Under the pieces are notes generated by a model. That model searched no databases and was not told the DNA's origin. It was given only the letters and a program-made list of their open reading frames with translations. A DNA stretch of 64,000 nt from Apoderus coryli (Eukaryota > Arthropoda > Insecta > Coleoptera > Attelabidae): contig OU452198.1 of assembly GCA_911728435.2 (NCBI GenBank), forward strand, positions 36,919,902 through 36,983,901, given 5' to 3'. Shown piece after piece: positions 1-64,000 of the stretch (within the stretch, counting starts at the first letter, position 1; each line of letters begins with the position of its first letter). A program made the position numbers and the translations under genes.

Positions 1-230
1 ATTCAATTTTAGGCTACTGAGAAAATTGTCTGGTGTAAATTAAAAACTTTAAATAGTTATTTACGTAATTCGTATCCACGTGTTACTTACATTCTATCTA
101 CAACTGTTTATCAGTATTATTAACAAAATTGTATATAAAAAAAATCAACGTATTGTTAATATTAGGTGACAACACAAGGTACCGGTGACCATATTTTGTG
201 ACCATAGCAACAAAGATGAACAACATTCTT

Positions 231-282
231 ATTACCGCACTAGTGCGGTAATATATTCAAAAACGCACTAGTGCGGTAATAT
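231..282. repeat. Pair of CpG-containing palindromes
   Basis: Positions 231-252 form a perfect 22-bp palindrome centred on ACTAGT with outer arms ATTACCGC/GCGGTAAT. A second, shorter copy (CGCACTAGTGCG core) lies at 264-280 and repeats the right-hand arm. The GCGGTAA arm recurs in the larger palindromes near 49.65 and 50.2 kb. This resembles a transposon terminus or MITE remnant; no flanking target duplication was identified. Confidence 0.6.
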
Positions 283-549
283 ACGTCATTTTGGCATTGA
301 AAATAGTCTCGAATCGTAGCTATTACATGACAGATGTAAATAAAAAATATTAATTTCTTATAAAACATTAGTATACATAGGGTCCATAACAGCAAATGGC
401 CAAAACATGGAAAAAGTATAAAAATAACAAACATTCGAAGTGTAGAAAAAAATTAAATAGTTCAAAAGGGGTCCATTGAAAGGTTTGAAACAGGGGCTAA
501 AATATAAAAAAAATTATAAAATCAAAATATACTAATAAAATCATTTAAG

Positions 550-1205
550 GAAACTATTACAATAATTTACATGGATCGTTTGGAGAGACTTTGAATGGAA
601 GTCTATCTCTGCCTTAAAATTGCCCCAATTTATTTTTATTAATTTCGAATTATAGAGTTTCTTGTTATGTAGTACGAATGTTAGCTCAATTGAGTGTTAG
701 ATCTCCTTATCAAAAATTTAAAAGCAAAATTTATGAAGGGTGATTCGTACGTCTGTTTAATTTTATTTACATTTTAGTTGATTTATTTTAATTCATTAAA
801 CTACTGTCCAAAAAAATATTTCCTTGCGTCCAAAATGCAATAAATTTCCAAAATGCCACCTGCCACCTTGTCTTAGAGCTTTTTTACATCGTTTAAGCAA
901 ACTTTTACAATTTACATTTTTAGAAAGATTAATTAATAAAAACGAGACGAAGTTCATATTTTCTATGGGGGGCTATATCTGCCTCAAACGAACCAATTTA
1001 TTTTTATTAAATTGGAATTATGGAGTTTATTGTCATGGAATACGAATTTTAGCTCAACTGACTCATATATATCTTCTTACCAAAATATCCAAATTGAAAG
1101 TAGGTTGTCTGTTCTATTTTATTTATATTTTATTCGATTTATTTTAACTCATTAAACTAGTGTCCAGAAAAATATTTCCTTGTTTCCAAAATACAATAAA
1201 TCACC
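550..1205. repeat. Diverged tandem duplication, unit about 345 bp
   Basis: The stretch from about 550 to 855 recurs, diverged, at about 895-1,205. Matching landmarks include the segment around CCAATTTATTTTTATTAA, the segment around TTTAGCTCAA and the end segment AATATTTCCTTG. The ORFs that cross it differ in the two copies and look spurious. No transposon protein is visible. Confidence 0.6.
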
Positions 1206-1765
1206 AGAATTTGGAGCTTTTTCATCATGGAGAATGCGTATGGATGAAATTTGTTTGCCTAGTATTCTAACCTTCTTTACAACTCAGCTGGTTTTACTGA
1301 CTTAATATCCCAAAAGGAGAATTTTAATTGACGTTGACTTCTGTTTTTGCTGATATCAAACGGCAAATGTGTCAAACAAATTTCAATGAAATAACTGACA
1401 GCTTTAGCATTTTATTGATTGTCAACGCCGTCATACTCAACTGAAAATAACTGAATATCTAGAAACTAAGTTGGCAATATTTCGAAACAAATATTTTTTC
1501 AATTCCAATTTTTATTCTTATTTCTTGGAAACCCTGTTTTGATAGTCATAAAATGATTATAAAAAGGCGGTTAACGTAGGTTCATCAATTTTATCTCTAC
1601 CTAGATTAACTTAAAATTACTGCCAATGCTACGAGTATATTTAGAGATAACTTATTGCTAATTTATGTAGATATCTGTTTTTCAAGTTAATTTAAATATC
1701 TCATTAAAAAATTTAATATCTCCTCTAAAATTCAGAACAATGGCCAATATTAAGAAAGAAGTAAG
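1206..1765. other. AT-rich intergenic stretch
   Basis: No recognisable gene, repeat or terminus was seen here. The sequence is AT-rich with no long open frame. Confidence 0.5.
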
Positions 1766-2020
1766 ATGGCCGACACTCCAAAAGCAAAGCAATCAACTCT
1801 TTCCGATGTAAATTCGTTTCGTCCCCTACACCGATCCCTAATTTTTTCCACTCGCAACAAACCACCCACTCACCCGCTTACACCCCCAAAAAACGTCCGC
1901 CCGTCCACCCCCCATTTTAATGCCCCTCTTTTATTCTTTCACCCTACTTTTACACTTCTCAAAAAAGGGGGTCGCCATCGTGCAATACCTATAAGTAAAG
2001 TAGACGATCTAAACGAGTGA
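1766..2020 (+). CDS. Unrecognised 84-codon ORF, doubtful gene
   Basis: The ORF starts with a true ATG and encodes a basic, proline-rich peptide, with runs such as NKPPTHPLTPPKN. It has no transmembrane segment and no recognised domain. It stands out because it lies in a patch of higher GC and long C runs within very AT-rich surroundings, which by itself lengthens frames by removing TAA and TAG. A splice-like AGGT is not obvious at either end. It could be an orphan exon, a repeat fragment or chance. I favour chance or a repeat fragment. Confidence 0.15.
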   Translation: MADTPKAKQSTLSDVNSFRPLHRSLIFSTRNKPPTHPLTPPKNVRPSTPHFNAPLLFFHPTFTLLKKGGRHRAIPISKVDDLNE

Positions 2021-2724
2021 GACAAAGATAGCTTTATCGAATAAGGTTAGTTAACATATTATATCGAAAGAGATGGAAAATATTTATGTGTCCGATTGTG
2101 TTTCTAAAACTGAAACATAAAAGAGAATAATTTTAAGTTTTGAGTTCTTGGGTTGTTATCGATTACCTTTTTCTGTTTTCAATGCAAATTTCAATGGGTC
2201 CCAATCTCCATAAATGGGAGAGTTACGGGGTAAGCTCGCAAAGAAATCAACAGTAAACCTTATAGGTACTTTTGGAAATTAGATTTATTATAATTTTTAA
2301 AATGACTGTCTACGTACCTTATTCAGTATAGCCAAATTTTCACAACTTCCGATCTTAAATATATCATGGGTTTTGCTTCGGACATATGCAATGAGATGGT
2401 ATACTTGAAAATTGTTTAGAAAGATGAATGAAGAAGTATTAAATAATGCCTATGAGAAAAATATAGAAGAACCTCAAAAAGAGTTTTAGAGCTTTCAGTC
2501 GATGTATTTTCAAAAAACGAGAAAAACTAATTAAATCAGAGTATATTTACAGTAAGGTTAGGTAAAAAGGTAAAGCTAAAAGAAAAGTATCCCATACAAG
2601 AATAGTTAAGTGTTTTTATTTTTTCTTATCCACCAATTTTTAGAAAGAAAATTTAACGTATCTAGTACCTATATAGTAAATATAAATTTATTTTTATTTT
2701 TCTTTGACCTATTTTTATTATATT
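2021..2724. other. AT-rich intergenic stretch
   Basis: No gene, RNA or clear repeat boundary was recognised. Confidence 0.5.
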
Positions 2725-3117
2725 TTGCTGTGAATTTTCTTGATTTTAGGTCAGGATTTTATAAAATTTTAACTACCACATAATATTGTAACAAATACTA
2801 TAGTTTAATTCAGAGATTTATTAAACACCCTAACAAATTAATACACAAATATTCTGTGTTATCCTGTGACAATGCAATAAGCAAAAGTTAATACATTAAC
2901 CAAAAAAAAAAAATATTTTAAATGTGCGATACCGTTTTGTGATGTAAAAGTACTGTTATTATATATGTTTAATGTTTTGGAATGATATCCACGCTGAGGG
3001 TGATATTTGATAAAGATCAAAAAAAATGATCGAAACGTCATAATAAATTGTTACAATATTATGTGGTAGTTAAAATTTTATAAAATCCTGACCTAAAATC
3101 AAGAAAATTCACAGCAA
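2725..3117. mobile_element. Short inverted-repeat element, Penelope-terminus type
   Basis: Arms of about 70 bp (2,725-2,795 and 3,046-3,117) are near-perfect inverted copies around a 250-bp centre. The arm contains TTGATTTTAGGTCAGG. The centre contains GATCGAAACGTCA at about 3,032, which matches the terminal region of the Penelope-like element near 56,370 (same GATCGAAACGTC on the minus strand, also near a TTTAGGTC segment). I read it as a non-autonomous or solo inverted terminus of that family. The 60-codon ORF inside it is an accident. Confidence 0.55.
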
Positions 3118-3893
3118 AAAAGTATATAGTAAATTTTCTTTTTATCGCTTTATTCAAGTAAAATTCTAGGTAACGACAATATGTTTAAAGGACAGAATGG
3201 AAAAAAATCGCAAAAAACACACATGATATACTTAGTACTTAAATAAGTTTCTAATTATTATTATGTGTTTAATTGCATTAAAATAAAATTTAAAAGAAAT
3301 TGACAATAATAGTTATTTTTTCAATTTATTATCAATGGTATAGATATACCACACAATTATTGTTCCTCCACGTATTTTTAAATATTCTATTGCCATAAAT
3401 GACACGAGGTTAGTAGATACAATACGCAATGCTGTAGTAAAGCCTGTGAGTTAAGAAACGGAGTTTCGTAAATTTGAATAGCATTAAAATGAAAAAAAAA
3501 GTAATATACTACCATCCAAATAAAACAGGTCTTTTACATAATTTAATATTTAAACTAAATGATTTGTCTAACAAAAACATTGACGGTATTTATAAAAATA
3601 ATCATTCGATATTTAAACATTTTAAATCGACCTACGTATAGTATATGCTATTATAGAAGAATAAATAAAATTAATAAAAAAATTCTTCAGTATAATAAAG
3701 TCCACACATCCGTTTTCTAGTTTTAGCTTTTTGACCCATATTTATGTTTTGTATAATATATAATATATTCCTATATTTTCCCAGGATCAAATAGTATTTT
3801 TTTTTCTTTATTATTTAAGAACCAAAATTAAATTTCCAATTTTTTTTGTGATTCTTATTTATGTAGAATATTTTAGAAACCAATTATTTTAGA
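3118..3893. other. Low-complexity AT-rich DNA
   Basis: No coding or structural feature was recognised. It precedes a hammerhead-like core and may be the decayed body of a Penelope-like element. Confidence 0.4.
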
Positions 3894-3931
3894 CATCTGA
3901 AGAAGGCGAGAATATACTTCGAAACGTTATA
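3894..3931 (+). ncRNA. Hammerhead-ribozyme-like core (degenerate)
   Basis: CTGAAGA (3,897-3,903) is followed by a potential stem with an AAGG-type 5' side and a CTTC 3' side, then GAAAC (3,921-3,925) and GTT as a possible cleavage triplet. This fits CUGANGA-stem II-GAAA-NUH, the layout of Penelope-like terminal ribozymes, but stem I is weak. Activity is doubtful. Confidence 0.4.
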
Positions 3932-4190
3932 CGTACGTACGTTTTATATACTGTTTCCTAAAAAAAATAAATAAAGAATAAGGCTCAAGCAAAAAAGATT
4001 ACTTAGTTCATTTACAACGAGGCTAATAATTTTTCATCTATAAAAACATACATTTAATTGAAACAAAACGTTAATTAAAAAAAATAATAAACTGTTGCCC
4101 TAGAGGCGCGAATATATATTTAAGTGTAAAAGTCATATTTCTGTGACCTTCATCACTACTTTTTATAATAATATATTCTATTAAACATCT

Positions 4191-5204
4191 TGCCTACACT
4201 CAATGTTTTGGAAAAGTTAATCGGCACCTAGAAATATCTTGTAGTATTTTTGTACGAAATTTGTTAAAAATGTGTAAGTGAACTTTGAGTTATAGTGGAT
4301 TTTTCTGAACCTTTTTTAGCCTTTTCACGGGCCCCTATGGTACACGAATATCGTGTATTTTTGACACCCTTTTAACTAAATTTTAAACAGAAGACCACAT
4401 TAGTTTTCTCGAATATTATTTGTTTTTATTATGATCTATAAAAAGAAAAACTACATTAAAACCAATAGTTAGTTTAGTTTACCTTAATTTATTTTACTAA
4501 TACAAAATATATACAAACTTTTCCATAAAAGTGACCTCAGTGAAAATTTTAAATACGTTGGATTTTTTAATTATCTTAAGTTTCTCCTTTCTGCCACTGA
4601 TGATGGGACTAGATTCAGTTCCGAAACATGTCTGGCCATTAATGGATTTCTATTAAATTTATTTTTGTGGAGATTCGACTTTTAGTTCGTCACTAAAAAA
4701 TCTATCATTTTTACAATCGAATTTTTTTGACCGTGTTTCTACTACTTATGGAGAAGTTTTTTTATGCTGCAATTTGTAGGTTATCTTATATCAAAACTGT
4801 ATAATATAATTAGCCATTTTTTCGGGTATGTTTAGGGAACATATACTTTTTCATTTTTAACCCTTTTTTTCCACTATTTACGAACGCCTTTCCTTAGGTT
4901 ATTTTCGATCTAGGCTATAAGTTACTTGTCAATATTTCTGCTATGTTAAGGAAACATGGCTTTTTTTAACCCCTTTTTACAATCTTTTCGAACGCCAATG
5001 TGATCTACTTTTTTATGGTTCATGTTTTAGGTTATACTCTAAAAAACCTATGAAAAATTATTCAATATTCCGGATAAGTTTAAGAAGTATGAATTTAAAA
5101 AAAAAAATAAAATTTTAAACCATTTTCCTACGCTCAATGTTTCCTAAAAGTTAATCACACGTATTTCCGGTGAGATTAAAACAAAATTTTCACGAAACTA
5201 ATAA
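4191..5204. repeat. Diverged direct repeats in AT-rich DNA
   Basis: The segment around CTCAATGTTTTGGAAAAG (4,199) recurs around CTCAATGTTTCCTAAAAG (about 5,133). Between them a motif of the type GTTA(A)GGAA(A)CAT followed by TTTTTAACCC occurs near 4,830 and 4,945. The stretch looks like old, imperfect tandem repeats; nothing coding was seen up to 6,046. Confidence 0.4.
4592..4638 (+). ncRNA. Hammerhead ribozyme core
   Basis: All conserved parts are present: CTGATGA (4,597-4,603), stem II GGGAC/GTTCC with one G-U pair, GAAAC (4,623-4,627), a minimal stem III (AC..GT) and cleavage triplet GTC (4,630-4,632). Stem I closes as GCCA just before the core with TGGC just after the triplet. About 40 bp downstream is GTGGAGATTCGAC, a motif seen after the cores at 16.2 and 25.4 kb. 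Very short stem III and this layout are established for ribozymes in Penelope-like elements. Self-cleavage is inferred. Confidence 0.75.
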
Positions 5205-6219
5205 TATCCTCAATAGACATATATTACATAATATAAATATGATATGGAGAGCTAAAAATATATATCCGGTAGTTTACAAAAATGTGTATTATTATTTATT
5301 ATGGTCTATTACCTGATAAAATTATAGAATGATGCATATTTTTAAACACTTTTCATTTATTTAAGACAAAAGCACAAGACTATTCCCTCTCCTCAACACT
5401 AATTATCATTTCGCAAATCTTATTCAACAAATAAACACTATATTACTTCTAATTACAAACAAGTTTAAGCACTAATTCACGTTTAAATAATTCTTTAAAA
5501 AATCACTCTTTAAATTAGAGATAAAAATCATATATTTCCAGCTTTTTAATTATTATTATGTATGGAATTGCATCTAAGAACTGAAACCTCAGCACTTTTA
5601 TAATTCAGTTTCATTGAAACTCCAATATGCAATGCTATTTTGTAACTAAACACAGACCAAAAATTAGTATACCTAAAATTTGACCCTTTTCCTCTATAAA
5701 TTCCTATATGTATATGCGGTCACTTCAGTAATAAAAGGGTATTTTTCGATATGCTTATAACATAATGAAAAAAGGGTCAAATATAAAGAACAAAGTTGCC
5801 CTTGTTGTAAGAACTGGTCAGACCAGTATGCAAATTTCGATACAATACAATTTTATATGTGCTTTAGATTCGACTATAGAATTGAGAGGTCACTAAAGAT
5901 TAGTGTGAAAAAACGGACAGCTGGAAGGAATATTTTGCAAAGGGGTGTAACTAAAACTACAATTTATTTAGCTGGCAATTAGTTTTGATTCACTTACTGT
6001 TTACTCGCTTTAGACAAATCCAACCCGTGGTAAAATACACTTATTACACTGAACCGAAAAGGTACGTGATATTAATAAAAAAGTGCTTCAAATCAATGAA
6101 CGTCAACATTAAATTTGAGCCGATGATGGGTGACATTAATACAATGAACGTTCGTACCTAAATTCGGTAGCGAATTCTGTACGTTGAATTAATAAATAAA
6201 GAACATAAATTTATGCTCG

Positions 6220-6548
6220 CCGGTTATTGATCTTACGAATGATGGACATTAATTTATAACTCCTGTACGTTAAAACGATGTTACCAGGTTGTTAATGTTA
6301 CGAACGATGAAGATTAGTTTTTGTCTCCAATACGTAAAACCGATGTTAGCTGGTTATTAATGTTACGAACGATGAACATTAATCTATGACTTTTGTACAT
6401 TAAACCGATGTCTGAAGGTTATTAATGTTACGAACGATGAACATTAATCTATGACTTTTGTACATTAAACCGATGTCTGAAGGTTATTAATGTTACGAAC
6501 GATAAACATGAATCTATGACTTTTGTACGTTAAACCAATGTTAGCTGA
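6220..6548. repeat. 65-bp minisatellite array, about five copies
   Basis: The unit contains TTAATGTTACGAACGATGAA followed by CATTAAT, CTATGACTTTTGTAC and ATTAAACCGATGT. The two copies at about 6,350-6,480 are almost identical; outer copies are more diverged, as expected for arrays homogenised at their centre. A degenerate further copy lies around 6,110-6,200. Confidence 0.8.
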
Positions 6549-6894
6549 TTATTACATTGGGTTATAATAATTGTTTTACGTAATTGTGTTCGCCGGAAAT
6601 TATTATTACGAAAGATTGAGATTATTGTTCTGTATTCAATCAATAATCGCGAGCATATAGGTACATGTGTATTATGTGTACTGCAAAGTGCAGTATGGTT
6701 CAAATATACTAGTACCAATGGTTAGAGAATTTAAAAGCCCAACTAATAGGTACTCAAAATTATCTTGCTGTACGTCCATTGATTTGATGCACCTGCTTTG
6801 TAAATAAATTAAATAGCATTTGTACGACACTCGAAATTATTTTATTTTTAATCTAGTTAATATTAAATGCTAAACATGTCAGATTCGTCTGTCG

Positions 6895-7960
6895 TCTGAG
6901 GTGAAAAGGGAGGAAAAATTATATTTGGAAACTAAAGTCCGCGGAAATTCTTCTAAACAAAATTGGAAATTATTACGAGATCTAAACATTTATGCAAGGG
7001 AAAATATCACAATACCGTCTTTTATTCATGATGTTGATAATATTAATGATTTTTTGTGGCGACTTCTACCAACAATCCGGACCCAGGAACGATTAATTTT
7101 CACTTAGGTAATAAAATTAGGCCTGATATTAACTTTGAATTTACAATGGTGGATCATGGGGAGATACTTGATGCATTGCTTGGGATTAAGTCAAATGCTG
7201 TAGGCAGTGACATGATCAGTATTAATATGCTAGTAGTAGTAGTTGTCCGTTTATAATGCCCTTTATACAGCATCTAGTTAATTACTATATAGAAACGAGG
7301 AACTTCCCAACATGTTGGAAAGAAGCCAATGTCATTCCAATCCCAAAACTAAAACTCCATCAACATTTAAGGATCTTATAGACCGATTAATATACTCCCA
7401 GCGATCCCCAAGGTTATTGAGAGAGTGATCTGCAATCAAATGAAAACATATCTTGATGGGCATGGATTGTTGTCGGAGGTCCAGTCTGGGTTCCATCAGG
7501 GTCACAGTTGCTCCACGACATGACTTAAAATACTGGATGATGCATTGGGGGCGGTAGATCAGGGTCGATTGACGGCATTGCTGCTGATGGACTACGCAAG
7601 GGGCATTTGACCGCATTGGTCATGGTTTGTTGCTGGCCATTGTGGGTTACCTGGGCTTTGGGGAGTCTGCTGTGTCTCTACTCGGAACATATGTGAATGA
7701 TAGAAGTCAGGTTGTCATTTTGGGAACGGCAGTGTCTGGGCCCAGGACATTGCGTAGTGCCGCAGGGCATCCAGGAATCATTGCCATTTTTTATGTATCA
7801 GGGTTTTTGTTGTTGTTATTATTATGCAGTTATCTTTAGTATTGCTAATATGTTAAGCGAGGAGGCTGTGCATCGACTTCGCCTTTTGTGTAACTTTTCT
7901 AAGTTCTCAATAAAGTCATTTATTATATTATTATTATTAATCAAAATAACAGGTTTTTAA
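6895..7960 (+). pseudogene. Decayed Jockey-type LINE reverse transcriptase
   Basis: The plus strand encodes, in several broken frames, pieces of a non-LTR reverse transcriptase. They are an N-terminal linker (around 6,950-7,030), YRPINILPAIPKVIERV (about 7,380-7,430), GLLSEVQSGFHQGHS (about 7,465-7,510) and a DRIGHG-like segment near 7,610. Stops and frameshifts are frequent and the catalytic YADD segment is missing. The 3' end reads GAGGAGGCTGTGCATCGACT, then TTCGCC, AATAAAGT and a TTATTA tail, shared with the LINE ends at 19.65-19.75 kb and 49.08-49.16 kb. It is an old, 5'-truncated copy inside the 6.0-8.9 kb composite element. Confidence 0.75.
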
Positions 7961-8003
7961 GTAAACAGTGTGCGCCTTTAGAATAGACTTATAGAACCCA
8001 TAA

Positions 8004-8243
8004 TTACGGTTGAATTGCAGATTTTCTTCCTTTAAGGTTTATTATATGTTCTTCTATTTCTTGAACTGTTTTAGCACAAAATAAAGATTCTTGAGAGTCT
8101 TTTATTGTGTACTTTAAATGGCTTATCTTTCCACGGGCACCTTTGGAACATAGCTTAGCGGATAGCACTAAATATCCATGAAGAGCCCATAAAATTTCTC
8201 CCCTCGTATTGGCGGGTTTTAACATTACAAAGAAATACCGCAC
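8004..8243 (-). CDS. Unrecognised 79-codon ORF
   Basis: The minus-strand frame encodes a basic peptide with ANTRGEILWALHGYLV near its start and CAKTVQEIEEHIINLKGRK near its end. The first part looks globular and codon-like rather than random AT sequence. It may be a fragment of a transposon protein with an N-terminal helical domain, but I cannot name the family. It sits inside the 6.0-8.9 kb composite element, 44 bp after the LINE tail. No ribosomal, splice or promoter signal supports a host gene. Confidence 0.25.
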   Translation of the reverse strand: MRYFFVMLKPANTRGEILWALHGYLVLSAKLCSKGARGKISHLKYTIKDSQESLFCAKTVQEIEEHIINLKGRKSAIQP

Positions 8244-8896
8244 TGTGTTTTTTTTTCGTTTTCAACTGACTTTAGTTTTGTACTTTACTAAATGGTACTT
8301 ATATAAAAGGATTACTACTTACCTTATATTTCTACATTTGTTGTATTATTTGGGAACAAATTTTAAAAATAGATTTAGGAACACACTTCACTTTTCAACT
8401 GTATACATTTAACTAAGCAAAACAAAAAGGACGCGTAAACAAAAAGTCTATGAGAATGTCATAATGTCAATGTTTTGAGTATTCAGTCTATGGTCCGGGT
8501 GCATTGATTTGCGCGCGTTATTCAGAATTTAATGGTTAAGTTCGTAAAATTAATGCTTAGCATCCATTGAATCAACGATGATCGTTTATTAGTTTTTATG
8601 TTCGCTGTTCATAGGTGTATGATTTACAAATTATTGTGTTAAAGGCGAAGAGCATAAATTAATAAATTTAAAACATTGAAGCAATAAATACTGACATTAT
8701 ATTGATGAAAAAAAACATAAATTTTCGATGTCTTGCATTTATTGATTAATGTTTCATCGTACATTGTTTCTATGTATGAAATTATTAATTTATGATCAAA
8801 ATTCATTGTAACAGTGACCAATTCATAATATTAATGTTCAAAATATTGATGACAACCAGTCATTGGTTTTACGTACAATATTTTTTTCAGTGTAAA

Positions 8897-11756
8897 ACAA
8901 CGAATATTCTAAGCATACAAGAACTTAGTCTTAGAATTTATAAGGTAAAGAAAATAAGTTATTTTTACTAGGTACTTGATGCTAAGGTCCAGCACGTTCT
9001 TATACTTCGTTGAATACCTACTTACAAAACAATTGAAGCAAGATGGCTTGGTCGGACACTGACATGGTACCTTCTTATATCAAAATCAGAACGTTCATCC
9101 ATCAGAGCTAACGTATAGACGTCTTGATAGATGTGTGAGAGCTTAAAGCCCAAAAGGTGAAGAGCATTTGTAATGCAAAGAAAGGAAAGATTTTATAAAC
9201 AGTATTTAATTTTCAACATTCGCGACTGTAATTTTCGTTGAATATTATTAATTTAATTTTGTTCTGCTCATATACCGTTCAGGGTGTGTTTTTTCTTTTC
9301 TTTTTGACTTGTAAAATATTAAGTTTAAGAGGTTATATTTATCTTTGGACGTCATTGTTTGTAAACAAAGAAATATCTTAATTTTTGAGCACTAATACAA
9401 ATCCTTGTGTTGGATTTCATCCCAAATAAAATCTAGTCTAGTCGCATATATAAAATAATTATCACGAAATTTCTCTACCTGCATCCTTTTTACCTCCAAC
9501 AATAGAGCGCGAGGATGCACCCCTTCCGCATAGCACTATACCTTCTTTCTTAAACACAATCACCCTAGGATGACCCCTAAAAATAAAAATCGCCCTTAGA
9601 ATAGAAAACCGGTTGACCAGGATCATCCTAACTAAATATATTAATAATAAAAAAAGGGTTGGAAGAACTATGATTTTTTTTGCAGAAATAACATAATGAC
9701 CCTTCATTTGCATACTTGTCTGACCACTGTGGGAAAACGGTTTCGTATGTGGTAGGACTATGGAGTTATTTCTAAGGGTTAGTTTCGGATAATGGTCATT
9801 ATGTTAACGGTTTTTTTTTATAGTTTGAATTAGATTGTGACAGATGTGTTGGATTTAAACAGCGAAGGAAATAAACTGGAATTTTCAAGAAGAGCTGAAA
9901 ACTTGGTATGGTAACATGGATCAAATTTGCGGATGCAATGCTTAAATATCTTTCGTAAATAATGTTTTAATATTTTTGACTAAGTACTTCCAAATCTTAA
10001 TTTTAAAACTTTTACCAATTTCAATATTTTTTTATGAAGGAAAAAAAATAATTATAAAATGAATTTGTGTCCGTAAATAAACTCCTGTTCAAAATTATCG
10101 CACCACTAGAAATATTGAGATTATATTTGTATTATTGTAATTTTTAGTCAATATAAACGTCTAATTAAGGGTAACATAAATAAGGGTAATTAAACATTAT
10201 TACATCGAGGAAGATTTATTCAATTTACAGTTTTAACAATTAAGCAACATTTTACGCGATAAGGTACAAAAAATTGAAAACGGAAAAATCTTTTAACTTT
10301 AACAAACGAAAAACCCAATTAACAAAATGATGATCCCATTATACGTGGTAATTAGAGACTAAATAATTTAGAAGACATTCCAAATATATCTTATAATAAT
10401 AAACAAAAAAAAAGTATTTTACAAGATATAAAAATATACTAACGTAATATAAGTCAAACAAACATACTTTCTCAAACTGTGATAGATCAAGTTTCTAATT
10501 TTAAAACAAAGATCAATAAATAATAACACATAAATCTTATATTACGAAATAAAACCATTAATAATAAAAATATATCAGATGAGACTGAAAATAATAAAAT
10601 ACTTTTTTTTTCAAAAAATCGTAATAATAACTTAAACAAAAATTATTATAATAAGAGTGTTATAAAAAAAGATCAAGTACCTGAAATATAAAAGTGATCA
10701 TAATAGTAAATTATTATAGCGAAGCTAGTCCATAAAGATATTATTAAAAGAATTCATATGGAAAACAATTACCTATTTACATAATAATATTCATAAATGT
10801 AAAGTATTGTGTATATGTAAGTGTACCCCTTGTAAAAATTATTATAAAAGTGATAAGAAATAGTTTAGGGGAAAATTAAAACACCAAATGTGTTGCCTTT
10901 TTACATGTAAGGCGTTTGACCATAATACATTTAAAATTTCTATTGAGATCACCCTTGTAGAAAAAAATATTTATTATATCGTATTAATAAAAATTAACAT
11001 TATTTTTGTAGATCATGATTATTTTTATATTACAATTTTTATATTACAATACTATGGCAATCATTAGATACCAAATATTTATTTATATTGATTTCAACAT
11101 CATAACAAAACATTTTATATGTACATAAGAAACGGAAGTGCCCGGTTTATTCCCTTTGCGTAAATGGATGCTAACCACTACATTTTACTGCTATTACTAT
11201 TTACATAAAAAAGTAACGTAAATAGTACTAAGGATACTAACGATAATAAATCGGTTTTTGTTGGTACGCATTACCAGAGAACATGTTCATAGACTATTTT
11301 AATTATATTTAGTTTGCCCACAATAATATTAAAACAAGCTCCTATAAATTAGATGATGATTAACATCATCTAATGTTGTTGTTATGTTTTTTAAATATAA
11401 AACTGTTTTGTTTGCTTTTGTATATTAAATGTTAGACTGATAATTATTAGCAAACTATTTATTTTAATTGGCGCTAGTTTTTACAAGGAGTATAAAATAC
11501 AAAGGCAGCTTATTTTTGGGTTGAACCGCCATTTTATCAAGTTAAATATCTGTGATGTTTATAAAAAAAAAAAGTGGACACACATTGTAAACAGCAAAGC
11601 AGCGTACATAATATGTTAAATAACGCTCAAATGTTACAATGAAGTCTCTAATTTATTATTGTAATAATATAATAAACTAGTATATTATATAAAAAAAAAA
11701 CTCTGTAAATACAACATATTATATAAAATGCAATGTATATGGCAGTTTCATTAATA
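8897..11756. other. AT-rich stretch without recognised features
   Basis: About 2.9 kb of very AT-rich DNA. The 83-codon minus-strand frame at 9,462-9,713 has mixed hydrophobic and basic composition without recognisable domains and I treat it as chance. The 10.1-10.9 kb part is especially poor in G and C but shows no mitochondrial gene. Confidence 0.5.
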
Positions 11757-11764
11757 AAAGACTA

Positions 11765-12720
11765 TTTCCCATTCGTCAGGGTAAGCTTGCTATCAAGTTC
11801 TGAATGGTTTCTTGCGGGATGTTTTCCCATTCTATCAGAACAGCATGCTCCAGTTCTTGGAGGTTGATTGGGGCAGGTACATGACGTCGAATTGATTTTT
11901 TTCAGAACATCCCAAAGGTGTCCGATTGGATTCAAATCTGGACTTCGTGGTGGCCACTCTAAGATTTGAATATTAATCTCATTTAGGTAATCTAGGGAGG
12001 CCTTGCATTATCTTGCATAAAAATTAATGTATTCCCTATAAATGGCGCAAACGGCATAACATGGCCTTGAAAAGTTTTCTAGATAGAATTCTGCATTCAT
12101 GGATCGCGGACGAACAGGGACTAATTCTGTGCGTGCGTCAAAACAAATTCCACCCCAGAACATTTTTGATCCACCACCAAATGGTTCCCTTGAAGATATG
12201 ATGCAATCATGAAACCTTTCTCCAGGTCTCCGCCGTACTTTATCACGACCGTCTGGAGATTTTAGACTAACACTGGTTTCATCTGTGAATAAAACTTTCT
12301 TCCAGTGATCGATAGTTCAATGTACATGATCTCTGGTGAATCTTAATCTGCGTGATCTGTGTTCTACGGTAAGCAACGGTCCAGTGGCAGGTTTTCTGCT
12401 AGTCAATCCGGCTTCTTTTAGTCTTCTCTTGACGGTTAAAGCAGAAATTCTGACATTTCTAACATTTGCGAGTTGATTACTTAGCTATTTACTTGTAGAT
12501 GTTCGATTTCTGAAGACCTGTTGTCGGAGAAAACGCTCGTCAACTTGAGTTGTAGCCTTCTTTCTGCCCTGACCGCATCTTCTAACGTGATATCCAGTAT
12601 CCCTAAATCTTCTAACCATTCGACTAATTGTTGAGTGATGAGCACCTAATAAATTGCCCACATAACGCATACTTTTTCCCACTTCTAGCAAAGTTGAAAC
12701 TCTTACACATTGCTTGGAAT
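11765..12720 (-). pseudogene. Tc1-type transposase relic, copy A
   Basis: Reading from 12,691 downwards there is an N-terminal helix-turn-helix segment (STISRMVRRFRDTGYHVRR) and a Tc1 linker (ISALTVKRRLKEAG). Then comes the first catalytic block (KVLFTDETSVSLKSPDGRDK), then MFWGGICFD, and finally WPPRSPDLNPIGHLWDVL with the second and third acidic positions. This is the order of a Tc1-family DDE transposase. In-frame stops (one after the N-terminal domain, one in the tryptophan-rich linker) and an unclear start show it is dead. It lies downstream of the FASN 3' end and is not related to it. Confidence 0.85.
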
Positions 12721-13766
12721 GGCATAACTGCAGTCCAATAGTAGTTATTTATGCATTATTGTTGCAACTAGTTACTTAATGACACAAGAAGAGTGTGTAA
12801 GGGAGTTTGTTAGCTTTTGGTATATTATCTTTATTCTTATGATTCTTAATATTTTTAAAATGGTCACCAATTCATAATTGACAATGATTACAGTTTTCTT
12901 ACTGTTTGAATTCTGCAATTTTTGTATAGCCTCTAATACCTCTGTTTCAAAAAGACCTTACTCATTGGGTGACAAAGACTTATCTGGAGAGTGCTGCCCT
13001 GGTAAAATCTGCAGATTTTAGACTAACACTGGTTTCATCTGTGAATAAAACTTTCTTCCAGTCATAGATAGTCCAATGTACATGATCTCTGGCGAATCTT
13101 AATCTGCGTGATCTGTGTTCTACGGTAAGCCACGGTCCAGTGGCAGGTTTTCTGCTTGTCAATCCGGCTTCTTTTAGTCTTCTCTTGACGGTTAAAGCAG
13201 AAATTCTGACATTTCTAACATTTGCGAGTTGATTACTTAGCTATTTACTTGTAGATGTTCGATTTCTGAAGACCTGTTGTCGGAGAAAACGCTCGTCAAC
13301 TTGAGTTGTGGCCTTCTTTCTGCCCTGACCGCATCTTCTAACGTGATATCCAGTATCCCTAAATCTTCTAACCATTCGACTAATTGTTGAGTGATGAACA
13401 CCTAATAAATTGCCCACATAACGCATACTTTTTCCCACTTCTAGCAAAGTTGAAACTCTTACACATTGCTTGGAATGGCATAACTGCAGTCCAATAGTAG
13501 TTATTTATGCATTATTGTTGCAACTAGTTACTTAATGACACAAGAAGAGTGTGTAAGGGAGTTTGTTAGCTTTTGGTATATTATCTTTATTCTTATCATT
13601 CTTAATATTTTCAAAATGATCACCAATTTATAATTGACAATGATTACAGTTTTGTTACTGTTTCAATTCTGCAATTTTTGTATAGTATCTAATACCTCTG
13701 TTTCAAAAAGACCATACACATTAGGTCACAAAGACTTATCTGGAGGGTGCTGCCCTGATAAATCTT
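12255..13766. repeat. 756-bp direct tandem duplication
   Basis: 12,255-13,010 and 13,011-13,766 are direct copies offset by 756 bp, starting at GATTTTAGACTAACACTGG. Each contains the 5' half of a Tc1 transposase and about 290 bp of upstream flank, so unequal exchange or slippage duplicated part of an already inserted Tc1 element with its flank. Confidence 0.85.
12980..13475 (-). pseudogene. Tc1-type transposase relic, copy B (5' half only)
   Basis: This is the duplicated N-terminal half of copy A: helix-turn-helix domain (13,447 downwards), linker, and the first catalytic block ending in LFTDETSVSLKSADF, where the duplication boundary cuts it. Unlike copy A, the linker tryptophan codon (HVHWTIYDWKK) is intact, so the stop in copy A arose after the duplication. 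The stop after the N-terminal domain is shared and is therefore older. Confidence 0.8.
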
Positions 13767-14049
13767 CTTCAAAATTATACTGTTTAATCAAAAATTACTG
13801 AAAGGCCGTCACAAAATATGATGACAATCGAAGCAGTGGAGATATCATTGCTCGAAGATTTTGGACACGTTTTGCATCCAGATTTGAATCTATGCTCGTA
13901 ATAAAATGTAGTTAGATATCGAACCTCAGAGAAAATGATGGTGCTGAAACGGAAATCTTCTTCGTCTATGGGACGAAAAAATTATATATCAAGAGATGAT
14001 ATGTAAGAATAACGCTCATTGAGCGATACCTCACCTTTTCAGTAGATAC
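13767..14049. other. Unassigned spacer between transposon relics
   Basis: No clear frame or terminus was seen. It probably belongs to decayed transposon sequence. Confidence 0.3.
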
Positions 14050-14445
14050 AAACTTTGATTTAAATGTAAAATGATTGGCGCAGTCAAATAACATCAACGT
14101 TACTGATTTTTAGTCGAATTATTCTCAAATATTATTGGTATGCTGAAAAAAGGTTGCAAATTTCTACTTCGTAAACGAAAAACATATGAAAAAAATATAA
14201 GAGATTAGAAAGTTGTAGTTTTAGTTGCTTTATCTCTAGACAATATCGACATTAAATTACATTTTTTTGTTAGTTTTTATTAAGATGGCCCCCTAACGCC
14301 ACTGGACTTAATAATTTTGATCTAGTTACGGCCATCAAATCTCTGTAATTCTACCAACAAGGCTGACAAATTTCAAAGAAATCGGTAAGGAAATATTTGA
14401 CTTAATAAAAAAAAACCGTTATTTACAAAAAAAAAACTTTATCTT
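14050..14445. mobile_element. Terminal relic of the 36.7-39.4 kb transposon family
   Basis: The stretch from AATGATTGGCGCAGTCAA (about 14,064) through AACGCCACTGGACTT and TTTGATCTAGTTA to CAAAGAAATCGGTAAGGA matches 38,210-38,500, the right inner terminal repeat of the transposon at 36,674-39,371. Only this arm is kept, without the outermost terminus. Confidence 0.7.
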
Positions 14446-14654
14446 TTATTACTAATGAGTGTGGACGCAAATTCATCGGTCTTGCTAGAAACACAAACGG
14501 GGCTTAATCGTTATAAGGACATTGGCAATGCTAGGAATGTGGCATATTTAGGCATTTGTAAAAATAAAAACTCAAAAATGAGGCCAAATAGAAGAAGTCA
14601 TCTGCAATTCAGTCAAGCCAACCCTAGGTACAACTTACCACACAGCTGATTTGT

Positions 14655-14975
14655 ATGAAAAGTTCACAGGTCGCATTATTAAGCGTTTCAAGTTTTGATG
14701 ACGTTAACTTGCCATGCATAAACATTTGCCTGTCAAAAAAATTTGTTCGAGTTGGATCCCACACAATTTGTCAATCGCTCAAAAAAAGACTCGTGTCGAT
14801 TGGCCGAAAGAAATGCTCAAAAAATACGATCACGGTGCTTCGAAACAAGTCTATGACATCGTGACAGGTGATAAATCGTGGATTTGCGCGTATGAGCCCG
14901 AAAGTAAACAGCAGTCAACTGTATGGGTGTTTCAAGATGAGCCAAATCCAACAAAAGTTATATATATATTTGTTT
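14655..14975 (+). pseudogene. mariner transposase fragment
   Basis: The central part of a mariner transposase is recognisable: RVDWPKEMLKKYDHG, then DIVTGDKSWICAYEP around the first catalytic Asp (GDKSW in place of the usual GDESW), then QQSTVWVFQDEPNPTKV, where the copy breaks off into a TATATA tract. The upstream part (about 14,560-14,700) keeps only scraps in other frames. It is truncated at both ends. Confidence 0.8.
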
Positions 14976-14989
14976 TTGTTCTCTAATCC

Positions 14990-16190
14990 CGAAATATAAA
15001 AGGAAACCCTCGTATAAGTACTTAACATCGAAGATAGTAGTTTATTTAGTTCTTCTAAAGGGATATTCTTCCAAATTCAACATAACATCCACTTGCCTAT
15101 GCGGTGAGGTAGAAGTAAATTTTGCTACTTATTAATTCTCAGTTACCTACTTCTTATATAGCACGTGCGATGATTGAGACCAACTTAGAATAATGAAAAA
15201 GCAACTATAATATTATGCTGTGTGTATATTAGCCTTGAACTTCAATATACACTCCAAAGTTGCTGTATCAAACGCAAACGTAAAGTATTGTTTTCAAAGT
15301 TTCGTATTGTAATATCTGGCAAAATAAAACCTAGTTAAAAAACTAAACTGTTCCATCTAGTGACGGATTACAGAAATATGTATGTGCACAATAGAAGAAT
15401 TCCAATCGAAATTCTATTTCTTCGGTTGTGCGTTAGAACTAGCGGTGGCGCCACTTTCCGTAAGCTATAATTTTAGTTCAGTGGTATTCCGAAAGTGTCG
15501 CTACGTATCGGGGGAAATATTTGTGAGTAAATTGTATGACTTCTCTACCCCCCGTTAGGGCAATATTTGTCGCTACTGTCGAGGGGTGGATACGTTTTTT
15601 TAATACTCGGAAGACGATTGGTGGAAAAGACACATTTTTATTTTAGGGTATTTTTATATTGATGCGAGGGAAGTTGATATACCTACCTACCTACAAAAAA
15701 AATATCAATATAGTCAGTTTTCTTTCATTGACCAATCAATTGTTAGAGAAAGTTCCCACCGCTGATACAGTTTCATATAGAGTGATTTATTTGCCAAAAT
15801 TTCTAAAATAGGTACTAATTTTCTAATTTTGACGTGGGTAAATGCACCATAATCGGCAGGGTGTGTAAATATAAGGGCACTTTAGACAATTATTTATTTA
15901 TCAAAAATTAAAATATTATATAAAGAAAAGAAAAAAACACGAACAGCATTCGTCACCACCGCTGAACGGTTAGTGGTGGCTTCTCTTTTTTGTTTACGGA
16001 TGTCTGTGGATATTATATGCCGAGGTACCTGGCATTGAAATAGATCTTGTTTACAAATTTCGGCAACTAAAATATTTTCAATCATTGTCTGAGTTTTGAT
16101 TATTATAGGGATGTTTTTTATGTAAAATATTTTTTCACTAACTGATATATGGATGTTTGATCTGTTAATGTTATGAGGGCTTCTGTGTAA
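14990..16190. other. Intergenic stretch without recognised genes
   Basis: No gene was recognised. A short CTAC repeat tract lies near 15,685 and a higher-GC patch at 15,420-15,600. The 63-codon minus-strand frame at 15,894-16,085 has no recognisable domain. Confidence 0.5.
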
Positions 16191-16193
16191 GTT

Positions 16194-16236
16194 TTGTCAC
16201 TGATGATGAGATGATTCTCGAAACATGTATGACTGA
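16194..16236 (+). ncRNA. Hammerhead ribozyme core
   Basis: CTGATGA (16,200-16,206), a stem II GAG/CTC, GAAAC (16,220-16,224), a minimal stem III AC..GT and triplet GTA (16,227-16,229) are in order. Stem I can form from GTCA immediately before the core and TGAC immediately after the triplet. A GTGGAG motif follows at about 16,275, as after the other cores. No Penelope coding region adjoins it, so it is a solo terminus. Confidence 0.72.
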
Positions 16237-16360
16237 CGTGAGTGTAACGATTTGAACACATATATATTATTTAGTGGAGTAGACGTGATTTTATTTCCTA
16301 CTTGAAACTCCTCTCTGCAATGGATTACTTTAACTAAAATATTTTCTTTCAAGAATTTCT

Positions 16361-16825
16361 ATATCAATAGGATGTTTTTGGCGACATCTAGCGTGAGCAG
16401 GCAATATGCCCGGTGAATCAAAGTTTACAAACGATGGCCGGACGAGAAGTAACAACTTCATTATATCCTATTGCCAACACTAGATACGCACGAATTCCCT
16501 GGCGGGAGACTTTATTAATGAATTGCTTGTTACATAATGTAACAAGACTTTAGGTTATGTTGGAAATTTGTTTCACACTACCATGCTTTCAGCAGACGGG
16601 TTTCGCTGATCTACAACTCACCAGTGGTGATCGGCAGGCAGTGCGACCCAAACTTCCAACATTTACCTCCGAAGAGCTTATACCTACTAGAACGAGAGAT
16701 GAATGACAACAAGATGTTTTTGGCAATATCTAGTATGAGCAGGCAGGTGACAAAAATTTCACAAACGGTGGCCGGACGAGAAATAACAACTCCATTATAT
16801 CCTATTGCCAGCACTATATACACTG
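16361..16825. repeat. Direct repeats about 350 bp apart
   Basis: GATGTTTTTGGCGACATCTA (16,369) and its neighbourhood recur at about 16,713. The block around GGCCGGACGAGAA recurs at 16,438 and 16,771, followed in both by TATATCCTATTGCCA. A further stretch (16,515-16,600) recurs inverted at 31,565-31,680, and AGATAAGAATGGAATAGCAT (16,831) recurs near 48,675. All are pieces of an unnamed dispersed repeat. Confidence 0.65.
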
Positions 16826-17048
16826 TGTTCAAGATAAGAATGGAATAGCATTGGAATCTTGGAAACGGTAGGATGTCGGTTAATTTAGAGGAAAGTTATG
16901 GAATTTAAACACCTGCCTGGGAGGCCAATTTTTAAATCCATTTCTTCCAATCCCCCCGTTTTGAAAATTGGTACCTCGAGATAATGAGGCGGAGCTCCAA
17001 TCATTTCCATAAAGCTCTTGACAAAGCTGAATTTTATAAGCATGAAAT

Positions 17049-17318
17049 CTATTTGTTTAAGCACTCGTGAAATACTTGTGTGGCTAATATCTGATTTTGA
17101 CTAATATTAGGATTTTCGATAACTGAACCAAACATAGCAAAAATAATTTCTTCATTTTCGGTGACAGCTTTTCTTGTAACGTATTTCTTATAGCTAACAC
17201 TTCCAGTTTCCTTAAACTGAATTAATAGTCTCTCAAAAGCAGCTGGTCTTGGATGATTAGGTATGGGAATTCTTTGAGCATAAACTCGAGAAGCCAATAA
17301 AGATTTTTGATTCTCCAA
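17049..17318 (-). pseudogene. Mariner-like (ITm) transposase N-terminal relic
   Basis: The frame encodes a helix-turn-helix domain of the kind found at the N terminus of a group of insect mariner-like transposases. It has ASRVYAQRIPIPNHPRPAAF, then an F..F.ETGSV segment, then a linker and a second helical part ending near ILATQVFHECL. The usual R.YPNR..P segment is recognisable. The catalytic domain that should follow (below 17,049) is absent or unrecognisable. Related N-terminal domains occur at 30.8 kb and 38.2 kb. Confidence 0.6.
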
Positions 17319-17525
17319 GGATCAACATCATATCAATATACGTTCTTCTTTTGAGTAAATAATCTTATAATTTTAACAAAACAACACCAAAACTAACAAT
17401 TGTAAATCAATAACACTAGTAATAATAATAATAATAATAATTTTTATTGGCCTTTTTTAAATACATAATTTTGTACATAGGCAAGTCAAATTATACAGCA
17501 TGAACAGCAAATTAAATTGATAGAT

Positions 17526-17803
17526 AAAAACAAAAAATGGTAACAAGCCTTTGAATATAAAGTGACAAGAAGAAGCCTTGCGCTGACTATGGTAAAGAGA
17601 ATGTGCGACAGAAACAACCATGTTCAACAACCACATAATATGTAACTCATTGTTTTGGTTGTTCGTTGTAATCGATCAAGTACTATTATTGTAATAACAA
17701 GCACAATGCTGCTAACGAGTAACCAAAACAAAAAATGGTAACAAGCCTTTGAATATAAAGTGACAAGAAGGAGCATTGCGCTGACTATGGTAAATAGAAT
17801 GTG
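17526..17803. repeat. 75-bp direct repeat
   Basis: A segment starting AAAAAATGGTAACAAGCC is found at 17,528 and 17,731 with few changes. The interval contains a hairpin-like ATTGTTTTGGTTGTTCG stretch. A TAA microsatellite lies just upstream at 17,417-17,441. Confidence 0.7.
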
Positions 17804-18479
17804 GTTGTTTGTTGTGATATGTTTAAGCAAAGCTGGATGTTTTACGGTTTTTGCAGTTTTGAGGCCTTTAGTTAGTGAATATAAGCGAATTTTATGTATT
17901 TATGAGTGTCCAATTATTATACTACAATAATGTTAACAATAGCATCAGTGTAAATACGTAAAATAGTGCTAGAAAATATTACAATAACAAAAATCGTTAG
18001 TTGTTCAACCTGTGGTTGTTCCCTGACATCTAAAAATAAAAATTCTGGAGTTATGTTTCCTTAGCAAGTAATTTTAATCAAGAGGTTTTGTAATATATCC
18101 ATAAAATTTGAAAATAAAAAGTCATATTTTTTCAATGACATTTAAAGGTCATCAAAAGATGGCTTGGTCATTGGCGTAGAACAGGTTAAAATTAAGAATA
18201 TTTGCTTTGTAAGCAAAACAGACAGTTCTGTTATATACGGTGTTTTTAACGGTCTGAATACATTTTAGATTTTCTATCTATTTCTGTCATTGTACCACGC
18301 GAATACATTATATGCTCGTAAAAATACGGTAAATTACAAAAAAAAAATAGAAATATGTACACAAAATTAATTTTATTTAAAGGACAATAAATAAGTTATT
18401 GTTTTGCTAAGATTTGTTTATTATTTACCCTTTGCCCTACTTCCATCCGATTGAAAACATTTTGTATATAAAATAGTGA

Positions 18480-18760
18480 TGAATTCAAGAAATATTTGTT
18501 TTTGCTTATTATTATTTTATGGCCCTGCGCCACTGCGAGACCGGATATTCCGCCATATGCAACAACCATTCTGGTCGCATATCTGTTGCTATTATTATCC
18601 TTCCTGTCACTTTATATTCAAAGAGTAACATGCAGTTTAGGTGAGACAGCTTCATCGCGATATAAACGCATTTTTATATTTTTATAGAGTGTATTATTTT
18701 CGTGCTTTTGGCTAATTCATTGGATACTGAATATGCTGTTGGTAAAAAAATAAATGGAAA
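18480..18760 (+). pseudogene. Hydrophobic ORF relic related to the ORF at 38.7 kb
   Basis: From TTG at 18,496 the frame encodes 63 residues that open with a hydrophobic segment (FLLIIILW), a short polar loop (ATARPDIPPYATT) and a second hydrophobic segment (LLLLLSFLSLYI). After the stop at about 18,685 a hydrophobic stretch resumes (LFSCFWLIHWILNML). The same order, spacing and several residues (LFLLI, RP, PP, TT, LYI, HW) occur in the open 134-codon frame at 38,687-39,091. It lacks an ATG and has a stop, so it is a decayed copy. Protein family unknown. Confidence 0.45.
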
Positions 18761-18984
18761 TTATTTCACAGTAGTCATAAAACATTTATTTTAAACATTT
18801 TTAACTCTTACCAATAGTGAAAGTGAATACATGGAATTTTTTAATTATTTTATTCACCAAAAGATTTATAATATGTACAAAAAAACATTTTATTATACAA
18901 TCAGAAGTTGAATTACAGAATTTTACATAAATTTATTTCATATATATCAAGTTAATTAACTATTTTTCCAAATACCTATATATA

Positions 18985-19757
18985 TTTAAAAAAGTTAAAG
19001 TTACTGTGTGATAGCTTAGTTCTATCCCAATTTAACTATGCTGATGTTGTGTATGGACCATGCTTAACGAGATCAGATGAAAACAGAAATCAAATGATGC
19101 AGAATTCGTGTGTGCGATTGATTAGCGGTATTCGCAGGGGCCAAAGGGGAATAAGTGCTAAACTGGATGAGATGGGGTGGCCTATGATGAGGGAAATGCG
19201 AATTTTGCACTCTCTCGTACTATTTAATAAAATCATAAACAGTAAGGAACCCGAATATTTGTATGAAAGAATAATATTTAGGGGTCATGCTCATTCTGTC
19301 AATATTAGATATAAATCGTCAATTGCGCCACCATTCCATCCTACTGCGATGTTTGAACGGTTTTTTTCTTATACTATTGCTAAATATTACAACAGATTGA
19401 CAGGTGATGTGAAATTGTTGACGGGCTATAGATTTAAGCGGTCTGTCAGACATGTTTTGAAAAATTTAGTATAAGTAGCGTATGGATTTTATTATTTAAT
19501 AATATTTATTGCTTTTTTTTTTTGTTGTATTCAAAATCACATATTGAATTTATCTGAAATTTCTAGGGAATTTTGATTTTTCTTGGCGTCATGTGGTTTC
19601 ATTTCATTTTGTATTGTATTGCTAATTTGTGTATGTCGTTATCTGTGTTTGAGGTTAAGTGAGGAGGCTTAAGCCTCAACTTCGCCTATTGTATACTTTT
19701 TTGCAATAAAGTGTTTATTATTATTATATTGTTATTATTATTATATTATTTTTATTA
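18985..19757 (+). pseudogene. LINE 3' end with C-terminal ORF2 part
   Basis: An open frame (in phase from about 18,985 through 19,471) encodes the C-terminal region of a Jockey/CR1-like non-LTR reverse transcriptase protein: SQFNYADVVYGPCL, QNSCVRLISGIRRGQRG, then a region ending RFKRSVRHVLKNLV and a stop. The rest is a 3' untranslated end with GAGGAGGCTTAAGCCTCAAC, TTCGCC, AATAAAGT and a TTATTA tail. The copy is 5'-truncated and comparatively well preserved. The tail ends about 40 bp from the FASN stop codon, so this LINE inserted (in opposite orientation) at the very 3' end of FASN. Confidence 0.85.
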
Positions 19758-19758
19758 A

Positions 19759-19764
19759 TTTATT
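19759..19764 (-). terminator. Likely FASN polyadenylation signal
   Basis: AATAAA on the minus strand, about 35 bases after the stop. It lies at the edge of the LINE tail, so the 3' untranslated region is either very short or runs into antisense LINE sequence; another AATAAA lies a few bases further on. Confidence 0.45.
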
Positions 19765-19797
19765 TAACTTCCATGCACCCATATTCTCTTTCTATAT

Positions 19798-22700
19798 CTA
19801 GTCAAGTTCACTTTCACTAATTTCAAAACATGATGATATCGCTTCTGCTAACTCTAAACTTTCCAAAACCGACACATGATTTCCGTCAAAAACTTTAACT
19901 TCAACTTGTTTTGAACTCAATTGTGACAGATGATCATCCGGCGATTTAGTATCTATACTCACATATTTTGGTTTGAATAACTTAATTGTTGATTTTAGTT
20001 TATAGTTTGGTTCGTATGTTACTAGGGACTTTAAGCGTTTGTAGAATGCAATAGCGCAATTTCGTTGATATTCGGGAGAATATGGTATATCTTTTCCTGC
20101 AATGCTTTCAACCATTTTGATTCTGTCATCGAATGTTACACATTTGAATAAGGCCTCCTGAAAATGAAAGATTGGGAAAGATAGATTGCTCGAAGCTTCG
20201 CAGATTGTTCAATTAATTAAAAATTGGGAACAATGTTTATTCCAAAAATAAATTAAAAAAGACTTACAGTATGTTTGACAATAACATCGAACGGTAGATA
20301 CATGGCCATTATTTGGATCAATAAAGTTGTTTGCAATTTATCATCTGATTCCACATCCAATAGCTTTGTGAGATCCTTCAAATAACGTGGAGCACCATCA
20401 ATACATATTAATTTACCATAATAACCTTCGGCTTCTAACAATTTAACAACTTCTAAGGCTACTACAGCTCCAAAAGAATATGCTACTATCTGGAATGGCA
20501 TAGTCCTAGTTATCATTGTTTCTATTTGCTACAAGAAAGGAAATGTTATAACAAACTGTTCTCATGCTATGTCTGCTTCTAATATTGAACTGGCAATCTC
20601 GGATCATTTGGGGCCAATGGTGAATGTAGCTGCTCTTTTATTAGTATACATCCGGGGTACGTGTGGGTCGCCTATTTTTACGAAACTGGTAAAAATGATT
20701 CCAAATTTCTCTTGACGCCCACTACTCATTGGTATTTATTAATGCGAAATGCACAATAGCTTGGAAATCGATTCAGTAGGCGGTTGACAAAGAGAATTTT
20801 AAGACATTAAGTCTATAAATTTACTAGCGAAGGTTTTCGTTGGATAATTTTTTACGATTTCAAACGCCTAACTCAGCACCGTGTTGAAAATATTGATTAG
20901 AAGCATCAAATAAATAATAAAGAAAATTCTAACAAATATAAATATCCTAAATTTTCAGTTCTGCAGACATTCCTACTTGAAGGAATTCTCGACCACATCC
21001 TACCTATACTTCTAGCAATGACAATGTAGAAAGTTTGACGGCAAATCATTTTCTTATTGGAACTTCAAGTATATCAAAGCCTTTTGGATTTTTTTCGAAA
21101 TAAATAAACTTTAAGAAACAGTGGAAAAATTGACAAACTTTGGCTGAGCAGTTCTGGAATCGATGGATAAAAGAATACGTGACTTGTTTGATACAACGGA
21201 GAAAGTGGTTAGAAAATAATCGAACTTCAAAAAGATGAACTAGTGGTGGTTATGGATAATCAGTTACCCTGAAATAACTGACCTCTTGGGAAAATCGAAA
21301 CCGTGTATCCAGCAAAAGATGAAAAAGTACGTATCGTCGACGTGAGAACAGGAATCAGAGTATGACAATGACTTTTAAAGATATACAAAATACGCAACTG
21401 TATTTTAATAGTTTTAATAGAAAAGTAGATTGAGTCCAGCATATAGTAAAAGAATTAATAATTGGTCCTTACAATTAGTTTTATACAAAAACATTTACGT
21501 GGGTGTGAGTTTTAATATTATTATCAAGTTTTGATTTATTGTATCGTAAATTTATATTGTATTTATTTATATTTTTGTCTGACAAAATGCATAAATAAAA
21601 TATAATTGAAATAAAGAAATAGTTTGAAAGCTAACAGTTTTTTAATAGTTTTAATAGAAAAATAGATTACTAAAATACAGTCCATAACTATATGGGATGT
21701 TAATTCTTTTACTAAAAAGAATTAACATTTGTTCCTTACAATTAGTTTGCGAAATTTTGGCATTATCTTGCATCAGTGAGTCACGAATCACGTAAACGGT
21801 GTTTAAAATCTGTTGGGATTCACGCAAGATCGACATGTGACCTACACTGAGATAAAGGCGTCTCTTGGCAAATCCCAGACTGTAATAAATTCGATTTTGC
21901 ATGAATACTTATTTGCGAAATGTTCCAAATGGTGTCAATTGATGTAAGGAAATGCTGATTTATCTCCTAACGACTTGTTTGTTGGTCCCATACGGGAACC
22001 AAAAAATGCGTGGACTGAAAATTTAATCGTCTCAAGAAGCGGTCGAAGACTTTCAAAATCATATCTCTGAGATACAACGTTCAGAGTGAAAAAATGTTTT
22101 AGAACTGGTTCGAACGTATGCAAAAATGTATAAACCATAAAGGCGAATATTTTGAAAACCCAAAAATTTTGTGTTCTTCCCAGATGTTATAAACCCTTTT
22201 CCTTTTGTAACTTTTGATGATTTCTGAAATTATATGAACTGGAGACTTTTCCAGTGAGAAACTTTAAGATTAATCACGATATAACTAAATTCAGCAGGCG
22301 GTCTCCTTTGATGAACTTTGCAATCACGGAGCTTCAGAATTTGCGATGGTTGCGTAACAGAGTGAATAGTGAAGAATTGTCGTTGCGCCGACCCAATGTA
22401 CTGTGGGAACTAGTATTAGTCAGGTATCTATTTCTTGACCTTGATGATGAATTTGAGGTGCGTAGAGTTGTCAAAGCTATGATAAACAAAAGGTCAACTA
22501 GCCCTGATGAGATCCCTATATCAGTAATTAAGGATTGTTGTGATTTCTTGTCAGGTAAACAGGTTTGCTTAATTAACAACAACTGATGGTTTGGCAACAC
22601 TAATATTAAGTATTAATGGCAACAGGTATTAAATACAAAACGTTATACCGTAAGCAGTTCATTAGCCATCTCCTCAATACTATCCTTCTGTTTATCGTTA

Positions 22701-22964
22701 CAATACTGTAAGGTAACAATATCTGCTTGAAGATTCTGTGCCAATGGTTTCAAAGCAGTAGCGACACCTTCAATTCCAGGGAAGAATATTAGTTGCGGTA
22801 ACTCTGTTTTATCTGACAATTTAGATTTGAGTTTAATCATTGGTAGATTTGCTGTAGATTCATCTCCTATTACTGTGAAAATCATTTCCATACCCTTTAA
22901 AGCTTGTTCTATTTTCGCTCCATTTTGCAGTTCATTTACCTTTTCCAGTTTTATTTCTTGCAAT
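19798..22964 (-). CDS. FASN: FASN exons 25-27: thioesterase domain
   Basis: Exon 25 enters with [18 protein letters not shown]. Exon 26 has the nucleophile elbow AYSFGA (Ser2116) and the acidic residue region CIDGAP. Exon 27 has the catalytic His in GNHVSVLES (His2279) and ends at a TAG (19,798-19,800). The triad members are all present, so chain release as free acid is expected. Intron 25 (2.1 kb) contains BEL, mariner and LINE fragments. Confidence 0.9.
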
Positions 22965-25900
22965 CTAAAAAATACAAAGTCAAAACGAAAATAGCTCAAA
23001 TTTAAGAAATTCATATTGTTCACCTTGCAAATGTCATATTCCTAATCTCCTGTGCTGTAAGTAAGACCTCGAATTCTCTTTCCAAAGTTTGTTTGATTTC
23101 AACTGCAGTCATAGAATCCATGCCCAATTCAGTTAACGTGGCATAATAACTGGTTAACTTCAAATCTTTTAAACCTAGAAACAAATATGTAAGTAATAGA
23201 AAACGCTTATTTCTTTAATGCTATGGCCTTAATGTTTTACCCAATATATTAGCTACAGCATCCAAAATATTATCAGCTCCTCCCAATCCTGCTTTCTTTT
23301 CGGCTACGACCATACTTGAGACAACAGCTGCTTGTTTTTGTCGTAACAACAGATCCATTACTTGCAGACAACTTGATATACGTTGCTGTAATGTTCCACC
23401 GATTTCCATATCTATATGGGATTCATTCATATTTGCCACAATACCAACCTCAAAAAATAATAAAGACCAAATTGTTTCATAAATCCAAGATCCATTATTT
23501 CCACTTACCTCCCCTATAGCACCCCACTCAATAGCAAGCGCAGGATAGCCTTCACTCCGCCTCTTCTCGCAAATGCGCTCCATAATAGCATTCGCCATGC
23601 CGTAATTGGTTTGCCCAGCATTACCACGACCACAACTCACCGACGAAAACACAACGAAATCTCTCAAATATGGGCAATATTGTCTTGTAACAAAATCCAA
23701 ATATTCTGTGGCTGTAGCTTTCGGACCGAACGATATGTGGAATGCTTCCGTTGTTTGGTTTTCCAATAGAGAATCCTTAAGGACTACCGCTAAATTAAAT
23801 ATCGCTTCAACAGGAGCTAGTTGTTGAGCTTCTTTAATGAGGTCTTCACAACCAGATTTGACAGTTATGTCAGCTGTGGAGATGTGAACTGTACAACCGT
23901 ATGATTTCCATATCCTAGAAATTATAATGTGAATGATTTCTAGATACAGTCTTAGAAAATTTGAGTGTAGCAAACTTACTTGATTCTATACGCTTGATAT
24001 CCAGTTGTCACGCCTGTTCTCGTGGTCAAAACTAAGTTTCTACATCCACGTAATACCAACCAATCAGCTAATTCCAGTCCGAACCCGCCCAAACCTCCAC
24101 AAATTATGTGACTGAACTCTGGATTACAATAATACCTAAGAGGAAATTGTTAATGTACATTATAGTACAGTATCATTAGATCAAGAACGGCTTACCTAGG
24201 TAATGACTTAAACTTCTTAATACTCGGAACTGCTTTACGATCCTCCTCTTCATTCCTAACTTCAATAACAACTTTGCCAGTATGCTTACCAGTTGTCATA
24301 TGTCTAAAAGCTTTCTCAACTTCATCAGTCTTAAACAATGTTTTCGGTAATGGTTTGATTACTCCAGTAATCAAAAAGTGATTAAAGAGATTCATCAAAC
24401 CTTTAACCACTGATGGGCTTTGCGACAAAACTTTATCCAGCATTATGCCATGGAAACTTGCACTTTTTTCCAATAGAATCAGATTGATTGGATTGTCATT
24501 TCCGAGATCGTATTTTCCGATTTCTAAGAATCGACCACCTTCCGTTAAGCATTGTACGGAAGCGAGTAATTTTTCTTCTGAGAGGGAGTTTAGGACAACG
24601 TCTACTCCTCGGCCGTTAGTGCGTTTCATAAGTTGTTTTCCAAAAGTAGTGTCATGCGAGCTAAATATGTGACGATCTGGAAAATAATAACACTCCAAAG
24701 TCTCTAATTTTAGGAATTTAAATCAATAAAGTTTCAGAGGAATTTCAAACATTAGATCTGGGCATGAGAGTTGTCAATAACTTCAAGGCACTGTACTAAT
24801 TTGAATTTGTTAGCTCGTTGGTATTCTTTGAACTTGCCAGAGAATATATCTACGATTGAGTTCATTGTTATAATTCTTGGGAAGACAAATAAATTGTTAT
24901 TTAAAATTTGCTTAGCTCAAAAAAAAAGGTTCTATCTAGTGAAGCAATATATCAGGATTTTATCAATGTTTATGAAAGAAGCGTTGATAAATAGGTTCCC
25001 GATTATATTATTATTGGTGGGTATTATAACCATATTACCACAGTTTAAAAAGGAACAATTAGTCCTCAGCGTGCCGGCACGTCTGATGTACGTGGGTACA
25101 AAGCAATTCGCCGCGCTTTTAGTTATAGTATAGTATCTTATAGTATATATAGATATTAAAGAAGTAATCCATTAGATGCAGTGGAGTGTAATATAATTAC
25201 AATAAAACAAAAATCATCGTCTCCACTATTTAATTAGTCCATAAATTATGAAATGTCAAAGGGACATGTTTCGGAGACTCAGCTCCATCATCAGCCTAAA
25301 AGGCAACAATACAATATTAATAATAATACACAATACTATTAATAATTAACAATATTAATAATAATAATATTGTATTGTTGCCTTTTAGGCTGATGATGGA
25401 GCTGAGTCTCCGAAACATGTCCCTTTGACATTTCATAATTTATGGACTAATTAAATAGTAGAGACGATGATTTTTGTTTTATTGTAATTATATATATAGA
25501 TATAGTATATATAGTAGCAAGACCAGAAACGAGCTGGGAATGCGACGAGTCGATGCCGTTTTCAGCGTCAAGTCGACCTTCCTGTCTAAAGTTAATATTC
25601 GATGATATTACGAAGTTTTAAACATTTTGATACCTGAAAGTTGTGGAAATCGCTTCTTGATGTAATCCCTCATCTCTTTCGTGCCAACAGTTGTATAAAC
25701 GATACATCCGAAATGTAATGCCAAAGTGATTGCCGCATGGCCAATCCCACCTGTTCCAGAATGTATGAGTATTGAATCGTCACGTTTTATATTTGCTATC
25801 TAAACAAATAAAATGTTTGTGATTTATATTGTGTGTATTAAACATACACTATAGAAATGAGTTCGACGCTTCGTTTAGAAAACACAGAACCTGATTAAGG

Positions 25901-28900
25901 TACTTATCATTGCGTGAAAATTATATATTATTAAAAAAAACAAAATGAAATTAATGACAAGATTGAGGATGGATTGTGTTGGGTAGGGACCTGAGACTTA
26001 CTATGGAAGTTCAACTAAATTCCAAAATACAAAATTTAGAGTTAATTATTGGAAATTTTGAACGAAGCTGTGTTGACGACGTGAAGTTCCTTTGGCAAAA
26101 ATGGGTTCAGCTACTGCAGTCAGAAGTTCTAGAATGAATATTCTTAAAATTGATAAAAATAAGAATGAAAATTGGTCAACTTTTACTATTCTTTCTAGAA
26201 GAATATTCATTCTTGAGTTTTGACTGCAGTAGCTGAAACCATTTCTGCCAAAGTAACTGCCACGTCGTCAACACAGCTTCGTTCAAATTTCCATTAATAA
26301 ACTCTAAATGTTGTACTTTTGAATTTAGTTTGTACTTCTATATTCCATAGTAAGTCTCAGGCCCCTACCCGACATGACCCATCTTAGCCACTAGCCATCC
26401 TCATCCTTGTCGATAATTTAATTTTCAACTTTTTTTTATAATTCTGTAACAAGACACACGGGCAATAGAATTTACTTTTGTCCTACCCTGTATATATATT
26501 TGGGTTTTATAGATATGACTACAAATATAATCTTTCGTCAATATTTTACAACATCTGCAAGTAATATAAGAATAATATAATGAGTGCCTGTGATAAAGAA
26601 TTGTATCTAGAAAAAGACCTTTTTTTTCAAATATCCGTTGAAAAGTAATATAGACTCTGTAAAGATAAAGAGGACTAGAAACAGATGGACCGTGTTTTTC
26701 TTATTCGAAGAATGACATGTTTGAAATACAGGATGATTCAACACTCAAAATTCTCGATATATTAAATGTGGAACATTTATTATTATATACAAAAGCTAGT
26801 CGTTGGAGGGTGTCACGGTTTCCCATATCAAATAATATATATAATGGGCGCATAAAAAAACAATGGGTTTTTGTCCAGTCGCTGATTCGGGAGTATCAGG
26901 GAGGGGGAAGTATCAAGAACCTATATTAAAGTCGACATACAAATAAAAATGTATCTTATTTTGTGAATCTTCTCACCCTTTAGATGTATCTGTATTGGGG
27001 TATATTGTAAAAATGTCGCTTTTTTCTGATTGGCTATTTTCATCCTGTAGTACCTACTATGTGATTTTTATGAGGAATTCTGAGGCAATAGAAGTTTTAA
27101 ATTAGATCCGTTCTAGCCTTGGTTGAGTAAAGATGTGTTTTCTAATTATATAAAGTTAAATTCAAGATTTTAATTTGTTTTTGGACTTGGTATATTTTTC
27201 AGTTAAGAATTATTTTCTAGTTTTTTTATGTTTTAAAGTATACCTGTGTAAAGACTGAGTCCATTTCTTTCTCATTCTGAAGTAGTGAATTGTATAAAGT
27301 TTCCGTAAGTTTTGTTATTCTTTTAATTGAAGGCCTTTTTGTTTTAATCAGTTTTTATAAAGTTTTAAGTTGTTTCTTTTAGTAAATGAAATAAATTCAG
27401 TTTTCAATAGTAATTAAAGTTTCATATAGGACTTAAAATAATTATTCGTAATTATATTAATTTTCCTATTTTTTTTTAAGTTGTACAATAATGAATAAGA
27501 ATTTCTTCTAAATTTTCATTCTCGCTTAATTGTTTTCTTCTTTTTCTTTAATTTATACATATTTTTTTCTTGTTGTTATTAATTTTCTTTATTAGTTTTA
27601 ATTATTAAATTAAGTGTTTTAGCCCAAAATTTTGCGTTTTATTTCTAATAAATTATTGACAAAAGGGTCAACCAATTAAATATTTTCTTTTAATACAACG
27701 GTGACCGAAAGTGATCCAGAATTATAGAGGTGAGTAATTTTGCATTACTTTAATACAGAGTAAGAAAGCTTATCTTAGTTTCTTTCATTTAATAATTTGA
27801 TTCTGTTATTATTCAAGTTGATATTCTTTGTTTGTTCTTCTTTATTGGAAACCGCTCGTAAAACTTGAATCGAACCGTAACAATTTGAATAGCATATTGG
27901 GATTCATTTGGTTTGAGCTATAAAATTAGTATTCTTACTGAATGTACATAATACCCGCTAATTTCAAAATGGTTACAATTCATTTTACATAATTTTCACG
28001 AAATGGTAAGTACCTTAATCATAATACTTAACGGGACGAGTAGCACAATGCCACAATATTGACCTGAATGTATTCTGCACATGGTAATTAGCTTTTGGTG
28101 AACATATATAGGTAGTTAGTTTGAAGCACCGAAACTTGTTTCGTAGATAGAGTATTTTTTTTTATTTATTTATAATCAACAACCAGAGGAAGCTCTTAGA
28201 AATTTAAAGTCATCCAAACATTGCGGGAGTTTGGTCTTTTTATAGTTTTTTAAATGTCTTTCTTTAGATTTCATGTCCAATATGATTTCCGGTGAAAACC
28301 ACGGTGGATATTTTCTTTTTTATACCTTAAACGCGGAATGCATTTATCAAATATAGCATACATCTTCTGATAGAAAATATTTAACGCTTGGTCAGGCTCG
28401 TCACAGCTTACCAAACAACTCCAGTCTGCAATCATAATATAATTGTAAAGGTCTACATAATTTCCCCTTTTGAAATTATATGAAGTTTCATTATTGGGTT
28501 GACAATTCATCAGATAGAAACTAAGTGCTGGATGGTTGTCATCCTCTGACACTAGAGGGTCATGATTTTTTTGTACATTACATTTCACGTCTGATACTAT
28601 CAAGTCAATAATGTTATTATTTTTATTTAGAATTGTATTGTACTGCTTACGTTGTAATAGACTGATGCAATTTTCAAATCTATTTTTAGTATTATTATTA
28701 CTACTATTTAAGTTAAAACCGCCCAAAATTAAAAAATTGTTATTGAATTTCATTACAGCCTCCTCAACCAATTCTAAAAACTCATCAATTGCTGAAGTTT
28801 GTGTTTGGGGGGATATAAACTAAAAAGACTAAAAGCGATCTGGAATATAGACCTATTTTTATTCAAATAAAATCAATTGATGAAGGATTCTGCAACTTAA

Positions 28901-31900
28901 CATCAATCTTTTGGGCACTATACATTTTATTCACTGCACAGAGCACTCCACCTCCTCTTTGTTTTTGTGTTTGTTTGGCGTCTCTATCAGACCTAAAAAT
29001 TTCATACCTGCTGTCAAAAAGTTCCCGTAGTAAATTCCGTCATGAAGCCAGGTTTCCGTTAAGCCAACAGCACCAAGTTTGCACTGGATCGCGTTTAGGT
29101 AGAATCCACTTGTTTTGGTAGTAAACTTCTAGTTAAGATGTTTTGCTTGTTGTATTAGCCATTGTAGTTTATTTTGCGTCTGTGTTGTTCTAGCTTTCTC
29201 TGGTATGCTTGGCATGCGTAGTCTATTGGAGAATGTTCTCGATCTGGTAATCCAAGCTTTTTACAATTTGGACTATCATATGCAGTCTTTTCTTTGCAGT
29301 CTGTAGCTCCATGATTTCCACCACAGAAGTAACAAAGAGCTTGGTTTTTACAATATTTTAAGACATGTCCAAATGAACAGCATTTAAAACATATACTTAG
29401 CAACACTTAGGTATTCTTGTATATACATTTTTGCCAGATCAAAATATAAATTTTCTCCTCTCATAAAAAACAGTAAAATTTTACAGGTGAACCTTCTTGT
29501 TCTAACCAGTAAGTGATAGAAACTCACTGGTACACTTTGAAATTTATAATTTACCTGCACAAAAGCATGCAAGCAAGTTAGATAGACTGCAGGTATAGTT
29601 GCGGCATCTTCCAGAGACCAGTTATCTGGTACATCCACAATATTGTACCAAGGAGTTGCTAGTAGAGTTGTCAGAGCCCCTTGATGAGCCATTCCTGCGA
29701 CCCGTCTACCACTATAAAAAGTATAAATTTAACAAGTGATCACTCCAATTGTATGTATTAATTAAGTGCATTTTGAAAAGAGCAAAATATTCCCTAATTT
29801 AAAGAATATGTACATTTACATTATAGAAATACTAAATTAATATTCAAATCGTTTCTTCTTGCCCTCGAAATTAATGCTTTATGAGGAAATAATGGGACAT
29901 AGGGCGAAGTAGTCACAACATTCAATTAAAAGATCGCAACGTTCCGTGATTTTATTATCACTTTTTCAAGCTCTCTCTCATCAAAATGCTGTACATAATA
30001 ATATACCTACAGTCTTATTTCATGGCGTAAGCAGAAAAATTGCATTTAATATGCCATCAAATAAGACTATATTATTATGTACAGCATTTTGATGAGAGAG
30101 AGCTTGAAAAACTGATTATAAAATCACGAAACGTTGCGATCTTTTAACTGAATGTTGTGACTACTTCGTCCTACATATATCCAACTATTTCCTCATAAAG
30201 CACTAAATTTATATTTTACTGAGAATTACGTTTGTGTTCTTCCTGAATACTCAATACCAATAACACACTCTTGCTGTCTACGATCTCTTGTTATCACGTC
30301 AACACTAATTTTTCCAGACATAGTCATCACATCTCTAAAATTCAATGAAGCATAATAAACCTGCAAAAAAGCAAAACCCTGGTATGAGACTAACACCAAT
30401 GAGAACAGCTTACATAAAAAAAACCTTTAATTAATTCAATATTTTTTGAGAAATTCTACTTCCAGGTTTAACTCACCATTGCCAACTTCTCTTTGCACAT
30501 TGTGTCAGTATATTTTGACGTTTCGTCACTGATTTATACCTTTCTCAGGTTGCACGTTTGAATAAAAATAGGTTAGTTTTTCACCATCAAATGTTTCTTT
30601 TGCTAATAGCCATAATCTTGATGAATTGTTAGTGTCAACTTATTCTTCGAAAATATTCCAATACAGAGGAAGAAGGAGCAGATTAGTTCCGAAACGTAGC
30701 TTGAATTGAAGAAAATTACATTTACTTCTCATACCGATTTACAATATGAATTTAATTTATAGCCATTTAGTATCGTACAGTATTATGACCGATATTGTTT
30801 TGGCTGACTATTTTGATCAAAATTCAACTGCGGAAAGAGTATCGATAATAGCAATTTATTCTGAAAACGGTAGATGTGCTAACGTTACAGCACCGTTGTT
30901 TAATGAACGAAATTCAGATAAACAAATTATATACGTAAGTAAACTTTTAGCTAAATTTAGGGAAATAGCATATAATCTAAAAATGTTTTTCAGATGAGAG
31001 TTCGTTTTTTCCTGAACGGCACTGATAATAACCCACACTTATTTCATTGAGTTCACACTTAACACACTTTGAAGCTAAACGTGTGGGTTGGAATTTATGA
31101 AGGTTGTACTGTTAGTCATTTTTTTCTACCAAGATATCTTACAGAAATAATAAATGAGGTCAACAAGATTGGGCACCTCCTCACTATACGCTTGCTGTTT
31201 GTCAGTATTTAGATGAATCCTTTCCTGGAAAAAGAGTATCAGTGGACGGGCCCGCAAAATCATCAGATTTAAATCCGTCTAAAAATTGTATTTTATAAAA
31301 TGAACCTGAAGAAGGTGAAACTGTGGAAAGGTGCAACTTTACACACTAAAAAAATGGGGAAAAGTGCTTTACCGTACGCTCGTAGGAAAATATTGACAAA
31401 GTTATAAATCAGTAAGAAAACGTCATTTTCTATAGGCTTATTACCTCAAATGTACTGACACAATGTGCAGAAAAACGTTAGCAATGGCGAGTCAAAAAGA
31501 CAAATGTTTAAACTTAATTCCTGAAATTAGGAATCAGCATTCACAAAAAAAAATAATAAAAAGAAAATATAATATAATTCTGGTGAAAGCATGGTAGCGT
31601 GAAACAAATTTCCAACATAACTAAAAGTCTTGTTACTTTATGTGACAAGCAAGTCGTAATATAATTTATTTAATATCACCAATGAACCTGTCACAAGTTG
31701 GCAGTCCGATTCGATTGACATAGCTAACGCATTTTCGAACCAGTTTAGTGACGTTTTGACGTACGAGACGACCAAAGATCTACCAATATTACCAGAAAGT
31801 GCAAAAAACCTTCAGTCACTGACTAAAGTTAATTTTACATGTGACAACGTTAGCGAAGCTATAACATCTATAAAGCCAGATTCGAGTCTTGGGTCAGATA

Positions 31901-34900
31901 AAATACCTCCGGATTTCCTGTCATCATGATGAGCGTTCACTCGCTAACGAGTATGAATTACTCCAACTCAGGGATTTCTGTTATGAACCCGAAGATGGCT
32001 AAACAAACAGATCCTCGAGCCACATATTTTGTTATAACACTGACACACCCAATATCCACCATTTACAGCCTGTTGTAGGTGCGCTGCCCCATCGATGCGT
32101 TATCTCTCCTTTCGATGCTGTCTCTTCGCATCCTCATGTCGTCGACGTTGCTCCTCAAAAACTTGATGACTCCCGTAAATGGTACGTCTCCATCTCGGTC
32201 GCTCGTTCGCGATCTGCTCTCAGTTGTTCTTCACATCTAAGCCACACTTCTTCATGTTGCTCTTAAGAAGCTCATTGTACCTCTTTTGCTGTCCTCCCTG
32301 ATTTCATGAGCCGACCTTAAGCTGTGTTCATCTTTCACAAGTTGAATGACCGTTCCCACAAACATCGAAAACAAGGTCGGTGCAATGACACAAGCCTGCT
32401 TTACGTCAGTTATTATTGGAAAGTGCTCTCCCGGTCCGCTGCTGTTGAGAACTGCTGGTTTCATATTATTGTTAAGGAGTCGAAGTATCCGGACGAATTT
32501 GCGGGGATCCGTTGAGCTTCAATATCCTCCACAGAGCCTCACGGTTAACGTAGTCGAACGCCTTGACAAGATCTATATAACCCATGTATAAAGGACGATT
32601 TTGCTCCTGTGACCTTTCCTGTATTTGCCTGGCACTAAATATCATGTTGGCAGCTTTACCCCTGTTGAGTATAAAACCACATTGTTTTTCCGGCAAGCAA
32701 CTTTCGGAGAGTGGCAGAAGACGATTGCTCAAAATTCTTGCAATATTCCGATGGAGAGGAGAGAGATACCACGATAGTTTCCACATACGGACCTATGCCA
32801 CCTTCTTAACTTGACTGTAGTAACAATTGAGACGTTTGGCATTTCAGCTGGCACGGTTTCGGTATTCCATATTGGTTATTACTATTAATATCACTGGTCC
32901 TTCTTTAAAAAGCTCAGCAGATATGCCATAAAAGCCAGCTGCTTTGTTGGTTTTAAGTTGTCGAATAGCTTTATCAACTTCTTGCAGGGAAGGTAAATGG
33001 TTTGATGTTATGTGATACCCATTTGGAAGAAGAGAGATAAGTTCAATATGGAACATTACCGCCCTGCTAGCTTGACTTGAACACTTCGTACGTGTAAAGG
33101 AGAAAGACATCACCAAAGCCAGGATGTATTTTGTGATGGAGTCTAAATTTAATGACATATCTTCTTAAACCGCTTAACTTGTGGACAAAACAAAATGAAG
33201 ATTCCCGGTTTTGGTTGGCATGCCACATGGATCCGTTCTTGGATATTATTTTTAATCTTCATATCTGATATTAATAATGTTACATCGCTTGTCAGATTTC
33301 CCGATGACACTAAGTATTTACTTGACCCTGTTTCATCTCAGCAGAAATTCAAACCTAATGCGAAACAGCAAAAAGGTAGATAAGGGAAGGTGTGCTCGTA
33401 GAATTTTATTGCAAACAGAGTGTATATTTATATGGAATGCGCTGTCGGATGAAGTAATAACTAAACTGCGAAGAATAGATTCAATGATGTTTGAGAAGTA
33501 GAAAGAAGCCACATAATTAATTAGTCATTGTAGTTGGGCAGCAGATTCAGGATTTAGTTTTACACTTAAATCGTACCTACAAGTAATAGGGAAATGTGTA
33601 TATACCTATAGTCATATTGATTAATGGTGTAATACCAGTCTAATCGGCTTTTACCGCTTATTATTAATTTAATATTATATTATAAGATGCTTGCCGTGAG
33701 CTAGTAAAAAGGATTTACCAATTAAAATTAGAAAACCCGTTTTACCACTTCACCAAAACACTAATTTAAATTTCGACGTGCCTTGTGCAACATATTCAGG
33801 AGAGAATTAAACTAATTAATATAATTTTAGTTATGCTCTCCTCCGCGCGTCGTTGTTTAAATAAGCGTGATTTCTAATTTTTATTCTACTCATCGATTAT
33901 ATTGAACCAATAATTAAAAACATTGTTTCCAAAACTTACATCAATTAACTCATATTCCGACTCTCTCGGACGATCATGAGTTAACGGTCCTTCGATCCAT
34001 TTGATCGTTGACAAATCGCCTTTGACTAAATTGTTCACATAACAATGCTCAACATCGATATGCTCCAAATCTTCTAAAAGCAGATGTCGATAAGTACCCC
34101 AATGTCCATTTTTATAAACATTAACAGCCATATTTTTCTTTAACTGCTCTACATAGAACGGATGGTTTGGATCGAATGCTGGCACGTCTTCATCAGCGAT
34201 AAACACACATTTAACGTTGGAACCACCGGGTTCTCGTCTGATACAATTGACAAGACCTAAAACACCGCTTAACGGTTCGTTTTGTGTATAGACGACAACG
34301 TTTGAATCTTTCTTCATTGTATTCTGTAGTTTTGGTAGCCAAGAGAATGATTTGTCGTTGAACGATGCATTCACTATGGTTGGTGAATGATGTTCTGGTA
34401 TAGCTTTTCGGAAGAGGACCAACTTCTCATCCTTCGTTGTGTGAATTGATAGCACGGTTATGTTTGGAAGATTCAGTGAATGGAAGTTAGTATCTAAAGG
34501 TTCACGAGAGATTATGTATCCGTTTGGTTTTAGTGAGCCAAAGGCTAATTGGAGAATCTGTAACAAAGCCAAGAAACAGAAAATCTAAGCAAATCTGTCA
34601 CACACTACACAACCACCAGACGTCCGTTCCGGTACTCTGAATACATCAAATTTTATAGCTGACAAGTTGTGTACCAAAGGGTAATTAACACTTGAGTTCT
34701 TACATTAGGCCTCTGCAAAATCTGCGTCCCAATAACCATCAAAAATTCAGTTTTCGTTAACAATTGTCTATTCTCTACTTTCACATTTACTATATCTTCT
34801 ATAGGTTTATTTGATAAAATCATAATCTCACATTGGATTAGAGGTAAATCGCTCAAAACATCAAACAAAATCGGAGCTAACGGCTCCAATTTCTCATTGG

Positions 34901-37900
34901 TTATCTCATCAATCAATTCAACAACTTTTACTTTAATATCAGGCGTATTCTCTAACAATAATTGCATTAGAGCACGTAATGAATGATGGGTGGGAATGTT
35001 TTTTGCAAAGTTTGGAATAAATTCATATTTTTCGAGAACTGGTGTGCCAAGGTTCTTTCTGCGGGCTATTGAGCTGGCATTGAGTCCACGAATTTCTATT
35101 CCACCAGATCTGGAATTAAGGGTAAGCAAAGAAGTCACATACATAAAAAAATGATTAAAAATTGGGCCCGAATGTTAAGCATTTCATGTATATTGATGAA
35201 TCGAAAAATAAACAGGTTATACGATCAGTTTTAAACAAATTTGGATAAGTATGTAAAAAATTCGGGCTCACCTGATAATTCCTGCGTTCGGTATAAAATA
35301 CAATGGCAATATTGGATTCTCATCGCCATAAGATTGGGCAATCTTAATATGTTTTTTAGCATCAATTGTCAAGCGCTTAATTGTAACTGGTACATACAAC
35401 AATCTGGTATCTTCTTCCAGAATTTTCAATTGAAGCATATTGTCCATGAATGAAATCCAATTACCAGTCCATACTAGCTCGCCACGTTGACAGCTGTTGT
35501 CGCAACTTTTTAGAGCACGAAATTCATCTCTGATAAACGACGACAATATCAATTTTACGCCTTTTTTGATACAATTTAAAAATTCTTATTTTAAACACAA
35601 ACATCGTTTGGAATGACTTCCACACAACTGTTACAAAAAATAATCAAGGTAAAGTTTCTCACATACTTGTAGTTATATCCACGTAACCTCAACTCCTTAT
35701 AAATGTCTTCGTTGGTTAGCCTAGGTTGAATTTCAGAACTGATGCCTTCCGGTAAAGGAATTGGTAAAAACTCTCCATCCAAGTCGTTGCGAATTTTAAT
35801 ATTCCCACAAACAACGGTTACGTCTCCTTCAATTACTTCAAAGTTTCCAGTTCCTCTCTAAAAATTAAAATCTATATTAGGCAACTTTTAATTTCAATGT
35901 ACGCATTTTGAATATGGAAATAGGTCTGGAATTGGTGAAACGTGTCTTACAAAGTTACTACCACTAGGCGTTATTGTGCATCTGACACAGTCTAACCCAT
36001 ATCCTCACTACCTACGATCCAGAAACGGCAACCATTTCCGGAATACTTTCTAATAGGTTAGCCTGCTTCTGTGCGTTGTGCGGTTGGAACATGTCACATA
36101 ATCTCCGGTTTCCTCAATCCCCAAATCTCGATAAGTCGGAAGTGATCGCCAGCCGCCGATTTGCAATATCTTGGTGACGAAAGAGCATCTTCTTGTCTCA
36201 TGCCATCTTATAACTTAAAGGGAGGCATTTGAACTGAAGTTGTGAGCTTCTCAAGATTCAGAATACGAAGGGAATAAAGCAGAAAAACAAACTTACCTGT
36301 ATCATAACAGTTAATTCCAATGTAGATCCTTCTATCGGTATAGAGCAAGCACGCTTAAATTTACAATTTTCAAATACTACTTTCATTTCAGATAACATCA
36401 GCCCATGAATGTGTGCTAGCGTTTCCCAGGCAAGTTGTAAATAACCAGTAGCAGGCATTAGTTGACGTCCTAAAACCCATATCTCTTGAGTTATAGAGTA
36501 TTTTTGCAAAATAAATAAAAACATCTTTAATATAGTGACGTTTATATTATACCGTTGATCTTTTGACTACCAGCAAATCTAGTTACTCCTTTGGCTATAG
36601 AATGTCCCAAACCTGATCAGGCAGAGCCGAAGTATAATTTTTATACCTCTATCTGCATCACAAGTCCTTTATACAGGGTGATTCAAAAAGATGGGGCAAT
36701 AATTAAGGGGATGATGTCTCAGGTCATTTTATGAAAAAAAGTTTCCATAAACAAACGTCCGGAAATGCATTGTTGCCAAGATACAAGGTGTTAATTTTTT
36801 TTTTAATAATGTTTTTTTATTAAGTCAAATATCTCCTTACCGACTTCTTTGAAGTTTGGCAGCGTTGTTGCTAGCAATTGGAAAGCCCTAATTATATCAA
36901 AATTATTAAGACCAGTGTAAGTGTACTGAGATAAAACAACAAAAACTAGAACTTTTTTATCTCTCGTATTTTTTTCATATGATGCTTTATATATTATATA
37001 TCTCGTAAATATAAATTTAAAACATTTTTCAACATACCAAGAATATTTGCGAATAATTCAACTAAAAATAACATTAACATTTCAAAGCAAGATAAAAATA
37101 AATAAATAAAATTAACATTTATACTTTATACAAAAAGTGTTAAAAGGGACCATCTCTAGCTCAGATACATAAATCCAATCTTCTCTTCATTGACTGGCGA
37201 ACTCTCTCAAAAATACCAGGGTCGTTTCCAATGGAACTATACCCACGAATAATGTGATTCCTTAGATCCTCCACATTTTCCACAAGAGTAGCGTAAACTA
37301 AGGACTTTAGGTGGCCCCACATGAGAATATCCAGTGGGTTTAAATCCAGAGATCGTGCAGGCCATAAGTGAGGTCCACCTCGGCCAATTCAGCGATTTCC
37401 GTATATTTCTATTAAAAATTCACGGGCAACCCGACTAAGTTGCGCTGGTGCACCATCGTCCTTAAACCACATTGGATTTCTTATTGTCAATGGCACTTTT
37501 TTCAGGAATCCAGGAAGCTTGTGTTCTAGAAAGTCGCGATATACCTCTCTGGTAAGTCTTCCAGGTAGAAATACGGGTCACAATTCCGATCCAAACGTCA
37601 AACGAGAACTGATAATAATAATAATAAAATTCTCTATTTACCTGTATCTACAATTTAAAAATTGATGTTAAAATGTTATTCAATTATCACATGCGAATTT
37701 TCATCACACCATAATGGTTATTATGGAAATTCCTTATTGCATTTCTTGAAAAACTCGCTTTATCGGTAAAGACAATCAACATCAGTAGTTAAGGAATTTC
37801 AACAATTTTGTGCAAAAGCCATTGACAGAATGGATATAACAAATTGTCCTTAAGAATGCGCAAAACAGTACAGGTGTTACTTACATTCAAAATCTCAGCA

Positions 37901-40900
37901 ACTTTTCAAGTAGAATTACCTGGATTTTCTTCAACCATGTTTAGCACATCCTCTTCCAGCTCTACCGTTCTTACTGTCTTTGGCCTTCCTGTCCCTCCAC
38001 TTCATTTTATTGTGCCTGTTTCATGAAGGCGTCGATGACTGCTTTCGAAAAGCTTCGTATCAGGAATCATACGCTGAGGAAATCTTTCAGTGTACAACGG
38101 CATAGCTTCTAATGCATTGCCATCAGCGAGTCCATAAATGAAGTGTATGTAGGTCATCTCAGCATTTGTATAGTGAGTCATGTTAAGGGACTTCAACAAA
38201 TTTGACAGATTCAAAATGATTGGCGCAGTCAACTAACATGAACGTTATTGATTTTTAGTCGAATTATTCGCAAATATTCTTTGTATGTTAAAAATGTTTT
38301 ATATTCAAAAATCAAAATTACAGTCAGTGGCGTACATTTTTTTTGCCAATAATTGTTATTAGGTTGCCCCAAAAACGCCACTGGACTTTATAATTTTGAT
38401 CTAGTTAGGGTCATATAAGCTCCCTATTTCTAGCAGCAACCCTGCAAATTTCAAAGAAATCGGTAAGGAGATATTGGCCTTAACTAAAAAAAACCGTTAT
38501 GTACAAAAAAAAATTATCACCTGTAACAAACAATACCTAGTACGCCCCTGTCGTCACTGCACGTGTGCTTTTCGGCATCCAGAGTGTTTACTTCAGTGTA
38601 ATTACGTTTTGGGATATTTTGAGGTCAGTGTGTGTAATTTTCTAATAACAAATTATTTGGGATAATTTGGTATAATTTGGCCGACTATGTTTTTAGTGAT
38701 TTCAAGTGTCAAATTGTTTTTGCTTATTCTTTTTTTTTGGGATATGACAAGACCGTCAGTCTGCGTGCCGCCTGTGACCACTCTTCTTCTAGTATGGCTT
38801 ATGGCTTCCTACCTGGTACTGGCTCTATATATACTATACAGGAAAAATGCAAAAGCAAACATCCACAATTTGGCTGTATTCAGCATTACAGCTTTTTTTT
38901 TAGTTATTTTTAGCCTTTTCCATTGGCAACAATGGTTGTGTTTAAAGTGGTGTAATTTGATGCTCATTCAGGAGGGATATTTTCAGTCTCAAGTGTTGGG
39001 AACACTGTATTTTGAGTTTAGTTTTATACTTTTCTGCGACCTTTGTGTAACTTTATTCAGTAGAAAACTAGATTTTGCAGCAGATGCATGATAAATTTAT
39101 TTCATTTTATTTTAGACATATAATATAACATTTAATTTGTAGTCATACCTAATTAATAAATTATTTAAACATTAAACAACCCAACTTTTATCCGTTTCCA
39201 AAAACCCCTAACAAAAAACCCTAAAAAAACTTAACAATATCAAAGCTTGCAACACACCTTGTATTTTGGAAACAATGCATTTCCGGGCGTATGTTTACGG
39301 GAACTTTTTTTCATAAAATGACCTGAAAAATCACCCCCTTAAATATTGCTGCGTCTTTTTGAAACCACCTGTACATATATACAATATACATAATATATAC
39401 AGGGTGTTTCATTAACAATGGGACAACCGTTACCTGGAGTTACTACCGGTGAAATAATACTGATTGACCTAAACTTGCCTTATCCAACTGTGATGGTTTA
39501 GGAAATACAGGGTGATCTCGGCTTTAATGCGATTCTTTATAAATTACCCACTGTTTTAATTTGTTTTTTTTTTAAATGGCACTATGTTATTTTATATCTT
39601 TCAATAGATATAATTATACTAATATGATCAAGCAAAAATTCAACATGCTGAGCAATGAGCGGAACCTAAAATGGTTAATACCGTAAAATTTGATTATATA
39701 AATGTTTATTGTATTATTTGTATTACAAAGAAAGTTGCGTCGATACTCCAAATTGCATGAAGTCATCAACAGTTAAATAAAATTAAACTTCGTTTGAAAT
39801 ATTGAGAACGTTTACAACTACTCACCGTCAATTAAATGGCCACTCAAAAAAGCAAATCCAGGATCTTTCAGATATATTCCGGTAGTTTTCTCCTCGGTCT
39901 TAAGCTGCTGATCAACTTTATAATAATTAACGAACCAATCATGATCATGGTTCCACTTAATCTTCGAAGATATCATCGGTGTACCGCGACTAACTGGAAA
40001 CTCGACTTTCGGATATATTTTGTGAATTTGTGGATTATGTCCAGATTGGTATAATTTACCCAAAACATCTAACAAACTATTAAAAACATTTGAAAGGTAC
40101 ATTAGAGGACGTTCTGATTTTAAAAATGCCATATTCTTTCCAATCGGTTTTAGGCCCAGAATAATTACATCGGAATTGGATTCTATCTCTACACCTTTCA
40201 GTGTAAAGTTGTCTGTGCTATTTTCTACATATAGTTTTAAGGACTTTCCTGATATTTCTTTATGCTTTGGCAGAAAAATACCATTAAGATTCTTAGGTAT
40301 TGGTAGTATTTTAACGATTTTAGTTAAAAGCTCATTCGTTGCTGTAAATAATAAATAAATTAATTAATAAAAATTAGTAATCAATTAGACAAACTTTGCT
40401 TCAATAACCCCCAATTTCTCTAAAAGCGAAACAAACGATGTCCATGTTTGACAAGTCTCTTCTCAAGAAACCTTTAGAAGTTTATGACATAACTAAGGTG
40501 ATGAGGCCTCCCAGGCCTCTCTAAGGGGCCACCAAACGACACAAAAATTTATATTTGGCATCTGTTTTTGTCAGAGATCTTAATATTTGTGATTATCATT
40601 TGTATGCAGATGACAAGCAGATTTATGGTGTCTTTAACCTAGCGAGGCCCCGTTCGCTGTAGATCGTATTAATAGAGACCTCAGAATGATGAAACATGCT
40701 GAAACTGAATACTATAATTTTTGTGATGACAAAATTGTCGGAATCAGATTCACCAAAATACCGTTGAACTCAGGATTACCAGATCTCCTATTTTTAATAT
40801 GAGACTCATATATTTTAACTCTTTCTCATATCTCCTATTAACATGCTCAATATGAGACTATTTCTCATATATTTTCGTGCCAGGCCAGGTGGCCAGTAGC

Positions 40901-43900
40901 ACGTGGCAACCCTAGTTGCACGTACTACGGTAACACTAAATTTTGATATTTCCTGCTGTAATGATTTTTATGATTAAGCTTTAACAGACCTTAAATTATC
41001 AGAATGCCGCAGTTGTTTGAAATACCAAAAAACAAATTAATTGTTAAAAGATTTGAAACTATCTTCCTAGGTATGTCATTGTTTCTTTGTATTACAGAAT
41101 TTAATATTTCAGTTTTAGTTTGGTTTAATAATCATATTATTTTGTGTAGATACATATTTCTAGGTTTAGGTACATTACATTCATGTAAAATTGCAATAAT
41201 GCCGCAGTGCGTGTATTTTTTCTTTAATTTGCAGTTATGTGCTAATGAATGAAATTTATGTTTAATTTAATTATACCTAAAAGTTTATTTTTCAATTTGT
41301 ATTAATTCAAAAATGTAGGTATTTTGCAAGACATAAAATTCTCATATATTTTTATTCAATCTCATATAATTGTATATGGGCTAACCTATTTTTGATATTC
41401 ATATATCTGGCAACCCTAGTTGAACTTGATAAGGATATTTTGGAATACCAACAATCGTCAAGGAATTTAGGAGTTATTTTTGATCGTAAGCTGCGATTCA
41501 AGAATCATATAACTTCAAAACTCAAGATTGGATATGGCATATTAAAACAGATATACCCACATCGACATTCTGGCAAAAACTCAAATGTGTGATGCTCTTC
41601 TTTTGTTGCATTTAAACTATTGTGACAGCATCTACGGTCCTTGGCTTGATAGTAGGTATTGATAACAGGAAAGTTCAGAAATTGCAGAATTCGTGTCTGC
41701 GGTTGATCTTTGGCTTTAGAAGGAGACAATGAATATTTCACAAGCTTAAAAGAGGCGGGTTAGATGAATATGTATAGCAGACGCATTCTCCATACAACGT
41801 GCTGTTGTTATAAGATCATCAAATATAAAACACGTCCTTATCTTGAAAAAAAAATTGTGTATAACATTTAGTCTCTTATTTGAAGTTTATAATATTTTAT
41901 TTCTTTGTTTTAATTTTTTATTAATTATATTATAGTTCAGCCTATTATTGTACTGTCCTAGTTTCTGTGTTGTTTATTAACTATTATTTTTAATACAATA
42001 TTTTAAAAAGTTTTTGTTTCTTAGGCGTCAACAGTACTCAACTTACTTGAGAGACTGAAAATTAACCTATTTTAGTTCTAATAATAATTTGGTGTTTTTT
42101 AAAAAATAATATCTAAATAATGTTTTTAATGTGTTGATTGTATTGAATTTTAAAGTTGTTAGAAGAATTACAATCTTTAACTTTAATTGTATTTGTAGCT
42201 TTGCATAAACAATATTGATGTAATTTCAGGATATCTCAAAAGCAAGACAAAACGTCGTAAGACACTTTGGAAATTTAAAAAAAGAAATAATTTTCGTCTT
42301 ACTTGAGACAACCCGAATACTTAAGTCTCTGATCATGTCTCAGACCCAAGAAAAATGTCGTAAAACCAGTTAAAAATAAACGCAGGAAGATATTTTGATG
42401 TTACTTGACGGAAGCCGAATACGTCTCACTGACTTGTGGGTCAAGAACTATAAGCCGTTAATACAAAAAAAAAAAAAAATCGGTTGTGGCACCCCAAAAC
42501 TTTCCCGACAAGTTATAATATAATCCAAAATATATGACCTGCGTAACGAAACAGAGAATAATAATAATTATAATTGTATTATTTGCATTATTTCCAATAA
42601 ACTAACGTAACAAACTAACTATTTTATTCAAAAATTAGAGGAAAAAAAAAGTATTTCCAGAGCTGAGATTCGAACCCCTAACCTTCCGAATACGAAGCAA
42701 AGGCTCTAACAACGAGGCCACGGTACCAGCTATCGTATATACCTACTCGTATTGTATTTTAAATGTAATATATATAAGTTCCAACTACCTAACTGCTTTA
42801 AACGCAATTTTCTCGAGAATTATGGGAGCAAATATCAAAAATGAGCAATCGCTGTAAAGTAGATCAAAAATTCTTTAAAATGACGTATCACTCGACCCCT
42901 ACTGATATATGAAAATTTAGCGGTTGTGTCCACCTCTATCACAGAGCTTAAACTCAACTGGTAAAAGCGTTTGGGAGCTATCGTGGTAGAATACATACAG
43001 ACACACACACAGACAAAGACTTCCATCTGGAAATGCTCTTAATCGTCTCAAGGAACTTCAAAATGGTTATATCCGTCTTTATCTCAATTTTTTTATCGCG
43101 TTCATAATACTTTTACTGTGCCGGAAAAGGTAATGATATTTGAATATATATATATATGGCTATAACTTAAGTTTGGTATATGATAGAGACTGCCGGTTTA
43201 CGTCATTGTGTTTCTCATTTACTGTAGAGTATTTTGATTAAAGCCAAGCTGATATGACCACATTTAAATTCCGCTGCTTATTTTTCCACGAGCTGCGTGG
43301 CAAATGATGGAGAATATTCAACTTGCAAAAACACTGACATGGACTCTTCTTCTTCTTCGGATGCTATCCACTAATGGATGTTTGCGATCACATTTTCCAT
43401 CTCCTCTCTATCTCTTGCGTTGTGAATTAGGGTCTGTATGTCATTTATTCCTGTCCGCTGTCTTATGTTCCGCAACCAGGACAATTTATTCCTTCCTATC
43501 CCTCTACGGCCCTCTATCTTACCCTCGATCAACAACTGTAAATACTCATACTTCATGTTCCTCATGACGTGCCCCAGATATGAAGTCTTTCTCTTTTTTA
43601 TGGTGGTTAAGAGTTCACGTTATTTGTTGATGTTGGACAGAACTTCTACGTTTGTTATTCTTGCAGTCCACGGTATCTTGAGCATTCTGCGGTAAAGCCA
43701 CATCTCGAACGCTTCCAATTTGTTAATGTTGTTGACTTTAAGGGTCCAACCTTCCATCCCGTAGAGAAGTACTGACCACACATAGCACTTTAAGAATCTC
43801 AACCTCAGACCAAGATCGAAGTCCGAGCAACTAAATACTCTCCTCAGTCTTAGGAATGCTTGTCGGGCTTGTTCGATGCGACTTTGGACCTCGATATCAG

Positions 43901-46900
43901 AGGTCCAGTCTTCAGATAACCACATGCCCAAGTATTTAAATTTGTTCACTCTGTCTATGCGCATTGCGTTGAATGTTAACTGTGAGTCTGCAAACGGATT
44001 TAGGTTCCTTGATATTATCATAAACTTCGTCTTTTTAGTGTTTATGTTTAGACCCATCAATCTGCTACGTTGACCGACTGTGTTGATCAGTCTTTGTAAG
44101 TCTTGCATGTTACCAGTGTTGAGCACTGTGTCATCAGCATAACGTATGTTATTAATCCACACTCCGTTGACTTTAATACCGATTTCCGCATCTTCCAATG
44201 CTTCCCGGAAGACATGGACTATCAAACAATAATCCTCTACAATGGTTGCAATTTACAAACATGACATCTATGAGCTTATATATCACGGTAATACCCAATT
44301 AAGTTTTGTTATATCTTGTATGGACACATGAAACATAAATAAAAATGCATTTGGCAAAAATATATGAGAACAGAAAATAATATTCAATGGAAAACAACTG
44401 TTAAATCAAAAGGTTTTAATTACGAGTCTAAATTATAAATAATTAAAAAAGCCATAATATTTAGTTATGAATAAAGAGTTCAACATAAAACAACAGAAAC
44501 TGAGCTTTAACTTTTTAGTTATATGGTTCCGCTTAATCCCACTACAGAAAACAAAAATCACTACTTTCTTCCAACTCACCATTTTTATTCGCTATTTGAT
44601 CCCGACACCTTGCTATTATATAGGCACATTCAAGAACTTCTTTCAGAGTTAATGTATCTTCAAAGTATGCGCAAACAAGCAACGACATCACATCCAATGC
44701 AAATATGCCTTTAGGTTTGATATTAATGTTTCTAATTATATTGACCATGCCCAATTGTATTGCGACATTGGCCAAAGTGCTTTCCAAATTTGATACGTTT
44801 TCTGGATGACTAAGTACATGAGTTATGTCAATTTCTTTTTGAGAAAGAATGGTGTGAATACTGAAAAAAATAAATTTGAAACATAGATTAAACTTATTAA
44901 ATATTAATTAATTATTATGTATTAGTATTTGTATAAATTTACAAAATAAAGCCGATGGCGTATTGGATCAGCCAAAATGAGTTGTACTCGTATATCTGTA
45001 CAAAATGTTTACTAGCAAAAAAGAGGCCAGCAAACAGCTTATTATCAAAAATTACTTGTGGGAAATATACATATAACTATATTTCGCTGGTTCTCAATTT
45101 CTCTGGGAACATATGATTGAGTCGAGCTGTGAGATTTGAGCTAATCCCATCGACAAATATTTGACACGTAATGTGGACACCCAAATCTGAGTCTAAAATG
45201 TGAGCAACGCGGTTTTTCACTTTCAAATCCATTTAACCGCTTGTATCATTAAAATAAATGGTTCTGCATATTGTCAACCTATTTTGTCTAAAAATGCCGA
45301 AGTCCTCTATTTAAATGCTCCGCAATGTAGGTAACCATGGCTTACCAGCAGTTCCAGAAATTACAAACCTAAATCCACTGACCCGTCATATATATTTAAA
45401 TGCCAGTAATGCTAGTCCTCACGCTTTCCAGACAGCACAACACAGTTAAGCATAATGAAATTGAATTAATATGCATCAGCGTCAGGAAACATTTTGGTTT
45501 CGCTTCCGCCATGTGTAGCCGACCGTAAGACCTTTATCTCTAGAAAAATTTCATTTCATTTCATCATTTATACTAAAAAATTTAGGAAGATACTGTTCAG
45601 AAACAATGATATACCGAATATCGGAGACTCCCTGAGTAAAATAGTAGTTACCTACTGCTACCTACTTCTTAATAGTTGCAGCAAAAACTGGAACCTCCAT
45701 CATTTCTTTGCTACTGGATGTACATTCCATTTCAATGAAACCAAGATAAAATGGAACAAATTTGTAACGATACTCTTTCGTCGATCTAGTTACTTCACCA
45801 TATTTGGATACAATTGAATAGCCTCTACATAAATGTCCTTCAACATCTTTGCTGGAATAAAAATGTTACATTAAAGATAAAGTAGGTTCACTTACGAATT
45901 GAAAACTTCTTTATCGGATACAACTGGTAAGTATTGTATCCATACCTGAAAATTTGATGTAATAATCCAACATGCTCCGCATCCAGATTATGCTCCCTGA
46001 CATCGTCCAGTAAAATTTCAATAGCCATTTGATTTCTTCCACTGATACAAACCAATCTTGCTAAATTATCTTTAGGCCTACCTCCATTAATTTTAGTTTT
46101 GACATTGTGTTGCAAAAGTATGTGACAGTTTGCGCCTCCAAAACCAACATTGGTAATTGCTGAAAAACGCTGTAGATGTGATTTGTTAGATGATATATTA
46201 TTATAATCCTACCAATTAAGCCCTTGTCATCCTGAAAACGCATTTTTTCAGTAACTACTTTTAATCTTCCATCTTCCAATGCCTTTATTCCCGACCTTGG
46301 TGTTTTGTAATGAAGATTTGGTGGAATATATCCGGTTTCATACGCCAAAATTACCTAAATGCACGTTTAGCATATTAATAGAATGCAGTTATTTTTATAT
46401 TCATCATAATAAACTTACCTTCGTTATTGAACATAAACCAGAAGCAGGTTCAGTATGTCCTATATTAGACTTAACAGACCCAATTAATAGTGGCTTACTT
46501 CTTCCTTTGACAAAAATGTCTTCAATAGCTTGTAATTCTTCTGGATCTCCTACTTTGGTACCTAAAGATAAAGGTTTAACTATTAATTTAAGCCTTGAGA
46601 GCACAATTTAACTATTTCACCTGTCCCGTGTCCTTCTAAAAAGCTTAACTGTGTTGGTTTAAATCTCTGACATTCCTGGTAAATTTCTTTCAACAACTGA
46701 GTTTGCATCTCTCTGGATGGGAAACTTATACCAGAATCCTTGTATCCGTCACAGTTTGTTTTAGCATGGATTACAGTGGCATAAATTCTGCGTGCTTCGT
46801 TAGATTTTTGCAGAATTACTGCACAAACTGCTTCTGATCGAACATATCCATTTCCTGATTCATCGAATACTTTACAGTTACCATCCATACTTAGAACTCC

Positions 46901-47942
46901 AAACCTGTTTAAACAAAAGTTAGTGAGGAACAAGAAGCAAGGAATGCTGGCTGGCTCTATAAAATATATAACATGATGTGCATTTAAAAAAAAATACTAT
47001 TTACCTTGCAAACTGTAGCGATACAAACGGATGTAGACACATGTTGGCGCCAGCGACAATTACTCGGTCACATTTACCGGTTCTTATAGCTTTGTATGCA
47101 TGCTCAAAAGCATATAAAGAGCTTGAGCAGGCCGTGTCACAAATAAATGATGGAGCATCCAGCTTCAAAAAGTAACTGATGCGGTTTGCAAGAGCTACGG
47201 ACCGTTGACACCTAATAAAATAAATATAACGTATTAATAAATTATAAACAAAAACAAATACAGGAGCTTTCGTAATAGATATTAATGATGTGAAAGTAAA
47301 ACAGGGTAATTACCCTTGAATAGCGAACGTTTCATGACCCAGTCTATCGAAGAACCATGTTTTCTCATTTTCACTAAAGCAACTGCCGATAAAAACACCT
47401 GTTCGAGTACCTTCAAATTCAGAAGGATGCATGCCCGCATCAAAAATAGCTTCGATAACTTTTTCCAAAAGCATTCGACCCATTGGATCCATACTAGTAG
47501 CTTGTCTATGGTGTACACCTTAAATAATGAAAAAAGAAAATGTACATCCTTTAAGGACCAGCTCCATTTCTTCTGACTTACCAAAATATCCCGCATCAAA
47601 CTTTGCAATATTTGGTACTTTCCCAGTTCTCTGTGGAATTTCTGGATGACCTGGCTCCCATCTTCTACTGTCACCTGACACCATATCGACTTTATTAAAC
47701 AAATTGTCAGCTAATTCGTGAATATCATTAGCATCCGGATATCTGCCAGAGATTCCTAAACAAAATTAAAACATTCAAATGTTTGGAACCACTTTTTAAA
47801 TTTATTGATTAATCATACCAGATATTACAACCTCTTCGCCAGAAGGTGGATTCGCTAACAACCTTCCAAATTTTATTGAATTAGTATCGATTGGATCATC
47901 CAGGTCTGAATTGTGATCCACGTTGTTGTTCGACAGAGCCAT
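19798..47942 (-). CDS. FASN: Type I fatty acid synthase with degenerate acyltransferase domain (27 coding exons)
   Basis: A multidomain cytosolic enzyme that elongates and reduces acyl chains from malonyl-CoA and NADPH. Exons, 5' to 3': 47,942-47,819; 47,755-47,582; 47,518-47,314; 47,211-47,005; 46,904-46,621; 46,561-46,419; 46,354-46,213; 46,159-45,946; 45,851-45,666; 44,860-44,580; 40,341-39,826; 36,469-36,297; 35,857-35,667; 35,529-35,272; 35,109-34,704; 34,557-33,940; 30,360-30,230; 29,711-29,555; 25,799-25,634; 24,676-24,196; 24,135-23,980; 23,914-23,509; 23,448-23,241; 23,174-23,024; 22,964-22,649; 20,528-20,268; 20,157-19,798. All introns are GT-AG and every phase matches. The total is 6,915 nt, 2,304 residues, roughly 100 shorter than usual for insects, mainly in the acyltransferase. 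Domain order is KS, degenerate AT, DH, non-catalytic central region, ER, KR, ACP, TE. Start: first ATG downstream of a TATA box. Transcript evidence is needed for the exact junctions. Confidence 0.93.
20960..21370 (+). pseudogene. BEL/Pao integrase C-terminal relic in FASN intron 25
   Basis: Plus-strand pieces match the tail of a BEL/Pao polyprotein: a [13 protein letters not shown] segment at about 21,030, [13 protein letters not shown] at about 21,150, and a lysine-rich segment leading to RKWLENN. Then, in another frame, comes [10 protein letters not shown] and the end of the integrase. It is broken by frameshifts and stops and is antisense to FASN. It differs from the copy at 50.6-58.6 kb. 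Confidence 0.65.
21640..22175 (+). pseudogene. mariner transposase C-terminal relic in FASN intron 25
   Basis: Plus-strand scraps in alternating frames resemble the end of a mariner transposase: [10 protein letters not shown] (the SPDLxPxDxxxF block), [12 protein letters not shown] and [17 protein letters not shown] near the terminus. The copy is 5'-truncated and frameshifted. It lies antisense to FASN. Confidence 0.6.
22350..22560 (+). pseudogene. LINE reverse transcriptase N-terminal scrap in FASN intron 25
   Basis: The frame contains [20 protein letters not shown] followed by [11 protein letters not shown], the segment that precedes the first RT motif in Jockey/CR1-type LINEs. Nothing of the catalytic core follows. 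It is antisense to FASN. Confidence 0.6.
23024..23174 (-). CDS. FASN: FASN exon 24: acyl carrier protein
   Basis: The phosphopantetheine attachment serine lies in [16 protein letters not shown] (Ser1963), the standard carrier-protein motif. The domain runs from the end of exon 23 (ANILG) to [11 protein letters not shown]. The donor of exon 23 was placed at TTGG|GTAAAA, which restores the frame across ANILG-LKDLK; the frame track otherwise runs into a stop in the intron. Confidence 0.9.
23241..24135 (-). CDS. FASN: FASN exons 21-23: ketoreductase domain
   Basis: The Rossmann fold begins with [17 protein letters not shown] (glycines about 1,699-1,705). The catalytic region is in exon 22: [19 protein letters not shown] supplies the Ser and Tyr, and the following MAN the Asn. 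WGAIGE then joins VGIVANM of exon 23. The domain appears intact and NADPH-dependent. Introns 21-23 are short. Confidence 0.9.
24196..30360 (-). CDS. FASN: FASN exons 17-20: enoyl reductase domain
   Basis: Exon 17 opens with [17 protein letters not shown] and runs to [10 protein letters not shown]. Exon 18 carries [11 protein letters not shown] and [19 protein letters not shown]. Exon 19 holds the NADPH-binding turn [11 protein letters not shown] (from His1483), and exon 20 [25 protein letters not shown] and the C-terminal [11 protein letters not shown]. The order and spacing are those of an intact NADPH-dependent enoyl reductase. The donor of exon 17 (AAC|GTAATT) was chosen because it restores the GR-x4-GRRV segment typical of the family. 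Confidence 0.9.
25259..25298 (-). ncRNA. Hammerhead ribozyme core, left arm
   Basis: On the minus strand: CTGATGA (25,294-25,288), stem II GGAG/CTCC, GAAAC, minimal stem III AC..GT and triplet GTC. It is on the same strand as FASN, so it lies within the intron 19 transcript. It is identical in its core to the right-arm copy. Confidence 0.72.
25386..25426 (+). ncRNA. Hammerhead ribozyme core, right arm
   Basis: CTGATGA (25,390-25,396), stem II GGAG/CTCC, GAAAC (25,412-25,416), stem III AC..GT and triplet GTC (25,419-25,421). Stem I can form from AGG before the core and CCT after the triplet. It is antisense to FASN. Confidence 0.72.
25966..26404. repeat. Long inverted repeat (hairpin) in FASN intron 18
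   Basis: Arms of roughly 170-200 bp, about 25,966-26,147 and 26,195-26,404, are inverted copies. Shared blocks include TTTTGACTGCAGTAGCTGAA, the stretch around GACGACGTG/CACGTCGTC, and TGAGACTTACTATGGAA/TTCCATAGTAAGTCTCA. The loop is about 50 bp. No coding content. It is probably a fold-back MITE. Confidence 0.8.
26457..27975. repeat. 1.5 kb dispersed repeat, copy 1
   Basis: It matches 52,534-54,107 over its length, from GGGCAATAGAATTTACT to GGTTACAAT. On the minus strand an internal stretch begins TGTTACGGTTCGATTCAA, and AATAAA signals occur, which is LTR-like; on the plus strand there is a GGTGACCGA motif near 27,700. No open frame of note. It may be a long solo LTR or a non-autonomous element. 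It lies in FASN intron 18. Confidence 0.65.
28190..29402 (-). pseudogene. LINE fragment: ORF1 zinc knuckles and endonuclease
   Basis: Reading from 29,402 downwards the frame first shows two CCHC-type knuckles ([14 protein letters not shown] and [13 protein letters not shown]) of a LINE ORF1 or gag-like protein. An AP-endonuclease part follows with TETWLHDG and a [10 protein letters not shown] segment. Then the frame 28,771-28,271 gives [14 protein letters not shown] (GDFN turned to GGFN), DLIVSD and [10 protein letters not shown]. The reverse transcriptase is missing. It lies in FASN intron 18 on the FASN strand, about 150 bp from exon 18. Confidence 0.75.
29908..30186. repeat. Long inverted repeat in FASN intron 17
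   Basis: Arms at about 29,910-30,000 and 30,075-30,180 are inverted copies containing CGAAGTAGTC/GACTACTTCG, GATCGCAACGTT/AACGTTGCGATC and the TACAGCATTTTGATGAGAGA block. The CGAAACGTT segment recalls the Penelope-type termini, but the CUGANGA box is changed (CTGATTA), so I do not call a ribozyme. Confidence 0.75.
30470..31492 (+). pseudogene. Mariner-like (ITm) transposon relic with inverted ends
   Basis: The ends (30,470-30,545 and 31,395-31,492) are inverted copies sharing GCACATTGTGTCAGTA. Between them the frame 30,746-30,997 holds an N-terminal helix-turn-helix domain ([20 protein letters not shown]). Scraps of the catalytic domain follow ([12 protein letters not shown] near 31,080, LDESFPGKR near 31,210). 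It is frameshifted and dead. It lies in FASN intron 16, antisense, and belongs to the same broad transposase group as the relics at 17.0 and 37-38 kb. Confidence 0.6.
31565..31680. repeat. Inverted copy of the 16.5 kb repeat
   Basis: This stretch is the reverse complement of about 16,515-16,610, including the segment that reads TTGGAAATTTGTTTCAC on the minus strand and the near-palindrome CTTGTTACTTTATGTGACAAG. Confidence 0.7.
31681..31925 (+). pseudogene. LINE fragment ahead of the RT core
   Basis: The plus-strand frame reads through [20 protein letters not shown] and [20 protein letters not shown], the linker and first RT block of a Jockey/CR1-type LINE, and breaks off at about 31,925. It is antisense to FASN. 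Confidence 0.7.
31930..33165 (-). pseudogene. LINE reverse transcriptase fragment in FASN intron 16
   Basis: On the minus strand, from 33,158 downwards: [20 protein letters not shown] with SAELFKEG (first RT block), [23 protein letters not shown] (split across lines of the alignment), [17 protein letters not shown] motif A (32,600s) and [15 protein letters not shown] (32,400s). The frames are broken and the YxDD block is missing. This LINE belongs to a different lineage from the Jockey-type copies nearby. Confidence 0.75.
33195..33510 (+). pseudogene. LINE reverse transcriptase scrap
   Basis: The plus-strand frame shows a GxxxGSVLG-type segment followed by [17 protein letters not shown] and DDTK, the region around the RT active site (PDDT for the usual ADDT). 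It is short, broken and antisense to FASN. Confidence 0.65.
33940..35109 (-). CDS. FASN: FASN exons 15-16: central non-catalytic region
   Basis: These two large exons (136 and 206 codons) encode the structural core between DH and ER, corresponding to the pseudo-methyltransferase and pseudo-ketoreductase parts of animal FASN. Recognisable landmarks are [12 protein letters not shown], the [14 protein letters not shown] strand, a [13 protein letters not shown] strand with [12 protein letters not shown], and [12 protein letters not shown] at the exit. Exon 16 ends in phase 0 with YELID and joins [10 protein letters not shown] of exon 17. Intron 16 (3.6 kb) is filled with transposon debris. Confidence 0.88.
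35272..40341 (-). CDS. FASN: FASN exons 11-14: AT remnant, linker and dehydratase domain
   Basis: Exon 11 (40,341-39,826) begins with the C-terminal AT remnant, then the linker helix ([14 protein letters not shown]) and [17 protein letters not shown]. The dehydratase hot-dog follows: His822 in SGHLIDG with the HxxxGxxxxP pattern completed by exon 12 ([10 protein letters not shown]), and the second catalytic acid as Asp976 in FMDNMLQ (exon 14). [18 protein letters not shown] in exon 13 is the usual inter-subdomain segment. Both DH catalytic residues are present. Introns 10 and 11 (4.2 and 3.4 kb) are swollen by LINE, hAT and ITm elements. Confidence 0.9.
37140..38235 (-). pseudogene. ITm-type DDE transposase pseudogene
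   Basis: From 38,232: helix-turn-helix domain [17 protein letters not shown], with the [12 protein letters not shown] segment and [11 protein letters not shown]. Then [17 protein letters not shown] and ENPGNST, after which frames break (a TAA tract at about 37,610). The catalytic half is readable at 37,590-37,150: [14 protein letters not shown] with the second acidic position, and [10 protein letters not shown] with the third region. It has several frameshifts and stops, so it is dead. Its N-terminal domain is shared with relics at 17.0 and 30.8 kb. Confidence 0.75.
38687..39091 (+). CDS. 134-codon hydrophobic (multi-pass membrane) ORF of unknown family
   Basis: An intact ATG-to-stop frame encoding about four hydrophobic segments: [44 protein letters not shown], and [16 protein letters not shown]. 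Short polar loops carry TRPSVCVPP and YRKNAKAN. No signal or family is recognised. It lies on the plus strand in a roughly 730-bp segment that interrupts the right inverted repeat of the 36.7-39.4 kb transposon, whose transposase is dead. A broken relative is found at 18.48-18.76 kb. It could be a transposon accessory gene, a captured host exon or an independent small element. Expression is unknown. Confidence 0.4.
   Translation: MFLVISSVKLFLLILFFWDMTRPSVCVPPVTTLLLVWLMASYLVLALYILYRKNAKANIHNLAVFSITAFFLVIFSLFHWQQWLCLKWCNLMLIQEGYFQSQVLGTLYFEFSFILFCDLCVTLFSRKLDFAADA
40560..41870 (+). pseudogene. LINE fragment split by a hAT-type MITE, in FASN intron 10
   Basis: The left part (40,560-40,770) encodes [20 protein letters not shown] with the RT active-site ADD. 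The right part (41,419-41,870) encodes [20 protein letters not shown] and [16 protein letters not shown], then broken pieces of the C terminus ([13 protein letters not shown] near 41,690). The two parts are contiguous once the MITE at 40,771-41,418 is removed. It is old and full of stops. Confidence 0.75.
40771..41418. mobile_element. hAT-type MITE with 8-bp target duplication
   Basis: The 8-bp direct repeat GTTGAACT (40,763-40,770 and 41,419-41,426) flanks ends that read inward CAGGATTACCAGAT and TAGGGTTGCCAGAT. Subterminal CTCATAT motifs are repeated near both ends. An 82-codon ATG frame inside (41,004-41,252) encodes a hydrophobic peptide without recognised domains. An 8-bp duplication and CA/TAGGG ends fit the hAT superfamily. 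Confidence 0.75.
41871..42650. other. Intron 10 sequence without recognised features
   Basis: AT-rich DNA, no frame or terminus recognised. Confidence 0.4.
42655..42727 (-). tRNA. tRNA-like sequence, probably SINE head or tRNA relic
   Basis: On the minus strand the order is an A-box-like TGGCCTCGTTGTTAGAG, an anticodon-arm region with TTCGTAT (a CGT anticodon would be threonine), and a B-box-like GGTTCGAATCT. The acceptor stem does not close well, and the B box departs from the consensus at its last base. It is likely a SINE head or a tRNA pseudogene. Confidence 0.4.
43371..44225 (-). pseudogene. LINE reverse transcriptase C-terminal half in FASN intron 10
   Basis: The frame from 44,225 to 43,620 encodes the RT palm and thumb: [20 protein letters not shown] with the intact active-site [25 protein letters not shown] and [10 protein letters not shown]. 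After one stop it continues (43,565-43,371) with [20 protein letters not shown] and [15 protein letters not shown] to the natural end. It is 5'-truncated and otherwise well preserved, with about one stop in 280 codons, so it is among the youngest LINE copies here. It is on the same strand as FASN. Confidence 0.85.
44580..45851 (-). CDS. FASN: FASN exons 9-10: acyltransferase domain, catalytically degenerate
   Basis: The frame continues from the KS linker ([10 protein letters not shown]) into what should be the malonyl/acetyl transferase. Where animal FASN has the GMGSQW motif, this protein reads [13 protein letters not shown] (about 532-544), in frame and without a length change, before returning to a recognisable [11 protein letters not shown]. 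Where the GHSxGE nucleophile elbow is expected, exon 10 reads [14 protein letters not shown] (612-625), so the serine position is Asp616. Flanks such as [11 protein letters not shown] and the acidic helix after it still align. The later AT half, which carries the catalytic histidine, is shortened: exon 11 resumes at a [13 protein letters not shown] segment that normally lies some 100 residues further on. Exact conservation of frame argues against a simple pseudogene. Confidence 0.85.
44861..45665. other. FASN intron 9
   Basis: About 0.8 kb between the two halves of the degenerate AT domain. I searched it for a missing GMGSQW- or GHSxGE-coding exon on the minus strand and saw none. No transposon protein is visible. 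Confidence 0.5.
45946..47942 (-). CDS. FASN: FASN exons 1-8: N-terminal tail and ketosynthase domain
   Basis: Residues 1 to about 35 are a polar, Asn/Asp-rich tail, then comes the condensing domain (about 35-450). The Cys nucleophile is in DTACSSS (Cys196, exon 4). The two active-site histidines are in EGHGTG (His329, end of exon 5) and [12 protein letters not shown] (His367, exon 6); the 133- and 38-residue spacings agree with animal FASN. Exon 8 carries the [11 protein letters not shown] segment that closes the domain. Introns are short (about 55-110 bp) and free of transposons, in contrast to the later introns. Nothing here suggests loss of function. Confidence 0.93.
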
Positions 47943-48160
47943 AATCGAGACAAAAATCTACAAAAATGAACGATTAACAGAGCTAATACTTATATTAGCT
48001 ATTATATTTCTTAGAAACTAAAATTTCTACAGGCCTTGTGAATCATTTCGAATTTCAAATTCCTTACCATATATGAAAATACAGTTCAAACCCTAAGCAA
48101 GATACAGATCCAAGTTCTGTCCTAAAATCTGTTTTAGAGATCATTAAAAAAATATGGGAG

Positions 48161-48170
48161 CCCTTTTATA
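48161..48170 (-). promoter_or_regulatory. TATA box of the FASN promoter (copy A)
   Basis: TATAAAAGGG on the minus strand, 219 bp upstream of the start codon, predicts initiation near 48,135-48,140 and a leader of roughly 200 nt. The stretch from here to the ATG is conserved in copy B (60,619-60,828), supporting its importance or simply the recency of the duplication. The foreign element starts only 36 bp further upstream. Confidence 0.6.
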
Positions 48171-49069
48171 GGGAGTCATTTTTAGGCACACGTTTATTAA
48201 CCAAACAATAGATAAACGAACATATAGATGATCAACGCTTATGGCAATATCAAAGATTAATCTACACAAGATTAATCTTTGGCAATATTAATACTCATAA
48301 ACAGCAGTCGTATCTCTACACAGACAGTGGAACGTCTTGTTCTTTAACAACCAATAGATGTTGCCACTACACGCTACAACAGCTAAAAAATAAAATTTTA
48401 TTGTACCTACTGGGCACGTGAATATGTTTAGACCACAGAAGAGTGTATTTCTCGTTCGTAACGTTGTGTTGAATGCTTATATACCAGGTACGCCCAAAAG
48501 ATTTTGAAAATTTTCAGATAAATTTAAATGTTTAATAACTAAAATTAATTTTAAAAGCATTTTTTTTTTATTATACATAAACTTTTTGGTCGATTGATTC
48601 CAAAAATGTAGGTATTCATGTTCAGTTTTATACAACTTACAAAGCTTGAACTCTATTGATATACACTGTGTCCAAGATAAGAATGGGATAGCATTGGAAC
48701 CTTGGAAACTGTAGGAGTTACAATGTCGATTAAATTAGAGAAAAGCTGTACAATTTAAACACTTTTTAAATTGCTAAACCAAGTTTAGCCGTTTAAGTTT
48801 AAAGCCATTTTCAATTCAAACATAGGTGGTATTTCACACGTAATGGTTTAAACTAGTTTCCAGTATTTTTAGCTGTTATTTATGATTATCCAAGAAAAAT
48901 ACGAGATTTTAATAACTAGTTCATAATTATTGAAAAGAGTAAAAAAAATAAATTATATAATATTTTTGGAATAACAAAAACCTTGAGGTACCGTTTTTTA
49001 CAAAAGGTTATTCGAGTTAAATTGTTTTTTTTTTTCACATTTGCTACTTAATATAAATGTTGTAGAATA

Positions 49070-49165
49070 GTCAGGTTAAGCTAGGAGACCTAGTCTCAAC
49101 TTCGCCAATTGTGTTTTTTGATATAATGCAATAAAGTCCAATTATTATTATTATTATTATTACTT
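49070..49165 (+). mobile_element. Solitary LINE 3' tail
   Basis: AGGAGACCTAGTCTCAAC, TTCGCC, an AATAAAGT signal and a TTATTA tract match the 3' ends of the LINEs at 7.9 and 19.7 kb. No coding sequence precedes it, so it is a severely truncated insertion. Confidence 0.7.
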
Positions 49166-49594
49166 TAATAGGCATATTCCCAATTACATAAAACTATGTC
49201 CATATTCCCGAACATTACCCTTAAGTACCAATGAATTAGCGGGGCATCTATTTCAAATTCGATTTGAACGGAATACGTTGGTTATCTATCCAGATCATAT
49301 ATAGCTTATTAAAATTCATCAAATAAATAAACGAGGTATGACAGAAATTTTTAAACATTTTATGGCCCATTTGGTATAATTGTGTATGTAATCCCTAATG
49401 TGGGTAATACAAAGGCCTAGCAATATGAACGGTACTTAAAAAACGCTCTTACCTTTCAAAAGTGTACATTAAGAATTAAATTAATATTTAGAAACACACA
49501 ATGTAAGTTGACAACACCTCGTATACTCTCGTATCAAAACTAACTTGAAAAACAACATAAATAAATTAATAAATAACTTTATTATCTAACAGGT

Positions 49595-49663
49595 GCAAAA
49601 AATATATTTTTTGCCTCCCTGCACTTAAACAGAGTTTTACCGCCCGCATATGCGGGCGGTAAA
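49595..49663. repeat. Two adjacent perfect palindromes
   Basis: Positions 49,595-49,614 form a 20-bp palindrome (GCAAAAAATATATTTTTTGC). Positions 49,636-49,663 form a 28-bp perfect palindrome with core GCCCGCATATGCGGGC and outer arms TTTACC/GGTAAA. The GC-rich one stands out sharply in this AT-rich DNA. Confidence 0.85.
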
Positions 49664-50189
49664 TGACCATTTAGCGCCCGCTCTTTTTATTTTTTTTCAT
49701 AGATGGCGTTACTCTTAGATTTCCAATAATAACGTTAACAGCAGTAGTTTTCACTCACTTAACTTAATGTACATTCCATGTAGAGGATAAGTTGACAATT
49801 GAGAAAGTTTACTTGGTAGTCGTCTGCCATTCCGCTAAACTCATTTAATTATTTAGAATTGTCCATTATTAATTAGTAATCACTTTTTAATTATTATTTT
49901 AGTACCAAAATATATCTAAGATTCTAAAATCAAATTTCTATAGCGTACACGCTCAGATAATAATTTGACAGTTTCTTTCTACATTTTAAATACTCAACAT
50001 TGACATGTGAGCCTGTCACATAAGTTTATCTGATCTGAGTTTGTCAAAGGATAACGCCATTTATTATGTACGTCAAAAAATACTCCCATTAATTATTGTC
50101 AAAAACTGTCAGTTCATAACAGTAATAATTAATTATTAAAATAAAGTTCTTTTGGTTTAATATTGTAGTATGAAGAGGCAGGCGAAAAA

Positions 50190-50315
50190 GAGTTGTAAGC
50201 ACCACTGGCGGTAAAGCCGCTGCAGCCCTTCGCTGTATAGCTGCCCTCGCTCGCTTCGCTCACTCGTGCGTCTATACAGCGGCGGGCTGCAACGAATGCG
50301 TTACCGCCCTTTATA
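50190..50315. repeat. GC-rich inverted repeat with CpG cluster
   Basis: An arm GCAGCCCTTCGCTGTATAG (about 50,221-50,239) pairs with CTATACAGCGGCGGGCTGC (about 50,272-50,290) around a CTCGCTCGCTTCGCTCACTCG loop. GGCGGTAAA at 50,208 and GTTACCGCC at 50,300 flank it. The GCGGTAA/TTACCGC arms match those at 231-282 and 49,636-49,663. Confidence 0.75.
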
Positions 50316-50632
50316 CTTATTATACTATATCACCTCAACGCTTCTTTCAACCATAGATGAACGAAATAAATTAATATTCGTAACCTTGACAGGGAACAAC
50401 AACTACCGCGTACAAATTTTTTTCATGCCGTTTACATTCTCTCTCTCTGTCTTGCCCTATCGAGTACAGCACGTGGTTGCTATCGAGGACATTACAGTGT
50501 TTTAATTTATATACAGGCTTTGCGCATCAATGTTTGTATATCTATGACCAAACTAACGTTATTTGTTAATATTCTATTTATTCTAGAAATTAAATTAACG
50601 TTTTTTGAAACATGTATGAAATATTTTGTTCT

Positions 50633-50880
50633 TAATTTATTTCCGTGTGGATCGATTACCACTGGCTTTACTTGTTTGAATTAAAAATGCTGGTTCAAAA
50701 ACGGACTGTATATTTATTGTGTGTTTTCCCTTCAACAAATCAGAGAAGAATCGTACTTTGTATACAAAAAATAGGGGTTGCCGCTACGAATCGCGCGGGA
50801 TATACTTAAGCGTTACACTGTTGTCACGTTCAATACAAAGTATGGAATAAAAAATATAAAATACATAAACTAAACCAAAC
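50633..50880 (-). repeat. Left (3') LTR of the BEL/Pao element
   Basis: It matches 58,257-58,569 from TAATTTATTTCC to AACTAAACCAAA. The integrase C-terminal coding sequence ends about 110 bp inside it. Confidence 0.8.
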
Positions 50881-50989
50881 GTAGTCGGCCGCATTGAAAA
50901 GTCTGCCTTTCAAAAAAATAAAACAAATATATAACAAAGTAATAGGTACAATATCGTTCAACTTTGAGTTTTAGGAGTCAATAGGTAAA

Positions 50990-52330
50990 ACACAGATCTT
51001 TGCAGCTGCACGTCTGTAAAGTCCTTTACTCGTTTTCACCGTCACAACTCGAATAAGTCCGTCTTTACCAGGGAACGTTTCATGGATTCTGCCCAACTTC
51101 TACGCCATTGGAGGAGCATCTCGTAAAATAACTAAACGTCCGATCTTGGTATCGTTATCGTTCACCTTGTACCACTTCGTTCTCGGTTGTAGAGTGTTGA
51201 GATAGTTGGTCGACCAAATTTTCCAAAACGGGCCTACTATATACTGCATATGTTGGTATTGCGATACCAATGTATGACATGTTTTTGGCATATCGATTTG
51301 AGGAAATGCCTTTAACGATGTTCCAATTAGGAAATGGCCAGGGGTGAGAACGTCCATGTCGTTTGGATCGTTGGTGAGAGGGGTAATGGATCTAGAGTTT
51401 AGGATAGACTCTTTTTGCGTTAACCTACCTAAGTAAAATATTTCATATTAAAAATGTATGTTTTTAAAATGCGCTTTAAGTGAAATTTTGTTAATTTTAC
51501 TCCCACAAACCACCTACGTGCGGAGATTTCGGAGGGTATAAAGTGCCAATTGATCTTATTTTCGAGAAGAAAATTTCTAAAGGTATCGGGTTTAGCTTGC
51601 CCTATTAATGCTTTTAACTCCTTATCAGCTCCAACAAAGTTTGTAGCGTTATCTGTATATACATGCGCACACAATCCTCGCCTTGAAGTCAACCTTTTGA
51701 ACGCATTTAAGCATCGGTTGTTAGGTCTGTTGCAAGGTTGAGGTGCACCGCCTTCCTTGTGAAACAAATAAATATGCCAATATATGCATAGACAAAGCTT
51801 TTATTCCGTAGTTTGTTACTGCCTTTAATAAGATATGGACCTGCGTAATCTATTCCTATAATAGAAAACGGTCGAGATGGTGTTATTCTGGATTCGTGTA
51901 AATCACCCATTTTTTGGTATGATTTTGTAGGATAATACACTTCTGATTGTATTTCTACCTCTTAACGGCCAATAAGAAGATCTTATAATCGATAGAAGAG
52001 TTTGAGAACCGGCATGTAAGTTTGTTAAGTGTTCTTGACGAATCACTAATATAGTAAACTGATGCTTGCTAGGTAGAATAATAGGGTGTTATTTTCGAAT
52101 GACAGCTTTGAATTTCTGAGCCTACCACCTACCCGCAATATCTTATGTTGATCTAAAAATGGATCTAAATTTTTTATATTGCTCTTTGAAGGAATATGTC
52201 TCCTTAGGTAGTCTATATCGAGCGAAAATTCTTGATTTTGGACCAATTTAATGATTTGTTTGTTTACCGACTTCTACTTCCTCTACTGTCAATTCACCCA
52301 TCTTTCATTCAGTTCTGACTTTGGTTCGAG
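50990..52330 (-). pseudogene. BEL/Pao integrase relic
   Basis: From about 52,250 downwards there is a zinc-binding region (YLRRHIPSKSNIKNLDPFLD followed by LRVGGRLRNSKL). Then comes the catalytic core with PFSIIGIDYAGPY and, in another frame, VYTDNATNFVGADKELKAL (the DN..NF second acidic block). The C-terminal segment is DVLTPGHFLIGTSLKAFPQ with the IGRLVILRDAPP end. Frameshifts separate the blocks. Confidence 0.85.
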
Positions 52331-52533
52331 AATTATAACAAGATCTGTTTATATATGCTACTACATTTAGGAGTTTTGGCAATGAAGAATACCTACTGAC
52401 GATATCTTCTTTAACATGTAAAGAAGTGAGCGTGATAGTTTTGAACTCAGAGGTATCGGTTGTAAGAGATAAATCTTGTCTTTGTTTTGGCCAATAGTAT
52501 TGTGTTTGCGATAGCCAATGTTGTAATAAAACG

Positions 52534-54107
52534 AACGGGCAATGGAATTTACTGTTTTCCGGCCCTGTGGTTATGTCTGAGTTTTATGGTTTATATTAGT
52601 TTGGGAATATTATTTAGGTAGATTGTATACAAATATTCTAAACTCAGTCATAAAATGTAAGGGAATATTTTCTATTTATCTTATCGTCTATTGATATGGG
52701 TTTTACAACATCTGCAAGTAATACATTATCTTTGCCTAAAGGAATTGTGACGTATCTAAGAAAACAACCTTTTTATTTCCTAATCGAGAATATACAGTTT
52801 ATGTTCATGGGTGAGCCGAAAGATAAAAGCATGTATTGAGAAGAGAACCAAATGTTGTGGTTACAGTGTGTTCACTCAAAATTATTCGATATGACTTCAT
52901 GTAAATTAAATGTCGAACATTTTTGATTATATACTCAAGCTATTTGGAAAGCGTCACGGTTTCCCATATCAAAATAATATATATAACGGGCGAATAAAAA
53001 ATTATGGGTTTTTGTCCAGTCGCGAAATCCAACTTAAGAATCTTTATTAAAGTCGATATACAAATAAAAATGTATCTTATTTTGTAATGTTCTCACCCTG
53101 TAATGTATTTGGGTATATATTGTAAAATGCCTTTTTTCTGATTGGTTTATTTTCATTCTGTATTACCTACTATGTAACTTTTATGAGGTAATTCTGGAAA
53201 GGAATAAGACTTCAATTTTAGAATGGTTCTAGTCTTGATCGAGTAAAGAAGTGTTTTCAAAATTGTATAAAGTTAAATTAAATATTTTAATTTGTTTTTG
53301 AACTTAGTAAATTTTTCAGTTATGAATTATTTTCTAGTTTTTGTTTAAAGACTAATTCATTTCTTTTTATTCTGATATAGTGATTTGTATAAAGTTCCGT
53401 AAGTTTTGATATACTTTTAATTGAAGGCCTTTTTGTTTAATCAGTTTTTATTATATAAAGTTTAAAGTTATTTCTTTTAGTAATTGAAATAAATTCCGTT
53501 TTCACTAGTATATTAAAGTCTCGTATAGGAATTAATATAATTATTCGATATTATATTAATTTTCCTATATTTAAGTAGTACAAGTAATAACTACGATTTT
53601 CTTCTAAATTCTCATTATCGCTTAATTGTTTTATTCTTTCTCTTTCTTTATTTATACATACTTATTTCTTTTTGTTATTCATTTTCTTTAATTAGTTTTA
53701 ATTATTAAATTAGTTGTTTTTAGCCCACAAAGTTTGTGTTTCATTTCTAATAAAGTTTCGATACTTTATTGACAAAAGGGTCAACCAATTAAATATTTCT
53801 TTTTAATTAAAGTCGGTGACCGATAGTGATACAAGACTATAATGGTAAGTAAATTTTGCATTACTTCAATACAGATTAATAAAGCTTATTTTAGTTGTTT
53901 GTTTGTTCATATAATAATGCGATTCTGTTATTATTCAAGTTGATATTCTTTGTTTGTTCTTCTTTATTTGAAACCGCTCGTAAAACATTGAATCGAACCC
54001 GTAACAAATTGAATAGCATATTGGGGTTCATTCGGATGGAGCTATAACATTAGTATTCTTTCTGAATGTATATAACACCCGCTAATTCCAATAAGGTTAC
54101 AATGTGG
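52534..54107. repeat. 1.5 kb dispersed repeat, copy 2 (nested in BEL pol)
   Basis: It matches 26,457-27,975 and interrupts the BEL pol frame between SSWFDSPHC (about 54,105) and VLLQHWLSQTQ (about 52,520). This confirms that the repeat is a mobile unit and younger than the BEL copy. The duplicated target may be CATTG, but the terminal bases are ambiguous. Confidence 0.75.
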
Positions 54108-55115
54108 ACTATCGAACCAACTACTAAGACCTTGCATTTCGTCTGGATTAACACCCCTTGAAATATAATCTGCGGGATTATGTTCAGTAAGTACGCATTT
54201 GGTTTGGAAATATCCTGTATTTGAGATATATGACTAGCTACGAATGTTTTAAGCCGACATGGTTCTGTAGAAATCCATGCTAATACTATGGTTGAATCAC
54301 TCCAGAATTGTATGAGATAAATCGATATGTTTAATGAGCTCATGACCGCTTGAGAGAGTTGTGCTGCTAAGTGTTCTGTGGCGCACACTTAGCAGGACAA
54401 CTCTAGTCCGTCATTTGGATACACTTTATACATACCTATACATTTTGGCTATGTCAGCTGTAATAGCTATTGTGAGTTCGAAAACGTAAAAATGTGAATA
54501 ATATTGGATCTGGATCTGGAATACACGGTCCTACCCTTAGCACATCATTGAATGACAGATGTGTCGTTGTTTTAGCTGAGGCGTTGAAAACGACCTTTAA
54601 CTTGGTTGCCAGCGAAGACTCCATTACTATACAATGATGTGGTAATTAGTAGTTCGCTGTATGTTCATAAAGATTTTCGAGGAGTGTCATGTGATTAAGA
54701 TTTGTATTCCTTCATAAAATCGCAGTATCGATTTTTCAAGTACTCGTTTTTCTGCAATATTATTTCTAATTTTGATAGTGTGGTTAATGGATTTTAGACA
54801 ATGGTAAAAAAAAATTTACCCCACCATCAAAATTCCACCAATAGACAATCAAAATACACTTCATTCTTTCTAATGTTTGAAACCGCGAGATTGCTATGCT
54901 CTCAGATTCACCTAACTCTGCTTGATTATCTTTAAATGGAAGTCTTACTTCGAAGTTACCTTCAGTGTTACGTGATGTATTAACCTGAAAGTGTAGCTCA
55001 ACCTGGGCTTCTTCGTTTGAAAACAAGATTGCCTTTTCTGGAAACTCCTCAAGTTTCCAAAAATTCTCAATTTGTGATTTTTTATGTTTTTATAAAATTC
55101 CAATGTATATTTTGA
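54050..55115 (-). pseudogene. BEL/Pao reverse transcriptase and RNase H relic
   Basis: The RT entry region reads IENFWKLEEFPEKAILFSNEEA with RNTEGNFEVRLPFKDNQAELG, then LKVVFNASAKTTTHLSFNDVL near 54,570 (another frame) and ADIAKMYR (motif A side). The YxDD part is deleted; the frame next enters RNase H with FWSDSTIVLAWI and NPADYISRG. Because the central RT is absent, the protein cannot have been functional even without the insertions. Confidence 0.85.
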
Positions 55116-55125
55116 TTGCTTAAAC

Positions 55126-55749
55126 CAGTGGTCGCCGACCCGTCGATCGCGAGGCCCTGGTAGCTCGCGAAGAGATTTCTGGTACGTAGCTCCCAACATA
55201 TCTATCTACATGCCAAACGACATGCAGAGGATTCCTCATTAAGGATAGTTTCTTAGGTCTTGATTAGGTCCTGTATGATAGCGTCCTATACCAAACCAAG
55301 GCCCCAAAAAATTTAAATTCGGTTCCCTACTAATGGGGTCGTGATATTTACGCAGGACAATCATATTATGAAGGGCTATCTACATGCCAAACGACATGCG
55401 GAGGATTCCTCATTAAGGATAGTTTCTTAGGTCTTGATTAGGTCCTGTATGATAGCGTCCTATACCAAACCAAGGCCCAAAAAAATTGAAATCTGGTTCC
55501 CTAATAATGGGGTCGTGATATTTACGCAGGACAATGATATTATGAAGGGCTATTTGCATTCCAAACGACATGCTGCGGAACGGTCATTAAGGATAGTTTC
55601 TTAGGTCTTGATTAGGTCCAGTATGATAGCGTCCTATACCACACCAAGGCCCCAAAAACACTGTACATTAAAAAAAAAAAAAAGTAGCTCACTGTACATT
55701 CTACAATTACCGAAGGTGCTCAATACATTCAGAAGGTTGGCGACCACTA
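55126..55749. mobile_element. hAT-type MITE nested in the BEL element
   Basis: An 8-bp duplication GCTTAAAC/GCTTAAAT (55,118-55,125 and 55,750-55,757) flanks ends CAGTGGTCGCC and, on the opposite strand, TAGTGGTCGCC. Inside are three direct copies of a 177-bp unit. There is no coding sequence. Confidence 0.88.
55200..55665. repeat. Three direct copies of a 177-bp unit inside the MITE
   Basis: Copies start at about 55,201, 55,377 and 55,553 (the third partial) with CATGCCAAACGACATGC, followed by TTAGGTCTTGATTAGGTCC and GATAGCGTCCTATACCA. Identity is high, so the array expanded recently. Confidence 0.88.
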
Positions 55750-55779
55750 GCTTAAATAGACCGCCAACTATCTAACTTA

Positions 55780-56255
55780 GTTTTGTGTTTTGGAGAATTG
55801 GAAGTTTATTTCCTAGCTTTGTCCTGAAATTAGCAATTCATAGAAAATGTCTGCACCTAGTAACATATCGAATTTGATGTCCGAAGGAATTGATAATGCT
55901 AATTTATCAAATGTCAGTTGAGGAACGTTTTCAGTTATGTTGTCGATAACTAAAAATTGTAAGGTGAAATGATGATTAGACGTAGCAGACTTTATTGTGG
56001 CTTTAGAGGATTGATTAATAGTGGTTTGATTGGCATTTATTCCAATAACTGGAATCCTAACATTGTTTGATGATAGATCTAGCTTTTTGAACAGCTCTGT
56101 AGAAACTCGTCGAAAGGTTTTTCAACCTTTTGTATACGTGTTGTTAACTCTAAAACTTGTTCATTGTTGTTAACTTGTTCTGCGAATGCATAAAACCTAT
56201 CTAACTGTCCCTGTAATTGTTTAGCACAAAAACGACCTAACTCATTTTCTGCCAT
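55780..56255 (-). pseudogene. BEL/Pao gag start and protease relic
   Basis: An ATG at about 56,255 begins a gag-like helical segment (MAENELGRFCAKQLQGQLDR). After a large deletion the frame passes into an aspartic-protease-like part: IPVIGINANQTTINQSSK, then SDIKFDMLLGADIFYELL, the BEL-type segment following the protease core. The deletion removes most of gag. Confidence 0.75.
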
Positions 56256-56264
56256 TGTTATGTT

Positions 56265-57880
56265 GCTTAATTATGTTTAATAAAGTATTTATTTTTTTTT
56301 CTTCATTTTAGGTCGAATTTTACGTAATAATTAATATTCTTTCCAAATTTTTTTTTTAATTTTTATTTGACGTTTCGATCATTTTTTGATGTTTTTCAAA
56401 AATGTCTACAATTATAAAAAAAGTTATCATTAGAAATTAGTATAATTTGCTTAAATATAATGATCTTACCAGTACATCATGAAATGATTTAAAACTATAC
56501 ATCGACGAGTAACAACAAATTGACGATACATATTTACGTTCTACATTACACTTTAAAATGTTAACTAATTACGAGTACATACAAAATCATGTCACTGAAG
56601 ATTACATTGGTATTCTTATTTTTCTAATCAAAATAATATTTTAAAAATAATGCTTCAAAAATGTACATTCACAGAATGGCAGTATAGAATTTGTTTAAGT
56701 TTTGTGTATCTTCTTTTTCGTTTCTAGCAGATTGGTTTTTATGTATATATACCATTTCCAAGAATTCACGCTTTCTTTGATTTGTCTCAGATCTTAAAAT
56801 TTTCGTTTTGTTATAATCAAATGTATGTTGGTTAGCAATTTCATGGTTAGTTCACGCTGTCTTGTTTTTTTGTCGTACTTATGGCTTTTTATCCTGTTTT
56901 CTAAATATTGAGAAGTCTGACTTATATATACAGATCCACAATTTATACATGGTATTTCATATATTGAGTTGCTTTTTTTATTTTTTGGTGTTTTTGTTTT
57001 TACTGAGCTGAAGTACTTTGAAAGTAAGTTATGACCTTTATGGCAAACAACTACGTTAAATTTTTTTAAGCAGGTAGATAGTTGTTGGGATAAACCATCT
57101 ATGTATGGCAAGAAAATATATCTATCACAGTTTTTGTTCTGATGGTAATTTTTGGAAGATTCATTATACATTTTGTATGTTCTTTTTTTAAAAACTTTAT
57201 TAATTAAGTTGATGGTATATTGGTTCTTTAGTAATGCCATTTTTGCTTTCTTGATAGAGGCGAGTCTGAATTCTGGATCAGAGAGTTGGAGGGCTCTGTC
57301 TGCTAGTCCGATAATTTCAGATTTTGTTTGGGAGGAAGGATGGTTTGAATTAAAGTATAAATATCTAGAAGACCAGGTAGGTTTTGTATACCATTCTGTC
57401 TTGATTTCGTTATTCATTTTATGTAAGGTGACATCTAGAAAATTGATTTTATTATTATTTTCAGTTTCAATTGTAAATTGCAGCCTTTTATTGTATGAAT
57501 TAAAACTGTTAAGTATATAGTCGACCTTATTTTTAGGTATTGCTGTAATATAGTCGTCAACGTATCGGAAAAAGAAGGGTATATTTATATTTAGATTTGT
57601 TATAATTGTTTCTTCTAGATCCTTCATAACAATTTGTGCGATCACGCTTGATATCGCCGCACCCATTGCACATCCATGTATTTGCTCATATAATTTGTGA
57701 CTATATTATGCAAAATATGTAGAATCTAATGTGATTTCTACAGCTGTAATGAATTCCTCTTGGGGTATGTCAGTATATTTTTTATTTCATTCCATTTTTT
57801 CTTTATAATAGTATTGACAATAGAATTTGGAATGCTTGTATATAAGGATATTACATCTAACGAGACGAAATATTATTTTT
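56265..57880 (-). pseudogene. 5'-truncated Penelope-like element: RT plus GIY-YIG endonuclease
   Basis: The minus-strand frame begins at about 57,870 with FVSLDVISLYTSIP (RT motif A) and shifts frame once. It continues from 57,666 with GAAISSVIAQIVM, then PFFFRYVDDYIT (active-site YVDD) and the thumb (INFLDVTLHK). A C-terminal GIY-YIG domain follows, SIYEIPCINCGSVYISQTSQYLENRIKSH, where YIS replaces YIG. The frame is lost near 56,800. Its terminal region follows to about 56,270 and includes GATCGAAACGTC. It inserted into the BEL leader region. The 290-codon frame is the longest open transposon frame in the window. Confidence 0.85.
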
Positions 57881-58256
57881 TAAAAACATATACATAATAT
57901 TATAGTTGTTACTAAAAATTCAAAAAATTACTTGTTACACACTGTACATAACGTAGGTATACCGACTTGTTGCGGCACCGCGGCATGCACAAAGAAAACA
58001 GAGAACTGGGTAACAAAATTTCTACTGCGCGTGTGTTAAAGCTTACTTAAATTTAAGTATTGTATGAAAATGACACAAGTAACGCGTAATATTGTACTTA
58101 ATTAGTAGGAAAAATTGGAAAGGACTCACTTTTTGATCGGTGCTGTTGCTATGCCGCGCCCTGATGCGATATGCGATGATTTTTTTGTTGTTTTTGTTTG
58201 TAATTGATGAAAGCCTGATGCCAAAATACAAACTTTTATTCCGTTCGAATGACCAA
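57881..58256. other. Leader region of the BEL element, unassigned
   Basis: Between the truncated Penelope-like element and the right LTR. No frame or primer-binding site was confidently recognised. Confidence 0.35.
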
Positions 58257-58569
58257 TAATTTATTTCCTTGTGGATCTTGTGCTTGGTGCCTCAATTACG
58301 ACTGGATTTACCTGTTTGAATTAAAAATGCTGATTTAAAAATGGACTGTATATTTATTGTGTTTTCCCTTCAACGGAGCAGAATCAGAGAAGAATCGTAC
58401 ATCGTACTTTGTATACAAAAATAGGGGTTGCCGCTACGAAGCGCGCGGGATAAACTTAAGCTTTACACTGTTGTCACGTTCAATACAAAGTATGGAATAA
58501 AAAATAGAAATTACATAAACTAAACCATTGTCTTTAAAAGGTTTATAAAGACAATGACTAAACCAAATA
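58257..58569 (-). repeat. Right (5') LTR of the BEL/Pao element
   Basis: It is homologous to the left LTR but longer because of about 40 bp near its outer end that form a small hairpin (ATTGTCTTTA at 58,528 with TAAAGACAAT) and repeat the ACTAAACCA end. Its outer end abuts the GTTCT target duplicate. Confidence 0.8.
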
Positions 58570-59039
58570 GTTCTGTTATAATTTTTTCTTGTTAACGTTA
58601 TATTATCTGATTAATATTATTATATTTTTTGCATTTTAAAAACATGTTTCGGTGTAATAAGAAATATTAACCCATATACCCTTCACACTTCGAAAATTTG
58701 AAGTTTTGGAAGTATTGAAATTTACCACGTTTTTCATATTATTACAAATGGTAAGATCTGCTATTAGTTAAAAATTCCCTTAAAAATATTTTTTTAAATT
58801 TAAATCCATGAAAAATATGTACGCCAATGGCAACACCAAAGGGACCCTATGAAAGTCCATTAAAGAAAAAAAAATGCAAACAAAAGTAAAAAAATAGATG
58901 TATCGAAAACCTAATTGAAATATATGAAACAAACCAATGCTTCTAGAAATTGCTTTTATTTCGGAAACCTTAGCATTTAGAGATAGGAACAGGTCATACC
59001 AATTTGAAAGGCAATTTGATTGTTTTTTTAGAATATTAG

Positions 59040-59518
59040 ATAATATACAGGGTTTGCCATATGAGAAAATAGACTTATGCCTATTTTTATTAGTTGATGA
59101 CACTACAGTAGTTTGCGACCACCCTGTAACCTTATAGGTGAATCTGTCAAGATGGTTGTTTTTTCTAAAATATTTTTTAACTATCGTCAAAATTTGAAGA
59201 GTCTATCCAGGTGACAAAACGACAAATATATTCCAGGGACCTGTTTTGGGCCCAAAAAATTCAAAATAATATACTATTTACCTATTCAAAAACTGTTGAC
59301 GTATAGGGAAGTGCTACAATAAATACTCCAGATAAGGAATCCAAAAATATAATTAGCTACAGGGTGTTCCATTTGAAAAAGAGAAAGTTGATATCACAAT
59401 ACTATAGACTGGAATGACCTGAGTTGAGTAACCACTTAAATTTTCAGAACAGTCGTATGCATGCTTAGTTTTCTCACAAAGTTTAAGGTACCATCAGCCG
59501 TGAAACACCCTGTATACT
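59040..59518. mobile_element. MITE-like unit with ACAGGG ends (copy A)
   Basis: It begins TATACAGGGTTTGCCAT and ends, on the opposite strand, TATACAGGGTGTTTCAC. A further internal ACAGGGTGTTCCATTTGA lies at 59,360. It is present in both duplicates (copy B at 61,281-61,745), so it was there before the duplication. The frames that cross it are not coding. Confidence 0.5.
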
Positions 59519-60494
59519 ATACTATACTAGTACTAGTACAAGAGGTAATTTAATAATTAAACTATCTTTAACGGTTTTTGCGTTTCTTCTACTTTATTTT
59601 AGTCTAATACTTTTTATCTCCATTTGCTTATTTATATTCCTTGATTTTTAAAAAGAAAGGCGTCGCAGCGTTATTTACTTTCCATTCAATAAATTTCCTA
59701 AAATTGCCATTTATAAAGATAAATATCTTGATTTAAATGATCCTAACTAACTACGAATGCTTGATGCTTTGTCAAAATTAACATGCAGATTAATATTTAC
59801 CTCCTCTGTTTTCAAAATACAAAATTCACTTGAAACTTCTTTGGGTACAATATATTGTTCTGAATAGGTAATTCAAAACAATATTGTCTTATATTGTAAA
59901 TAAAGAACTCACCCAAAAACCAAACCAACAAAATGTAAAAAAACAAATTAAAACTAAAATTTACTAAACCACTAAATTACTCACAAATCTTCGATGGCCA
60001 AAACAAATTTACAATTAACTTAGCACGTGAAATTACTAGGAGGTACCAAAATCGTATTACCTCTTGAAGGAACTCTTGCGAGGTTTATATAAGTTTAACG
60101 CATTTTTGGTGAAATTAGCATACAATTGAATAGTAAATTAAATCAATTTTGCCTAAAAATTAGGTACATAATATTTGGTTTCTGTTAATATAATAAAAAA
60201 AGCAAAGAGGGGCTTATAAATATTTCTGTATTGTAACTAAAACTATTAATATTAATTTTTGTAAATGATAATTATTCATATATGTAAAAAGTATTCTTAA
60301 TTATTTTTAGATTATTTAATAAAAGTCTCAAAACCACACACAAAATCATTTATTATTTGTCATCACATAAAACAACGCATTTCTAACAGCTCTTATTAAC
60401 ATCTGTCATCTATTATATTTTGTTATCTTCTGATGCTCTCATTACTCGTTCATTCAAATGTTTGAAATCACTTTTTAAATTTATTGATTAATCA

Positions 60495-60618
60495 TACCAG
60501 ATATTACAACCTCTTCGCCAGATGGTGGATTCGATAACAACCTTCCAAATTTTATTGAATTATTATCGATTGAATCATTCAAGTCTGAATTGTTATCCAT
60601 GTTGTTGGTCAACGGAGC
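60495..60618 (-). pseudogene. FASN: Duplicated FASN first coding exon (exon 1B)
   Basis: An ATG frame of 41 codons plus one base, ending at the same GTATGA splice donor as exon 1. Against exon 1 there are 11 codon differences, of which 9 replace an amino acid and 2 are silent; most lie in the first 20 codons. The second half ([17 protein letters not shown]) is kept apart from one change. No FASN exon 2 follows within the duplicated block, but the donor could splice to exon 2 at 47,755, giving an alternative N terminus from an alternative promoter. Otherwise it is a relic. Phase is compatible. Confidence 0.75.
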
Positions 60619-60818
60619 CATAATCGAGAAAAAAATCTATAAAAATTAACGGTTAATAGAGCTATTATAAGAAATTAAAATTTCTACAGGCCCTATGAAT
60701 CATGTCGAATTTCAAATTCCTTACCAAATATGAAAATACAGTTCAAACCCTAAGCAAAATACAGAACCAAGTTACGTCCTATAATCTGTTTTAGAGATCA
60801 TTAAAAAACATTTGGGAG

Positions 60819-60828
60819 CCCTTTTACA
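60819..60828 (-). promoter_or_regulatory. Mutated TATA box of promoter copy B
   Basis: TGTAAAAGGG stands where copy A has TATAAAAGGG. The surrounding bases are conserved. The A-to-G change should weaken TBP binding, so promoter B is probably weak or silent. Confidence 0.55.
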
Positions 60829-61280
60829 AGGAGACATTTTTGGACACATGTTGATTAAGTAAACTATAACGTTATTTGTTAATATTATATTCATTCTAGA
60901 AATTATATGAACGTTTTTTGAAATATTTTGTTCTGTTATAATTTTTTCTTGTTAACGATATATTATTATCTGATTAGTATTATTATATTTTTTGCATTTT
61001 AAAAAAATGTTTCGGTGTAATAATAATTATTAACCCCTTCACACTTCGAAAATTTGTAGTTTTCGAAATATTGAAATTTACCACGTTTTTCATATTATTA
61101 CAAATGGTAGGATCTGCTAAGTAAAAAAACTAAATGTCTCGAAAACCTAATTAAAATATAATGAAATAATCCAATGTTTCTAGAAATTGCTTTTATTTCG
61201 GAAACCTTAGCACTTAAAGATAGGATAGGGCATGCCAATTGAAAGGCAATTTGATTCTTCTTTTAGAATATTAGATAATA

Positions 61281-61745
61281 TACAGGGTATTCCATTTGAT
61301 AAAATTGACTTAAGCCTATTTTTATTAGTAGATGAGACTTCATTAGTTTGAGACCACCCTGTAACCTTATAGGAGAATCTGTCAAGATGGTTCTTTTTTC
61401 TAAGATATTTTTTAACTATCGTCAAAATTTCAAGAGTCTATTCGTAGGTGACAAAACGACAAATATTTTCCAGAAACCTGTTTTGAACCCAAAAAACTCA
61501 AAATAATAAATTATTTATTCAAAAACTGTTGACGTATAGGGAAGTGCTAAGATAAATACTCCAAAACAGATAAGGAATCTAAAAATATAATTAGATACAG
61601 GGTGTTCCATTTGAAAATGAGAAAGTTGATATCACAATACTACAATGACCTGAGTTGAGTAACCACTTAAATTTTCAGAAGACTCGTATGCATGCTTAGT
61701 TTTCTCAAAACGTGTAAGGTACGATGAACCGTGAGACACCCTGCA
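61281..61745. mobile_element. MITE-like unit with ACAGGG ends (copy B)
   Basis: Counterpart of 59,040-59,518, with TATACAGGGTATTCCATTTG at the left and CACCCTGCATAC at the right end. Diverged by small changes only. Confidence 0.5.
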
Positions 61746-62474
61746 TACTATACTAGTATAGTGTACAAGAGTTAATTTTTTAAAACTATCTTTAACGGTT
61801 TTTGCGTTTCTTTTACTTTATTTTAGTGTAATACTTTTTTTCTCCATTTGCTTATTTACGTTTTTTGATTTTTAAAAAGAAAGGCGTCACAGCGTTATTT
61901 ATTTTTCATTCAATAAATTTCCTAAAATTGCTTTAGAATTAAATTGCGATTTCTAAAGATAAATATCTTGATTTAAATGATCCTAACTAACTACGAATGT
62001 TTGATGCTTTGTCAAAATTAACATGCAGATTAATATTTACCTCCTCTATTTTCAAAATACAAAATTCACTTGAAACTTCTTTGGGTGAATTATTAATTTA
62101 CAATATATTGTTCTGAATAATTCAAAACAATATTGTCTTATATTGTAAATTAAGAATTCACCCAAAAACCAAACCGACAAAATGTAAAAAAAAAATTAAA
62201 ACTAATATTTACTAAACCACTAAATTACTCACAAATCTTCGATCGCCAAAACAAATTTACAATTAACTTAGCACGTAAAATTACTAGGTCAAAATCGTAT
62301 TACCACTTGAAGGAACTCTTGCGGGCTTTATATAAGTTTAGCGCATTTTTGGTGAAATTAGCATACAATTGAATCGCAAATTAGGTAAATCAAATTTGCC
62401 TATAAATTACATAATATTTTTTGAAATTGAAGTTAGTTGGTTTTAGGTCAATTATAGAAACAAAGTATTTCCTC

Positions 62475-62514
62475 TTTCGACGTTTCGACTTTTATGAAGT
62501 CATCCTCAGGACAC
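62475..62514 (-). ncRNA. Hammerhead-like core in the left terminal repeat
   Basis: On the minus strand: CTGAGGA (62,509-62,503), stem II GACTT/AAGTC, GAAAC and GTC with an ACGT stem III that can close only between two molecules. The layout fits the minimal, dimer-dependent hammerheads of Penelope-like elements. Stem I is weak. Confidence 0.55.
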
Positions 62515-63003
62515 TAAAATACAACAAAAAAGAAAAACATAAAGGGTGACTTGAAACTTACAATTAATTGTTAAATACACCAATAAAAAAAATATATTAA
62601 AAAAAATATATAAAAATATAAATAAATAAAAACATCAAGACATGTAATGTAATGGATTTTTTTTACTCGTTGTTTAAACACAGATAAAACTACATACTAC
62701 AACGGGTTCTCCATACTCACGTGAACAATATGTTTCTTTTGTCAATATTTCCAATTGTGAAGGACATTTATATTCGATGAAATCAAAAAGGGAGTTTCTT
62801 TTAAACATATATTTTGCAATTTTAATAGTGTATAAACTAAAACTGAATAGGCACAAACGAACAGAAAATGATACATCTAAACTTTTTTTTTTTTTTAATA
62901 AAATTCCATCTTATCCTATCAAACAGGTGTATATATATATATATATTTATTACTTTCCAAGGTGTAGGTGGTTATTATACGGGGTTTATTTCCACTAAAT
63001 GGA

Positions 63004-63597
63004 TTATTTTCCTCGTGGGATCCTATTAATTAAATTTACATAAGCAGGGCTCAAATTTTGGGTGTCAACTTGCTTATTTACGTTATTTTGATGTATTTTT
63101 ATATCGATCATCTGTTTCAAAAGTCTTTTTTTGTAGTTTCGCTGTCCACCAAGAATTTCTGTCTTTTCAAAATTAATGTCATGTAACGTCGCATTGACAT
63201 GCTCAGTTAGACCAGATTTGTTTGGAGCATTAACTAAGTTTTGGGGTCTGATGTTCACTTGATGCTCTTTTATTCTTGTTCCTACATACCGAGAAGTTTG
63301 ACCTATATAGACTTTATTACAGTCTTTACAGGGTATTTTATAAACAACGTTACTCTCAAATTCCTTAGGGGTTACTGATTTTAGTTTACTAAAGAATTTT
63401 TTAGTCGTGTTTTCGTTCTTGAAAGCAACTTTGATATTAGTGTTACTAAATACTTTACCTAATTTTTCGGATAAACTACAGACATAGGGTATTTTTAAAT
63501 ATCTTTTATTATTATTTGGATTTAAATTAGGTAAACTATTTTGATTGGTTTCAAACTTGATGTTTTTATTATTTTTTTTTATTTGTGTATTTAACAA
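63004..63597 (-). pseudogene. Penelope-like protein, C-terminal part with GIY-YIG endonuclease
   Basis: A continuous 197-residue frame. After a linker with YVCSLSEKLGKVF it contains the GIY-YIG nuclease: VVYKIPCKDCNKVYIGQTSR (YKI and YIG strands), the catalytic Arg in TRIKEHQ, the HVNATLHDINFEKTEIL region and NYKKRLLKQMIDI with the acidic helix. The reverse transcriptase is missing, so it is truncated at its 5' side. The nuclease domain itself looks intact and its key residues are present. No start context or promoter is evident. Confidence 0.85.
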
Positions 63598-63650
63598 TTA
63601 ATTGTAAGTTTCAAGTCACCCTTTATGTTTTTCTTTTTTGTTGTATTTTA

Positions 63651-63692
63651 GTGTCCTGAGGATGACTTAATAAAAGTCGAAACTTCGACAGA
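63651..63692 (+). ncRNA. Hammerhead-like core in the right terminal repeat
   Basis: CTGAGGA (63,656-63,662), stem II GACT/AGTC and GAAAC (63,679-63,683) are present, but the cleavage triplet region is changed to TTC, so this copy is probably inactive. Confidence 0.5.
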
Positions 63693-64000
63693 GGAAATAC
63701 TTTGTTTCTATAATTGACCTAAAACCAACCAACTTCAATTTCGAAACACTTAGAGGGCACTAACACAACAGAAAAACATAATATTTTGTTTCTGTTAATA
63801 TAATAAAACAAGCAAAGAGGGACTTATAAATATTTTTGTATTGTAACTAAAACTATTAATATTAATTTTTGTAAATGATAATTGTTCATATACTTATAGG
63901 CCGACAGAAATAGGCACCTTCACTCATTCTTGGCTATTTTGGCAACGCAATCTTGGAATATCATTTCGCACATACATTTAATGCCTATATAGGTAGGTTC

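What the first reader, a model, noticed from the sequence alone, without database searches (positions are those of the whole stretch)
44580..45851. Full-length FASN with an acyltransferase domain that has lost its catalytic motifs
Seen: 27 exons join with consistent phases into 2,304 codons with no internal stop. All other catalytic motifs (KS Cys196/His329/His367, DH His822/Asp976, ER, KR, ACP Ser1963, TE Ser2116/His2279) are kept. In the AT domain, GMGSQW is replaced by an unrelated in-frame sequence (about 535-541), the GHSxGE serine is Asp616, and the C-terminal half with the catalytic histidine is shortened by about 100 residues. Established: that serine and histidine load malonyl and acetyl groups in animal FASN. 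Inference: a second FASN supplies acyl groups, perhaps within a heterodimer (a trans-AT animal FAS), or the protein has another substrate or role. Selective decay of one domain with an open frame argues against a plain pseudogene.
Basis: partly seen in the sequence, partly recalled or inferred. Interest (0 to 1): 0.87.

Follow-up and report, generated by a model that had tools for sequence, protein, structure and literature searches.

The report
Beetle fatty-acid synthase missing loading domain
In this beetle one group of fatty-acid synthases has lost the domain that loads its building blocks, while a sister protein has kept that domain but lost most others, which suggests that two crippled enzymes work as one.

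Summary
The minus-strand gene (47942-19798; 27 GT-AG exons, 2304 aa, no internal stop) is a fatty-acid synthase in which only the acyltransferase (AT) is ruined. It is neither a pseudogene nor a one-off. Two further full-length tandem copies carry the same AT loss; pairwise whole-gene dN/dS is 0.27-0.42. None of 65 beetle relatives examined keeps AT Ser, Arg and His together, while the other catalytic residues checked hardly vary. AT-lacking insect FAS were reported in 2016, so the gene is a new member of a known kind.

How such a FAS is loaded was not proposed in any listing of my ten open-access searches. The same genome holds a mirror image: a FAS-like gene with a complete AT but a dead ketosynthase (Cys to Trp), degenerate KR and no ACP. 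In 15 matched beetle species AT is the best conserved domain of that protein and the worst of this one. An AT without an ACP must act in trans; an ACP without an AT must be loaded in trans. I therefore propose a two-subunit, trans-AT insect FAS. The pairing is inferred, not shown. An AT-complete FASN in the same genome is the main rival partner.

The parts
19798..47942 (-). AT-degenerate fatty acid synthase gene, 27 exons, 2304 aa (copy A of a tandem array)
45666..45851 (-). exon 9: end of linker and the decayed GMGSQW segment ([10 protein letters not shown], residue 536 on)
44580..44860 (-). exon 10: AT remnant with the decayed GHSxGE segment (ALDVMSLL) and lost Arg
39826..40341 (-). exon 11: C-terminal part of AT remnant, post-AT linker, DH start; the AT small subdomain and catalytic-His stretch are missing at the exon 10/11 junction
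40342..44579 (.). intron 10; no AT exon detectable; holds a reverse-transcriptase-like ORF (43623-44252, resemblance recalled)
46419..47942 (-). exons 1-6: ketosynthase with Cys196, His329, Lys362, His367 kept
23024..23174 (-). exon 24: ACP with Ser1963 kept
19798..20528 (-). exons 26-27: most of the thioesterase, Ser2116, Asp2142, His2279 kept
60451..60868 (-). second copy of upstream sequence and exon 1 (exon at 60621-60498), 86% identical to 47772-48210; relic of another copy or alternative first exon

Best explanation
The gene encodes a working synthase that can condense, reduce and release acyl chains but cannot load its own carrier domain; its ACP is loaded in trans. The most likely donor is the FAS-like protein encoded on contig C7 of the same genome (gene D), which kept a complete malonyl/acetyl-type transferase and lost its condensing active site and its carrier domain. 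The two probably pair through their ketosynthase folds, giving a heterodimer with one live AT, one live KS and one ACP. Shown: AT loss; other active sites kept; three tandem copies under purifying selection; gene D's make-up and its conservation in beetles. Inferred: trans loading, pairing, substrate (malonyl or methylmalonyl) and product (a specialised lipid such as a hydrocarbon precursor).
For: Intact gene and motifs. Full-length tandem copies B and C with the same AT loss; whole-gene dN/dS with 95% bootstrap ranges 0.32-0.54, 0.24-0.35, 0.23-0.32. In 65 beetle sequences AT Arg is kept in 0, His in 4, Ser in 37, Ser+Arg+His in 0; KS Cys/His/Lys/His and ACP Ser are kept in 47 of 47 rows checked. 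Gene D: Pfam AT 237.8 bits, no ACP; in 40 beetle rows AT Gln is kept in 40 and Ser, Arg, His in 39 (one row lacks that stretch), KS Cys is Trp in 37 of 37 rows with a residue, no ACP Ser in 40. Mirror test, 15 matched species: AT identity 75% in gene D (its best domain), 26% in the AT-less FAS (its worst); 59% in 11 complete FAS, equal to their KS. Both genes are seen in the window genome and 24 named species. [quoted passage not shown] In locust, ACP-less FAS3 and FAS1 are both integumental and affect hydrocarbons (PMC10764717, PMC11855270, passages).
Against: No binding, expression or enzyme data. D-type proteins also occur in insects whose related FAS still have an AT (aphids, whitefly, cockroach), and locust FAS1, co-expressed with ACP-less FAS3, is reported to have all domains; so D did not arise to serve AT-less FAS and may have another client. 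An AT-complete FASN in the same genome could serve instead. Co-occurrence of two lineages that are both widespread in beetles is weak evidence. The AT value for A-B alone (0.62, 0.24-1.93) does not exclude neutrality, and TE is as relaxed as AT. 37 of 65 relatives keep a Ser at the AT elbow.
Confidence: 0.55

Rival explanations
1. The AT-less FAS is loaded by the ordinary AT-complete FASN, through heterodimers or transient contact; gene D has an unrelated role.
For: AT-complete FASN on C13 of the same genome with GMGSQW, GHSVGE, AYSRGR, AFHSKY. Heterodimers of animal FAS chains form (PMC6173736, passages).
Against: Leaves the strong conservation of an AT in an ACP-less protein without a client.
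Confidence: 0.17
2. The AT-less protein no longer builds chains from malonyl units; it modifies acyl groups delivered by other enzymes, or acts as a scaffold or regulator.
For: An AT is normally essential; Finck et al. left open whether a MAT-less FAS is a FAS or another protein (PMC5039406, passages).
Against: KS catalytic residues and ACP Ser are kept in 47 of 47 rows, as is the full reducing set.
Confidence: 0.15
3. The remnant retains acyltransferase activity through a changed active site.
For: Ser kept in 37 of 65 relatives, GLSLG in most weevils; remnant dN/dS below 1 in two of three pairs.
Against: In the window gene the elbow itself is gone; Arg is lost in 65 of 65 and His in 61; the identity of the remnant among relatives is 25-35%.
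Confidence: 0.05
4. Pseudogene, assembly error or misannotation.
For: None beyond the lost domain.
Against: Open frame in three copies, dN/dS 0.27-0.42, the same loss in many species; relatives are transcribed (PMC5223116, PMC7510082, passages).
Confidence: 0.03

Closest known systems
Insect cluster II FAS lacking the MAT domain (Finck et al. 2016, PMC5039406; passages)
   Same: FAS paralogue without a recognisable AT, reported for Orthoptera, Coleoptera and Diptera; Tribolium TC15337 RNAi cited with 60% and 40% mortality.
   Different: Function left unclear there; no residue-level analysis or loading partner in the passages I saw. Here: graded decay, intact remainder, dN/dS of tandem copies, candidate donor.
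Insect cluster III FAS lacking the PP (ACP) domain (same paper)
   Same: Matches gene D: ACP-less with altered DH, ER, KR, TE; Tribolium TC000238 RNAi cited with 100% larval mortality.
   Different: The paper calls KS and MAT unmodified; in beetles the KS active-site Cys is Trp in 37 of 37 rows with a residue. It infers separate origins by order; in my KS/DH/ER tree beetle D groups with cockroach, thrips, whitefly, aphid and bug proteins (100/100), but the AT tree supports this only at 70/86 and puts the butterfly and Leptopilina proteins elsewhere.
trans-AT polyketide synthases of bacteria
   Same: Would work alike: AT-less synthase, acyl groups supplied by a separate protein.
   Different: Not a member: animal FAS lineage; the candidate donor is itself a FAS-like multidomain protein; a far larger AT remnant (last point recalled).
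Animal FAS-like polyketide synthases, AFPK (Lin et al. 2024, PMC10764717; passages)
   Same: Arthropod FAS paralogues, some linked to hydrocarbons; beetle clades described.
   Different: Defined by KS HMM scores; the ar-clade of the window gene was not determined. AT loss is not mentioned in the passages I saw.
Mammalian FASN and EcPKS1/2 structures
   Different: Catalytic AT residues and about 90 residues with the catalytic His are missing.

Membership tests
animal type I FAS (FASN) | KS, DH, ER, KR, ACP, TE with catalytic residues | tested here: met
animal type I FAS (FASN) | malonyl/acetyl transferase in cis | tested here: not met
   no PF00698; Ser, Arg and His lost
MAT-less insect cluster II FAS (Finck 2016) | FAS paralogue that lost the MAT domain and kept the rest | tested here: met
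MAT-less insect cluster II FAS (Finck 2016) | position in their cluster II | tested here: inconclusive
   groups with FAS of Carabus, Bombyx p270 and others (98.6/98); cluster labels are mine, their tree was not available
FAS pseudogene | broken frame or dN/dS near 1 | tested here: not met
trans-AT PKS | AT missing from the synthase | tested here: met
trans-AT PKS | separate stand-alone AT that loads it | tested here: inconclusive
   PF00698 hits in the genome lie in FAS-like genes and one mitochondrial-type malonyltransferase; no loading data
AFPK | KS HMM score and tree position of AFPK clades | not tested
   their models and alignments were not used

The most novel reading that the evidence does not exclude
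Insects have an ancient two-subunit FAS: a KS-dead, ACP-less subunit kept for its acyltransferase loads a second, synthase subunit. Because the AT is available in trans, the cis AT of the synthase subunit has decayed in beetles and, separately, in some other insects.
Probability: 0.42. Interest if true: 0.86.

Novelty: new variant of a known kind. Interest (0 to 1): 0.72.

Why it matters
Animal FAS is the textbook self-contained megasynthase. Two paralogues with mirror-image losses, each unable to work alone by its residues, would be a trans-AT animal FAS and would join two groups of 'aberrant' insect FAS that the literature describes separately. The prediction is clear: silencing either gene should give the same lipid defect. 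It can be tested in Tribolium, where both types occur (P0136, P0158) and where RNAi of one gene of each type is cited as lethal to a large part of the animals (PMC5039406, passages). It also bears on how insects make hydrocarbons, and on annotation, since FAS models without PF00698 are easily taken for partial models.

Tried and rejected
Hidden AT exon in intron 10: none found with six queries. Decay of the whole gene: rejected. Domain swap in place of the AT: rejected; the remnant aligns along its length with AT sequences and a weevil relative's AT region is predicted as an AT-like core. My first choice of DH Asp (934) and KR Lys (1784) was wrong; corrected to 976 and 1803. The C7 gene looked broken in tblastn (stops); three-frame reading places those stops between exons, but its splice sites were not checked one by one. 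A beetle-only origin of gene D is not favoured, though long branches may help that grouping, and one outgroup that I labelled cluster I (Drosophila tropicalis, P0213) did not group with the others. Co-occurrence as proof of pairing: rejected as weak. Nine species with AT-less FAS had no D-type protein among the 120 listed and eleven the reverse; the lists are capped, so absence says nothing. The species names were typed. Rows left out: proteins of 2700 aa or more before the alignment (4 of 120, 116 plus window kept), P0137 for length and several non-beetle proteins not added; Carabus kept apart from the 65. dN/dS on gene D, expression and multimer prediction were not possible.

Full report
What is there. 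Pfam assigns ketosynthase, linker, dehydratase, pseudo-ketoreductase, enoylreductase, ketoreductase, carrier and thioesterase domains, but no acyltransferase. In the AT region the GMGSQW segment reads [10 protein letters not shown], the GHSxGE segment reads ALDVMSLL, and the stretch with the catalytic His is missing at the exon 10/11 junction; the region is 92 residues shorter than in Bombyx p270. No lost exon is detectable in intron 10.

Relatives. A search with the protein returned, near the top of a capped list of 120, a series of beetle 'fatty acid synthase-like' proteins of about 2280-2340 residues, up to 58% identical over 99%, many of them without a precomputed AT domain. A second search added tenebrionids and Colaphellus bowringi FAS1. 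Among 65 beetle sequences (window plus 64 picked from those lists, Agrilus and two fireflies included) AT Gln is kept in 2, Ser in 37, Arg in 0, His in 4, and Ser+Arg+His in 0. Among 75 other sequences all four are kept in 48, Ser in 67, His in 70 and Arg in 49, so Arg alone is a weak marker. The decay is graded: ladybirds have a full-length AT with substituted motifs, Brassicogethes keeps Ser and His, weevils, longhorns and leaf beetles have the shortening. Carabus, outside Polyphaga, keeps Gln, Ser and His but not Arg, and its AT has a long branch. With the AT left out, the 12 AT-degenerate sequences in the IQ-TREE analysis form one clade (98.4/100) with Carabus as sister (96.2/99). A FastTree of 117 sequences instead separates Agrilus from the other polyphagan sequences (0.94).

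The rest of the protein is kept. KS Cys/His/Lys/His, DH His, two ER positions, KR Tyr and ACP Ser are kept in 47 of 47 rows (window, 43 beetle relatives, Carabus and two complete FAS); the TE triad is kept in 46, the exception being an entry with a truncated TE. DH Asp/Gln and KR Lys/Ser/Tyr are kept in 48 of 48. Mean identity of the window protein to 12 weevil relatives is KS 69, linker 50, AT remnant 25, post-AT linker 54, DH 56, structural core 50, ER 56, KR 71, ACP 69, TE 43%.

Where acyl groups could come from. PF00698 hits in the same genome lie on C13 (9.74 Mb), C1 (28.22 Mb), C7 and again C13 (16.66 Mb), none in the window. The last reads as a mitochondrial-type malonyltransferase. The C13 gene at 9734740-9751957 has all AT motifs and is the candidate ordinary FASN. 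The C7 gene (gene D, 191.3-219.7 kb) has SGMGSQW, GHSVGE, AYSRGR and AYHSRY, but its KS active site, DTACSSS in the window gene, reads DSNWVGG, the first KS His is Tyr, the KR is degenerate and there is no carrier domain; a thioesterase remains. tblastn with its Ceutorhynchus orthologue covers 2122 of 2142 residues in order, with stops only in alignments that run past exon ends.

Gene D's relatives. Its search (120 listed of 2682) returned beetle orthologues P0152-P0189 at 46-65% identity and P0190 at 37%. In 40 beetle rows AT Gln is kept in 40, Ser, Arg and His in 39; KS Cys is Trp in 37 of 37 rows with a residue; no row has the ACP Ser, and none of P0152-P0190 lists PF00550. ACP-less relatives in aphids, whitefly, thrips, plant bugs, a cockroach and small wasps also keep the AT residues, while KS Cys is replaced in most but not in Leptopilina. 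In 15 species where both genes were taken, AT identity is 75% in D (KS 65, KR 55, TE 43) and 26% in the AT-less FAS (KS 60, KR 66, TE 36); in 11 complete FAS (ten of named insects, one unnamed) AT and KS are both 59%. This mirror is the main new result.

How it most likely works. An acyltransferase under strong constraint in a protein without a carrier must act on a carrier elsewhere; a carrier under constraint in a protein without an acyltransferase must be loaded from elsewhere. Both occur in one genome, and in 24 named species in the lists. I infer that gene D loads the AT-less FAS, probably as a KS-paired heterodimer: the KS of D is 65% conserved though its active site is lost, as a dimer scaffold would be. 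[quoted passage not shown] the mutant-complementation work of Rangan et al. 2001 was seen only as a reference there). That D pairs with this FAS rather than with another client is the weakest step, since D-type proteins appear to predate the beetle AT loss and locust FAS1 is reported to be complete.

What is known. Finck et al. 2016 (PMC5039406; passages) reported MAT loss in cluster II FAS of Orthoptera, Coleoptera and Diptera and ACP-less cluster III FAS, and cite mortality after RNAi of one Tribolium member of each. C. bowringi FAS1 lacks Acyl_transf_1, and Thioesterase in their domain search, and is expressed, while its FAS2 has all nine domains (PMC5223116; passages). In Tribolium an expressed FAS2 has a 6522 nt ORF, the length expected for the AT-less P0136; that identity is my inference (PMC7510082; passages). 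In locust, FAS3 lacks ACP and FAS5 lacks KS and TE, and the authors speculate that the two cannot complete synthesis independently (PMC11855270; passages). The titles and abstract starts in the listings propose no trans loading between such proteins; the library holds open-access papers only and most listed papers were not opened.

Verdict. The two-subunit FAS is a new reading with good comparative support and no direct test. On rechecking I lowered the novel case from 0.45 to 0.42 and interest from 0.73 to 0.72, because locust FAS1 is reported complete and TE is as relaxed as the AT remnant.

Noticed in passing
window 60451-60868 (-): Second copy of upstream sequence and exon 1, 86% identical to 47772-48210, open and with the same donor; 9 of 11 differing codons are nonsynonymous. 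No FAS exons 2-27 were found downstream of it before exon 1 of the gene.
   Followed up: partly
G000:C1:36995143-37022063 and 37061097-37087106 (L023, L024, L027-L032): Two further full-length AT-degenerate FAS in tandem with the window gene.
   Followed up: yes
G000:C7:191348-219722 (L018-L020): KS-dead, ACP-less, AT-live FAS-like gene.
   Followed up: partly
G000:C1:28205323-28229089 (L013-L015): Another FAS-like gene with GMGSQW, GHSLGE and AFHSKY but Lys at the Arg position; KS hits at 28249617-28256193 may belong to it. Not modelled.
   Followed up: no
proteins P0107, P0114, P0139, P0142, P0150, P0263, P0265: Apparent separate AT losses in a moth, a butterfly, two wasps, a stink bug and two mosquitoes; some may be gene-model errors.
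   Followed up: partly
nine Zophobas morio proteins between P0122 and P0138: AT-less FAS with locus tags from Zmor_018363 to Zmor_018400, which suggests a tandem cluster.
   Followed up: no
window 12252-13006 and 13008-13762: Tandem pair, 97% identical over 755 bp, with transposase-like ORFs (resemblance recalled).
   Followed up: no
gene D and Bombyx p270 against the C13 FASN: The residue before the catalytic AT His is Tyr (AYHS) in the former and Phe (AFHS) in the latter; perhaps an extender-specificity difference.
   Followed up: no
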